From positions 1 to 50,989 of the forward strand of contig NZ_JACCWG010000360.1 in the NCBI RefSeq assembly GCF_013697775.1: DNA of 50,989 nucleotides, written 5' to 3'. Source of the stretch: Ramlibacter sp. GTDB taxonomy: Bacteria; Pseudomonadota; Gammaproteobacteria; Burkholderiales; Burkholderiaceae_C. Below the pieces are notes generated by a model. The model saw only the letters and a list, made by a program, of their open reading frames with translations, did no database searches and was not told the origin of the DNA. Shown piece after piece: positions 1 to 50,989 of the stretch. Position numbers and translations under genes: made by a program. Position 1 is the stretch's first letter, and every line of letters begins with the position of its first letter.

Positions 1-194
1 GCCCGAGGCAGTCGCCGCCTCTTTCGCTTGGCGCGCCCTATCGGGCAGGCCATCCGCATTTCACTTGGACCACTTGACATCAAGGCACGGCTTTGGGAGG
101 AATGCTTGGGTGAGGTAAGCAGCAAGCTATGTTCTTCCCCCGTTTTCAACGGGCTCAGAACGCTTGGTCTGCCGACCACAGGAGAACCCAAGCC
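1..194. other. Non-coding region upstream of mobC, candidate oriT
   Basis: No credible gene lies here. A perfect 6-bp inverted repeat with a 3-base loop (CCCGTT/AACGGG) sits at 139-153, and a short GCCC/GGGC dyad lies near 37-46. In MOBP systems oriT is normally directly upstream of the mobC/relaxase genes, so this is the expected place. I could not recognise a known nic sequence, so oriT is inferred from position only. Confidence 0.3.
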
Positions 195-542
195 ATGCCC
201 CGTCCGCTCAAAGCCAGCCGCGAATTGCGGCAGCGGTTCGACCTCTACCTCGACGAGCGCGAGGTCGATCAAATCCGTGCCAGCGCCCAAGCCGCCCGCC
301 TGCCCATGTCCACCTTCCTGCGGCGTGTGGCCCTGCGCCAGCAGATCACGGTGCCGCCATCGGCGGGAAACCTTGACCGCTGGCGCGAGCTGGCGCCTTT
401 GGCCAACAACCTCAATCAGATTGCGCGCGCCTGCAACGCCGGCTTGCTGCCGGAGGGGATAGACCCGGTCGTCAGCCAGCTTGCCGAGCAGGTGCGCCTT
501 TTGCGGTTGGAGCTGCTGGGCCTGCAAGGGGATCGACCGTGA
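195..542 (+). CDS. mobC: MobC-like relaxosome accessory protein
   Basis: A 115-residue protein that would bind DNA at oriT and help the relaxase form the relaxosome. The N-terminal part (residues about 7-50: basic start, then DLYLDEREVDQIRASAQAA and MSTFLRRVAL) resembles the ribbon-helix-helix region of MobC/MbeC-type proteins, followed by the family-typical LAPLANNLNQIARACNAG segment. An ATG exists at 129, but the one at 195 has GGAG ten bases upstream and matches the usual N-terminus, so I use 195. The stop overlaps the relaxase GTG start by four bases (GTGA), which implies translational coupling. Identity as a relaxosome protein is firm; the subfamily is not. Confidence 0.8.
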   Translation: MPRPLKASRELRQRFDLYLDEREVDQIRASAQAARLPMSTFLRRVALRQQITVPPSAGNLDRWRELAPLANNLNQIARACNAGLLPEGIDPVVSQLAEQVRLLRLELLGLQGDRP

Positions 543-1921
543 TCGGCAAGATTGCCGCCAAGGGGCGCAGCTTCCGAGGGCTGTCGGCCTACCTCCTGCG
601 GCGCGGCAGGGGCCGCATTGTGGCCGGTGTGATGTCGGGACGCACACCCCGCGAGCTGGCCAGCGAGTTCGGCATATTGCGCCGCCTCAATCCCAAGCTG
701 ACAAAAGCAGTAGCTCACCTGATGCTCAGTCCCGCGCCAGACGATCCACCGCTCACAGACGAGCAGTGGCAGGCCATCGCCGAGCACTACATCGGCGCAA
801 TTGGCTTTTCCAATGCGCCATGGGTTGCCGTCGTCCACCAGGACACCGACCACCAGCACATGCACCTGATGGCCTGCCGCATCGGGTTCGACGGCAAGAC
901 CATCTCGGACGCCAACGACTTCCGCAAGTCCGAAGCCGTGGTGCGCCAGATCGAGGCGCAGTTCGGGCTGGCCGCCGTGCCGTCGCCCGATGGCTTCAAG
1001 CCCACACCGAGCAGGCGCGCCAAAGCGAACCAACAAGAAGCCACTACCCAAGGAGACAAACCGATGACCGACAGCGCCACCCCCCCCAACCCCTTCGATC
1101 CGGCGAACCCGCAACACGCGACGTGGCCGGAGCCCTTCGAGCCAGGCCGAGACCAGGCGGAGCTGGCGCTGGTCAACACCAGCCCCGGCATCGTGATGCC
1201 CGGTGCGAGTGCTGCCGAACCCCTAACCAAGAAGCAGACGCAGGCCATGCGCCGGTCCATCCTCGAAGACGACTACCAAGCAAGGATGCAAACCTTGCTG
1301 GGCGATGACCTGACCCGTGTTCACCCTCACGCCCAGGGTGCCACGCTATATTTCAAGCAGCAGGGCCGGATTGCCGACCAGGGCAGCAAGTTGACCGTGC
1401 TGGGCGGCATGGACCAGAAGCTCGCCGCGCAGCGCATCGTGGCCATGGGGATCGACCGTGGCTGGAAGTCGATCAAGTTCACCGGCAGCGGCAGCTTCAT
1501 CGAGTTGGCCATGCGCGAGGCGCTGAGGCAGCAACTCACCATCGTGGCCAGCGACGACCGTCAACAGATCATCCTGGACAAGCTGATGGCAGAGCGCCGA
1601 GGCGGCATGGGCACCCTTGTCTTGCCGGTCGGGGCCGTTCCAGCCGGTGAGGACATCCCGGCGATCCTCGCCGAGTTGGATGACCTCCCGGCGCAGCCAG
1701 GGCCGATGCCGTCCCAGCCCGATCAATTCACTGAGCCCGTGGCTCCGCCACCGGCTGCCCCCGTTAATCCGATGGCGCCCAAGCGGCCGCAGGTTGGTGT
1801 CCTGCCCCGGTTTCTCAACCTGTCCGAGCGTCTGCATGACCGGCGTTCGCAGAGTCCCAGCGACGCGCCGGCCACGATGCCGGTCTCACCGGCCAGGCCA
1901 CCGGGCCGGCCCGCCCCATGA
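539..1921 (+). CDS. MOBP-type relaxase (VirD2-like mobilisation nuclease) with C-terminal LPD7-like domain
   Basis: The relaxase nicks oriT and pilots single-stranded DNA during conjugative mobilisation. It has 460 residues and a GTG start at 539 overlapping the mobC stop. The metal-binding histidine motif is clear at residues 100-109, HQDTDHQHMH (H100, H105, H107, H109), in the position typical of the Relaxase/VirD2 nuclease family. A Tyr near the N-terminus (Tyr19, in LSAYLLRR) is the likely catalytic residue. Residues about 265-345 (TLYFKQQGRI, then GWKSIKFTGSGSF) look like the LPD7 polyvalent-protein domain often attached to relaxases. The C-terminus is Pro-rich and probably disordered. 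No primase or coupling domain is visible. Confidence 0.88.
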   Translation: MIGKIAAKGRSFRGLSAYLLRRGRGRIVAGVMSGRTPRELASEFGILRRLNPKLTKAVAHLMLSPAPDDPPLTDEQWQAIAEHYIGAIGFSNAPWVAVVHQDTDHQHMHLMACRIGFDGKTISDANDFRKSEAVVRQIEAQFGLAAVPSPDGFKPTPSRRAKANQQEATTQGDKPMTDSATPPNPFDPANPQHATWPEPFEPGRDQAELALVNTSPGIVMPGASAAEPLTKKQTQAMRRSILEDDYQARMQTLLGDDLTRVHPHAQGATLYFKQQGRIADQGSKLTVLGGMDQKLAAQRIVAMGIDRGWKSIKFTGSGSFIELAMREALRQQLTIVASDDRQQIILDKLMAERRGGMGTLVLPVGAVPAGEDIPAILAELDDLPAQPGPMPSQPDQFTEPVAPPPAAPVNPMAPKRPQVGVLPRFLNLSERLHDRRSQSPSDAPATMPVSPARPPGRPAP

Positions 1922-1958
1922 ACCGAACCACACAACCGTTAAATTAGAGGAGGACGAC

Positions 1959-2969
1959 ATGGACACGAGAAACAGATCGATCGCAAGGAAGGCAGCGCCC
2001 GCCGCAGCGCGGGATGCCTACATTAGCTTCAACAAGGACGAATGGGCCGGGCTGCAAGAGCTCGGCTTCCGGGAGCGCTGGGCTTACATGCAGTTGAAGT
2101 GGCTGGCCAATTTCAAGACCGGCATGGTGGGCAATTTCCGCAAGCAGCGCCTGACCTATCAGGACATCGCTAACCTCGTGACCGCGCCGGGAGTGCAGGG
2201 CAGGGGGATGGGCAACATCGACGACACCCAGGCGGCGGATTTTGTGGGCCGCTTAACTGGCGTGGGTCTGTTAGTGCAGCACCCCAACCGCGGCAACGGC
2301 GGGCTGCTGTTCGAGCTACCACTCTCCCCCATCAACCGCCAGGCGTCTGCATTACGGACGCCGGTTTCGATGCCGCAGGAGCAGGGCCGCGCCTCCGAGC
2401 AGATTTCCCCGGATTGGGGCACGCCGGAGCCGGTCTTTTCCCCGGGCGGCGACACGCCGCCATTTGACGATATCCCAATGGCTACGGGGCTTTCCGACGT
2501 GGTTGACCCCTCTCTATCAGTATTGGCTTTAACAAAGTTAAAGAACAATACTGACGCGGCGGGTGCGGCTAGCGCCGACGCCGCCCCGCCCAGCCGCGCC
2601 ACCGACGCGGCTGCCGACCTGGAAAATCCCCGCAGGGAAGCATCGACAGGCGCGTCGCTGACCGCGCGCGACATCCAGGCAGTTATCGCCGGGGACTGGA
2701 CCTTTACGCAAACCGACACCCCGGAAGCGAAGATGCTTTATGACTCGTGGGCGGGCGCGGGCATCACCTTGGACGACCTGTATGCGGCCATGGCGAGCCT
2801 AGAAGGCCACGACGGAAGCGCCGAACTGACCCCGGCAAGCCTGACACCCAGGCTCTGGCCTCGGGTGGTAGATGGCTGGGTTGGCCAGTTGGCAGCCTGC
2901 CCCAGCGAAATGACCAGCGGCCCGGACAGGCGGGCCGCGTTTTGCCAAGGTATCCAGATAGCCCGCTGA
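1959..2969 (+). CDS. Putative winged-helix replication-associated protein of the element
   Basis: 336 residues; the ATG at 1959 is preceded by a strong AGAGGAGG site. The N-terminal ~110 residues (SFNKDEWAGLQELGFRERWA, LTYQDIANLVTAPG, DFVGRLTGVGLLVQHPNRG) read like a winged helix-turn-helix with a wing ending in GGLLFELPL, a layout seen in plasmid/phage replication or partition accessory proteins. A low-complexity Ala/Pro/Asp linker (about 130-230) follows, then a helical C-terminal part. The linker-coding DNA contains an AT-rich 38-bp palindrome (2517-2554). I do not recognise a named family; a role in replication of the excised element is inferred from fold impression and position between relaxase and ardC. 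Confidence 0.5.
   Translation: MDTRNRSIARKAAPAAARDAYISFNKDEWAGLQELGFRERWAYMQLKWLANFKTGMVGNFRKQRLTYQDIANLVTAPGVQGRGMGNIDDTQAADFVGRLTGVGLLVQHPNRGNGGLLFELPLSPINRQASALRTPVSMPQEQGRASEQISPDWGTPEPVFSPGGDTPPFDDIPMATGLSDVVDPSLSVLALTKLKNNTDAAGAASADAAPPSRATDAAADLENPRREASTGASLTARDIQAVIAGDWTFTQTDTPEAKMLYDSWAGAGITLDDLYAAMASLEGHDGSAELTPASLTPRLWPRVVDGWVGQLAACPSEMTSGPDRRAAFCQGIQIAR
2517..2554. repeat. AT-rich imperfect palindrome inside the rep-like gene
   Basis: Left arm TCAGTATTG + (G) + CTTTAAC at 2517-2533, spacer AAA, right arm GTTAAAG + (AA) + CAATACTGA at 2537-2554. The outer 9-bp and inner 7-bp arms are perfect, offset by a one- or two-base bulge. It stands out as the most AT-rich stretch in an otherwise GC-rich gene. 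It is translated (residues about 187-199) but looks selected as DNA, for example as an origin or operator. Confidence 0.7.
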
Positions 2970-3012
2970 CCGGAGGCACCGGCCGCTGTGGTGGGCAATT
3001 CGGGAGAGGGGC

Positions 3013-3981
3013 ATGGGAGACATCAGGCAACAGGTGACCGACCAGATAGTGGCCCTAATGGACCAGGAAGGTGGCGTGCCGCCTTGGCGCAAAAGCTGGT
3101 CCTCTGCGTGTCTGCACTTCAATGCCAGCAGTGGGGCCACCTACAAAGGCATTAACCAGCTCATTTTGGCCATGGCAGCGCCAGGCGATGGGGACCCACG
3201 GTGGCTAACCTACAAGCAGGCCGAATACATGGGCTTGCAGGTGCGCAAAGGTGAGCGAGGCACCCACATCGTCAAGATGGTGGAGGTCAATCGCAGGCAG
3301 GCAGCGAAAGAGGCGGAGGCCGGAGGCGATGTGCTGGCGGAAGATGGCGCCAAGGCATTGGTCATGAAGGCTTACACGGTGTTTAACGCCAGCCAGATCG
3401 ATGGGATGGCACCGATGCCCGCACGCAAATGCGACATCACCTGCGCCGACGCAGTGAAGCAGATCATCTTCGGCCTCCAAGGCACTGGTCTCAAAGTCAA
3501 TTTGGGGCAGGGCTTCCAACCGGCCTACTACCCCCGCACGGATGAAGTCCGTATTCCACCGGCCATCGAGTTTTCCAGTTTGGAGGACTTCCACGCCACC
3601 CTTTTGCACGAGGCGGCCGGGCACGCAACGGGCCACCCGAAGCGTCTGGCTCGATTGCACATGGATGCGCGGTTTGGATCGCCGGAATATGCGCGCGAAG
3701 AACTTCGCGCCGAGCTTGTCAGCAGCATGATGCAAGGAGTTATTGGCCTGCCTCCCGGCCCCACAATGACTGCGCAGCATGCGGCGTATTTGGGCAGTTG
3801 GTTGCAAGCACTAAAAAACGACAAGAACGAGATTTTCAGGGCTGCCGCCGACGCCCAAAAGATTTGCGATTACGTGACCAAGCTGGCAGTCGAAGCACAA
3901 CCGTTAGTAGTCAAAGAAAAGGCTGACGAGGCGCGGTCTGAGTTGGTGATCATGGCGCGACCTGCCGGCGTAACTCTGTGA
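3013..3981 (+). CDS. ardC: ArdC-like antirestriction protein (ssDNA-binding domain plus zincin-like metallopeptidase)
   Basis: ArdC-type proteins protect incoming conjugative DNA from host restriction. 322 residues, ATG preceded by GGGAGAGGGG. Residues about 5-130 match the ArdC N-terminal ssDNA-binding domain (PPWRKSW, YKGINQLIL, RWLTYKQAEYMGLQVRKGERG). Residues about 185-290 are the metallopeptidase-like domain: FHATLLHEAAGHATGHPKRL, then EELRAELVSSMM. The zinc motif is odd: H199-E200-A-A-G-H204 has three residues between HE and H, where the family normally has HExxH followed by xTGH. The codons are clean, so this is a one-residue insertion rather than a frameshift. It may weaken metal binding, but ssDNA binding could persist. 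It sits between element maintenance and defence genes. Confidence 0.85.
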   Translation: MGDIRQQVTDQIVALMDQEGGVPPWRKSWSSACLHFNASSGATYKGINQLILAMAAPGDGDPRWLTYKQAEYMGLQVRKGERGTHIVKMVEVNRRQAAKEAEAGGDVLAEDGAKALVMKAYTVFNASQIDGMAPMPARKCDITCADAVKQIIFGLQGTGLKVNLGQGFQPAYYPRTDEVRIPPAIEFSSLEDFHATLLHEAAGHATGHPKRLARLHMDARFGSPEYAREELRAELVSSMMQGVIGLPPGPTMTAQHAAYLGSWLQALKNDKNEIFRAAADAQKICDYVTKLAVEAQPLVVKEKADEARSELVIMARPAGVTL

Positions 3982-4062
3982 AGTTGCGGACGGTGGTTCA
4001 AATCGCAAATGACTATTGAGGCGCCCTCTGCGTAGCGGCTTCCCTACGCGGTCGGTCTCCCA

Positions 4063-4080
4063 ATGGCGCGGACGCGCCAT
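4063..4080. promoter_or_regulatory. Perfect hairpin in the leader of the defence operon
   Basis: ATGGCGC-GGAC-GCGCCAT, a 7-bp perfect stem. A second dyad, GCGTAG/CTACGC, lies just upstream near 4030-4047. Both are in the 167-bp gap between ardC and the RHH gene (3982-4148), the only sizeable gap in this part of the element, so the operon promoter is expected here. CATAAT at 4121-4126 is a possible -10. There is no T-run, so a terminator is unlikely. Binding by the RHH protein is a guess. Confidence 0.3.
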
Positions 4081-4148
4081 CGGCAGGGAGAACCCGAAAG
4101 CATCCAGCATGAGAGCAGGACATAATCGTATTTCGGATGTAGTGCGCT

Positions 4149-4385
4149 ATGCAGTTCCGACCCAGCATGCCCAGCCCAAAGTCCGCCCCGACGACGTTCC
4201 GCTTCCAGCCGGAGGTGCGGAGCGCTCTGGCCGTCATCGCCGAACGGCAGGGGCGGAGCATGGCGAACATGCTCGAGTGGTTGATCAAAAAGCACTGCGA
4301 GGCCGAGAAGCTTGGCTGGCCACCGGCCGAGGGCGCGACGACGCGGAGCAAAGCGCAGGCGGCCTCGAGCAGGCGGCGCGAATGA
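4149..4385 (+). CDS. Small ribbon-helix-helix DNA-binding protein
   Basis: 78 residues. The core APTTFRFQPEVRSALAVIAE followed by RQGRSMANMLEWLIKKHC fits an Arc/MetJ-type RHH fold: a short beta strand (TTFRF), helix 1, then a Gly-containing turn and helix 2. It is the first gene of the defence operon and overlaps nothing, while the methyltransferase starts 29 bases downstream, so it could be the operon's autorepressor. An ATG at 4167 is an alternative start; neither has a strong ribosome site. The Arg/Ala-rich C-terminal tail shows no further domain. Confidence 0.65.
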   Translation: MQFRPSMPSPKSAPTTFRFQPEVRSALAVIAERQGRSMANMLEWLIKKHCEAEKLGWPPAEGATTRSKAQAASSRRRE

Positions 4386-4414
4386 ACACGGCGAACAGCC
4401 GGAGGAGAGGGCGG

Positions 4415-5431
4415 ATGTCAGACGAGAAAGACGGGGGCGACGAGTCCGAGCAGCTAACGCTCGCGACCGAGGGGCCAGGCGCTCCGGCGGCGCGGCTGTT
4501 GCGAGCGCGGGAGAAAGCGAAGCCCGCGAACATCCTCACCGAGAGCCATGCGATCTGGCAGGGCGACGTGTTGGAGTTCTTGAAGGGCCTTCCGTCGACG
4601 CCGGTGTTCGACCTGATCGTCACCTCCCCGCCTTACAACATCGGCAAGTCCTACGAAACGCGCCAAGGCCTGGACGAATACATCGCCTGGCAGGAGACTA
4701 TCGTCGACGAGCTCGTGCCGCGGTTGAAGCCGGGCGGCAGCCTTTGCTGGCAGGTCGGCAACTTCGTCGAGGACAACCAGATCCACCCGCTCGACATCGA
4801 GTTCGCGCCAATGTTCCGCAGGCACAAGCTCCAGATGCGCAACCGCATCGTCTGGACCTTCGGGCACGGGCTGCACACCCAGAAGCGGTTCTCCGGCCGC
4901 TACGAGGTGGTCCTTTGGTATACGAAGACTACCGGCAAGAAGGACCCCTACACCTTCAACCTCGACGAGGTGCGCGTGCCGGCCAAGTATCCCGGCAAGA
5001 AACACTTTAAGGGCCCCAACGCGGGCCAGCTCTCGGGCAACCCGCTGGGCAAGAACCCCGAGGACGTGTGGAACATCCCCAACGTCAAGAGCAACCACGT
5101 CGAGAAGACCGACCACCCATGCCAGTTCCCGGTGGGCCTGGTCGAGCGGCTCGTGATCGCCCTGAGCAACCCCGACGACCTGGTGTTCGACCCGTTCGCG
5201 GGCGTGGCATCGGCCGGCGTCGCGGCGGCGATCCACGGACGCAAGTTCTGGGGCTGCGAGCTCAAATCGAATTACGCCCGCACCGGGCAGGCCAGGGTCC
5301 AGGCCGCCCTGCAGGGTAGAGCCGTCTACCGCCCCCACGACAAGCCCATCTACGACCACACCAAGAGTCCGCTGTCGCGACCGCCTTGGCCATCGGCCTC
5401 CATCGATGGCGAAGACGGGGCGGCACGATGA
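4415..5431 (+). CDS. Beta-class DNA methyltransferase (N6-adenine or N4-cytosine)
   Basis: Transfers a methyl group from S-adenosylmethionine to DNA, presumably marking self. 338 residues. The catalytic motif IV TSPPYNIG is at residues 70-77 and the SAM-binding region DPFAGVASAG at 259-268, so motif IV precedes motif I as in the beta class. TSPPY occurs in both N4-C and N6-A enzymes, so the modified base is undecided. An upstream ATG at 4382 overlaps the RHH stop, but the ATG at 4415 has GGAGGAGAGG at an ideal distance (4401-4410) and is chosen. No target-recognition domain of type I or III is seen. The stop overlaps the next start (ATGA), as expected for co-translated M and R genes. Confidence 0.9.
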   Translation: MSDEKDGGDESEQLTLATEGPGAPAARLLRAREKAKPANILTESHAIWQGDVLEFLKGLPSTPVFDLIVTSPPYNIGKSYETRQGLDEYIAWQETIVDELVPRLKPGGSLCWQVGNFVEDNQIHPLDIEFAPMFRRHKLQMRNRIVWTFGHGLHTQKRFSGRYEVVLWYTKTTGKKDPYTFNLDEVRVPAKYPGKKHFKGPNAGQLSGNPLGKNPEDVWNIPNVKSNHVEKTDHPCQFPVGLVERLVIALSNPDDLVFDPFAGVASAGVAAAIHGRKFWGCELKSNYARTGQARVQAALQGRAVYRPHDKPIYDHTKSPLSRPPWPSASIDGEDGAAR

Positions 5432-5886
5432 AGCACTACACGCTCGACCACTGCGCGGGAGCCGCGGCGATCCCGGCCAGTCACCGCAAACAGATCGCAG
5501 ACGCGATCTCCGCCGTCACATTGAAGCTCGGGCCTGGCAAGTCCACGTCGCTGCGCGGGCTGCTGATCACCCAGCTCAAAAGCCACGGGTGGGCCGACGA
5601 AGTGCGCCTGTCCGCCGACTCGGACATGACGATCACCTCCTGCAAGGACGACATCGGTCTCTGCTTGCAGACGGGGAATATGTCCAGGATTTACGCCGAC
5701 CTGATGAAGCTGCAAGCCATGTATCTCGACGACAAGATCAAGGCGGCCGCGATCATCCTCCCCTCGCAAACGGCGGCGAAGCTCCTCGGGAGCAACGTCG
5801 CGCAAGCCAAGCGCCTCGAGCGCGAGCTGGCCATCTTCAAGAAGGCCTACCACGTCCCCACCGTCGTCTACGCCCTGGAAGCCTGA
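5428..5886 (+). CDS. Small BglII/BstYI-like putative restriction endonuclease
   Basis: 152 residues, ATG overlapping the methyltransferase stop by four bases. Residues about 55-115 (DEVRLSADSDMTITS, KDDIGLCLQTGNMSRIYADL, KAAAIILPS) recall the core of BglII/BstYI-type enzymes, where an Asp is followed by a strand with E-x-Q. Here the aligned strand reads C-L-Q, so the expected Glu is apparently Cys while the Gln, the following Asn and the helix rich in Asp/Leu/Lys are kept. Position directly behind a methyltransferase supports a restriction role. The protein is shorter than BglII. Family assignment is by remembered pattern; catalysis is uncertain, and it might be a DNA-recognition subunit. Confidence 0.5.
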   Translation: MKHYTLDHCAGAAAIPASHRKQIADAISAVTLKLGPGKSTSLRGLLITQLKSHGWADEVRLSADSDMTITSCKDDIGLCLQTGNMSRIYADLMKLQAMYLDDKIKAAAIILPSQTAAKLLGSNVAQAKRLERELAIFKKAYHVPTVVYALEA

Positions 5887-5887
5887 C

Positions 5888-7192
5888 ATGCCCGAAACCC
5901 AGATGCCCCTCGACCCCAAGCTCTCCCGGTTCGGGTGGACCAAGGCGATGCGCCAAGAGGAGTTCAAGAAGGCCCGCGAGCAGGCGCCCACGGCGCACTA
6001 TCGTCTCGTGCTGCAAGGGCAGACGCTCGACCTCCCGATCGTCCGCGTCCACCAGAACTTGGCCAAATACCGGCTGGAGAACGGGCGGACAGCGTCGGCC
6101 CAGGTCCAGTTCCTGGCCGAGAACCCAGGCAAGCCCAAGGAGCTGTTCAGCGGCGACCCGGAGCTGTGGGAGGCGCAGGAGGCGCAGCACGACCTCCTGT
6201 TGAAGCTCGCCGAGAAAAGTGATCTGCGCAAGTATTTCGAGGAGGCCACCAACAAGCAGGTGGAGCCCATCATCCTCGACGAGAACGGGTTCGTCATCAA
6301 CGGGAATCGGCGGCTCGCCACCTGGCGGGATCTGTTCCACCGCGACGGCGGCAAGTTCGGGCGATACGAATACATCGACGTGGTGGTTCTCCCGCACGTG
6401 GACGACAAGGCCATCGACCGGCTCGAGGCGTCGTTGCAGATCGAGAAGGACATCAAGGCCGACTACACCTGGGACGCGCAGGCCAACATGATGATGGCCA
6501 AGCGCAGCGAATACTCCGACAAGGAGCTCGCCGAGCTGTATGGGAAGAAGGACACGGAGATCGTCGAGTTGCTCGACATGCGTTCCTACGCGGACGAATG
6601 GCTCAAAACGCGCGGCAAGGAGAACATGTGGTCGCTGGTCTCCGGCGCCGAGCTCGCCTTCCGGCGCATCGTCACCAAGCGCAAGGACATCGGCGGCACC
6701 GGCCGCCAGCAGCTCTTGAAGCACTTCGCTTTCGCGATGATCGACAAGCCCGAGGAGGTGAAGGACAGCCTGCACGACGCCATCAACGTCCTGGCCAACC
6801 ACATGGACGCGATCGTCGAGAAGTTCAAGGCGGAGTTCCCCATCGAGGACGCGAAACCCGACGCTGCGACGGAAGACCTCTTCGGGGGCGGGCCGCAACA
6901 AGGCGCGACGGAAGCCGTCGATCTCGCGTTGTCCAAAGAAATCGGGAAGGTCGAGCACGCCGACAAGTCGCGCAAGATCATCGTCGACTACATCGACGCG
7001 CAGAAGCAGTTGAAGCGCGACACGAAGACCGCCGAGAAGCTCTTGGATTGCTGCGCGAAGGCCAACTCCTTGCTCGAAGACGGCTTGAAGATCGGGCTCG
7101 GCGCCGACACGAAGACGGAAGGCGTCGAGAAGCAGCTCGAGCAGATCGTGCTCAAAGTCGAGAAGATCCGCGAGTTCCTCGCCAAGAAGTGA
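5888..7192 (+). CDS. ParB/Srx-domain protein of the defence operon
   Basis: 434 residues, starting one base after the previous stop. The N-terminal half has the ParB/sulfiredoxin-like fold signature: a strand-forming LPIVRVHQNLAKYRL, then VEPIILDENGFVINGNRRLA (residues about 128-147), where GNRR is the conserved phosphate-binding box, then RLEASLQIE. ParB-type domains can bind or cleave nucleotides or DNA. It is not a chromosomal ParB: no helix-turn-helix partition core or ParA partner is nearby. The C-terminal ~150 residues are charged and helical, ending in a coiled-coil-like Lys/Glu segment. The stop overlaps the helicase ATG (TGATG), so the two are probably made in stoichiometric amounts. 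Confidence 0.72.
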   Translation: MPETQMPLDPKLSRFGWTKAMRQEEFKKAREQAPTAHYRLVLQGQTLDLPIVRVHQNLAKYRLENGRTASAQVQFLAENPGKPKELFSGDPELWEAQEAQHDLLLKLAEKSDLRKYFEEATNKQVEPIILDENGFVINGNRRLATWRDLFHRDGGKFGRYEYIDVVVLPHVDDKAIDRLEASLQIEKDIKADYTWDAQANMMMAKRSEYSDKELAELYGKKDTEIVELLDMRSYADEWLKTRGKENMWSLVSGAELAFRRIVTKRKDIGGTGRQQLLKHFAFAMIDKPEEVKDSLHDAINVLANHMDAIVEKFKAEFPIEDAKPDAATEDLFGGGPQQGATEAVDLALSKEIGKVEHADKSRKIIVDYIDAQKQLKRDTKTAEKLLDCCAKANSLLEDGLKIGLGADTKTEGVEKQLEQIVLKVEKIREFLAKK

Positions 7193-9018
7193 TGCTCAGC
7201 ATCGACTACCGCGCCTCGGACCTGTCGGCGGTGCTCGCGTGGGCACCTGAGGACGAGGGCCAGCCGTGGGCGCCGCTCCTGCGCCGCCTGGTTCTGGACC
7301 ACACGCCCAACGCCAAGCAGGAGAGCGGCCACGCCATCTCGCTTCCCTGGTGGAACTTCGTGGCGCTGCGCGGCGGTTTGCAGAACATCTTCGCCACCTT
7401 CGAGCTCCGACTCGGCGTCGGATATCAGGTGGGCGACGCGGCGCGGGACTTGCTGCAACGCTCGCGGCGCGTGGCCAGCAGCTACGAGGACGCCCTCCGT
7501 GGCCAGGCGCTCGACGAGACCATGCTGCGCGGCTACCTGCGCGAGATCGGCTTCACGCGCGAACTCTCGCCCGAGCAGGCCCGCAACGTCAGGAAAATGG
7601 CGGCGCTCCCAGCCGCGGCTACGTTCTCCGTCCCCGGCGCTGGCAAGACGACCGAGGCGCTCGCCACCTTCTTCTACAAGGCCCGCGAGGCCGAACGTCT
7701 GCTCGTGATAGCCCCTAAAAACGCGTTCGCCGCGTGGGACGAGCAGATCAGGGACTGCATGCCGGCGCTTGGGGCGAGCTTCGTGCGGCTGCGGGGAGGC
7801 GACAAGATCGAGCGGCTGCTGGCCGATGACCCGCGCTTCATGCTCATTGGCTACCAGCAACTCGCCTTGGTCGGCGGAGTGATCGCGGCCCACTTGGCTC
7901 GCCGGTCGACATTCGTGTTCCTGGACGAGAGCCACCGCATCAAGAGCGGCAAAGCCAAGCAGACCGCCCGCGCGGTGCTCGGTCTCGCGCATCTCCCGGT
8001 TGGCAAGTTGATCATGTCCGGCACGCCCATGCCGCAGTCCGACGAGGACCTCATCCCCCAGTTCTCGTTCCTCTACCCCGAGATCGCCACGACGAAGGAC
8101 GATGTGCTCGAGCGCGTCAAACCGATCTACGTGCGGACCAACAAGCGCGAGCTCGGACTGCCTCCCGTGACGCGGCACCGCGTGCGGCTTCAGATGGCAC
8201 CCTTGCAGCGAGAGTTGTATCGCTTGATGAAGTTCGAGGTGGCGCGCGAGGCCCGCGCGGCGCTTCTCAACGCGCGCGGCAGGCAGGCGTTCCGCGCCCT
8301 CGGCCGCTCCGTGACTCGCCTGCTTCAATTCGTCTCCAACCCTTCGCTTCTGGGGTCGGAGCTGGCTTTCGCCAAGCCGGAGCTCCTCGCGGCCGTCCTG
8401 CAAGAAGGCGAAGGCCCGAAGCTCAAATACGTCCTGCGGCGCGCGAGGCAGCTCGCCGGGGAGAACAAGAAGGTCCTCATCTGGTCCTCTTACCGCAAGA
8501 ACGTGGAATACATCGCCGACCGCCTGAGCGATCTCGGCGCGGTCTACATCCACGGCTCGGTCGAGGCCGGCGACGAGGACGACGACGACACGCGTGAAGG
8601 CAAGATCAGGCAGTTCCATCAGGACGCGCACACCATGGTGATGGTTGCCAATCCGGCAGCGGCGAGCGAAGGGATCAGCCTGCACCGCGTATGCCACCAC
8701 GCCATCTACCTTGACCGCACGTTCAACGCGGCGCACTACCTTCAATCCGAGGACCGCATCCACAGGTTCGGACTGGCGCTCGACCAGGACACCACGATCG
8801 AAATCGTGGAGTGCGAGGAGACCGTCGACGAGACGGTGCTCGAGCGGCTCAATTACAAGATCGGCCGCATGGCCGAGGCCCTCGAAGACTCTTCGCTGCT
8901 CGTGGAGCCGATCGACCTGGACGAGGATGACATCGACGGCTACGACGAATACTCGGCGGGCCTGAGCTCCGATGACATCGAGGCGCTCCTGCGGGACTTC
9001 GACCGGGAGGCAGCTTGA
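7192..9018 (+). CDS. SNF2-family DNA helicase/translocase
   Basis: 608 residues. Superfamily 2 motifs in order: Walker A SVPGAGKTT (146-154), DESH Walker B (245-248), motif III SGTPMP, motif IV KKVLIWSSYRKN, motif V NPAAASEGISLH and motif VI QSEDRIHRFG with arginine finger. The N-terminal ~130 residues precede the helicase core and have no family I recognise. A SNF2 translocase next to a methyltransferase and nucleases suggests ATP-driven DNA scanning or remodelling, as in DISARM- or type I-like systems. Acidic runs (EDDDD near residues 463-467, DLDEDDIDGYDEY near the end) are notable. Start ATG 7192 overlaps the upstream stop; the stop overlaps the next TTG start. Confidence 0.88.
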   Translation: MLSIDYRASDLSAVLAWAPEDEGQPWAPLLRRLVLDHTPNAKQESGHAISLPWWNFVALRGGLQNIFATFELRLGVGYQVGDAARDLLQRSRRVASSYEDALRGQALDETMLRGYLREIGFTRELSPEQARNVRKMAALPAAATFSVPGAGKTTEALATFFYKAREAERLLVIAPKNAFAAWDEQIRDCMPALGASFVRLRGGDKIERLLADDPRFMLIGYQQLALVGGVIAAHLARRSTFVFLDESHRIKSGKAKQTARAVLGLAHLPVGKLIMSGTPMPQSDEDLIPQFSFLYPEIATTKDDVLERVKPIYVRTNKRELGLPPVTRHRVRLQMAPLQRELYRLMKFEVAREARAALLNARGRQAFRALGRSVTRLLQFVSNPSLLGSELAFAKPELLAAVLQEGEGPKLKYVLRRARQLAGENKKVLIWSSYRKNVEYIADRLSDLGAVYIHGSVEAGDEDDDDTREGKIRQFHQDAHTMVMVANPAAASEGISLHRVCHHAIYLDRTFNAAHYLQSEDRIHRFGLALDQDTTIEIVECEETVDETVLERLNYKIGRMAEALEDSSLLVEPIDLDEDDIDGYDEYSAGLSSDDIEALLRDFDREAA

Positions 9019-9872
9019 TCACCCTGTCGCCTGGCTTGGCCTCCGGGTGCTTCGTGCTGTTGGCGATGGCGCAGCGGCACCGCATGCCATTCGAGCGCAT
9101 GCGAGCCGAGCTGCCGCGCTACGAGCGGATCGACGTGGCAAGGCTACTCGAAGTCTCCCAGCAGCTCGCATGGCTCCGCGCCAACGACTCCGGTCAGGCC
9201 GTTCTCACCCCTCGCGGAGAGCGCGTCCTGGCGGCTGCGACCGAGCCCCTGCGGCTGCGGCAAGCGTTGCTGGACTACGTGGAGATCGTCGCCCCTCCCT
9301 GGTTGAAGCTCGCGATCGATGGGCGGAAGAAGGTCCTCACGTTCGCCCCCAACGACATCCGGCAGTGTCTGGTGGAAGCCGAGCTCGCCGTGAGCTATGA
9401 GCCGCACGTCGTGAGGTTCTGGGACGAGCTCGCGTCCACCGCACGCGGCTTGCGCGGCGCCGAGCTCAACGAGATCGGCCGCGAGGGCGAGCGCCTGACC
9501 CTGGCTTACGAGAAGGCGCGCACCGGCCGGGATCCCAAATGGCGCTCGGTCGAGAGCAACAGCGACGGATATGACGTGCTCTCCGTCGCGGACCGCGACG
9601 ACGGGCGCGCCGTTCAGATCGAAGTGAAGGCCTCGAGGGCCGGCGCGGGTGGCTCAATGCACGTGACGCGCAACGAGTGGGACGCCACCGAGCTCATGCC
9701 CCTGCACCGCTTCCACCTCTGGGACGTGTCAAAGCCGCAAGCCCGGCTAGCCGTGCTTCCCCGCGACGCCCTCGCCCCACACGCTCCGGTCGACTCTGGG
9801 TCCGGACGATGGGAAGTGTTCGAGCTTCCCTTCGCGGCGTTCGCCGCCCTCTTTCAACCCGTGGCCGTATAG
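9015..9872 (+). CDS. DUF3883-domain protein, putative nuclease-fold component
   Basis: 285 residues; TTG start at 9015 inside the helicase stop, with GGGAGG four bases upstream. Residues about 155-250 carry the DUF3883 pattern: GREGERLTLAYEKA, then SNSDGYDVLSV, then AVQIEVKAS and a late TRNEW. The D...E-V-K spacing is that of a PD-(D/E)xK nuclease core, and DUF3883 occurs in several defence genes. The N-terminal 120 residues look like a helical, winged-helix-like region (MRAELPRYERIDVARLLEVS). It could be the DNA-cleaving partner of the SNF2 protein; activity is inferred. Confidence 0.75.
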   Translation: MITLSPGLASGCFVLLAMAQRHRMPFERMRAELPRYERIDVARLLEVSQQLAWLRANDSGQAVLTPRGERVLAAATEPLRLRQALLDYVEIVAPPWLKLAIDGRKKVLTFAPNDIRQCLVEAELAVSYEPHVVRFWDELASTARGLRGAELNEIGREGERLTLAYEKARTGRDPKWRSVESNSDGYDVLSVADRDDGRAVQIEVKASRAGAGGSMHVTRNEWDATELMPLHRFHLWDVSKPQARLAVLPRDALAPHAPVDSGSGRWEVFELPFAAFAALFQPVAV

Positions 9873-9874
9873 AC

Positions 9875-11434
9875 ATGCAGAGCCCCTTCGACTCCCAGCT
9901 CTCCGCGCTCGCGCAAGCGAACTCGCTGGCCAAGATGCACCGCCTGGCGGGTCTCGATCAATCCGTTGCTTCGATGCTCCGTGACGTGAACGCGCTCACC
10001 GCGCACGGCGGCCTCGAGAGGCTTCGACAGCAGACGGAGAGCATCCTGGGCACGAAGGACTACTTGCTCCGCGAAGCCAGGAAGATCGCCAGCGCGATCG
10101 AGGACGCCGAGTCGGTGCGGAGACGCTACGCGAGCGTTTTCTCGGACGCCTTAGGGGACATGGAGCGATATCGACGCATGGTGGGCGACGCCGTGGGGCC
10201 CTTATCCGCGCTGCGGTCCGTCGCCCTATATGAGAGCGAAGCGGCGCGACTGGCCAGGCAATCGGGCGGGCTCCTGGGCGCCGCTGGCATCAAGAGCTAC
10301 GCCGAGGCTTTCTCCGCTACCGAGCAGCTCCGCAAACAACAAGAATTGCTTGCCACGAACCTCGGCGAGTCCCTGGCTGGGCGCTGGCTTTCCTCGGCCC
10401 GCGACATCGCGCAACAGTTCGCGAGCGCCAAGGACATCATCGACAAGCAGGCAAAAGCGTGGCGCGACGCCACCGCTTTCGATCCGGCTCAGCTTGCGAG
10501 AGGCCTCGGGATGCCGGTGATGGACGCCGCCTCCTTCGCGGCGATCGCAAGATCCTCGGGCGTCGAAGGCTTGCTTTCTCAGTTGAAGTTGTTTGGCATC
10601 GATGAGGCGACGCTTCGCGCTGTTGCATCCACGGTGGCAGAGGACGAGGACGACATTGAGGAGCTGCTTCGAGACTCGGGTGAGACGGATGGAACGCCCC
10701 GCCGGCAACTGACTAAGGCGCAACTCGTCAGGCTGTGGAACATCGTTTTCATCCTCTATTCAGTGCTGTTCCCGCTTTACACCTGGTGGGACTCCAACCA
10801 AGCCGAAGCTCGAATCACGGGCGAGATGAAAGCCGCGGAGGCGCGCACGTCCGCGGAGATCGGAGCTTCCGAACAGCGCACCAGCGAGAAGCTCGGGGCC
10901 ATGGCCAAGCTGATGGAGCAGGTTGTGGAGATCGCCGAGCAAGAGGTGCTCGCCGAGACGAACATGGTCGTTCGTGAGCGCGTGGCCACCATTAGGGCTG
11001 ATCCGCGCCACGGAGCCGGCGTGGTCGCAGAGGCCTTCCCAAACCAAGTCGTTACGCTTCTGGAAGAACGCGGGAAGTGGATCAAAGTGGAGTATTACGA
11101 CTGGCTTGCTCGTGATGAACGCACAGGTTGGGCGTTGAAGAAATATTTCGTCAGGGCGGAGCCAGCCTTCCGCGCTTCCCGCGGACACAGGCTCGGGTCG
11201 AGCGACCGGCGTCAGAGCGCGGGCGGCGCCAACAATGAGGATGCTGCAACGGCGGGGCAGGGCGACGCTGGATCAGTCTTTGTGGCTGAGGCCGAGCAAA
11301 CGCTCGCTCGGCGCGGGGTCGAGGACCGCGGCACGCATCCGCTGCTGCTCATCGACAAGCCCCTCACTAAGGAGGAGGCCAAGGCTCGCATCCGCGCCAT
11401 CAAGGCCTTGGCAAGAGAGGGAAAGCTGCGGTGA
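9875..11434 (+). CDS. Membrane-anchored coiled-coil protein with SH3b domain
   Basis: 519 residues, ATG two bases after the DUF3883 stop. Residues 1-270 are helical and rich in Ala, Arg, Gln and Glu, like a long coiled coil or helical bundle. One hydrophobic segment, LWNIVFILYSVLFPLYTWW, spans about 287-305. A short repeat-rich helix with ITGEMKAAEARTSAEIGASE and EQRTSEKLG follows. Residues 363-435 form an SH3b-like domain (VRERVATIRADP, GKWIKVEYYDW, GWALKKYFVR). The C-terminal tail is polar and ends in a basic helix. No enzyme motif is visible. Within a defence operon it may be a membrane effector or sensor. Function is unknown. Confidence 0.6.
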   Translation: MQSPFDSQLSALAQANSLAKMHRLAGLDQSVASMLRDVNALTAHGGLERLRQQTESILGTKDYLLREARKIASAIEDAESVRRRYASVFSDALGDMERYRRMVGDAVGPLSALRSVALYESEAARLARQSGGLLGAAGIKSYAEAFSATEQLRKQQELLATNLGESLAGRWLSSARDIAQQFASAKDIIDKQAKAWRDATAFDPAQLARGLGMPVMDAASFAAIARSSGVEGLLSQLKLFGIDEATLRAVASTVAEDEDDIEELLRDSGETDGTPRRQLTKAQLVRLWNIVFILYSVLFPLYTWWDSNQAEARITGEMKAAEARTSAEIGASEQRTSEKLGAMAKLMEQVVEIAEQEVLAETNMVVRERVATIRADPRHGAGVVAEAFPNQVVTLLEERGKWIKVEYYDWLARDERTGWALKKYFVRAEPAFRASRGHRLGSSDRRQSAGGANNEDAATAGQGDAGSVFVAEAEQTLARRGVEDRGTHPLLLIDKPLTKEEAKARIRAIKALAREGKLR

Positions 11435-11967
11435 GCGAGGAGGAACTGGACGCGTTCGCGCCTCCCCTCATCCACATCCACGTCAAATTCGCCGATGGGT
11501 CGCTCGATGGACCATTTCTCGTGGACCTCATGAACATGGGCGACGACGAAGACGACGCATTGGCAGCTTGGCTGTCCGACCTTTCGCAAGGCAACACGCA
11601 CCAGGGGCGGAACAAGCCCTCGTGGCTCTTGAATCAGGATGGCTCCCCAAGGGCAGGCACCTATCACAGCAACAAAATCTGGCATTACCACTGCGGACCG
11701 GCGTTTAAGGCGAATGCTGCGGCTACTCTGACCGCAGCGGACTTGCCGCACAACGAGAACGGCCTTACCTCAGGAACTTGCATCCACTATTCAAAGCTGG
11801 CGACACCGATGCTGGCTGAGCGGCGAGACCTCACGGTTCTCGGGTATTCGCGTGAACACGCGCCGTTCCTCAGAGATGACGACCGCAGCAATCCATTGCG
11901 CTCACGCGCGGCCAAGGTTGGCGACTCCGTTCCGGCCACGTCGGTCGGCTTGGGTCCAGCGGAGTAG
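11431..11967 (+). CDS. Small protein of unknown function with WHYHCG motif
   Basis: 178 residues, GTG start overlapping the previous stop (GTGA). Acidic N-terminus, then a central segment with KIWHYHCGPAF and later GTCIHYSKL. The aromatic/His-rich segment could form a metal or active site, but I recognise no family. Being the last gene of the tightly coupled operon, it probably belongs to the same system. A 109-bp gap with a possible TATCAT -10 near 12048 separates it from the next cluster. Confidence 0.45.
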   Translation: MSEEELDAFAPPLIHIHVKFADGSLDGPFLVDLMNMGDDEDDALAAWLSDLSQGNTHQGRNKPSWLLNQDGSPRAGTYHSNKIWHYHCGPAFKANAAATLTAADLPHNENGLTSGTCIHYSKLATPMLAERRDLTVLGYSREHAPFLRDDDRSNPLRSRAAKVGDSVPATSVGLGPAE

Positions 11968-12076
11968 TTCGAGCTAAAGTGTGCAACGGCGGGAGGGCGC
12001 CCTGAAGCACCACCGGTCACGCGTGCCGCAGCCCTTTTAGAGCCCGCTATCATGGCTCATCGGTAAAGGAGACCCG

Positions 12077-12550
12077 GTGGGCATCAAGCGGCTACTTCCT
12101 GAATTTCTCGTCGGCAAGGTGAGCCCCGAGCAATACGCTCGCTGGCTAGAGCGAAAGGCTGCCGCTCACGTCAAGCGCGATCGCAAACGCGATTTCGACG
12201 GGGCCGTAGGTGCGGCCTACCGTGACGCCATCCACCAGGCCGTCATCCTCAGCTCGGGTCGGGACGCCTACACCGGTGAAGACCTGCACTGGGAGCTTCT
12301 GAGCCAATACGACAACGAAAAGTCGAAGGCGGGCCGCAGCGTCTACAAAGCGAGCTTCGGTCTATTGCCGACCGTGGATCACCTGGACGCCAGCGCGAGC
12401 GCGATTTCGTTCCGCATCTGCGCTTGGCGCACCAACGACGCCAAGAACGATCTCACCCATGAGACCTTCCTTGATCTTTGCCACCGGGCGCTTCTGCATG
12501 CGGGCTACACCGTCGCCGCGCCCGGAAAACCAATAGCACGCGAGGAATAG
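12077..12550 (+). CDS. HNH-like nuclease-fold protein
   Basis: 157 residues; GTG start with AAAGGAG six bases upstream. The segment YTGEDLHWELLS, then LLPTVDHLD (D101-H102), then FRICAWRTNDAKNDLTHE (N120, N124) follows the beta-beta-alpha order of HNH nucleases: DH pair, Asn, and a helix of family-typical sequence. The zinc cysteines of some HNH proteins are absent. It opens a second cluster with the ankyrin-like and KAP genes; whether the three form one system is unknown. Confidence 0.6.
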   Translation: MGIKRLLPEFLVGKVSPEQYARWLERKAAAHVKRDRKRDFDGAVGAAYRDAIHQAVILSSGRDAYTGEDLHWELLSQYDNEKSKAGRSVYKASFGLLPTVDHLDASASAISFRICAWRTNDAKNDLTHETFLDLCHRALLHAGYTVAAPGKPIAREE

Positions 12551-12552
12551 AG

Positions 12553-13515
12553 ATGCCCCGTCCGGAGAAAAGCTCCCCAAAGGAATACGCCACGCTGTTT
12601 CTGGCGCGTGCGATCTGCGAAGGCAGCCTGCCGATGGCCCGCGCCGCCATCGAGGCCGGAGCGGACCCAAATGCGTTCTGGATCGACGGCCGCACAAAGC
12701 TTGGGGAATTGGCTCGCCGGCGAGGCCTCGAGAAGCTCGACGCTTATTTCACGGAGCTTGCCGCGCCCGAGGTTTCAGGCGCGCTGCGGCCTTACGCGCG
12801 CTACGACGCGACTGGAAACGACCATGGTGTCTGGAGCTCCGACTTTGTGAAGTTTGTGGCCCGGCGCGGCTACGACTTTCGGACCTTTCCAGGACCGTTC
12901 GCAACAACGAACGAGCCGCCCATAAAGTCCGCGAAGTCCGGAGTGGATCTGATAATGAATCGGTGGCACATCGTGGAGAGCATCACGCCCGGCGACGAGG
13001 ACGGCGAGAGCCATTGGGCGATCTCGTTCTCCACCAGCGTGCCGGACTCGCGGCTTCCGCGCCATTACATCGGCTTTCGGGTGCCGGCTACTGGGGTGGC
13101 TTTGCTTAGCCAGTTCAAAGACCCGTCTGAGTCTCAGGCTGCATCGAACGACCTGGATCCGATTTTTGACAAGCAGAAGGCGTGGGAAGGCCGGCATGTC
13201 ATGGACTCAATGTTGGATCGGAGCTACACGCTAAACGACGTGGTCAGCCGTCTTCGCAAGGGCGGCAACCCGTTCTTTACGTGGAAGGGCGCCATGCTCG
13301 GCGATTTTTCCGGCGATCCGCCGGACATCATGGCGTTCATGTCTCGGGTGCGGGAGCTCTGCGCCCCCGAGCTTGGCTTCCACCGCCGCCTCGCGCCCTT
13401 GCTTGAAAAGAAGGCGCTCCTGGCGTTGATCGCGGCTTCAGATATCGAGATGGCCACTGGAACGGCGAAGGTCGGGCGCAAGACGCTGGCCGAGGGCCGC
13501 AAAGACACTCTGTGA
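12553..13515 (+). CDS. Ankyrin-like N-terminus, otherwise unrecognised protein
   Basis: 320 residues, ATG at 12553 with GAGGAA upstream, two bases after the HNH gene stop. Residues about 12-60 resemble one or two ankyrin repeats (ARAICEGSLPMARAAIEAGA, DPNAFWIDGRTKLGELARRRGLEKL). The remainder contains aromatic beta-type segments (HWAISFSTSV, HYIGFRVPATG) and a helical C-terminus. I do not recognise the larger domain. Likely co-transcribed with the HNH-like gene. Confidence 0.5.
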   Translation: MPRPEKSSPKEYATLFLARAICEGSLPMARAAIEAGADPNAFWIDGRTKLGELARRRGLEKLDAYFTELAAPEVSGALRPYARYDATGNDHGVWSSDFVKFVARRGYDFRTFPGPFATTNEPPIKSAKSGVDLIMNRWHIVESITPGDEDGESHWAISFSTSVPDSRLPRHYIGFRVPATGVALLSQFKDPSESQAASNDLDPIFDKQKAWEGRHVMDSMLDRSYTLNDVVSRLRKGGNPFFTWKGAMLGDFSGDPPDIMAFMSRVRELCAPELGFHRRLAPLLEKKALLALIAASDIEMATGTAKVGRKTLAEGRKDTL

Positions 13516-13569
13516 GCCAGCTGCGCGCGGCGGCCCCGCCGAGAGTCCTGCAGAACGGAAGGATTGAGC

Positions 13570-15318
13570 ATGTCGCTCGAGAAGACTAAACAGCAATTAG
13601 TCCGGCTGCTCGCTGAGCAGGACAGCAGCGTCATCGCGTTGTCAGGCAAGTGGGGCACCGGGAAGACGCACCTTTGGAACGAGGTCAAGGGCGCATCCGG
13701 CGACGAGAAGGTCAAGAAGGCCCTCTACGTGTCGTTGTTCGGCCTCTCGAGCGTCGACCAGGTGAAGCGCAAGCTGATCGAGTCGGCCATACCCGGCGTC
13801 GACTCCCACGGCGGCGTGTTCGACGGGATCAAGAGCCTGTTCAACGCCGGCGTGACTGCCGCCTCGCAGCACTTCAAAGCCATGGCGGCCCTCAAAGACC
13901 TCAACGTATTGTTGATGGCGCCTGTGGTGCTCCGAGACAAGCTGATCGTCATCGACGACATCGAGCGCAAGCACGCCAAGCTCGGCATCGACGAGGTTCT
14001 TGGGTTCATCGACGACTACTCCAAGCAGTTTCGGGTTAGGTTCGTTCTGGTGCTGAACGACGATCAACTCTCCACCGACGGCGACCAGGCGAAGTTGTGG
14101 GCGACCTTCCGGGAGAAGGTCATTGACGAAGAGATCAGGCTGTCGACGTCCCCGGAGGAGGCTTTCTCGATCGCCATCAAGCTGACGCCGTCGAAATACG
14201 AGCAGGCGCTCGAACGTGCGACAGCGGTCTGCGGACTCACCAACATCCGCATAGTCGGGAAGGTGGTGAAGACGGCCAACCAGATATTGGCCGGCCGAGA
14301 CTTGGACCAGGCGATCCAATCGCGAGTGGTGCCGTCCATCGTCCTGTTCTCCGCGATCCACTACCGCGGCATCCCAGACGGGCCGGACTTTCAATTCGCC
14401 CTGAACGTGGCGAACCCGGATTGGATGCATTTCGGCCGGGACAAGAACGCCGAGCCGACCGAGCAGGAGAAGCGCGAGGACGCGTGGCGCTTGCTGATGC
14501 AGGAGCTGGGCGTTCACGGCTGCGACGAGTTCGAGAAGGTGCTGGTCGAATTCTTGGAGTCCGGGCTGTTCGACGCCGACCAGGTGCAGGCCATCATCGA
14601 CCGGTTCGTGGCCGAGACGCAGGCGCTGCAAGCCAGGGAGGCGGCGCGCGACTTCTTGAAGCGGGCGTTCTGGGACCATCGCGTGAGCGAGGCCGATTTG
14701 CTGGCGGAGGCCGGTCAGTTCTCTGCCAGCGCCGGATTGCTGGATCCCTACGTGACCACCAATCTCTTCGACACTTTATCCGAGCTCCCCGGCGGGCAGG
14801 CTCTTGGCCAGGCGATCGTCGACGCGTGGATAGCCGCGTTCGCGGCTGGGGATCACCCCGACGTCGAGGACGACAACCCGTTCAACAATCCGATCCATCC
14901 GGACATCACGGCGGCGTTCGAGGCCGCCAAGGCGCGCGTCCAAGCGAGCGCCACGGTGGTCGACGCCTGTATCGACATCATCGACAACAGCGGGTGGGGC
15001 ACGCTGCAGGAGGTGGCCATGAGGCGGGCGACGGCCGGGGATTTCGAAACCGCCATACGAGGCATGGACATCGACAAGCTGCGTCGATTCATGCGGCGGA
15101 TGATCGAGATGCGGCTTCAACGAGCGACCTACGACGCTCACTTCGGCACGGCGACGCAGCACTTCATCGACGCCTGCCGCGCGATTTCGAACGACCCGAG
15201 TTCGCCGCGGCTAGCATCGTTGGTCAAAAAGCTCTTCGCCAGGACTGCCCTGGCTCCTGAGCTCAACCCACCAGCCGTGATTCATGCTGCCCAGCCCGCG
15301 CCGGCACACCAGGTATGA
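13570..15318 (+). CDS. KAP-type P-loop NTPase
   Basis: 582 residues; the ATG at 13570 has GGAAGGA six bases upstream, preferred over a TTG at 13564. Walker A GKWGTGKT at residues 26-33; Walker B LIVIDDIER near 125-133, the Asp-Asp-x-Glu form of KAP/STAND-like ATPases. QFRVRFVLVLNDDQL fits the sensor strand after Walker B. No transmembrane pair is evident, unlike classical KAP proteins. The C-terminal 250 residues are helical and may sense or recruit. It is the last gene of the element; KAP NTPases recur in phage-defence loci, so a defence ATPase is a reasonable inference. Confidence 0.72.
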   Translation: MSLEKTKQQLVRLLAEQDSSVIALSGKWGTGKTHLWNEVKGASGDEKVKKALYVSLFGLSSVDQVKRKLIESAIPGVDSHGGVFDGIKSLFNAGVTAASQHFKAMAALKDLNVLLMAPVVLRDKLIVIDDIERKHAKLGIDEVLGFIDDYSKQFRVRFVLVLNDDQLSTDGDQAKLWATFREKVIDEEIRLSTSPEEAFSIAIKLTPSKYEQALERATAVCGLTNIRIVGKVVKTANQILAGRDLDQAIQSRVVPSIVLFSAIHYRGIPDGPDFQFALNVANPDWMHFGRDKNAEPTEQEKREDAWRLLMQELGVHGCDEFEKVLVEFLESGLFDADQVQAIIDRFVAETQALQAREAARDFLKRAFWDHRVSEADLLAEAGQFSASAGLLDPYVTTNLFDTLSELPGGQALGQAIVDAWIAAFAAGDHPDVEDDNPFNNPIHPDITAAFEAAKARVQASATVVDACIDIIDNSGWGTLQEVAMRRATAGDFETAIRGMDIDKLRRFMRRMIEMRLQRATYDAHFGTATQHFIDACRAISNDPSSPRLASLVKKLFARTALAPELNPPAVIHAAQPAPAHQV

Positions 15319-15344
15319 ATTCCCTCAAGTGCCGCGCGCCGGCT

Positions 15345-15375
15345 GGGGATTAGCGGGGGACTGGCGGGGCAGGGG
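15345..15375 (+). other. Potential G-quadruplex at the element's right end
   Basis: Four G-runs of at least four: 15345-15348, 15355-15359, 15366-15369 and 15372-15375, with loops of 6, 6 and 2 bases. It lies between the last cargo gene and the mutS junction in the only non-coding part of the right end. Folding is predicted from sequence only. Confidence 0.5.
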
Positions 15376-15410
15376 CCAGCCATCCTCCAGCGCCATAAAT
15401 TGTCCCCGTG

Positions 15411-15479
15411 GTAGTGCTGCATCATGGGGGTGTGCTTGCTCAGGTCGGCCACCGGGGCCGCGACGGGGTTCTGGCTCAT
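15411..15479 (-). pseudogene. mutS: 5' fragment of mutS, cut by the mobile element
   Basis: Minus-strand ATG at 15479 followed by 23 codons ending SKHTPMMQHY, the conserved MutS N-terminal signature (usually followed by a Leu-rich helix, then YRMGDFYELF). After TAC at 15411 the frame runs on as HGDNLWRWRM with no MutS similarity and stops at 15282. The DNA-mismatch-binding domain is therefore missing here. suhB ends 72 bases upstream on the same strand, consistent with an original suhB-mutS order. The rest of mutS should lie left of the element, outside the window. Confidence 0.85.
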
Positions 15480-15551
15480 GCTGCGGCGATTATCCGCGCC
15501 GCCCGCGCGCCAGCTGCGCCACCAGCCACGGCTGCTGCCGCGACTGCTTGG

Positions 15552-16460
15552 TCACTCGCTGGCGTCGGGAACCGGGTCGTCCTGCGGGCCGATGGACAAG
15601 GGCTCCACCAGGTTGGGCGTGGTGGCGCTCAGCTCGGTCTTCTCTTCCACGGTGGCGAACTTGCTGTACTTGCGCAGGATGCTGACCAGCTGGCCGTAGA
15701 TGCGCGGGTTGCCGGCCAGGCATTCGCGCTGCTCCAGGAAATCGGAGTCGCCGGTGAAGTTGCCGATCAGGCCGCCGGCCTCGGTCACCAGCAGCGAGCC
15801 CGCGCCCACGTCCCACGGCGACAGGCCGGTTTCGAAGAAGCCGTCGGTGAAGCCGGCCGCCACGTAGGCCAGGTCCAGCGCGGCGGCGCCGGGGCGGCGC
15901 AGGCCGGCGGTGATCTTCATCACGTCGGCCATCATGCGCAGGTAGTGGTTGAAGTTGTCGCCCGGGCGGAACGGAAAGCCGGTGGACACCAGGCACTGCT
16001 TGAGCATGGTGCGCTTGCTCACGCGGATGCGCCGGTCGTTCAGGTAGGCGCCGCGGCCGCGCGTGGAAGTGAACAGGTCGTTGCGGGTGGGGTCGTAGAC
16101 CACCGCCTGCTCCACGCGCCCCTTGACCAGCAGTGCGATGCTCACGCAATAGACCGGGAAGCCGTGGATGAAGTTGGTGGTGCCGTCCAGTGGGTCGATC
16201 AGCCACACATGGTCGGCCGCCGGGTTGCCGTGTTCGCGCCCCGATTCCTCGGCCCAGATGCCGTGGTGCGGGTAGGCCCCCAGCAGGGTCTCGATGATGA
16301 CGTTTTCGCTGGCGTGGTCGACTTCGGTGACGAAATCGTTGACCTGCTTTTGCGAGATGCGGACCGACTCCACGTCGAGCGCGGCCCGGTTGATGATCGC
16401 GCCGGCGGCGCGGGCGGCCTTGACGGCCATGTTGAGCATGGGGTGCTGGTTGGGCGACAT
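15552..16460 (-). CDS. suhB: Inositol monophosphatase family protein (SuhB)
   Basis: Mg-dependent phosphatase of inositol-1-phosphate; SuhB also binds the NusA/ribosomal RNA antitermination complex in other proteobacteria. 302 residues. Family motifs: WAEES (metal-binding Glu), [12 protein letters not shown] with the DPLDGT core, and [18 protein letters not shown] near the C-terminus. Start ATG at 16460 gives the usual N-terminus ([15 protein letters not shown]). The C-terminus extends past the usual core with a polar tail. It is divergent from trmJ and upstream of the broken mutS. Confidence 0.93.
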
Positions 16461-16583
16461 GGATTGTTCCGACGGGAAGAAGCGGGGCTGCAAACGCCCG
16501 CCACGGCCGTCCGAAAGAGCTGTGCTCGAAAGCGGAACCGCCCGGACGATGCGGGCGGCGACAATGGCGGCGATTTTACCCAG

Positions 16584-17339
16584 ATGCGTACCCGCTTCAT
16601 CCTCATCCAACCCAGCCACGCCGGCAACGTGGGCGCCGCGGCGCGCGCCATCAAGGTCATGGGCTTCGACGACCTGGTGCTGGTGGCGCCGCGCTGGCCC
16701 GACGTGCTCTCGCGCCCCGAGGCCATCGAGCGCGCCAGCGGCGCGACCGACGTGCTGCGCCGCGCGCGCGCCGTCGCCACGCTGGAAGAGGCGCTGGACG
16801 GCGTGGGCTACCTCTGCGCCACGGTGATGACCCCGCGCGACTTCGGCCCGCCCACGCACGCGCCGCGCGCGCACCTGACCACGCTGGCTGCGGCACAGGA
16901 GAGCGTGGCCTTCCTGTTCGGGTCCGAGCGCTACGGCATGCGCAACGAGGACGTGTACCGCTGCCACGCCGCGCTGCGCATCCCCACCGACCCGGACTAC
17001 GGCTCGCTGAACCTGGCGGCGGCGCTGCAGGTGATCGCGTACGAGTGGCGGACATGCCTGACAGACACCACCCCCGTTCGGGCTGAGCCTGTCGAAGCCG
17101 GCCCTTCGACAGGCTCAGGGCGAACGGAGGCGGCCGACGCCCAGTCCGTCGCCCGCATGCTGTCCCACTGGGAACAATCCCTGGTGGACATCGGCTTCCT
17201 CGACCCCGCCGCGCCCAAGAAGCTCATGCCGCGGCTGAACCAGCTGTTCAACCGGGCGCAGCCCACGCCCGAAGAGGTGCACATCCTGCGCGGCATCGCC
17301 AAAGCGATGTCCCAAGCGGGACGCAAGCCAAAGCTTTAG
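16584..17339 (+). CDS. trmJ: tRNA (cytidine/uridine-2'-O-)-methyltransferase TrmJ
   Basis: SPOUT-class enzyme that methylates the 2'-O of residue 32 in tRNAs. 251 residues. Motifs: [20 protein letters not shown] at the N-terminus, [18 protein letters not shown] (motif 2) and [20 protein letters not shown] (SAM-binding knot). After the catalytic domain, residues about 165-181 ([18 protein letters not shown]) are encoded by an inserted palindromic repeat, then the normal C-terminal helical region resumes ([27 protein letters not shown]). The insertion keeps the frame and falls in the interdomain linker, so the enzyme is probably functional. Confidence 0.92.
17076..17125. repeat. Palindromic REP-like element inserted in frame in trmJ
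   Basis: Arms GTTCGGGCTGAGCCTGTCGA... at 17076-17097 and its near-complement at 17104-17125, pairing at 20 of 22 positions around a 6-base centre. A half-copy with the same left arm is at 37415-37439. The element has no coding capacity of its own. Confidence 0.9.
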
Positions 17340-17371
17340 ACTGTCCGGGCATCAGCTTATTGCCCTGGTAC

Positions 17372-18142
17372 ATGTTCAGCCGACTTCGCACCGACATCCA
17401 ATGCATCCTCGACCGCGACCCTGCCGCGCGCAGCACCTGGGAGGTGCTCACCTGTTATCCGGGGCTGCACGCGGTGCTGATGCACCGGCTGTCGCACTGG
17501 TGCTGGGTCCGCGGCATGAAGTGGCTGGGCCGCTTCATCTCCATGTTCGCGCGCTGGCTCACCGGCATCGAGATCCATCCGGGCGCCACCATCGGCACCG
17601 GCGTGTTCTTCGACCACGCCATGGGCGTGGTGGTCGGTGAAACCGCCGAAATCGGCGACGGCTGCACCATCTACCAGGGCGTGACCCTGGGCGGCACCTC
17701 GCTCTACAAAGGCGCCAAGCGGCACCCCACCTTGGGGCGCAACGTGGTGGTCAGCGCCGGCGCCAAGGTGCTGGGCGGCTTCACCGTGGGCGACGGCGCC
17801 AAGATCGGCAGCAACGCGGTGGTGATCAAGCCGGTGCCAGCGGGCGCCACGGCGGTCGGTATCCCGGCGCGCATCATCCTGGCTGAAGACAGCGTGGCCA
17901 GCGGCCAGGCGGCCGGCCAGGTGAACTTCAGCGCCTACGGCATCACCGAGCAGGACGATCCGCTGACCCAGGCCATGAAGAGCCTGATCGGCACCGCGTC
18001 TTCGCAGGAGCACCAGATCACCATGCTGTGGCAGGCCATTGAAAAGCTCTCGCGCGAGCGCGAAGCCGACTGCGTGCCCGGCGACGCCCACACCAAGGAA
18101 GACTTCCAGGCCGACAAGCTCACCCAGATGGTGGGCAAGTAG
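17372..18142 (+). CDS. cysE: Serine O-acetyltransferase
   Basis: Acetylates serine with acetyl-CoA, the first step of cysteine synthesis. 256 residues; ATG 17372 chosen over an in-frame TTG at 17360. N-terminal helical region ([20 protein letters not shown]), then hexapeptide left-handed beta-helix repeats ([50 protein letters not shown]), with the catalytic His in FDHAMG. The extended polar C-terminal tail is longer than in short plant-type enzymes. It lies 32 bases after trmJ on the same strand and is probably co-transcribed. Confidence 0.94.
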
Positions 18143-18164
18143 GGCTGGCCAGGAAGGCCGCGGC

Positions 18165-18779
18165 TCAGGCCGCCGGCTTGGGCGCGCGGACCGCGTTCTT
18201 CGGCCGGAAGGCCTTGCACACCGCGTCGTGGGTTTCCAGGTAGGGCCCGCCGATCAGGTCGATGCAATACGGCACGGCCGCGAAGATGCCGGGCACGACC
18301 TGCTTGCCGTCGGCATCCTTCAGGCCTTCCAGCGTCTCCTGGATCGACTTCGGCTGGCCCGGCAGGTTGATCACCAGGCTGGTGCCGCGGATCACCGCCA
18401 CCTGCCGCGAGAGGATCGCCGTCGGCACGAAGCGCAGGCCGATCTGCCGCATCTGCTCGCCGAAGCCGGGCATTTCCTTGGTGGCGATGGCCAGCGTGGC
18501 CTCCGGCGTCACGTCGCGCGGGGCCGGGCCGGTGCCGCCGGTGGTGAGCACCAGCGCGCAGCCGACGCTGTCCACCAGGTCGATCAGCGTCTCGCTGATG
18601 CGCGCCTGTTCGTCGGGGATCAGGCGCGGCTCGAAGGTGACGGGGTTCTTCAGCGCGCGGGTGAGCCAGTCTTTCAGCGCGGGCAGGCCCTTGTCCTCGT
18701 ACACGCCGGTGGAAGCACGGTCGCTGATGGACACGATGCCGATCGCCACGGGCTCGAAGTCATTCGGCATCGTCGTCAT
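18165..18779 (-). CDS. mog: Molybdopterin adenylyltransferase
   Basis: Adenylylates molybdopterin before molybdate insertion. 204 residues with IGIVSISDRAS at the start, LVLTTGGTGPAPRDVTPEAT (substrate-binding loop) and VINLPGQPKSIQE near the end. The start overlaps the end of the upstream darP by about 20 bases; a second Met (residue 4) is a possible start. The product serves molybdoenzymes such as the nitrate reductase encoded further along. Convergent with cysE, with only 22 bases between stops. Confidence 0.93.
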   Translation of the reverse strand: MTTMPNDFEPVAIGIVSISDRASTGVYEDKGLPALKDWLTRALKNPVTFEPRLIPDEQARISETLIDLVDSVGCALVLTTGGTGPAPRDVTPEATLAIATKEMPGFGEQMRQIGLRFVPTAILSRQVAVIRGTSLVINLPGQPKSIQETLEGLKDADGKQVVPGIFAAVPYCIDLIGGPYLETHDAVCKAFRPKNAVRAPKPAA

Positions 18780-19383
18780 CGTTCAACTGCTCCTTGACCA
18801 GCTGGAAGATGTCGCGAAAGGCACGGCCGTGGCGTGGCGGCTGGCCTTTGGACACCTCGTCGGCCGTGGCCTGGCGGTCCTTGCGTGCCTGGCGAATGAG
18901 TGCGCGCAGCTGCTGCACGTCGGTGTCGGGGTGCTGCTCGATCCATTGCGCCAGCGCTTCGTCGCCCGCGACCAGGTCGTCGCGCCAGCGCTCGGCCGCG
19001 TGCAGCGCCAGCGTCTGCTGGGCCGAGCCGGAGTGCTGCTCCTGCACGGCATCGCGCACCGCCTGGCGGCTTTCTTCGTCGAGCGCGCGCATCAGCTTGC
19101 CGACGTACTGCGACTGGCGGCGGCGGCCTTCGAAATTCGTGATGCGGCGCAGCTGGTCCAGCGCGTCGACCAGCTTTTCGGGCAGCGCGAGTTTGTCCAT
19201 CAGGGGCGCGGGGAGCGTGAGCAGGGCTTCGCCAAGCTTTTGCAGCTCTTCGCTTTCGCGCTTGAGGTCGGTCTTGCTCGGCTCGTCCAGGCCGCGTTCG
19301 GCCTGCAGCAGCAAGTCGAGATCGCTGCCTTCGGGGACGAACTGGCCGCGCACGAAATAGCCTTTGGGGGGTTTGCGGGACAT
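18760..19383 (-). CDS. darP: Ribosome-associated protein YjgA/DarP (DUF615)
   Basis: Binds late 50S assembly intermediates in Escherichia coli. 207 residues from the ATG at 19383 (MSRKPPKGYFVRGQFVPEGS); upstream in-frame Mets lie in the divergent promoter region and were rejected. Family patterns SKTDLKRESEELQKLGEALL, RRRQSQYVGKLMR and GRAFRDIFQLVKEQL near the end, with a terminal acidic DDDDAE. Divergent from pmbA; couples into mog. Confidence 0.9.
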   Translation of the reverse strand: MSRKPPKGYFVRGQFVPEGSDLDLLLQAERGLDEPSKTDLKRESEELQKLGEALLTLPAPLMDKLALPEKLVDALDQLRRITNFEGRRRQSQYVGKLMRALDEESRQAVRDAVQEQHSGSAQQTLALHAAERWRDDLVAGDEALAQWIEQHPDTDVQQLRALIRQARKDRQATADEVSKGQPPRHGRAFRDIFQLVKEQLNDDDDAE

Positions 19384-19441
19384 GGGGGTGTTGTGAGGCG
19401 CGCCACGGCTGTGTTGCGGCGCGCAAGTATCATAGCCCGCC

Positions 19442-20821
19442 ATGAAGAACGACTCCCCCGCGCGCCCCGCCACCGGCTTCAGCTACAGCCGGCCCCAATT
19501 CGAAGAACTGGTGGACCAGGCCCTGGCGCACGCGCGCAAGCTCGGTGCCACCGATGCGGCGGCGGAGGCTTCGGAAGGCTGCGGCCTGAGCGTGTCGGTG
19601 CGCATGGGCGAGCTGGAGAACGTCGAGCGCAACCGCGACAAGTCGCTGGGCGTCACGGTCTACATCGGCAAGCGGCGCGGCAACGCCAGCACTTCTGATT
19701 TCTCCGGCGCCGCCATCCAGCAGACCGTGCAGGCCGCCTACGACATCGCGCGCTTCACGGCCGAAGACCCGGTGGCCGGCCTGCCGGATGCCGACGACAT
19801 CGCCCGCCCGGACGCGCAGCCGGACCTGGACCTGTTCCATCCCTGGGACGTCACCAGCGAGCAGGCGGCCGAGCTGGCGCTGCGCTGCGAGCACGCCGCC
19901 TTCGCCACCGACAAGCGCATCGGCAACAGCGAAGGCGCCGGCGTGTCGGCGCAGCAAAGCCACTTCTTCAGCGCCCACACGCGCGGCTTTCGCGGCGGCT
20001 ACGCGAGTTCGCGCCATTCGATCTCGGTGGCGCCGATCGCCGGCAAGGGCGACGCGATGCAGCGCGACGCCTGGTACAGCTCGATGCGCTCGCACAAGGA
20101 GATGGCTTCCCCCGAAAAAGTGGGCCAATACGCCGCCGAGCGCGCGCTGTCGCGCCTGAAGTCGCGCAAAATCAGCACGCGCGAATGCCCGGTGCTGTTC
20201 GAGTCGCCGCTGGCGGCCGGCCTGCTGGGCTCCTACGTGCAGGCCACCAGTGGCGGCGCGCTGTACCGCCGCAGCACCTTCCTGCTGGATTCGCTGGGCA
20301 AGCCGCTGTTTCCCGATCACATCGACGTGCTGGAAGATCCGTTCGTGAAGCGCGGCAAGGGCAGCTCGCCCTTCGACGAGGAGGGCGTGCGCACGCAGCC
20401 GCGCAAGGTGGTCGACGCCGGCCGTGTGGGCGGCTATTTCCTCAGCAGCTATTCGGCGCGCAAGCTGGGCATGAAGACCACCGGCAACGCGGGCGGCTCG
20501 CACAACCTCACACTGACGTCGCGGCTGACCAAGCCAGAGGACGACCTGCCCGCCATGCTGCGCAAGCTGGGCACCGGCCTGTTCGTGATCGAGCTGATGG
20601 GGCAGGGCGTGAACTACGTGACCGGCGACTATTCGCGCGGGGCCAGCGGCTTCTGGGTGGAGAACGGCGAGATCGTCTATCCCGTGCAGGAGATCACCAT
20701 CGCGGGCAACCTGCCCGAGATGTTCTCCGGCATCCAGGCGGTGGGCGCCGATGTCTACAACTACGGCGCCAAGACCGTGGGATCGATTCTCCTGGGCCGC
20801 ATGAAGGTGGCCGGCTCCTGA
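19442..20821 (+). CDS. pmbA: Metalloprotease-complex subunit PmbA/TldE
   Basis: Partner of TldD in a TldD/TldE protease that trims unfolded and microcin-type peptides. 459 residues. Recognisable stretches: GLSVSVRMGELENVERNRDK, GKRRGNASTSDFSGAAI, SPLAAGLLGSYVQATSGGAL and TTGNAGGSHNLTL, then the C-terminal RGASGFWVENGEIVYPVQEI and GNLPEMFSGIQAVGADV. TldE subunits lack the zinc-binding His motif, and none is seen here. tldD is not in the window. Divergent from darP with a 58-bp gap that must hold both promoters. Confidence 0.93.
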   Translation: MKNDSPARPATGFSYSRPQFEELVDQALAHARKLGATDAAAEASEGCGLSVSVRMGELENVERNRDKSLGVTVYIGKRRGNASTSDFSGAAIQQTVQAAYDIARFTAEDPVAGLPDADDIARPDAQPDLDLFHPWDVTSEQAAELALRCEHAAFATDKRIGNSEGAGVSAQQSHFFSAHTRGFRGGYASSRHSISVAPIAGKGDAMQRDAWYSSMRSHKEMASPEKVGQYAAERALSRLKSRKISTRECPVLFESPLAAGLLGSYVQATSGGALYRRSTFLLDSLGKPLFPDHIDVLEDPFVKRGKGSSPFDEEGVRTQPRKVVDAGRVGGYFLSSYSARKLGMKTTGNAGGSHNLTLTSRLTKPEDDLPAMLRKLGTGLFVIELMGQGVNYVTGDYSRGASGFWVENGEIVYPVQEITIAGNLPEMFSGIQAVGADVYNYGAKTVGSILLGRMKVAGS

Positions 20822-20836
20822 ACCGCCCCCAGGGCA

Positions 20837-21289
20837 TCAGGCTCCTGACAGCGCCGCCTTCACCGCGGCGCTCACCTGGCCCATGTCGGCCTTGCCCGCC
20901 AGGCGCTGCTTGGCGGGCCCCATGACCTTGCCCATGTCTGCGGGTCCGGTGGCTCCCACCTCGGCCACGATGGCCTTCACCGCGGCGGCGACTTCGTCGG
21001 CCGACATCCGCACCGGCAGGTAAGCCGACAGGATCTTCAGCTCAGAGGCTTCCTTGTCCGCCAAATCCTGGCGGGCGGCCTTCTCAAAGGCCTCGATGCT
21101 GTCCTTGCGCTGCTTGATGAGCTTGTCGACGATGGCAACCACGGCCGTGTCGTCCAGCTCGATGCGCTCGTCCACTTCCTTTTGCTTGATGGCCGCGGTC
21201 AGCAGGCGGATGGCGCCCAGGCACTCCGCTTCCTTGGCACGCATGGCGGCCTTCATGTCCTCGGTGATGCGTTCCTTCAGCGTCGTCAT
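20837..21289 (-). CDS. yqeY: GatB/YqeY domain protein
   Basis: 150 residues, MTTLKERITEDMKAAMRAKE at the start; LGAIRLLTAAIKQKEVD, then SAYLPVRMSADEVAAAV and MGKVMGPAKQRLAGKADM are the YqeY pattern, shared with the tRNA-binding tail of GatB. Exact role is unsettled in the family. It follows rpsU, the conserved bacterial order. A terminator and two 14-bp direct repeats lie between them. Confidence 0.92.
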   Translation of the reverse strand: MTTLKERITEDMKAAMRAKEAECLGAIRLLTAAIKQKEVDERIELDDTAVVAIVDKLIKQRKDSIEAFEKAARQDLADKEASELKILSAYLPVRMSADEVAAAVKAIVAEVGATGPADMGKVMGPAKQRLAGKADMGQVSAAVKAALSGA

Positions 21290-21341
21290 GGCGGCTTTCG
21301 AAATGGCAGAAAAGAAAAAGGGAAGTGGAAAAAGGGAAGTG

Positions 21342-21383
21342 GAAAAAAAGAAAGGCTCGCGCGGGCGTCCCCGGGCGAGCCTT
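21342..21383 (-). terminator. Rho-independent terminator after rpsU
   Basis: On the minus strand, 9-bp stem AAGGCTCGC/GCGAGCCTT (21383-21375 with 21360-21352) closed by a GC-rich loop and followed by a T-rich run. It lies 19 bases past the rpsU stop and would separate rpsU from yqeY, at least partly. Confidence 0.85.
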
Positions 21384-21402
21384 GCAGCTGGAGCGTAAAA
21401 GC

Positions 21403-21615
21403 TCAGTAAAGCTTTTTGGGCAGCTGCATGCTGCGCACACGCTTGAAGTGCCGCTTGACGGCGGCTGCCTTCTTGCGCTTGCGCTCGGCGGTGGGCTTTT
21501 CGTAGAACTCGCGGGCGCGCAGTTCGGTCAGCAGGCCGAGCTTCTCGATGGTGCGCTTGAAGCGGCGCAGCGCCACGTCGAACGGTTCGTTTTCCTTGAC
21601 ACGGATGGTCGTCAT
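21403..21615 (-). CDS. rpsU: 30S ribosomal protein S21
   Basis: 70 residues, the expected length. [20 protein letters not shown] at the start and the Arg/Lys-rich [20 protein letters not shown] in the middle are diagnostic. S21 sits at the 30S platform and aids initiation. It has its own promoter about 100 bases upstream and a strong terminator behind. Confidence 0.97.
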
Positions 21616-21713
21616 GACTTTCAGTTCTATTGTGTCGGATGAGATCGAGGCATCCGACGAGGGGTCCCCTGATTGGATGATCAGGCCGGTAGGGGTTGCC
21701 AGCAAAGCCGATC

Positions 21714-21741
21714 ATTATAGCCGTCCCGTGACGCCCGGCAA
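21714..21741 (-). promoter_or_regulatory. Sigma-70 type promoter of rpsU
   Basis: Minus strand: -35 TTGCCG (21741-21736), 16-base spacer, -10 TATAAT (21719-21714, exact consensus). It lies about 100 bases before the rpsU ATG, leaving a 5' leader of about 90 bases. Confidence 0.75.
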
Positions 21742-21881
21742 AATCGCTTGCGCACTGCCGAGTTCATCGTGCAAAGCGCAGGCAAAGCCCCCAACCCGGT
21801 TTTGCGAAATCCGCGAAAATCGGCGCGTTGGCCTGTTCGTAGCCGCTTGCCTTTCTTCTTCGCATCCCCATTTTCAGCCCC

Positions 21882-22280
21882 ATGCCCGAATCCATCGAAA
21901 CCACCGGCACCACCGGCGGCCTGCGCGTCCTGATCGTCGACGACAACACCGACGCGTCCGAAACCCTGGCCGAGCTGCTGCGCATCGACGGTTTCGACGC
22001 GCAGTGCGCGCCCGACGGCGAAGCGGCGCTGGCCCTGTTGCAGAACTACACGCCGCAGGTCGCGCTGCTGGACATCGGCCTGCCCGGCATGGACGGCTAC
22101 CAGCTGGCCGAGGCGATCCGCGCCACGCCGCAGGGCGCTGGCATCCGCCTGGTCGCGCTCACCGGCTACGGCCGCGACAACGACCGGGCCCGCGCCATGT
22201 CTGCGCGCTTCGACGAACACCTGGTCAAGCCGGTGTCGCCCGACCGGCTGCTGCAGGTGCTGCAGCGCTTCGGCGGCTGA
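21882..22280 (+). CDS. Single-domain response regulator (receiver only)
   Basis: 132 residues: receiver fold with acidic pocket D20-D21, phosphorylation site D64 in ALLDIGLPGMDG, Thr in ALTG and Lys in LVKP. A short Thr/Gly-rich lead precedes the domain. There is no output domain and no kinase nearby, so it probably acts by protein contact or phosphotransfer with a remote kinase. Divergent from rpsU; convergent with the flavoprotein gene behind it. Confidence 0.9.
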   Translation: MPESIETTGTTGGLRVLIVDDNTDASETLAELLRIDGFDAQCAPDGEAALALLQNYTPQVALLDIGLPGMDGYQLAEAIRATPQGAGIRLVALTGYGRDNDRARAMSARFDEHLVKPVSPDRLLQVLQRFGG

Positions 22281-22299
22281 TTGCCCGGCGCCTGATTCG

Positions 22300-23526
22300 T
22301 CAGCGCCCGAATACGGCGGCCATCGCCAGCGCGCAGGCCTGCCCGCTGGCCCAGGCCCACTGGAAGTTGTAGCCGCCCAGCCAGCCGGTCACGTCCACCA
22401 CCTCGCCGATGAAGTACAGCCCCGGCTGCTTAGACGCCTCCATGGTCTGCGAGGACAGCTCGCGCGTGTCCACGCCGCCGGCCGTGACTTCGGCCTTGCG
22501 GTAGCCCTCGGTGCCGCTGGGCCGCAGCTCCCAGCGCTGCAGCCGCTCGGCAAGCTTGTGCAGCGCCTTGTCGCTGGCATCGTTCACGGGGCGCTGCCAC
22601 GCGGCGTCCTGCCGCGCCCAGGCGTCCGCCAGGCGCGCGGGCACGAAGGCGGCGAGCTCGTTGGCAATCAGCTTGCGCGAGGCGCGCGCCTTGGCCTGTA
22701 GGAGCGCCTGCGCTACGTCGGCACCGGGCGCCAGGTCGATGCGCAGCGCCATGCCCTCGCGCCAGTAGCTGGAGATCTGCAGCACCGCAGGGCCGCTCAG
22801 GCCGCGGTGGGTGAACAGCAGGTCTTCGTGGAACGCCATGCGCTCCTTCTTCTCGCCCACGGCGATCTCCACCGGCAGCGACAGGCCCGCGAGTTCGGCA
22901 AACGGCGCCCATTCGTCGCCGTGGAACGTCAGCGGCACCAGCGCCGGCCGCGGCTCCACCAGGCGCAGGCCGAACTGCCGCGCGATGCGGTGGCCGAAAT
23001 CGCTGGCGCCGATCTGCGGGATCGACAGCCCGCCGGTGGCGATGGCGAGCAGGCGCGTGCGCACCGGCCCGCGGTCCGTCTGCAGCACGTAGCCGCCGTC
23101 GCCCGGATGCTCCACGCGCTCCACCTTGCAGGGCTGCCAGCGCGTGACGTTGCCGGCCTCGCACTCGGCCAGCAGCATGCGGATGAAGTCTTCGGAGGAG
23201 CGGTCGCCGAACAGCTGGCCCTTGTGCTTTTCGTGGAACGCGATGCCGTGCTTTTGCACCAGCGCGATGAAGTCGTTCGGCGTGCAGCGCGCCAGCGCCG
23301 AGCGGCAGAACTGCGCGTTGGCGCCGATAAAATACTTCTGCGGCGCGCGCGGGTCGAGGTCGCGGTTGGTGAAGTTGCAGCGCCCGCCGCCGGAGATGCG
23401 GATCTTCTCCGCCACCTTGGCCGCGTGGTCGACCAGCAGCACCTTCAGGCCGCGCTGGCCCGCGACCGCCGCGCAAAACAGGCCGGCCGCACCGGCGCCG
23501 ATCACCACCGCATCGAATGAATCCAT
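22300..23526 (-). CDS. BaiN/RdsA-like (HI0933 family) NAD(P)/FAD-dependent oxidoreductase
   Basis: 408 residues from the ATG at 23526, which places the FAD-binding VVIGAGAAGLFCAAVAG at the N-terminus. Family marks: AEKIRISGGGRCNFTNRD, KGQLFGDRSSEDF, LAIATGGLSIPQIGASDFG, RGLSGPAVLQISSYW, and the C-terminal LYFIGEVVDVTGWLGGYNFQ with WAWASGQA. Physiological substrate is not known for most members. It stands alone. Confidence 0.9.
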   Translation of the reverse strand: MDSFDAVVIGAGAAGLFCAAVAGQRGLKVLLVDHAAKVAEKIRISGGGRCNFTNRDLDPRAPQKYFIGANAQFCRSALARCTPNDFIALVQKHGIAFHEKHKGQLFGDRSSEDFIRMLLAECEAGNVTRWQPCKVERVEHPGDGGYVLQTDRGPVRTRLLAIATGGLSIPQIGASDFGHRIARQFGLRLVEPRPALVPLTFHGDEWAPFAELAGLSLPVEIAVGEKKERMAFHEDLLFTHRGLSGPAVLQISSYWREGMALRIDLAPGADVAQALLQAKARASRKLIANELAAFVPARLADAWARQDAAWQRPVNDASDKALHKLAERLQRWELRPSGTEGYRKAEVTAGGVDTRELSSQTMEASKQPGLYFIGEVVDVTGWLGGYNFQWAWASGQACALAMAAVFGR

Positions 23527-23575
23527 CGGCGAAAGTGTAGGCGCGGCGCCAGCCGCGCCGCGCGTGCCGTTGGCG

Positions 23576-24030
23576 CTATTGCCGCCCGAACGCGGCGGCC
23601 AGGCCCATGAGGGGGAGCTGCGGCTGCGCCTTGCCAAGCGAACCGGTCAGCAGGAGCGCGGCGACGTAGCCTTGCAAGTTGAAGCCGGTGAGGCGGCCCA
23701 TCACCACGCCGGTGCGGGCGTGGTGGTCCTCGCCGAGGATGTAGTAGCCGCGCGCCAGCTGGAACTGCGCCGAACGGTTGCCGGGAACTGCAGCAGGTAG
23801 CGCTCCAGCGCCAGCACGCCTTCGCCCGGCGCGCCGGTATTCAGCGCGGCGATGCCGAAGTAGAAATCGAAGGCCGGCTCGCCCAGCTGCGCGGGCGCCG
23901 AGCGGCCCAGTTCGTAGGCCTGCTTGTCCTTGCCTTGCAGCAGCAGGTTCTTGATGTCATCGGCGGGCGCCGCCAAGGCACACATGGCCATGGACAGCAG
24001 CCCGAGCGCGACGGGCGCCTTGATCTTCAT
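23576..24030 (-). pseudogene. Frameshifted TPR-type secreted protein
   Basis: Minus-strand ATG at 24030 with signal peptide MKIKAPVALGLLSMAMCALA, then TPR-like helices (LLLQGKDKQAYELGR, FDFYFGIAALNTGAPGEGVL, ALERYLLQFP). At about 23785 the frame becomes nonsense; shifting by one base restores NRSAQFQLARGYYILGEDHH, the expected continuation, which runs to a TAG at 23576. A single missing base in CCGGCAACCG explains it. The restored tail then loses TPR character, so a deletion may also have occurred. A sequencing error is possible. Confidence 0.7.
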
Positions 24031-24082
24031 CCCACCTCCGGTTTTTTCCCGGAGGCTAGCACAGCCGCGCGCGGGCGCGCAA

Positions 24083-24526
24083 TCAGCCTTTTTCCGGGAC
24101 CTCGCGCTGGCCGCCGTTCACCATCCACGAGATGCCGAAACGGTCCTTCAGCATGCCGAAGCCGTCAGCCCAGAAGGTCGGGGCATAGGGCATCTGGACC
24201 TGAGCGCCTTCGGACAGCGCCTCGAACACCTTGCGGCCCTTCTCGGCCTCGTCGAACATCAGGTTGACGGAGATGCCGCCCACAGGCTCGACCATCTTCG
24301 AATTGGGCGCGTCGGAGCACATGATGAAGCCGCCGTCGAAAGTGAGGCAGGCGTGCATGACGCGCTGCGTGTCGGTGACCTCGCAGCCGGGCGGCGGCGG
24401 CTCGTTCGAAGGCGGGCCGTCGGCGTAGCGCAGCATCTTCAGTTCGCCGCCGAGCACGCGCTCGTAGGTGCGCATGGCTTCTGCGGCATTGCCGTCGAAA
24501 TAGAGGTAGGGGGAACACGTGGGCAT
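24083..24526 (-). CDS. VOC/PhnB-like family protein
   Basis: 147 residues; ATG 24526 preceded by AAGGACT. PhnB-type glyoxalase fold: SPYLYFDGNAAEAMRTYERV, GGELKMLRYADGP, then VMHACLTFDGGFIMCSDAP and KDRFGISWMVNG. Members of this group usually lack confirmed enzymatic activity. It is divergent from a TetR regulator with paired operators between them, so it is probably that regulator's target. Confidence 0.88.
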   Translation of the reverse strand: MPTCSPYLYFDGNAAEAMRTYERVLGGELKMLRYADGPPSNEPPPPGCEVTDTQRVMHACLTFDGGFIMCSDAPNSKMVEPVGGISVNLMFDEAEKGRKVFEALSEGAQVQMPYAPTFWADGFGMLKDRFGISWMVNGGQREVPEKG

Positions 24527-24584
24527 GGGGAGTCCTTTTTGGAAGAAAGAGTTGAGTGATCGGAGAGTAGGGTCGCCGTTGATG

Positions 24585-24629
24585 TGTACAGCGTCCACAA
24601 ACGATATCAGACAAAATGGACGCTGTCCA
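24585..24629. promoter_or_regulatory. Twin TetR-type operators between the VOC and tetR genes
   Basis: Two copies of a 13-bp dyad TGGAC-N3-GTCCA: perfect at 24617-24629, one mismatch (TGTAC) at 24585-24597. Their centres are 32 bp apart, about three helical turns. Together they also form a larger inverted repeat (15 of 16 matches, 24582-24597 against 24617-24632). TetR repressors commonly bind such dyads over divergent promoters. Confidence 0.7.
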
Positions 24630-24642
24630 CATTTCCAAAAAG

Positions 24643-25302
24643 ATGAGCCGCTCCCCCGCCAAGACTTCCCGCGCCACCTACCGGCATGGCGACCTGCGCC
24701 ATGCCCTGCTGGATGCTGGCATCGCCCTGGCGCGCGAGGGCGGTCCGTTGGCGGTGGTACTGCGCGAAGCCACGCGGCGCGCCGGCGTGGTGCCCAACGC
24801 GGCCTACCGCCATTTCGCCAACCACGCGGAGTTGCTGCAGGCGGTGCGCGCGGCGGCGCTATCGCTGGTGGCGCAGTCGATGGAGGCCGAACTGGAGGCG
24901 GTGCCCGCCGCCGAAGGCCGCGTCACGAAGGCTGCGGCCGCGGCACGGGCGCGTGCCCGGGTCGGCGCCGTCGGCCGCGGCTACATGCGCTTCGCGCTGC
25001 GCGAACCCGGGCTGTTCCGCATTGCTTTCCTGCAGCCGCTGGCCGCCGAGACCGACAGGAACCCGGAGAACGCCGGCCACAGCGGGCTGAACCCGTTCGA
25101 GCTGCTGGGCGCCGCGCTCGACGGCATGGTGGAGGCCGGCGTGCTGCCGCCGGAACGCCGGCCCGGCGCGGAATACGTGGCGTGGTCGGCGGTGCACGGG
25201 CTCGCCATCCTGGCCATCGACGGCCCGCTGCACGGCATGCCGCTGGCCCGCCTGGAGGCGCTGGGCGAGCGCGTGCTGGAGATGGTGGAAGTCGGCCTGT
25301 AG
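24643..25302 (+). CDS. TetR/AcrR family regulator with WHG-type C-terminal domain
   Basis: 219 residues from the ATG at 24643; another ATG at 24616 would add nine residues but lies within an operator. HTH region: YRHGDLRHALLDAGIALARE, then LREATRRAGVVPNAAYRHFANHAELL (recognition helix NAAYRHF). The C-terminus has VGRGYMRFALREPGLFRIAF and a conserved WSAVHGLAIL (WHG-like). Probably represses itself and the divergent VOC gene. Confidence 0.88.
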   Translation: MSRSPAKTSRATYRHGDLRHALLDAGIALAREGGPLAVVLREATRRAGVVPNAAYRHFANHAELLQAVRAAALSLVAQSMEAELEAVPAAEGRVTKAAAAARARARVGAVGRGYMRFALREPGLFRIAFLQPLAAETDRNPENAGHSGLNPFELLGAALDGMVEAGVLPPERRPGAEYVAWSAVHGLAILAIDGPLHGMPLARLEALGERVLEMVEVGL

Positions 25303-25315
25303 CGCCGCGTGCGCG

Positions 25316-26098
25316 TCAAGCGGTGCGCGCGCGCACCGCCGGCGCGGCGGCCGCCGCCACGCCGCAGATCACGTCGCCCACCACGATCACCGACGGGCTG
25401 GCCAGGCCGTCGCGCGCGATGGTGGCCTGCAATTGGCCCAGCGTGGTCACCGCATGCCGCTGTTCGGGCAGCGAGACATGCTGGATCACCGCCACCGGCG
25501 TCGATGCCGGCAGGCCGCCCGCCAGCAGTTCGCTTTCGATGCGTCCAGCGCCGCGCACGCCCATGTAGATCACCAGCGTGAGCCGCGCGTCGCGCGCGGT
25601 CGCGGCGAGCTGCTTCCAGTCGGGGCCGGTGGCGCCGGGCTGCGCATGGCCGGTGACGAACACCACGCCGTGCGCATGCTCGCGGTGCGTGAGCGGCACG
25701 CCCAGCGAGGTGGCCGCGGCCAGCCCCGAGGTGATGCCGTTGACCACCTCCACCGCGATGCCGGTCGCGCGCAGGCGCTCCACTTCCTCGCCGCCGCGGC
25801 CGAAGATGAACGGGTCGCCGCCTTTCAGCCGCACCACGTTCTCGCCCTCGCTGGCCGCCATCAGCATCAGTTTTTCGATGAAGGCCTGCGGCGTGCTCTT
25901 GCAGCCGCCGCGCTTGCCCACGTGGACCACGCGCGCATCGGGCTGCGCATACGCCAGCACCTCGGCGCTGACCAGGTCGTCGACCAGCAGCACGGTGGCC
26001 GCGCGGATGGCCTTCACCGCCTTGAGCGTGAGCAGGTCCGGGTCGCCCGGACCGGCGCCCACGAGAGTGACTTTTCCTGGGTTGTTCATGTCCATCAT
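25316..26098 (-). CDS. cobA: Uroporphyrinogen-III C-methyltransferase
   Basis: Makes precorrin-2 from uroporphyrinogen III, the first step to the siroheme needed by NirB. 260 residues; GKVTLVGAGPGDPDLLTLKA, LVSAEVLAYA, HVGKRGGCKSTPQAFI, VVRLKGGDPFIFGRGGEEVE and GITSGLAAATSLGVPLTHRE are diagnostic. There is no CysG-type dehydrogenase/ferrochelatase domain. The ATG at 26098 overlaps the ybiB stop (ATGA). Last gene of the nitrate operon. Confidence 0.95.
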   Translation of the reverse strand: MMDMNNPGKVTLVGAGPGDPDLLTLKAVKAIRAATVLLVDDLVSAEVLAYAQPDARVVHVGKRGGCKSTPQAFIEKLMLMAASEGENVVRLKGGDPFIFGRGGEEVERLRATGIAVEVVNGITSGLAAATSLGVPLTHREHAHGVVFVTGHAQPGATGPDWKQLAATARDARLTLVIYMGVRGAGRIESELLAGGLPASTPVAVIQHVSLPEQRHAVTTLGQLQATIARDGLASPSVIVVGDVICGVAAAAAPAVRARTA

Positions 26099-26997
26099 GC
26101 CGCTGCAAGTCGCAAGATGTGTTCCACCTGCGCGCCGATGGCGTCGGGCACTGGCTTGCGTCCCTGTAGGACGTCCCGGATGTAGCCGGCGGCTGTCGCG
26201 GCGTCGATCTCGCGCGGCAGGTCGGGCATGTCGGTGACAGTGCCGGGGCGGCCTTCCTCCAGCGGCAGGCGCTGCCCGGCGACGAAGCCTTCCATGCGCG
26301 GCATGCGGCGCGCATCGGCCACTGGCTCGCCTTCGGTGCCGCGCAGCAGCATCGCCGTCGCGCCCATCAGGCAGAAGGTGTCGGCCATCGACACCGCGTA
26401 TTCCGGGTGGGTGTAACTGCCCACGATGACGGCCTTGCCGGCGCCGGGGTTCATCAGCTTCACCACGCTGTGCGCGCTGTTGCGCACGCCGACCACGCGG
26501 CGCACGTCCAGCAGGCGCTTCAGCCCGGCGCAAAGCAGCTCGGTCGGCGCATAGGCAACGGCGCCGTCGGCCACGGACACCACGGTCTGCATCGGTGCGA
26601 TGTCGAGTGCGCGCAGCACGTCGGCCACGAACACGCGGGTGGACTCGGTGGAAGCGCCGTGGATCAGCACCGGCAGGCCACGCCGCGCGCACAGCAGCGC
26701 CAGCAGCGGCGTCAAGAGGGGCAGGCGGCGCGCCCCGTTGTAGCTGGGCAGCACGACCAAAGGCTGTGCGCCGGCCGGCACGCGCTGCAGGCGCTGGTGC
26801 GTGGCGTCCAGGAAGCCGGCCATTTCCTCGGGCGTTTCGCCCTTGATGCGCATGGCCAGGCAGAAGGCGCCGATCTCCAGGTCGGTGACGGTGTCGTCGA
26901 GCACCTGGCCGAACAGGTCGGCCGCCTGCGCCCGGTCGAGCGCACGCGCGCCCTGCTTGCCGCGGCCGATGTCTTTGATGAAGTGGCTGATGCTCAT
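26095..26997 (-). CDS. ybiB: YbiB-like protein (anthranilate phosphoribosyltransferase fold, TrpD2)
   Basis: 300 residues with the TrpD-like fold: FGQVLDDTVTDLEIGAFCLA, MRIKGETPEEMAGFLDATHQ, LPVLIHGASTESTRV, RNSAHSVVKLMNPGAGKAVI and GSYTHPEYAVSM. The family binds nucleic acid in E. coli and lacks tryptophan-synthesis activity. Its place between nasA and cobA is conserved in related bacteria, but its role in nitrate use is not known. Overlaps cobA by four bases. Confidence 0.88.
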   Translation of the reverse strand: MSISHFIKDIGRGKQGARALDRAQAADLFGQVLDDTVTDLEIGAFCLAMRIKGETPEEMAGFLDATHQRLQRVPAGAQPLVVLPSYNGARRLPLLTPLLALLCARRGLPVLIHGASTESTRVFVADVLRALDIAPMQTVVSVADGAVAYAPTELLCAGLKRLLDVRRVVGVRNSAHSVVKLMNPGAGKAVIVGSYTHPEYAVSMADTFCLMGATAMLLRGTEGEPVADARRMPRMEGFVAGQRLPLEEGRPGTVTDMPDLPREIDAATAAGYIRDVLQGRKPVPDAIGAQVEHILRLAAA

Positions 26998-27042
26998 GGA
27001 TGTCCGAACCGTGGATTGTCCCAGAGCACTGATGACTCGCAG

Positions 27043-29829
27043 CTATATGCCGATTGACGGCACCGCCTGCTCGACCGGGCGCGTTTCGCGCACCATGCGC
27101 TTGAGTTCGGGCAGGCAGGAGCCGCAGTTGGTGCCGCAACGCAGCTTTGCTTGCAGCACCTGCAGGCGTTCCCCGTCGGTGTCATCACAGGTTTGCAACT
27201 GCGCATGGATCTGCAGGTCCGTCACGTTGAAGCAGCTGCACACCTGCCGTCCGGCGCTGCGCAGCGCCACCGGCGGCTTGCTGCCGGGCGCCAGCAGCAA
27301 TCGGCCGTACGGCTGCGCCGGCAGTTCGTCCTGCAGCAGGGTGCGCACCCAGCGCTCTGCCGTGGTGTCGCCGGCGAGCACGAAGGCTTCCAACCGCAGC
27401 TCGCCTTGCGCCCGCACCAGCCGCATGGCGCGGCGCTGGCCCTTGCGCGCGTCGGCATAGCGCAGCGTATCGGGTCCGTCCAGGGACAGCATCTGTTCGA
27501 TGCGCTGCAGCCATTCGTGCGGCGGGGCCTCGTGCGCCGCCGCGCGGAACAGCACACCGGCGCGCTCGCGGCCGAACGGCACGCAGGAGGCGAAGGGGAA
27601 CAGCGCCATCATCTCGCGCAGGATGGTGCGGGCATGCAGCGCATCGCTGTCCGGCAGCCAGGCCGCGGCCAGCAGCGACCACGGCAGCTCCGCCTTCAGG
27701 ATCTTCACCGCCGCGTGCTTGAGCTCCGGCTGCTTGGAGGTGGGGCAGAAGGCCGGCATGGTGAGCGCGTTGACACCCGCCAGCCGCGTGCCGGTGCTGG
27801 AAGAGCCGCTCAGGAATTCCGAGCCCCAGTGCATCGGAATGCAGGCCTGGTTGATGGCGAGTTCGGCGCTGGTCTGCACCGGCACCACGATGGAGCCGCG
27901 GCGCGAGGTCACGTGCACCAGGTCGCCTTCGGCGACGCCGATGCGGGCCATGTCGCGCGCGTGCATCTGGACCGCCGGCTCGGGCGCGTGGCCGAACAGG
28001 CGGCCCAGCGTGCCGGTGCGGCTCATGCCGTGCCACTGGTCGCGCAGCCGCGTGGTGGTCAGCGAGAACGGCCAGCGTGCCTCGCGCGGCTCGGCCACCG
28101 GCCTGTACGCCACGCCAGCGAACTGCGCGCGGCCGTCGGCGGTGGGGTACAAGCCGTCGGCGTACAGCCGTGCCTGGCCCTCGGCAGCGCCTTCCGGCAT
28201 GGGCCATTGCAGCGGTGCGCGCTCCAGCCCGGGGTAGCTCATGCCGGTGATGTCGAGGTCGCGCCCGCGCGTCGATGCGCGGTGCTCGTTCCATACGGCT
28301 TCGGGCGTGTCGTAGGGGAACAGGGTAGGGCGTCCGGGCGCGATGCGTTGTTCCAGCCGCCGCGCGAACTCCACCGCGATGCGCCAGTCGTGCCGCGTGT
28401 CGCCGGGTGCGGCCACCGCCGGGCGCACACGGCTGATGCGCCGTTCGCTGTTGGTGACGGTGCCGTCCTTCTCGCCCCAGGTGGTGGCGGGCAGCAGCAG
28501 GTCGGCGTAATCGCAGGTGGCGGTGGTGGCGAAAGCTTCCTGCACCACCACGAACTCCGCGCGCTCCAGCGCGCGCCGCACCGTCGCCTGGTCGGGCAGC
28601 GACTGCGCGGGGTTGGTGCAGGCAATCCACAGCGCCTTGATCTCGCCGTCGGCGGCGGCCTGGAACATCTCCACCGCCGTCTTGCCGGGCTTTTCCGGTA
28701 CCGATTCCACGCCCCACAGCGCGGCGACTTCGGCGCGGTGACGCGGGTCCGCGAGGTCGCGATGCCCCGACAGCAGGTTGGCCATGCCGCCCACTTCGCG
28801 CCCGCCCATGGCGTTGGGCTGGCCTGTGAGCGAGAACGGCCCCGCGCCGGGCCGGCCGATCTGCGCGGTGGCCAGGTGCAGGTTGATCAGCGCCGCATTC
28901 TTGTCGGTGCCGCTGGACGATTGGTTCAGGCCCTGGCAGTACAGGCTGAGCGTGGCGGGCGACGTGGCGAACCATTTCGCCGCGGTGACGATGTCGTCCT
29001 TCGGAATGCCGCAGACCTGCGCGGCGGCCTCCGGCGTGCACTCGCGCACCGCTGCCTTCAGCGCGTCGAAGCCGCCCGTGTGCGCGGCGATCCACGCCGG
29101 CTGCGTCCAGCCTTCCCACAGCATCACGTGCAGCATGGCGTTGAACAGCATCACGTCGGTGCCGGGCTGGATCGGCAGGAACAGGTCGGCGATCTCGGCG
29201 GTGTCGGTGCGGCGCGGGTCGCACACGATGATTTTCATGCCGGGCCGTGCGGCCTTGGCGTCCTCGATGCGCCGGAACAGGATGGGATGCGCCCAGGCCG
29301 TGTTGCTGCCGGCGATGAACAGGCAGTCGGCGTGGTGCACGTCGTCGTAGCAGGCGGGCGGCGCATCCGCGCCCAGCGTGCGCTTGTAGCCCGCCACGGC
29401 GCTGCTCATGCACAGGCGCGAGTTGCTGTCGATGTTGTTGGTGCCGATCAGGCCCTTGGCCAGCTTGTTGAAGACGTAGTAGTCCTCGGTGAGCAGCTGG
29501 CCCGAGATGTAGAAGCCGACCGCATCGGGGCCCGATTCGCCGATGATCTGCGCGAAGCTTTCGGTGGCGAGGTCGAGCGCGGTGTCCCAGCCGATGCGTT
29601 TCGGCGCCTCGCCGCGGTGCTTGCGCCGCATCGGATGCAGCAGCCGCGCCTGGCGCGTGATGGGCGCGGCGGCGCTCAGGTGCAGTGTCGCGCCCTTGGT
29701 GCACAGCCGCCCGAAGTTGGCCGGATGGTCCGGGTCGCCGCGCACGCCGGTGATCTGCGCGCCGTCGGATTCGATGATGACCCCGCAGCCGACGCCGCAG
29801 TAGGGGCAGGTGGACTTCGTTTCTTTCAT
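27043..29829 (-). CDS. nasA: Assimilatory nitrate reductase catalytic subunit
   Basis: Reduces nitrate to nitrite in the cytoplasm using a molybdopterin cofactor. 928 residues. [4Fe-4S] cysteines C8, C11, C15 and C43; molybdopterin oxidoreductase core through about residue 560 (SNSRLCMSSAVAGYKRTLGA, GRPGAGPFSLTGQPNAMGGR); dinucleotide-binding domain to about 700 (QWHGMSRTGTLGRLF, GDLVHVTSRRG). The C-terminus adds a BFD-like [2Fe-2S] region with C864, C866, C898, C902 and C905, typical of NasA-type rather than NapA-type enzymes. No Tat signal. The ATG overlaps the nirD stop. Confidence 0.96.
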   Translation of the reverse strand: MKETKSTCPYCGVGCGVIIESDGAQITGVRGDPDHPANFGRLCTKGATLHLSAAAPITRQARLLHPMRRKHRGEAPKRIGWDTALDLATESFAQIIGESGPDAVGFYISGQLLTEDYYVFNKLAKGLIGTNNIDSNSRLCMSSAVAGYKRTLGADAPPACYDDVHHADCLFIAGSNTAWAHPILFRRIEDAKAARPGMKIIVCDPRRTDTAEIADLFLPIQPGTDVMLFNAMLHVMLWEGWTQPAWIAAHTGGFDALKAAVRECTPEAAAQVCGIPKDDIVTAAKWFATSPATLSLYCQGLNQSSSGTDKNAALINLHLATAQIGRPGAGPFSLTGQPNAMGGREVGGMANLLSGHRDLADPRHRAEVAALWGVESVPEKPGKTAVEMFQAAADGEIKALWIACTNPAQSLPDQATVRRALERAEFVVVQEAFATTATCDYADLLLPATTWGEKDGTVTNSERRISRVRPAVAAPGDTRHDWRIAVEFARRLEQRIAPGRPTLFPYDTPEAVWNEHRASTRGRDLDITGMSYPGLERAPLQWPMPEGAAEGQARLYADGLYPTADGRAQFAGVAYRPVAEPREARWPFSLTTTRLRDQWHGMSRTGTLGRLFGHAPEPAVQMHARDMARIGVAEGDLVHVTSRRGSIVVPVQTSAELAINQACIPMHWGSEFLSGSSSTGTRLAGVNALTMPAFCPTSKQPELKHAAVKILKAELPWSLLAAAWLPDSDALHARTILREMMALFPFASCVPFGRERAGVLFRAAAHEAPPHEWLQRIEQMLSLDGPDTLRYADARKGQRRAMRLVRAQGELRLEAFVLAGDTTAERWVRTLLQDELPAQPYGRLLLAPGSKPPVALRSAGRQVCSCFNVTDLQIHAQLQTCDDTDGERLQVLQAKLRCGTNCGSCLPELKRMVRETRPVEQAVPSIGI

Positions 29830-30215
29830 GCACCCGTTCTGTGGTGAACCGGCCCGGCCACCGGCCGTTCCACATCCAGCCCCACGCCCGCCAGCTCCAC
29901 CGCGTTCAAATAGACCGCCCCGTCCTCCACCTTCACGCTGAACTTCGGCGTGCAGCCTTCATCGGGCTGCTTCGCGCAGCCGTCGTCCAGGCCGATGGTC
30001 CAGTTGTGCAGCGGGCAGGCCACGCTGGTGCCGAACACGATGCCCTGCGACAGCGGGCCGCCTTTGTGCGGGCAGCGGTCCAGCAGCGCGAACACCTCGC
30101 CGTCGCCGTTGCGGAACACCGCAACGTCCATGCCGCGCGGACGCGCGACGCGGCGCGCGCCCAGCACCGGGATCTCGTCCACCCGGCAGACTTGCTGCCA
30201 ATTCGTCTGGTTCAT
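29826..30215 (-). CDS. nirD: Nitrite reductase small subunit
   Basis: 129 residues, Rieske-type [2Fe-2S] fold. C48-P-H50 and C67-P-L-H70 are the Rieske ligands, so this is a cluster-binding version, unlike E. coli NirD, which lacks them. Acts with NirB in NADH-dependent reduction of nitrite to ammonium. Overlaps the PilJ-N gene upstream and nasA downstream by four bases each. Confidence 0.94.
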   Translation of the reverse strand: MNQTNWQQVCRVDEIPVLGARRVARPRGMDVAVFRNGDGEVFALLDRCPHKGGPLSQGIVFGTSVACPLHNWTIGLDDGCAKQPDEGCTPKFSVKVEDGAVYLNAVELAGVGLDVERPVAGPVHHRTGA

Positions 30216-31006
30216 GTTTTCAACTCCGCGTAGAGGCCGGTGACGCGGTCCATCACCTGCAACAGGTTCTCGCTGGCGACAAAGACCTCCGACAGCGGCC
30301 GCACCGAACCGGCCGGCGCCGTCCTGCGCAGCGCACTGTCGAACAGCACCCACTGCGCGTCGCCCAGCTGCAGCTGCTCCCTGATGCGCACCGTGGCTTC
30401 CGGCGCGTTGCGCAGCAGCTCCAGCGCCGCCACGAATTCCGCGCGTGCCTTGGCGATCTCCTGGCGCGCGCCCGCCGGGTCGATCGGCAGCACGGAAGCG
30501 AGATAGAAGGCGGCCATGCGCTGCGACAGCATGCGCTGCCGTCCGGCCAGGTTGACCAGCTTGCCGATCGGCTTGTCCAGCAGCGTTTCGTACTGCACGG
30601 TCCCCTTGTGGGCCAGCGCCAGCACGCGGCCAGCGTTGGCCATCACGGCCGGCGCGTCGGCGCGCACGGGCGGCGCGCCGACGAGCGCACCTTTGTACTC
30701 GCCCCATGCCGCCTCCAGCGCGTCATAGATGCCGCGCAGCTCGCCGGCCGGCGCGAAAGCCTTCAGCTCCACCAGCTGCCGGTCGAACAGCGCGATCGAC
30801 TTGTCCAGTGCCTGTTGCGCCAGCGTTCTCTCCACGTTCTGCACCAGCGCCAGGTAGGCCTTGCTCATGCGCTGCGACAGCATGCGCTGGCGCCCCGCCT
30901 TGTTGATCGCGTCGCCCAGGTCGAGCACCTGCGCGCGCAGCGACGGCGGCAGCCCAAGCGCGGCCAGGCCGGCCGAGCCGATCAAGGTTCTGCGGCACAT
31001 CCTCAT
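30212..31006 (-). CDS. Exported PilJ N-terminal (NarX-like sensor) domain protein
   Basis: 264 residues. The N-terminus CRRTLIGSAGLAALGLPPSL is a Tat-like signal with twin Arg. Two copies of GRQRMLSQRM (residues 38-47 and 155-164) mark two PilJ-N modules; the same box in NarX/NarQ sensors binds nitrate or nitrite. There is no kinase, HAMP or transmembrane output, so the protein is probably a free periplasmic binder. It is wedged between nirB and nirD with 4-base overlaps, so its dose tracks the reductase. Role unknown; ligand inferred. Confidence 0.8.
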   Translation of the reverse strand: MRMCRRTLIGSAGLAALGLPPSLRAQVLDLGDAINKAGRQRMLSQRMSKAYLALVQNVERTLAQQALDKSIALFDRQLVELKAFAPAGELRGIYDALEAAWGEYKGALVGAPPVRADAPAVMANAGRVLALAHKGTVQYETLLDKPIGKLVNLAGRQRMLSQRMAAFYLASVLPIDPAGARQEIAKARAEFVAALELLRNAPEATVRIREQLQLGDAQWVLFDSALRRTAPAGSVRPLSEVFVASENLLQVMDRVTGLYAELKT

Positions 31007-33483
31007 TTCGCGGTCGCCTCCACCGGGCGGTCCTGCGCCGCCGCCGCGAGCGGCTGGAACTGCCGCACGTCCACCTGAGCCTTGCTTGCCTCGAACCAGG
31101 GATCGGGCTCGCCGTCCAGGCTGAACTGCAGGCGTTCCCACAGCGCCTTGCGGCCCTCCGCATCGTCCAGCACGCGCTTCTTCACGTGGTCCAGGCCGAC
31201 GCGCGACACGTAGTGCACGGTACGCTCCAGGTACCAGCCTTCCTCGCGGTACAGCTGCAGGAAGGCGCCGCTGTACTCCATCACCTCGCCAGCGGTCTTC
31301 ACCTTGACGAGAAACTGCGCCACTTCGGTCTTGATGCCGCCGTTGCCGGCCACGTAGATCTCCCAGCCGGAATCGACGCCGATCACGCCCACGTCCTTGA
31401 TGCCGGACTCGGCGCAGTTGCGCGGGCAGCCGGACACCGCCAGCTTCACCTTGTGCGGCGCGTACATGCGCCACAACGCCCGCTCCAGGTCCTTGCCCAT
31501 CTGCGTGCTGTCCTGCGTGCCGAAGCGGCACCACTCCGACCCCACGCAGGTCTTCACCGTGCGCAGCGCCTTGGCATAGGCGTGGCCCGACGGCATGCCT
31601 ATCTCCTGCCACACGTTGTGCAGGTCTTCCTTCTTCACGCCCAGCAGGTCGATGCGCTGGCCGCCGGTGACCTTCACCGTCGGGATCTTGTACTTGTCCA
31701 CCACGTCGGCGATGCGGCGCAGCTCGGCGGCCGTGGTCTCGCCGGCCCACATGCGCGGGATCACCGAGTAGGTGCCGTCCTTCTGGATGTTGGCGTGGCT
31801 GCGTTCGTTGATGTAGCGCGACTGCGGGTCGTCCACCGCCTCCTTCGGCCAGGTGGACAGCAGGTAGTAGTTGATGGCCGGGCGGCAGGTGGCGCAGCCG
31901 TTGGGCGTGCGCCATTCCATGAAGCGCATGGTGTCGCCCACCGCCAGCAGCTTGTTGGCGCGGATGGCATCGCGCACCTCCTGGTGCGAATGGTCGGTGC
32001 AGCCGCACAGTGCCTTCTTCTTCGGCGCCGCGGAATAGTCCCCGCCGGCGGTGAACATCAGGATCTGCTCCACCAGGCCGGTGCAGGAGCCGCAGGACGC
32101 GCTGGCCTTGGTGTGTTTGCGCACCTCGTCCAGCGTGAACAGCCCCTTGTCCTTGATGGCCTTGCAGATCGCGCCCTTGCTCACGCCGTTGCAGCCGCAG
32201 ACCTCGGCGGCGTCGGGCATGCCGGCGGCGCGGCTGTGGCCCTCGTGGCCGGTGTCGCCGATGTTGGATTCGCCGAACATCAGCTTGTCGCGGATGTCGC
32301 CGATGGCGCGGCCTTCGCGCAGCAGCTTGAAGTACCAGCTCGCGTCCACCGTGTCGCCGTACAGGCAGGCGCCCACCAGCCTGTCGTCCTTGAGCACCAG
32401 CTTCTTGTAGACGCCGCCCACCGGGTCGGACAGCAGGATTTCCTCGGTGCCTTCGCCACCGGTGAATTCGCCGCAGGAGAACAGGTCGATGCCGGTCACC
32501 TTCAGCTTGGTGGAAGTCAGCGAGCCGGTGTAGCGGCCGATGCCGAACTGCGCCAGGTGGTTGGCCGCCACCTTGGCCTGCTCGAACAGCGGCGCCACCA
32601 GCCCGTAGGCGATGCCACGGTGGCTCACGCATTCGCCCACCGCGTAGATGCGCGCGTCGGTCACCGTCTGCATGGTGTCGTTGACCACGATGCCGCGGTT
32701 GCAGTGCAGCCGCATCGATTCCGCCAGCGCGGTGTTGGGGCGGATGCCCACGGCCATCACCACCAGCTCGGCGTCCGCCGCGCTGCCGTCCTTGAACAGC
32801 ACCTGCTTCACGCGCCCGTCAGCGCCGGCGACCAGTTCCTGCGTGTGCGCGCCCATGCGGAACTTCAGGCCGCGCTCTTCCAGGGACGCCTGCAGCAGCT
32901 TGCCCGCGGTCTCGTCCAGCTGGCGCTCCATCAGCCAGGGCATGACGTGCACCACCGTCACGTCCATGCCGCGCCGCTTCAGTCCGTTGGCCGCTTCCAG
33001 GCCGAGCAGGCCGCCGCCGATCACCACCGCGCTTTTGTGCACCTTGGCGGCCTCGATCATGGCGTTGGTGTCTGCGATGTCGCGGTAGGCGATCACGCCT
33101 TCCAAATCCTTGCCGGGCACCGGCAGGATGAACGGGTTGGAGCCGGTGGCCAGCAGCAGCCGGTCATAGGGCTCTTCCGTGGTGCCGCCCTCGGCATCCA
33201 CGGCGCGCGCGACGCGGCGCACGCGGTCGATCTCCACCACCTTCTTGCCGGCGTGCAGCCGGATGCCGTTCTCGGCATACCACTCCCACGAATTCAGCAC
33301 GATCTCGTCGAGCGTCTGTTCGCCGGCCAGCACCGGGGACAGCAGGATGCGGTTGTAGTTCGGGTGCGGCTCGGCGCCGAACACCGCGATGTCGTACAGC
33401 TCGGGCGCAAGCTTCAGCAGTTCCTCGACGGCGCGCACGCCGGCCATGCCGTTGCCCACCACCACCAGCCTGGACTTCTTCAT
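31003..33483 (-). CDS. nirB: NADH-dependent nitrite reductase large subunit
   Basis: Six-electron reduction of nitrite to ammonium. 826 residues: FAD-binding VVVGNGMAGVRAVEELL at the N-terminus, NAD-binding AVVIGGGLLGLEAANGLKRR in the middle, a BFD-like [2Fe-2S] region (CGCNGVSKGAICKAI, SCGSCTGL), then the siroheme/[4Fe-4S] domain with TCVGSEWCRFG and AVSGCPRNCAESGIKD. Start ATG 33483 overlaps the ATPase stop. Needs siroheme made from the cobA product. Confidence 0.96.
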   Translation of the reverse strand: MKKSRLVVVGNGMAGVRAVEELLKLAPELYDIAVFGAEPHPNYNRILLSPVLAGEQTLDEIVLNSWEWYAENGIRLHAGKKVVEIDRVRRVARAVDAEGGTTEEPYDRLLLATGSNPFILPVPGKDLEGVIAYRDIADTNAMIEAAKVHKSAVVIGGGLLGLEAANGLKRRGMDVTVVHVMPWLMERQLDETAGKLLQASLEERGLKFRMGAHTQELVAGADGRVKQVLFKDGSAADAELVVMAVGIRPNTALAESMRLHCNRGIVVNDTMQTVTDARIYAVGECVSHRGIAYGLVAPLFEQAKVAANHLAQFGIGRYTGSLTSTKLKVTGIDLFSCGEFTGGEGTEEILLSDPVGGVYKKLVLKDDRLVGACLYGDTVDASWYFKLLREGRAIGDIRDKLMFGESNIGDTGHEGHSRAAGMPDAAEVCGCNGVSKGAICKAIKDKGLFTLDEVRKHTKASASCGSCTGLVEQILMFTAGGDYSAAPKKKALCGCTDHSHQEVRDAIRANKLLAVGDTMRFMEWRTPNGCATCRPAINYYLLSTWPKEAVDDPQSRYINERSHANIQKDGTYSVIPRMWAGETTAAELRRIADVVDKYKIPTVKVTGGQRIDLLGVKKEDLHNVWQEIGMPSGHAYAKALRTVKTCVGSEWCRFGTQDSTQMGKDLERALWRMYAPHKVKLAVSGCPRNCAESGIKDVGVIGVDSGWEIYVAGNGGIKTEVAQFLVKVKTAGEVMEYSGAFLQLYREEGWYLERTVHYVSRVGLDHVKKRVLDDAEGRKALWERLQFSLDGEPDPWFEASKAQVDVRQFQPLAAAAQDRPVEATAK

Positions 33484-34289
33484 GCCGCCTCCACCGCCGC
33501 CTGGCGCGTGTACAGGAAATCGATCACAGCCTTGCGGCAGCGCAGGTAGGCCGCGCTTTCGGCCAGCGCCACGCGGCTGCGCGGGCGCGGCAGGTCCACC
33601 GCCAGGATGTCGCCGATGGTGGCGGCCGGCCCGTTGGTCATCATCACGATGCGGTCGGACAGCAGAACGGCCTCGTCCACGTCGTGCGTGACCATCACCA
33701 CGGTGTTGCGCGTCTTGGCCACGATCTGCAGCAGCTCGTCCTGCAGCCGGGCGCGGGTCAGCGCGTCCAGCGCGCCGAAGGGCTCGTCCATCAGCAGCAC
33801 CTTGGGCTCCATCGACAGCGCGCGGGCGATGCCCACCCGCTGCTTCATGCCGCCGGAGATCTCGCCGGGCCGCTTGGCCGCGGCGGGCGTCAGGCCGACC
33901 AGGGCCAGCGCCGCGTCGGTGCGGGCCTTCAGCTGCGCCTTGGTCTCGGTGGCACCGAACACGCGCTCCACGGCCAGGTGCACGTTCTCGAAGCAGGTGA
34001 ACCAGGGCAGCAGCGAATGGTTCTGGAACACCACGCCGCGGTCGGGCCCCGGGCCGGCGATCTCGCGGTTGGCGCACAGCAGGCTGCCGCGCGTGGGCCG
34101 CGTGAGCCCGGCGATCAGGTTCAGCAAGGTGGACTTGCCGCAGCCCGAATGGCCGATCAGCGCCACGAACTCGCCCTTGGCGACCGTGAGGTTGATGTCG
34201 CGCAGCGCGGGGAAGGCGCCCTTGGGCGTGGCGAAGGTCTGTTCGACGTCCATGACGTCGATGTACCTGGCGTCGGAAGAAGTGCTCAT
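33480..34289 (-). CDS. nrtD: Nitrate/nitrite ABC transporter ATP-binding protein
   Basis: 269 residues: Walker A LIGHSGCGKSTLLN, Q-loop GVVFQNHSLLPW, signature EISGGMKQRVGIARAL, Walker B VLLMDEPFGALDAL and the switch His in VTHDVDE. NrtD/SsuB-type ATPase; it lacks the binding-protein fusion of cyanobacterial NrtC. The stop overlaps the nirB start and the nrtB gene ends 14 bases upstream. Confidence 0.93.
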   Translation of the reverse strand: MSTSSDARYIDVMDVEQTFATPKGAFPALRDINLTVAKGEFVALIGHSGCGKSTLLNLIAGLTRPTRGSLLCANREIAGPGPDRGVVFQNHSLLPWFTCFENVHLAVERVFGATETKAQLKARTDAALALVGLTPAAAKRPGEISGGMKQRVGIARALSMEPKVLLMDEPFGALDALTRARLQDELLQIVAKTRNTVVMVTHDVDEAVLLSDRIVMMTNGPAATIGDILAVDLPRPRSRVALAESAAYLRCRKAVIDFLYTRQAAVEAA

Positions 34290-34303
34290 GGTGTGTTCGC
34301 TCC

Positions 34304-35191
34304 TCAGGACTTCACGTCGTCGTAGGTGCAGGCGCTGGCGATGCGCACCAGCGCGTACTCCAGCAGCAGGCCGACCATGCCGATGGTGAAGATCGCCACG
34401 ATGATGTTCTTCACGTTCAGGTTGTTCCACTCGTCCCACACCCAGAAGCCGATGCCGACGCCGCCGGTCAGCATCTCGGCCGCCACGATCACCAGCCAGG
34501 CGGTGCCCACGGCCAGGCGCACGCCGGTGAGCGTGTAGGGCAGCACGGCGGGCAGCAGGATGCGGGTGACGATCTTCCACTCGGACAGATTGAGCACGCG
34601 CGCCACGTTCATGTAGTCGCTGGGCACGCGCTGCACGCCGACGGCGGTGTTGATGACCATCGGCCAGATCGAGCAGATGAAGATGGTCCAGATGGCCGCC
34701 GGGTTGGCGCCCTTGAACACCATCAGCCCGATCGGCAGCCAGGCCAGCGGGGACACCGGGCGCAGCAGGCTGATCAGCGGGTTGAACATGCGCGACAGGA
34801 ACGTGAAGCGCCCGATCAAAAAGCCCAGCGGAATGCCGACCGCCGCCGCCAGGCCGAAGCCAACGGCCACGCGCTGCAGCGACATCAGCACGTTCCAGCC
34901 GATGCCCTGGTCGTTGGGACCCTTGCGGTAGAACGGGTCGCCGAACACGGTGATCGCCTGCTTGAACGTGTCGGCCGGCGAGGGGAAGGTGCTGCCGCTG
35001 CCCAGCGACACCAGCGCCCACACGCCGACCAGCAGCCCGAGGCCGAGGATCGGCGGCAGCACGCGCAGCCACAGCGCGCGCCAGTCGAACGGCGGCCTGC
35101 GGACTTTGACTTTCTCCCTCGCCCCGCCCTCTCCCGCGTGCGGGAGAGGGAGTGAAGAAGACTGCGGCGAATGGAACACGGCACTGACCAT
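34304..35191 (-). CDS. nrtB: Nitrate/nitrite ABC transporter permease
   Basis: 295 residues, BPD-type membrane component with about six hydrophobic segments (LRVLPPILGLGLLVGVWALV near 45; AVGFGLAAAVGIPLGFLIG; AIWTIFICSIWPMVINTAVG; LAVGTAWLVIVAAEMLTGG; IIVAIFTIGMVGLLLEYALV). The EAA-like loop is RVLNLSEWKIVTRILLPAVL. ATG 35191 chosen because GAGGAG lies six bases upstream; 35209 and 35197 are alternatives. Residues about 14-22 (LPLPHAGEGG) are encoded by an inserted palindromic repeat in the cytoplasmic N-tail. Confidence 0.92.
   Translation of the reverse strand: MVSAVFHSPQSSSLPLPHAGEGGAREKVKVRRPPFDWRALWLRVLPPILGLGLLVGVWALVSLGSGSTFPSPADTFKQAITVFGDPFYRKGPNDQGIGWNVLMSLQRVAVGFGLAAAVGIPLGFLIGRFTFLSRMFNPLISLLRPVSPLAWLPIGLMVFKGANPAAIWTIFICSIWPMVINTAVGVQRVPSDYMNVARVLNLSEWKIVTRILLPAVLPYTLTGVRLAVGTAWLVIVAAEMLTGGVGIGFWVWDEWNNLNVKNIIVAIFTIGMVGLLLEYALVRIASACTYDDVKS
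35127..35150. repeat. Palindromic repeat inserted in frame in nrtB
   Basis: Perfect 10-bp arms CCCTCTCCCG (35127-35136) and CGGGAGAGGG (35141-35150) with loop CGTG. The core resembles a dispersed palindrome widespread in proteobacterial genomes that translates to LPLPHAGEG or LPLAGEGA. Confidence 0.85.
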
Positions 35192-35201
35192 CGTCATCTC
35201 C

Positions 35202-36422
35202 TCAGGCATGCACCTTGAAACCGTCGGCGTACTTCTTCGGGTCCTTCGGGTCCCACACCACGCCGTCGATCAGCTTGGCGCTGCGCATGACGTCCTTGGG
35301 CAGCGGCGTCTTGGTCGCGGCGGCCGCGTCCTTGTAGATGTCGACGTGGTTGATCTGCTTGGCGATCGCCAGGTAATCCGGGTGTTCCTTGATCAGGTTC
35401 CAGCGCTTGTGCTGCGTGAGGAACCACATGCCGTCGGACAGGAACGGGAAGGTCGCCTGGCCGTCGTTGTAGAACTTCATGTGATTGGGGTCGTCCCAGG
35501 TCTTGCCCAGGCCGTTCTGGTAGCGGCCCAGGATGCGCTGGTTGATGGCGTCCACGCCGGTGTTGACGTAGCTCTTGTCGGCCACCGTCTCGGCCATCTT
35601 CATCTTGTTCTGCAGGCCGGCGTCGATCCACTTGCCCGCTTCCAGGATGGCGGACACCACCGCGCGGCAGGTGTTGGGGTACTTCTTCGCGAACTCCGCC
35701 GTGGTGCCCAGCGCTTTTTCCGGGTGGTCGCGCCAGATGTCCTGCGTGGTCACCGCGGTGACGCCGATGCCGTCCATGATGGCGCGGTGGCCCCAGGGCT
35801 CGCCCACGCAGAAGCCGTCCATGTTGCCCACCCGCATGTTGGCCACCATCTGCGGCGGCGGCACGGTGATGGCCTTCACGTCCTTCATCGGATTGATGCC
35901 GTAGGCCGCCAGCCAGTAGTACAGCCACATGGCGTGGGTGCCGGTGGGGAAGGTCTGCGCGAATGTGTAGTCGCGCTTCTCGGCGGCCATGGCCTTGGCC
36001 AGCGAGGCGCCGTCCACCGCGCCCTTGTCGGCCAGCTTCTTCGACAGCGTGATCGCCTGGCCGTTGTTGTTCAGGCTCATCAGCACGGCCATGTCCTTCT
36101 TCGGGCCGGCCGTGCCCATGTGCACGCCGTACACCAGGCCGTACAGCACGTGCGCCATGTCCAGCTCGCCGTTGACCAGCTTGTCGCGCACGCCGGCCCA
36201 GCTGGCCTCCTTGCTCGGCACGATCTTCACGCCGTACTTCTTGTCCAGGCCCAGCACCGAGGCCATCACCACGCTGGCGCAGTCGGTCAGCGGGATGAAG
36301 CCGATCTTCACCTCCTCCTTTTCCGGCTTGTCGGAGCCGGCGGCGTACACCGCGCTGCGCAGCGCGGGGGTCAGGCCCGCGGCGGCGGCGGTGGCGGCTT
36401 GCAGCACGGTGCGGCGGGTCAT
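35202..36422 (-). CDS. nrtA: Nitrate/nitrite ABC transporter substrate-binding protein
   Basis: 406 residues from the ATG at 36422, which has TGGAG six bases upstream; an upstream ATG at 36449 is less likely. Tat signal TRRTVLQAATAAAAGL. NrtA family: VKIGFIPLTDCASVVMASVL, GELDMAHVLYGLVYGVHMG, FAQTFPTGTHAMWLYYWLAA, VGNMDGFCVGEPWGHRAI. Binds nitrate in the periplasm for NrtB/NrtD. First structural gene of the operon, preceded by the ANTAR leader. Confidence 0.95.
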   Translation of the reverse strand: MTRRTVLQAATAAAAGLTPALRSAVYAAGSDKPEKEEVKIGFIPLTDCASVVMASVLGLDKKYGVKIVPSKEASWAGVRDKLVNGELDMAHVLYGLVYGVHMGTAGPKKDMAVLMSLNNNGQAITLSKKLADKGAVDGASLAKAMAAEKRDYTFAQTFPTGTHAMWLYYWLAAYGINPMKDVKAITVPPPQMVANMRVGNMDGFCVGEPWGHRAIMDGIGVTAVTTQDIWRDHPEKALGTTAEFAKKYPNTCRAVVSAILEAGKWIDAGLQNKMKMAETVADKSYVNTGVDAINQRILGRYQNGLGKTWDDPNHMKFYNDGQATFPFLSDGMWFLTQHKRWNLIKEHPDYLAIAKQINHVDIYKDAAAATKTPLPKDVMRSAKLIDGVVWDPKDPKKYADGFKVHA

Positions 36423-36478
36423 GGGAATCTCCAGGGGCTTGGGCGTCATCGCGTCGGGGCTCCACAAAACAGGAAAGC

Positions 36479-36529
36479 AAAAACAAAAAGGCGTCCGCAC
36501 GAACACACCAGGTGTTGTGGGGACGCCTT
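36479..36529 (-). terminator. Leader intrinsic terminator controlled by antitermination
   Basis: Minus strand: stem AAGGCGTCC (36529-36521) with GGACGCCTT (36496-36488), extended inside by CACAACAC/GTGTT-C-GTG, then TTTTTGTTTTT. It lies in the nrtA 5' leader 57 bases before the start codon, so it would stop transcription of the whole operon unless overridden. Confidence 0.9.
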
Positions 36530-36541
36530 CGTCCGGAGCCG

Positions 36542-36590
36542 CACATGCATCGCCGTTGACGCGCATGCGGCCGAAAAACCATCGTTGGTT
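36542..36590 (-). promoter_or_regulatory. Tandem ANTAR-binding RNA hairpins (P1, P2)
   Basis: Minus-strand leader RNA. P1: stem AACC/GGUU with hexaloop AACGAU (loop 36586-36581). P2: ten-position stem CAUGCGCGUC/GAUGCAUGUG with one mismatch and hexaloop AACGGC (loop 36557-36552). Both loops have A at position 1 and G at position 4, the ANTAR recognition rule, and they sit between the promoter and the leader terminator. Confidence 0.85.
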
Positions 36591-36603
36591 ACGCAGGAAA
36601 TTC

Positions 36604-36619
36604 AGCAACAAGCGTGCCA
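36604..36619 (-). promoter_or_regulatory. Sigma-54 promoter of the nitrate-assimilation operon
   Basis: Minus strand TGGCACGCTTGTTGCT: -24 TGGCAC and -12 TTGCT with the exact 5-base spacing, a full consensus match. The predicted start is near 36593, immediately before hairpin P1. Implies NtrC-type nitrogen control; its enhancer sites would fall in or beyond the ANTAR gene and I did not identify them. Confidence 0.92.
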
Positions 36620-36707
36620 GCACTTGGCGGCATGTTTCCGGGCTTCAGCGGCGCCGGCGCACCCGTTTTGTGCAGTGCGTCATGCACGCGCACCCAAGGC
36701 GGTGCGG

Positions 36708-37340
36708 TCAGCCCAGGAGATCGGCCACGTCCAGGATGCGCTGCGCCACGTCGGCCAGCCGCAGGCCGCGGTCCATTGCCGTCTTGCGCAGCTTTTCGTA
36801 GGCCTGCGGTTCGGTCAGGCCCTGGCGCTGCATCAAGAGGCCCTTGGCGCGCTCGATGGTCTTGCGCTCGCGCAGTTCCGACTTCGCATCGGCCAGTTCG
36901 CGCCGTAGCGCCTGCTCATGCTGGAAGCGCGCCATCGCCACGTCCAGGATGGGGCGGATGCGCTCGGGCGCGAGGCCCGCCACGATGTATGCCGTGACGC
37001 CGGCAGCCACCGCGTCCTTCACGTGCGTTGTGTCGCCATCGTTGGTGAACAGCACGATCGGACGCCGTTCGTCGCGCGTGGCCATCACCACGTGCTCCAG
37101 CGTGTCGCGCGCGCCGCTCTCCGCGTCCACGATGATCATGTCGGGCTGCAGCTGCGCCAGCCGGTCGGGCAGGAACGGGTCGGTCGGCAGCACGGCGATC
37201 ACGTTGTAGCCGTTTTCCAGCAGGCCGATGCGCAGCGCGCGCGACCGCTCGGCCAGGTCCATTGCTTCGGTGTCCGAGGCGTCGGGGGACAGCGAGTCCG
37301 GCGCGATCACGACCAGCCGCAGGGCATGCGAAGGTGTCAT
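36708..37340 (-). CDS. nasT: ANTAR-domain response regulator/antiterminator (NasT-like)
   Basis: 210 residues. N-terminal receiver-like domain (RLVVIAPDSLS, MIIVDAESGARDTLE, PIVLFTND), then the ANTAR helical bundle at about 150-208 (RRELADAKSELRERKTIERA, KGLLMQRQGLTEPQAYEKLR, LADVAQRILDVADLL). ANTAR proteins bind paired hexaloop hairpins and prevent termination; such hairpins and a terminator occur directly downstream. No separate NasS is seen in the window, so the nitrate signal source is open. ATG 37340 chosen to match family N-termini. Confidence 0.92.
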   Translation of the reverse strand: MTPSHALRLVVIAPDSLSPDASDTEAMDLAERSRALRIGLLENGYNVIAVLPTDPFLPDRLAQLQPDMIIVDAESGARDTLEHVVMATRDERRPIVLFTNDGDTTHVKDAVAAGVTAYIVAGLAPERIRPILDVAMARFQHEQALRRELADAKSELRERKTIERAKGLLMQRQGLTEPQAYEKLRKTAMDRGLRLADVAQRILDVADLLG

Positions 37341-37414
37341 TGCCGGATCACGCTGCAAAAAGCGCGCCACCGGCACCGTTCGCTGCCCCAAACACCGTGC
37401 GTGCCATCAACATC

Positions 37415-37439
37415 GTTCGGGCTGAGCCTGTCGAAGCCC
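37415..37439 (+). repeat. Half-copy of the palindromic repeat found in trmJ
   Basis: GTTCGGGCTGAGCCTGTCGA... matches the left arm at 17076-17099; no complementary right arm follows. It sits in the nasT/tsaD divergent intergenic region (37341-37491). Confidence 0.85.
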
Positions 37440-37491
37440 CGTGCCTTGCCGTCGAACCGTGGCCTGGAGGCGCTTCCCCTACACTCGCCCG

Positions 37492-38538
37492 ATGCGCATC
37501 CTGGGCATCGAAACCTCCTGCGATGAAACCGGCGTGGCGCTGGTGGAAACCGCCGACGGCAGCGCCGGCGCGCTGCCGGTGCTGCGCGCGCACGCGCTGC
37601 ACAGCCAGATCGAAATGCACCAGGCCTACGGCGGCGTGGTGCCCGAACTCGCCAGCCGCGACCACATCCGCCGCGTGCTGCCGTTGGCGCACACGGTGCT
37701 CACCGAAGCCGGCTGTGCGCTGCAAGACGTGGACCTGGTCGCCTACACGCGCGGGCCCGGCCTGGCCGGCGCGCTGCTGGTCGGCGCCGGCATCGCCTGC
37801 GCGCTGGGCGCCGCGCTGGACAAGCCGGTGCTGGGCGTGCACCACCTGGAAGGGCACCTGCTGTCGCCTTTCCTGAGCGCCGACCCGCCGCAGTTTCCCT
37901 TCGTGGCGCTGCTGGTGTCGGGCGGCCACACGCAGCTGATGCAGGTGGAAGAGGTCGGCCGCTACGAACTGCTGGGCGAAACCATCGACGACGCCGCTGG
38001 TGAGGCCTTCGACAAGTCGGCCAAATTGATGGGCCTGGGCTATCCGGGCGGCCCCGCGCTGGCGGGCCTGGCGCAGCACGGCAACGCGCACGCCTTCAAG
38101 CTGCCGCGCCCGCTGCTGCACAGCGGCAACCTGGACTTCTCGTTCGCAGGTCTGAAGACGGCGGTGCTGACGCAGGCCACCAAACTCGGCCCCGACCTGC
38201 AGGACCGCAAGGCCGACCTGGCCGCCAGCACGCAGGCGGCCATCGTTGAAGTGCTGGTGAAGAAATCGCTGATGGCGCTGCAGCGCACCGGGCTGAACCG
38301 GCTGGTAGTCGCCGGCGGCGTCGGCGCCAACCGCCAGCTGCGCGCGCAGCTGGACGCCGCCTGCGCCGAACGCGGCGTGCGCGTGCACTACCCAGAGCTG
38401 CACCTGTGCACCGACAACGGCGCCATGATCGCCATGGCGGCGGCCATGCGCGTGGATGCCGGCATCGCGCTGCCGAACAGGGACTACGCGTTCGACGTCA
38501 AGCCGAGGTGGCCGCTGGGGGCGGCTGCGGAAGCCTGA
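37492..38538 (+). CDS. tsaD: tRNA N6-threonylcarbamoyladenosine transferase component TsaD
   Basis: 348 residues, the expected length. [20 protein letters not shown] at the start, [20 protein letters not shown], the metal-binding [23 protein letters not shown], the nucleotide site [19 protein letters not shown] and a late [12 protein letters not shown]. Installs t6A37 on ANN-decoding tRNAs together with TsaB, TsaC and TsaE. ATG 37492 chosen by family start. Confidence 0.97.
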
Positions 38539-38556
38539 CAGGGGCGTGGAGGAGAG

Positions 38557-38973
38557 ATGCGGCGAGAAGACAGGGTGATCCGGCCACGCCGCGAAGAGGC
38601 GCAGGCCTCGTCCTCCAAAGCCCGTCCCTTCGCGCGCGTCTTGCCGCTGGTGATCGGCTACTACGGGCTGATGGCGTGGGCAGTTCGGGCCGGGCTGCTG
38701 CCCGGGTGGGTGCTGCCGGCATCGCTGGCGCTGAACCTGCTGACATTCCTCGCCTATGCGGTGGACAAGAGCGCCGCCGTGCGCGGGCGCTGGCGCACCA
38801 AGGAAGACACGCTTCATGCCTTGAGCCTTGCCGGCGGCTGGGCCGGCGCAGGGCTCGCGCAGCAGTTGCTGCGCCACAAGTCCAGCAAGCAGTCGTTCCG
38901 CACCGCCTACTGGCTCACGCTTGCGGCGCATTGCGCGGTCTTGGGCGCGCTGCTCTGGGTGCGCCGCGGCTGA
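38557..38973 (+). CDS. DUF1294 small membrane protein
   Basis: 138 residues. Polar basic N-terminus (about 25 residues), then hydrophobic segments VLPLVIGYYGLMAWAVRAGL, VLPASLALNLLTFLAYAVDK and a C-terminal WLTLAAHCAVLGALLWV. The AYAVDKSAA...WRTKEDTLHALSLAGGW pattern, with Asp-Lys after a helix, and LLRHKSSKQSFR are DUF1294 hallmarks. Function unknown. Some homologues carry an N-terminal cold-shock domain; this one does not. Probably co-transcribed with tsaD. Confidence 0.88.
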   Translation: MRREDRVIRPRREEAQASSSKARPFARVLPLVIGYYGLMAWAVRAGLLPGWVLPASLALNLLTFLAYAVDKSAAVRGRWRTKEDTLHALSLAGGWAGAGLAQQLLRHKSSKQSFRTAYWLTLAAHCAVLGALLWVRRG

Positions 38974-38982
38974 GGCCCAAAG

Positions 38983-39008
38983 AAAACGCCCTCCGGAGAG
39001 GGCGTTTT
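38983..39008. terminator. Bidirectional intrinsic terminator between DUF1294 gene and hsp20
   Basis: Perfect 11-bp stem AAAACGCCCTC/GAGGGCGTTTT with loop CGGA. A-run and T-run on opposite sides make it work in both directions for the two convergent genes. Confidence 0.92.
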
Positions 39009-39024
39009 CGATCGGAAATCCTGC

Positions 39025-39405
39025 TTACTTGACTTCGATCTGCCGCGCGCTGGACACGGGCTTCTTCTTGCCCAGCACCAGCGTCAGCACGCCGTGTTCC
39101 AGCTTGGCGCTGGTGGCTTCGGCGTCGATGTCTTCCGGCAGCTCGTAGGCGGCCTTGAAGGCGCGCTTGGCGTCGGCCTTGGTGGCGATGCGGACCACGG
39201 TGCCTTCGACGTCGATGGCCAGGTCTTCACGCGGCACGCCGGGCAGGTCCAGCGTGACGGTCCAGGACTGCTCGTCCTGCTCGAACTTCAGGCCGCTCCA
39301 GGACGCAGGCGTGAAGGTGTCGTTGATGAAACGCTCGAACGAGCGGTCGGTGCCGCGGGTGGCGGGAACGTAGGCGCGGGTGCGCACGGCGGGGGCGAAA
39401 TACAT
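39025..39405 (-). CDS. Small heat-shock protein Hsp20
   Basis: 126 residues; ATG 39405 with AAGGAGA upstream. Alpha-crystallin domain: SWTVTLDLPGVPREDLAIDV, the variable beta loop, then AYELPEDIDAEATSAKLEHG and VLTLVLGKKKP with the conserved hydrophobic strand before the tail. ATP-independent chaperone that holds unfolded proteins. No clear sigma-32 promoter was found in the 136 bp upstream. Confidence 0.9.
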   Translation of the reverse strand: MYFAPAVRTRAYVPATRGTDRSFERFINDTFTPASWSGLKFEQDEQSWTVTLDLPGVPREDLAIDVEGTVVRIATKADAKRAFKAAYELPEDIDAEATSAKLEHGVLTLVLGKKKPVSSARQIEVK

Positions 39406-39541
39406 GTGGATCTCCTTGGCGTCAAAAGCGATGCGGCTGGCACGAATGCGTACCACCCACCTCGTAAACTTCGCAGCTCTCGGCGAGCGCCGCATGGACC
39501 ACAGGTGCGCGCATCGCCGTGTTTTTCAAGGAAAAAATCAG

Positions 39542-40810
39542 ATGAAAAATTCCCGGCGCCGGCTCTTGAAAGCGGCCGCGGCAACGCTATCTGCTCCCGC
39601 CCTCGCGTGGGCGCAGGCACCCGCGGCGCCGGTGAAACTGGCAATGGTCGAAGGCCTGTCGGGCGGCAACGCCAACGGCGGCGAGGCGGTGTTCCGCAAC
39701 CTGGTGTGGGCCGTGGAGCGCGTCAACCAGCGCGGCGGCGTGAAAACGCGCCAGGGCGCACGGCCGCTGCAGCTGGATCGCTACGACAGCAAGGGCCAGG
39801 TGGAGGAGGCGCTGTCGGCGCTGCGCTCGGCCATTGACGACGGCGCGCGCGTCATCCTGCAGGGCAATTCGTCCTCGGTCGCGGCGGCGCTGATCGACGC
39901 GATCGACAAGCACAACGAACGCGAGCCACAGCGCCGCGTGGTGTTCCTCAACTACTCCGCGGTGGATCCGATCCTCACCAACGAGAAATGCAGCTTCTGG
40001 CATTTCCGCTTCGACGCGCATGCCGACATGCGCATGGCGGCGCTGATGGCGGTGATGCGCGAGGACAAGGCGCTGAAGTCCGCCTACCTGTTCGGCCAGG
40101 ACTACAGCTTCGGCCAGGCGGTGCTGCGCGAGGCCAGGCGCCAGCTCACCGCGCAGCGGCCCGACGTGCGCATCGTGGGCGAGGAGCTGCATCCGCTGCT
40201 GCGCATCAAGGACTTCGCGCCCTATGCCGCCAAGATCAAGGCGAGCGGCGCGCAGGCGGTGGTCACCGGCAACTTCAGCAACGACCTCACGCTGCTGGTG
40301 AAGGCCGCGCGCGAAATCGGCTACGACGGCAAGTTCTACACCTTCTACGGCAACGCGCTGGGCGCGCCGGCCGCCATCGGCGAAGGCGGCGTGGGCCGCG
40401 TGATCGCGGTGGCCGACTGGCTGCCCAACGTGCCCACGCGCGAGAGCGAAGCCTTCTACCAGGCCTTCCGCCAGCGCTTTCCGAATCCGGCCGACGACTA
40501 CGTGCACATGCGCATGCACCTGATGGTCGAGGCGCTGGCGCAGGCGATCGACAAGGCCGGCAGCACCGACGCGGTGGCGCTCGCGAATGCCCTGGAAGGC
40601 GCGCGCGTCGGCCTGGGCGGCCAGGGCGGTGCGATGCGCGCCGCCGACCACCAGTTCCAGCAGCCGCTGGTAGTGGGCGTGATGGACAAGCAGGGCGCGC
40701 CCGGGGTGAAATTCGACGTGGAAGGCTCGGGCTACGGTTTCAGGGTCATCAAGGCGCTGTCCCCCGCGCAGGCGGAGATGTCCACCAGCTGCAGGATGGT
40801 GCGGCCGTAG
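39542..40810 (+). CDS. Branched-chain-amino-acid-type ABC substrate-binding protein
   Basis: 422 residues. Tat-like signal RRRLLKAAAATLSAPALAWA. Type I periplasmic binding fold: VKLAMVEGLSGGNANGGEAV, AIDDGARVILQGNSSSVAAA, FRFDAHADMRMAALMAVM, YLFGQDYSFGQAVLREA, KASGAQAVVTGNFSNDLTLL. No permease or ATPase genes lie nearby, so it is an orphan binding protein, common in Burkholderiales. Substrate unknown. Confidence 0.88.
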   Translation: MKNSRRRLLKAAAATLSAPALAWAQAPAAPVKLAMVEGLSGGNANGGEAVFRNLVWAVERVNQRGGVKTRQGARPLQLDRYDSKGQVEEALSALRSAIDDGARVILQGNSSSVAAALIDAIDKHNEREPQRRVVFLNYSAVDPILTNEKCSFWHFRFDAHADMRMAALMAVMREDKALKSAYLFGQDYSFGQAVLREARRQLTAQRPDVRIVGEELHPLLRIKDFAPYAAKIKASGAQAVVTGNFSNDLTLLVKAAREIGYDGKFYTFYGNALGAPAAIGEGGVGRVIAVADWLPNVPTRESEAFYQAFRQRFPNPADDYVHMRMHLMVEALAQAIDKAGSTDAVALANALEGARVGLGGQGGAMRAADHQFQQPLVVGVMDKQGAPGVKFDVEGSGYGFRVIKALSPAQAEMSTSCRMVRP

Positions 40811-40819
40811 CGCGCTGCT

Positions 40820-42256
40820 TCAGCTCCTGGCGCAGGACAGCGCACCCAGCGTGCGCAGGCCCTGCTCGATGCGCGTGTCCCAGCCCTGGCCGCAGCTCAG
40901 GCGCATGCAGTGCGCATAGCGGCGGCCGGCGGCGAACACGTCGCCCGGCGCGAAGCAGATGCCCTGCGCCAGCGCCGCGTCGAGCAGCTCGCGCGTCTTG
41001 ATCCGCCGGGGCAGCTCCACCCACAGCACGAAGCCGCCTTCGGGCTGCGAGATGCGCGTGCCCTCCGGGAAAACTTCGGCGACCACGTCGCTCATGCGCG
41101 CCAGGCCATCGGCGAACGCGCGGCGCATGCGGCGCAGGTGGTTGTCGTAGCCGCCCGAGGACAGGAAGTCGGCGAAGGCCGATTGCGGCAGCGACGCGCC
41201 GCACAAGGTCATGGCGAACTTGCGGTCCAGCACCGTGCGCATGTGGCGCCCGGGCACCAGCCAGCCCAGCCGCCAGCCGGGTGCCACCGTTTTCGAGAAC
41301 GAACTGCAATACAGCGTGTTGCCGGCGCGGTCCAGTGCGGCGAAGGGCCGCGGGCGCACCGGGCCGAAGTGCAGGTCGCCGTAGATGTCGTCCTCGATCA
41401 ACGGGATCCGGTGCCGCGCAAGCAGGGCCAGGATGCTGCGCTTCTTCGCTTCGTCCATGGCGAAGCCCAGCGGATTGTTGAAGCTCGAGGCCAGCAGGCA
41501 GGCGTGCACCGGCTGCGCGTTCAAGGCCTCTTCCATCGCGGGAAGGTCGATGCCGGTGGCGGCGTCGGTGGGCAGCTCCAGCGCCTTCAGCTGAAGTGCC
41601 TCCAGCGCATGCAGCAGGCCGAAGTAGGTGGGCGACTCCACCGCCACGGTGTCGCCCGGCTTGCACACGGCGGCCAGCGCCAGCGCCACGGCTTCAGTGC
41701 AGCCCGAGGTGATGACGATGTCTTCCGGCGCCAGCGCCTGGCCCCAGCGCATGGCGCGGCGGGCGATCTCCTGGCGCAGGCGGGCGTCGCCGCGCGGTTC
41801 GGTGTAGGTGTTGTGCTCCGGCCCGTGCATGCGGATGGCGCGCGCCAGGAAACGATCGAGGTGGGCGGTGGCCAGCAGCTCGGCGCTGGGCACCGCGCAG
41901 CCCAGGGGCACCAGGCTCGGGTCGGCCGCATGGGCCAGCAGCTGCACCACGAAGCCCGAGACGGCGACGTCGATGGCGCGCGGGGCGTGGCGCGACATCG
42001 CCGGCCGCTGCGGCCGCGTGCCGGCTGCGGCGGCCACGTAATAGCCCGAACGCGGGCGGGCCTGCAGCACGCCGCGGTCTTCCAGCAAGCGGTAGGCCTG
42101 CAGCGCGGTGGACAGGCTCACGCGCTGCTGGCGGCTCACTTCGCGCAGCGAGGGCGCCCGCGCGCCGGCGGCCAGGGTGCCGCGCTCGGCCAGTCCGGCG
42201 ACGTAGGCGGCGACTTCCTGGTAGCGGTGGCTGTCCTGCGCGGTGTCTTCTTTCAT
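40820..42256 (-). CDS. MocR-type regulator (GntR winged helix fused to PLP aminotransferase domain)
   Basis: 478 residues. N-terminal wHTH (LREVSRQQRVSLSTALQAYR, LLEDRGVLQARPRSGYYV), then a fold-type I aminotransferase domain with YTEPRGDARLRQEIARRAMR, SGCTEAVALALAAVC, IEDDIYGDLHF and the PLP-binding Lys in SSFSKTVAPGWRLGW. Regulates, most likely, the divergent aminotransferase gene at 42359. Other MocR proteins sense PLP or amino acids; the ligand here is unknown. Confidence 0.92.
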   Translation of the reverse strand: MKEDTAQDSHRYQEVAAYVAGLAERGTLAAGARAPSLREVSRQQRVSLSTALQAYRLLEDRGVLQARPRSGYYVAAAAGTRPQRPAMSRHAPRAIDVAVSGFVVQLLAHAADPSLVPLGCAVPSAELLATAHLDRFLARAIRMHGPEHNTYTEPRGDARLRQEIARRAMRWGQALAPEDIVITSGCTEAVALALAAVCKPGDTVAVESPTYFGLLHALEALQLKALELPTDAATGIDLPAMEEALNAQPVHACLLASSFNNPLGFAMDEAKKRSILALLARHRIPLIEDDIYGDLHFGPVRPRPFAALDRAGNTLYCSSFSKTVAPGWRLGWLVPGRHMRTVLDRKFAMTLCGASLPQSAFADFLSSGGYDNHLRRMRRAFADGLARMSDVVAEVFPEGTRISQPEGGFVLWVELPRRIKTRELLDAALAQGICFAPGDVFAAGRRYAHCMRLSCGQGWDTRIEQGLRTLGALSCARS

Positions 42257-42278
42257 CGCGCCAGCATAACTGTGCTGG

Positions 42279-42320
42279 GAACAATTACGGAAATCTGTGG
42301 CTGTTCCGGTCCGATTGTTC
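42279..42320. promoter_or_regulatory. Candidate MocR binding sites in the divergent promoter
   Basis: Direct repeat TGTTC at 42302-42306 and 42316-42320 (14-bp period), plus an inverted GAACAAT at 42279-42285 that complements ATTGTTC at 42314-42320. MocR regulators usually bind paired direct repeats between the divergent genes. No -10/-35 pair was clear enough to report. Confidence 0.4.
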
Positions 42321-42358
42321 TGGATACGCTGGCCACTCTTTCCGAACAAGAGGACCGC

Positions 42359-43495
42359 ATGCCCCGCTCTCCCCGTTTTCCCGACAACGACATCATTTCC
42401 CTGATCGGCACCGCGCCGCGCCATGAACTCGGCGAAAGCGTGGGGCCGGACCTGCGCCTGGGCGAACTGTTCGACGAGGGCGATCTCGGCGCGCTGGCGC
42501 AGCTGCCGCTGGCCTACGGCACGGCGCCGGGCGACGCGCGGCTGCGCGCCGCCATCGCCGCGCGGCACGGCGTCGAGGCGGACGAGGTGCTCACCACCGT
42601 CGGCGGCATCCATGCGCTGTTCCTGCTGGCCTTCGTGCTGTGCGAGCCGGGCGACGAGGCGGTGGTCCCCGCGCCGCTGTTTCCGCCCGCGCGCGACGCA
42701 CTGGCGGCGTGCGGCGCCAAGGTGCACACGCCAGCGCTGCGCTTCGACGAGGGCTACCGCCTCGACCTGCAGGCGTTTGAGCAGGTGCTGAACGCGCGCA
42801 CCCGCATCGTGTCGCTGGCCACGCCGCAAAACCCGGCGGGTGTGGCGTTCCCGCCGGAGGCACTGCGCGCACTGCTGGCGGTGATGGCGCGCAAGTGCCC
42901 AGACGCCTGGCTGGTCGTGGACGAGACCTACCGGGAAGCCGTGTACGGCAGCGATATGCCCGCGCCCACGGCACTCAGCCTGGGCGGCCGCGTGATCGTG
43001 GTGGCGTCGCTCTCCAAATGCCACGGCGCGCCGGGCCTGCGCCTGGGCTGGCTCATCACGCGCGACGCGCAGCTGCGCCAGCAGCTCACGCAGGCCAAGT
43101 TCAACACCGTGATCTCCTGCTCGCCGGTGGACGAGGCATTGGCGCTGCGGGTGCTGCAGCGCCACGACACCATCATCGGCGCGCGGCGCGAGGGCCTGGC
43201 GGCCGGCAAACGCACCACGGCGCAGTGGGTGCAGGACAACGCCGCCTTCGTCGAGTGGGTGCCGCCCGATGCCGGCGCGCTGTGCTGCGTGCGCTTGCGC
43301 CACAAGGCCTTCGACGACGCGGCCGTGCAGCGCTTCTATGCCGCCATGGCCGAGGAGGACGCGCGGGTGGGCCCCGGCAACTGGTTCGGCGAAGAGGCGC
43401 GCGTATTTCGGCTAGGCTTCGGGTTCCTTCCGGCACCGCAGTTGCAGGCCGCGCTGGCAGCCGCCACCCGCGCCCTGCGCCGCGCCGCCGGATAA
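42359..43495 (+). CDS. PLP-dependent aminotransferase, class I/II
   Basis: 378 residues. LAYGTAPGDARLRAAIAARH, VLTTVGGIHALFLLAFVLCE, SLATPQNPAGVAFPPEALRA, VVDETYREAVYG, and the Schiff-base Lys in ASLSKCHGAPGLRLGW. Substrate cannot be read from sequence. The neighbouring MocR regulator suggests it is induced by an amino acid or amine. Followed after 30 bp by a second aminotransferase. Confidence 0.88.
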   Translation: MPRSPRFPDNDIISLIGTAPRHELGESVGPDLRLGELFDEGDLGALAQLPLAYGTAPGDARLRAAIAARHGVEADEVLTTVGGIHALFLLAFVLCEPGDEAVVPAPLFPPARDALAACGAKVHTPALRFDEGYRLDLQAFEQVLNARTRIVSLATPQNPAGVAFPPEALRALLAVMARKCPDAWLVVDETYREAVYGSDMPAPTALSLGGRVIVVASLSKCHGAPGLRLGWLITRDAQLRQQLTQAKFNTVISCSPVDEALALRVLQRHDTIIGARREGLAAGKRTTAQWVQDNAAFVEWVPPDAGALCCVRLRHKAFDDAAVQRFYAAMAEEDARVGPGNWFGEEARVFRLGFGFLPAPQLQAALAAATRALRRAAG

Positions 43496-43525
43496 GCCGA
43501 TCCACCGCCGCCGAAAGCCGTGTCC

Positions 43526-44683
43526 ATGCGCCAAGCCATCGCCAACCTCGAAGAATCCAAGATCCGTGAAGTCGCCAACGCGGGCATGGGGCGCGCAGAC
43601 GTGCTGGCCTTCTGGTTCGGCGAGAGCGACGAGGTCACGCCCGACTTCATCCGCGAGGCGGGCATCGAATCCATCCGTCGGGGCGAGACCTTCTATTCGC
43701 ACAACCTGGGCCTGCCCGAGCTGCGCGAGGCGATCGCCGCCTACGCCACGGCGCTGCACGGCAACATCGGCAGCGAGCGCATCGCCGTCACGTCCAGCGG
43801 CGTCAGCGCGCTGATGCTGGCCATGCAGGCGCTGCTCGACGCCGGCGACGAGGTGGTGGCGATCACGCCCGTGTGGCCCAACCTCACCGCGCAGCCGCTG
43901 ATCCTGGGCGCCAAGCTCAAGCGCGTGTCGCTGCGGCCGCAGGGCGGCGCCTGGCAGCTGGACATGGCCGAGTTGCTGGCGGCCGTGACGCCGACCACCA
44001 AACTGCTGATCCTGAACGCGCCCAACAACCCGACCGGCTGGACGCTCACGCGCGAAGAGCAGCAGACGATCCTGGACCATTGCCGCAACACCGGCACCTG
44101 GATCCTGGCCGACGAGGTGTACGAGCGGCTGTACTTCGAGGACACGCCGAACCGCTGCGCGCCCAGTTTCCTGGACGTCGCGTCGCCCGACGACCGGCTG
44201 GTGGTGGTGCACAGTTTTTCCAAGAGCTTTCTCATGACCGGCTGGCGGCTGGGCTGGATGGTGATGCCGGCCAGCCTCACGCGGCAGGTGGGCAAGCTGA
44301 TCGAATTCAACACCTCCTGCGCCAGCGTGTTCACCCAGCGCGCCGGCCTGGTGGCGGTGCAGCGCACCGAAGAAGTCACGCCGCGCGTGGTGGCACACCT
44401 CAAGGCTTGCCGCGACATGCTGGTGCCGCTGCTGCAGGCGGTGCCGGGCGTACAGGTGGCGCCGGCCAGGGGCGGCATGTACGCATTCTTCAAGCTCGAC
44501 GGTTTCGACGACTCGCTCGACGTCGCCAAGCGCCTGGTGCTGGAAGCCGGGCTCGGCTTGGCGCCCGGCAATGCCTTCGCACCCGAAGCCCAGGGCTGGC
44601 TGCGCTGGTGCTTCGCCAGCAAGGACCTGGGGCGGCTGCGCCAGGGCGTGGAGCGGCTGCAGGGCTGGCTGGCGAGCCGATGA
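43526..44683 (+). CDS. PLP-dependent aminotransferase, class I/II (aspartate-aminotransferase-like)
   Basis: 385 residues from ATG 43526 (a GTG at 43520 is possible). YSHNLGLPELREAIAAYATA, VTSSGVSALMLAMQALL, LNAPNNPTGWTLTREEQQ, LADEVYERLYFE and the PLP Lys in HSFSKSFLMTGWRLGW, with a final Arg in LRWCFASKDLGR. It is close enough to the previous aminotransferase for one operon; the pair may act on the same pathway. Specific substrate unknown. Confidence 0.88.
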   Translation: MRQAIANLEESKIREVANAGMGRADVLAFWFGESDEVTPDFIREAGIESIRRGETFYSHNLGLPELREAIAAYATALHGNIGSERIAVTSSGVSALMLAMQALLDAGDEVVAITPVWPNLTAQPLILGAKLKRVSLRPQGGAWQLDMAELLAAVTPTTKLLILNAPNNPTGWTLTREEQQTILDHCRNTGTWILADEVYERLYFEDTPNRCAPSFLDVASPDDRLVVVHSFSKSFLMTGWRLGWMVMPASLTRQVGKLIEFNTSCASVFTQRAGLVAVQRTEEVTPRVVAHLKACRDMLVPLLQAVPGVQVAPARGGMYAFFKLDGFDDSLDVAKRLVLEAGLGLAPGNAFAPEAQGWLRWCFASKDLGRLRQGVERLQGWLASR

Positions 44684-44706
44684 GCCGCCGCTGACCGGCC
44701 CCGGGC

Positions 44707-44712
44707 TATAAT
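44707..44712 (+). promoter_or_regulatory. Consensus -10 box of rpsO
   Basis: Exact TATAAT 74 bases before the rpsO ATG. No good -35 is present at 17 bases, but GC-rich promoters of this group often have weak ones. Confidence 0.55.
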
Positions 44713-44785
44713 CCCGAGGCTTTGCTCCACGCAGAGCGCACGCTGGTGCGACTTCCCGCGCTAGCGCAAGTACCCAAGGAATCAC

Positions 44786-45049
44786 ATGACCAACCTGAAC
44801 AAGGCCGAGATCGTGCAAGCGCACGCTCGCGCTCCCAATGACACCGGCAGCCCGGAAGTGCAAGTCGCACTGCTGACCGCCCGTATCAACGAACTCACCC
44901 CGCACTTCAAGACGCACGCCAAGGACCACCACGGCCGCCGCGGCCTGCTGCGCATGGTGAACAGCCGCAAGCGCCTGCTGTCCTACCTGAAGAACACGAA
45001 CGCCGAGCGCTACACGGCCCTGATCGGCAAGCTGGGCCTGCGCAAGTAA
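44786..45049 (+). CDS. rpsO: 30S ribosomal protein S15
   Basis: 87 residues. [40 protein letters not shown] and [15 protein letters not shown] are diagnostic. Binds the 16S rRNA central domain early in assembly. Upstream of pnp as in most proteobacteria, with a terminator between. Confidence 0.98.
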
Positions 45050-45069
45050 GCGCGATTGAAAACACGAAG

Positions 45070-45103
45070 CGCCTGGGTTAGTTCAAGCTAGCTCAGGCGT
45101 TTT
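45070..45103 (+). terminator. Rho-independent terminator after rpsO
   Basis: CGCCTGGGTTAG/CTAGCTCAGGCG, a 12-bp stem with two G-U pairs and a 6-base loop, followed by TTTT. It may attenuate read-through into pnp. Confidence 0.85.
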
Positions 45104-45236
45104 GCACTTCGACGGACGGGAAACGAATACGCGCTGTGTCATTCCACGAGAAGCCTGAAAGCGCAGGCTGCTGCTGGAATGGCATCGTGTTCCGCCCCTC
45201 GTCCTCCATCCCTCCAAGACAAGAGAGAGCGACAAC

Positions 45237-47603
<2,367 letters not shown>

Positions 47604-47616
47604 CGCGGGCCGCGCC

Positions 47617-48603
47617 TTGAAAGCCATCGAGATCAGCCAGTACGGCGGGCCGGAGGTGCTGCGCGCGGCCGAACGGCCCGCGCCCACCGCCGGCGCGGGC
47701 GAGGTGCTCATTCGCGTGCGCGCCAGCGGCGTGAACCGCCCCGACGTGCTGCAGCGAACCGGCAATTACCCGGTGCCGCCCGGCGCGTCCGACATTCCCG
47801 GCCTGGAAGTCGCCGGCGAAATCATCGACGGCGATGCCCAGGCCATGGCCGCGGCCGGCCTGGAAATGGGCGACCGCGTGTGCGCGCTGGTGGCCGGTGG
47901 CGGCTACGCCGAGCTGTGCGTCGCGCCGCTGGGCCAATGCCTGCCGGTGCTGCGCGGCATGAGCGACACCGAAGCGGCTTCGCTGCCCGAGACGTTCTTC
48001 ACCGTCTGGAGCAACGTGTTCGACCGCGGCCACCTGCAGGCCGGGGAAACCCTGCTGATCCAGGGCGGCACCAGCGGCATCGGCGTCACCGCGATCCAGA
48101 TGGCCAAGGCCATGGGCGCGAACGTCATTGCCACGGCGGGCAGCGACGACAAGTGCAAGGCCTGCATCGCCATCGGCGCGGACCATGCCGTCAACTACAA
48201 GACGCAGGACTTTGCCGAGGAAGCGAAGAAGCTCACCGGCGGCAAGGGCGTCGACGTGATCCTGGACATGGTGGCCGGCGACTACATCGCACGCGAAGTG
48301 GAATGCCTGGCCGAGGACGGCCGCCTGGTCGTCATCGCGGTGCAGGGCGGAACCCAGGCGCAAGTGAATGCGGGGCTGGTGCTGCGCCGCCGGCTGACCA
48401 TCACGGGCTCCACGTTGCGGGCGCGCCCGGTCGCGTTCAAAACGGCGATCGCCGCGGCGCTGAAGGCGAAGGTCTGGCCGCTGCTGGAAGCCGGCAAGAT
48501 CAAGCCCATCATCCACAGCACCTTCGCCGCGGCGGATGCCGCCCGGGCGCATGCGCTGATGGAATCGAACCAGCACATTGGAAAGATCGTCCTGACCTGG
48601 TGA
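47617..48603 (+). CDS. NAD(P)H-quinone oxidoreductase (zinc-free MDR family, PIG3-like)
   Basis: 328 residues from TTG at 47617 (start [14 protein letters not shown] matches family N-termini; no nearer ATG fits). GroES-like domain with [20 protein letters not shown], Rossmann domain with [20 protein letters not shown], and the C-terminal [20 protein letters not shown]. Lacks the zinc Cys cluster. It lies 13 bases after pnp and just ahead of tpiA, so it is probably part of the same transcript. No strong ribosome site, so coupling to pnp is likely. Confidence 0.88.
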
Positions 48604-48616
48604 AGGCGCAGCTGAG

Positions 48617-49378
<762 letters not shown>

Positions 49379-49412
49379 GTTGAACAAAAGATAAAGAACC
49401 AGGAGTGATTGA

Positions 49413-49844
49413 ATGAACGTTCTGTTGACCATCGTGCTGGCGGTGCAGATGCTGACCGCGCTGGGCATGATCGGCCTGATCCTGCTGCAGCACGGCAAGG
49501 GCGCGGACATGGGCGCGGCCTTCGGCGGCGGCGCATCCGGCAGCCTGTTCGGCGCCACCGGCAGCGCCAACTTCCTGTCGCGCACCACCGCTGTGCTGGC
49601 GGGCGTGTTTTTCGCCTGCACGCTACTGCTGGCCTACTTCGGCAACCTGCGTCCGACAGAGTCGGGCGGCAGCGTGCTGGAGCGCGCCGGTGCGCCGGCC
49701 GCGGCACCTGCCGCGTCGGGTGCGGCTGCGCAGATCCCGGCCACGCCGGCACCGGTACCGGCCAACCAGGCGTCGGCCACCTTGCCGAGGCCCGCGGCAC
49801 CGGCTGCGCCGGCCTCCGGCGCAGGCCAGATTCCGGCCCGGTAA
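49413..49844 (+). CDS. secG: Protein-export membrane protein SecG
   Basis: 143 residues. Two membrane helices, VLLTIVLAVQMLTALGMIGL and FLSRTTAVLAGVFFACTLLL, separated by the conserved QHGKGADMGAAFGGGASGSL loop. An Ala/Pro-rich tail of about 55 residues makes it longer than E. coli SecG. RBS CAGGAG nearby. Accessory subunit of SecYEG. Confidence 0.96.
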   Translation: MNVLLTIVLAVQMLTALGMIGLILLQHGKGADMGAAFGGGASGSLFGATGSANFLSRTTAVLAGVFFACTLLLAYFGNLRPTESGGSVLERAGAPAAAPAASGAAAQIPATPAPVPANQASATLPRPAAPAAPASGAGQIPAR

Positions 49845-49973
49845 ATTCGCTTCGCGGGGTTTGCTGCGCTGCAGTAAGCCCTCCGATTCGGAGTACACTT
49901 AGCGGTTGTCCGGATAGCCGCGCTCAGCTCTGTGGAGCGCACGCCTCATGCCCGTCCGGGCGCAAAGCAAAAC

Positions 49974-50058
49974 GCCGTCGTGGTGAAATTGGTAGACACG
50001 CTATCTTGAGGGGGTAGTGGCGAAAGCTGTGCGAGTTCGAGTCTCGCCGACGGCACCA
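49974..50058 (+). tRNA. tRNA-Leu (GAG)
   Basis: 85-nt class II tRNA. Acceptor GCCGUCG (49974-49980) pairs with CGACGGC (50048-50054), followed by A and encoded CCA. Anticodon stem CUAUC/GGUAG with loop UUGAGGG gives anticodon GAG (50008-50010). A long variable arm and T arm with GTTCGAGTC are present. Decodes CUC/CUU. Located between secG and nuoA. Confidence 0.97.
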
Positions 50059-50120
50059 CATAAAAAAAGAGGTCGCAGGGCTGCGCCTTGCGGCTTGAAG
50101 CGCCGGACGAGAGCCCCTAG

Positions 50121-50492
50121 ATGAACCTCGAACAGTACCTCCCCGTCTTTTTGTTCATCCTGGTCGGCATCGGTGTCGGTGTCGCGCCCCAGGCCCTCGG
50201 CTGGGGCATCGCGAAATTCATCGGCGTGCACAAGCCCGATGCCGCGAAGAACTCCCCCTACGAGTGCGGCTTCGAGGCCTTCGAGGACGCGCGCATGAAG
50301 TTCGACGTGCGCTACTACCTGGTGGCCATCCTCTTCATCCTGTTCGACCTGGAAATCGCGTTCCTCTTCCCCTGGGCCGTCGCCCTGAAGGAAATCGGCG
50401 CGGTCGGCTTCTGGGCGATGATGATTTTCCTGGCCATCCTGGTGGTCGGCTTCGTCTACGAGTGGAAGAAAGGCGCGCTGGACTGGGAGTGA
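50121..50492 (+). CDS. nuoA: NADH-quinone oxidoreductase subunit A
   Basis: 123 residues, three membrane helices ([60 protein letters not shown]). The conserved cytoplasmic loop [12 protein letters not shown], with the Cys, follows helix 1. First gene of the complex I operon; nuoB begins 30 bases downstream. Confidence 0.97.
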
Positions 50493-50522
50493 TCCCGCAC
50501 GCGTCCCTCAAGGATTTTCACT

Positions 50523-50989
50523 ATGGCCAATGAAGGCATTCTCGACAAAGGTGTCGTGACCACGACCGTGGACTCGGTCATCAACTGGGCCAAGACCGGC
50601 TCGCTGTGGCCGATGACGTTCGGCCTGGCCTGCTGCGCCGTGGAGATGATGCACGCGGGCGCCGCGCGCTATGACATCGACCGCTTCGGCATGCTGTTCC
50701 GTCCCAGCCCGCGCCAGTCCGACCTGATGATCGTGGCCGGCACGCTGTGCAACAAGATGGCGCCGGCGCTGCGCAAGGTATACGACCAGATGGCCGAGCC
50801 TCGCTGGGTTATCTCCATGGGTTCGTGCGCCAACGGCGGCGGCTATTACCACTACAGCTATTCGGTCGTCCGCGGTTGCGATCGCATCGTGCCGGTCGAC
50901 GTCTATGTGCCCGGCTGCCCGCCAACGGCGGAGGCGCTGCTCTACGGCGTGCTTCAGCTGCAGGCGAAGATCCGCCGCGAGAACACCAT
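50523..50989 (+). CDS. nuoB: NADH-quinone oxidoreductase subunit B (5' part)
   Basis: Runs off the window end after about 155 codons; only a few residues should be missing. [4Fe-4S] N2 cluster cysteines are present: [14 protein letters not shown] (Cys-Cys), [20 protein letters not shown] and [14 protein letters not shown]. Starts with an ATG after AAGGA. Confidence 0.97.

Follow-up and report, generated by a model that had tools for sequence, protein, structure and literature searches.

Mobile elements that insert into the HTPMMQQ motif of the mismatch-repair gene mutS have been reported from hundreds of Beta- and Gammaproteobacteria, including V. splendidus 12B01, E. coli 536, P. putida F1, and B. 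multivorans CF2, and range from 4 kb to more than 150 kb (Chu et al. 2017, PMC5296598). According to that study, these elements supply a promoter and a translation start, and the integrated state appeared to give functional mutS; excision was measured and was scarless in three strains, whereas a 2-bp deletion in 12B01 led to hypermutation. A common ancestry of the mutS elements was also suggested there as a possibility. Earlier, in 2008, mutS-specific islands had been described in Burkholderia, namely GI8c of B. pseudomallei MSHR305 and Bt-GI4 of B. thailandensis E264 (Tuanyok et al., PMC2612704). Integration of SpyCI elements is described as parting mutL from its operon promoter and inactivating it, only a decayed island rescuing mutL via a cryptic promoter (PMC3430984). 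Promoters and N-termini are supplied to other target genes by SXT in prfC and IMEVchUSA3 in dusA (PMC8409611).

The window analyzed here (the whole stretch of 50,989 nucleotides) is contig C119 of an assembly of 480 contigs and 4.88 Mb, estimated as 97.7% complete and 2.8% contaminated. Its arrangement is that described by Chu et al. 2017 (PMC5296598), and the kind is thus already known. It is very probable that an integrative and probably mobilizable element of about 21.4 kb has entered mutS at the HTPMM codons by means of its own tyrosine recombinase, that the insertion orphans the host promoter and the first 15-20 mutS codons, and that the attachment site brings a ribosome-binding site (RBS), a TTG start, 21 codons, and HTPMM, fused in frame to the remaining mutS. 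MutS would then still be made, with an altered N-terminus and with transcription starting in the element, and precise excision would return mutS to its native start, in frame. The features of the window that bear on this reading are as follows.

1-15419, no strand assigned: right-hand 15.4 kb of the element
539-1921, plus strand: relaxase (PF03432 and LPD7)
3013-3981, plus strand: ArdC-like antirestriction protein (PF08401 and PF18818)
4016-5431, plus strand: N6/N4 DNA methyltransferase (PF01555)
6598-9018, plus strand: SNF2-type helicase with weak likeness to defence helicases
9015-9872, plus strand: NOV_C-domain protein
13564-15318, plus strand: KAP-type P-loop NTPase, resembling the candidate defence model PDC-S49
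15350-15419, minus strand: right end of the element, with the QHY codons beside the core, then two GGGGAC motifs (15356 and 15402)
15420-15434, minus strand: attR core CACACCCCCATGATG (codons HTPMM); the attL core, 5936-5950 of contig C99, is identical
15435-15479, minus strand: orphaned host mutS 5' end, native ATG and codons 1-15 (MSQNPVAAPVADLSK)
15552-16463, minus strand: host inositol monophosphatase gene (suhB-like), lying upstream of the orphaned mutS start and pointing in the same direction

The minus strand of 15411-15479 translates as MSQNPVAAPVADLSKHTPMMQHY, which the initial annotation took as a 23-codon MutS N-terminus. About codons 1-20 (MSQNPVAAPVADLSKHTPMM) are indeed host-derived, but the last three, QHY (15411-15419), were assigned to element DNA because mutS on C99 has VQY at those positions (VQYLAIK after the core). 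The insertion lies inside the HTPMMQQ motif and leaves the orphaned host start at the element's opposite end; 72 bp separate the end of the suhB frame from this start. A conserved suhB-mutS operon was considered as a general rule and rejected, since suhB was present in the flank (up to 1.5 kb) of only one of the 29 relative loci (L013).

The remainder of mutS was found on contig C99 (locus L004) of the same genome, and the integrase gene (4073-5659) lies there as well. The initial annotation was right in proposing that a mobile element splits mutS near its start, and the missing codons, integrase, and short direct repeat that it suggested looking for are present. The repeat is the 15-bp core (His-Thr-Pro-Met-Met), at 15420-15434 of the window and 5936-5950 of C99; it is the longest exact word common to the two sides, with one copy in the window and one in the 20 kb of C99 examined when both strands were searched. 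The MutS N-terminal query found two places in the whole genome, C99 and the window fragment. A second intact mutS, which the initial annotation had named as an observation that would speak against it, was also sought and rejected, as the search for MutS domain V (MutS_V) gave a single match.

The two contigs begin with GCCCGAGGCAGTCGCCGCCT (window) and GCCTCGGGCAGTCGCCGCCT (C99). Read by eye, the reversed C99 overlaps the window end by 9 bp, and the join forms a hairpin of 14 perfectly paired bp around a loop of 3 bases; the hairpin arm GGCAGTCGCCGCCT occurs twice in the whole assembly, at bases 7-20 of C99 and of C119. The end of C99 therefore probably adjoins the left end of the window. With the two contigs taken as adjacent, the element measures 21,360 bp, its left-hand 5.9 kb on C99 carrying genes for the integrase, a C5 methyltransferase, and DUF2971 and DUF7673 proteins. 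The two element parts have GC contents of 0.638 and 0.619, compared with 0.686 for the window's host part.

On the element side of the mutS remainder, a GGAG sequence stands 8 nt before a TTG (5873) that opens 21 codons (TTG-ISKEDGQKVESLGGAADAQK) running in frame into HTPMM and mutS, an in-frame translation start of the sort that the initial annotation had thought the element might supply at its other end. The resulting MutS has 911 aa and five of five Pfam MutS domains, and it is the sole mutS product found in the genome; mismatch repair by MutS is probably retained despite the insertion. When the host flanks were joined by script, the predicted empty site (attB) gave a 905-aa frame that has no internal stop, and precise excision would therefore restore MSQNPVAAPVADLSKHTPMMVQY in frame and leave mutS intact too. 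No sigma-70-like promoter was matched by consensus in the 361 bp searched (L004 5600-5960). As the integrase gene is divergent, an element promoter is expected if MutS is made, and we infer such promoter activity within the element.

The same mutS gene contains at C99 7070-7205 an in-frame low-complexity insertion of about 33 residues with DERGSS-like repeats, which holds a palindromic repeat (TTCGACAGGCTCAG). A repeat insertion at this position is lacking in nine of the ten relatives compared, and L013 has a different one there. The palindromic repeat is also present in a trmJ-like gene (window 17068-17133), whose frame is unbroken, and further motif matches were located at window 37422 and at C99 19762 and 19796. 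As for the partner gene mutL, searches of the genome with MutL_C and with PF01119 gave no match. Its absence was nevertheless rejected: positions 1-241 of TIGR00585 match a frame on contig C480 (2-712) that runs into the contig end, so that an assembly break is most likely, and a mutL cut in this way explains the two negative single-domain searches.

The integrase is a tyrosine recombinase of 529 aa encoded on the minus strand (L004 4073-5659), with domains PF00589 and PF13356. R299, H422, R425, H448, and Y457, which we take to be the catalytic residues of the tyrosine recombinase family, are invariant in the eight integrases aligned, including that of the window element. The gene lies beside mutS and diverges from it, 213 bp separating the integrase start (5659) from the mutS TTG on C99, within the distance of less than 300 bp used in PMC5296598. 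GGGGAC motifs occur near both ends of the element (C99 5686, 5741, and 5782; window 15356 and 15402) against a background of 0.34 per kb in the host part, and are candidate arm sites for the integrase. Similar clusters are present beside attL in L006, L007, and L044-L046 and absent there in L047 and L048.

With regard to cargo, the relaxase suggests that the element is mobilizable, and it looks mobilizable because no conjugation (T4SS) families were detected among the 20 proteins scanned with Pfam. Two DNA methyltransferases are encoded, the N6/N4 enzyme in the window and the C5 enzyme on C99. The methyltransferase, SNF2 helicase, and NOV_C genes stand in a row (4016-9872) and resemble a defence or modification cluster, in which the NOV_C protein is possibly a nuclease or defence partner.

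The distribution of this integrase was further investigated in related genomes. MutS was detected in 40 of the 41 genomes searched, own included, and in 27 of the 29 relative loci (own excluded) the motif lay in a long open frame with varied native starts, the remaining two having been missed by the search pattern; the window's integrase had no match at any of these 29 loci. A contig scan revealed two close integrase relatives, in a Burkholderiales MAG (L006) and a Polaromonas MAG (L007), both beside mutS. At the family level, the integrase was detected in 6 of 399 genomes, own included (E<=1e-20), which added five relatives (L044-L048) with 62% to 33% identity, all beside mutS. Searches of the order and the class (E<=1e-25) yielded 2 of 398 and 3 of 368 genomes, respectively, besides the own genome, among which the G1081 integrase (L052) lies beside mutS; neither mutS within the 1.5-kb flanks nor an adjacent tRNA was found for the L050, L051, L053, and L054 integrases. 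Altogether, 8 of the 12 integrase relatives outside the own genome are located at mutS, and the four exceptions score below L052 with the same profile. An order search with the single integrase protein recovered only the own genome of 399, tblastn against plasmids and phages returned six records each with 22-32% identity, none covering 80%, and an IMG/VR scan with the integrase alignment gave 88 pattern stretches and no relative. In all nine mutS cases, the window's included, an open in-frame extension precedes the motif on the element side. The GGAG placed 8 nt before TTG is kept in L006 and L007; a simple pattern match shows a clear RBS in L004, L006, L007, and L052, a weak one in L048, and none ahead of the probable starts of L044-L047. 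The L006 integrase (5554-7130) looks frameshifted in its first 40 codons, by sequencing error or decay, and a small gene at 8111-8491 of its element was judged by eye to be MazF-like.

The orphaned mutS start could be located for six elements (the window's, L006, G423, G431, G640, and G1081). Core to core, L006 measures about 4.8 kb, G431 about 12.8 kb, G640 about 36.9 kb, and G1081 about 43.5 kb, each with the arrangement within a single contig, and the G423 element is spread over two contigs. No other end turned up within the 60 kb read of G438, or in G704 and G740 (both contig ends); in G438, suhB lies about 50 kb away with no mutS start after it. Between attL and attR, the HTP[MVL]M codons of the six elements show 0, 1, 1, 3, 3, and 3 differences, all 11 of which are synonymous, and in G640 the preceding three codons (FSA) also differ only silently. 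Since all differences are silent, what the element brings is a genuine first exon of mutS that codes for protein: if the crossover demanded identical DNA, silent differences would not arise, whereas a demand at the protein level would produce them. Read more cautiously, these codons may once have been copied by the element from the mutS of a different host. For E. coli 536, both sides are identical over FDAHTPMM, which is uninformative either way. Within the extensions, pS exceeded pN in five of six pairs, although the counts are low and some sequences serve in more than one pair.

These observations bear on what the insertion does to mutS. The initial annotation had expected it to abolish MutS and give a mutator phenotype, which is unsupported, given an element-supplied in-frame start and a sole mutS of full length. 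Inactivation would agree with the parting of the native promoter and start from mutS and with the lack of a consensus promoter in the element beside the gene, but it is very unlikely in view of the full-length in-frame MutS with RBS and start, the in-frame design of all nine such elements, the synonymous-only change of the shared codons in the six with both ends, and the apparently functional integrated mutS of PMC5296598. Even less probable is an assembly artefact, in which the fragment and C99 would come from different organisms or from a misjoin; the 480 contigs, the 2.8% contamination, and a contig junction deduced from contig ends leave some room for it, but the same arrangement recurs in single contigs (L006, G431, G640, and G1081), and the hairpin arm is confined to the two contig ends. 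Somewhat less improbable, though still unlikely, is a SpyCI-like switching of the mutation rate with growth phase, off when integrated and on when excised, which would be consistent with a mismatch-repair gene interrupted at its 5' end and with an integrase that keeps its presumably catalytic residues. However, SpyCI silences mutL (PMC3430984), whereas a start is supplied here, and integrated and excised states should therefore both give MutS, possibly at altered mutS expression levels. Certain findings also count against the preferred reading, integration with a replacement exon that keeps MutS, namely the missing promoter match, the RBS absent in L044-L047 and weak in L048, the deduced contig junction, the in-frame repeat insertion within MutS, and a pN for the window extension (0.13 vs. 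a pS of 0.22 against L006) that is not far below pS.

A different set of mutS-targeting integrases was identified by scanning IMG/VR with the MutS N-terminus, which gave 43 loci, at least 14 of which have a divergent integrase directly upstream of mutS (9 detected by the window-type profile and 5 more by Pfam). Ten such integrases given to Pfam all match PF13356 and PF00589, L081 under the PF00589 cut-off, and the His before Thr-Pro-Met-Met is lost in L080, L082, and L106. The tree built from 31 integrases places the nine window-type rows on one side of a branch (100/99), together with L050, L051, L053, and L054, and the prophage side includes the integrases of phi80 and three other phages as well as KS9 and Aval. 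The integrase of E. coli 536 (an annotated 249-aa piece) resembles those of the prophage clade, with 56% identity to L111. The record of phage Aval has, at its left end by the integrase, an 18-codon exon (MQEKTEPNQQLAGIPISE-HTPMMH-stop), and after the core it reads CATTAG, as on the element side of attR in E. coli 536, which is expected of a free attachment site. As Aval's own genome carries the exon, the exon belongs to the mobile DNA itself. The KS9 integrase (L119) is nested among those of mutS-inserted prophages and shows no HTPMM exon at its left end, possibly reflecting a change of target.

Two separate origins of mutS-targeting integrases are likely, though not proven because the outgroups are few, long branches meet, KS9 lacks a visible exon, and some targets are unassigned. 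That all of them share one origin, the window type being a diverged branch of the PMC5296598 family, is doubtful: window-type and prophage-type integrases have the same Pfam domains (PF13356 and PF00589), codons, and geometry, and common ancestry was suggested as possible in PMC5296598, but forcing the mutS-type rows, KS9, and Aval into a single clade costs 62.7 log units (p-AU 4.5e-6), a value to be read with an outgroup of only eight rows, some long-branched or of unlisted target, and with two long branches meeting in the tree. The first tree had only four outgroup rows, which were picked by the window-type profile, and the second tree added four more and two phages. Moreover, the E. coli 536 piece finds its match in the prophage clade; window-type rows come up only with E values of 0.99 or worse, ranking behind L050 and L051, which are not at mutS. 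We lean slightly towards the view that two tyrosine recombinase lineages converged on the same mutS codons, both with a portable first exon held by selection at the protein level and not by DNA identity, so that mutS would serve as a safe harbour without mutator cost while its regulation and N-terminus are replaced.

A split mutS need not mean a mutator, as the insertion here would exchange one gene start for another. Should the coding-exon reading be true, silent differences between attL and attR offer a test for selection that keeps a target gene working. Carriers of both integrase types would provide natural tests of whether elements rewire the mutation rate through mutS expression. This analysis adds to published work in two respects: silent codon differences speak for a portable mutS exon, and the integrase comparisons speak for a second lineage. 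In the literature consulted on mutS elements, neither the silent-codon test nor the two-clade result was found.

Compared with known systems, the betaproteobacterial counterpart at mutS proposed by the initial annotation does exist, but it is not new (PMC2612704, PMC5296598). The window element resembles SpyCI in lying in the 5' end of a mismatch-repair gene, but the effect described for SpyCI is a transcription block and a switchable mutator, and the account in PMC3430984, as far as consulted, describes no replacement exon. SXT and IMEVchUSA3 use target genes other than mutS (PMC8409611). Like GI8c and Bt-GI4, the element is a site-specific insertion in a betaproteobacterial mutS, and GI8c also has a 15-bp repeat (ACGCCGATGATGCAG) in the same codons (TPMMQ); unlike the window element, however, GI8c was called a putative prophage, and PMC2612704, as far as consulted, does not discuss a supplied start. 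The window integrase falls in another clade than those of prophage-type mutS elements, among them, by similarity, that of E. coli 536, and no 2-bp scar such as that of 12B01 (PMC5296598) is predicted. With the elements of PMC5296598, the window element shares the MutS codons, an integrase by mutS, a supplied start, an orphaned host start, and direct repeats.
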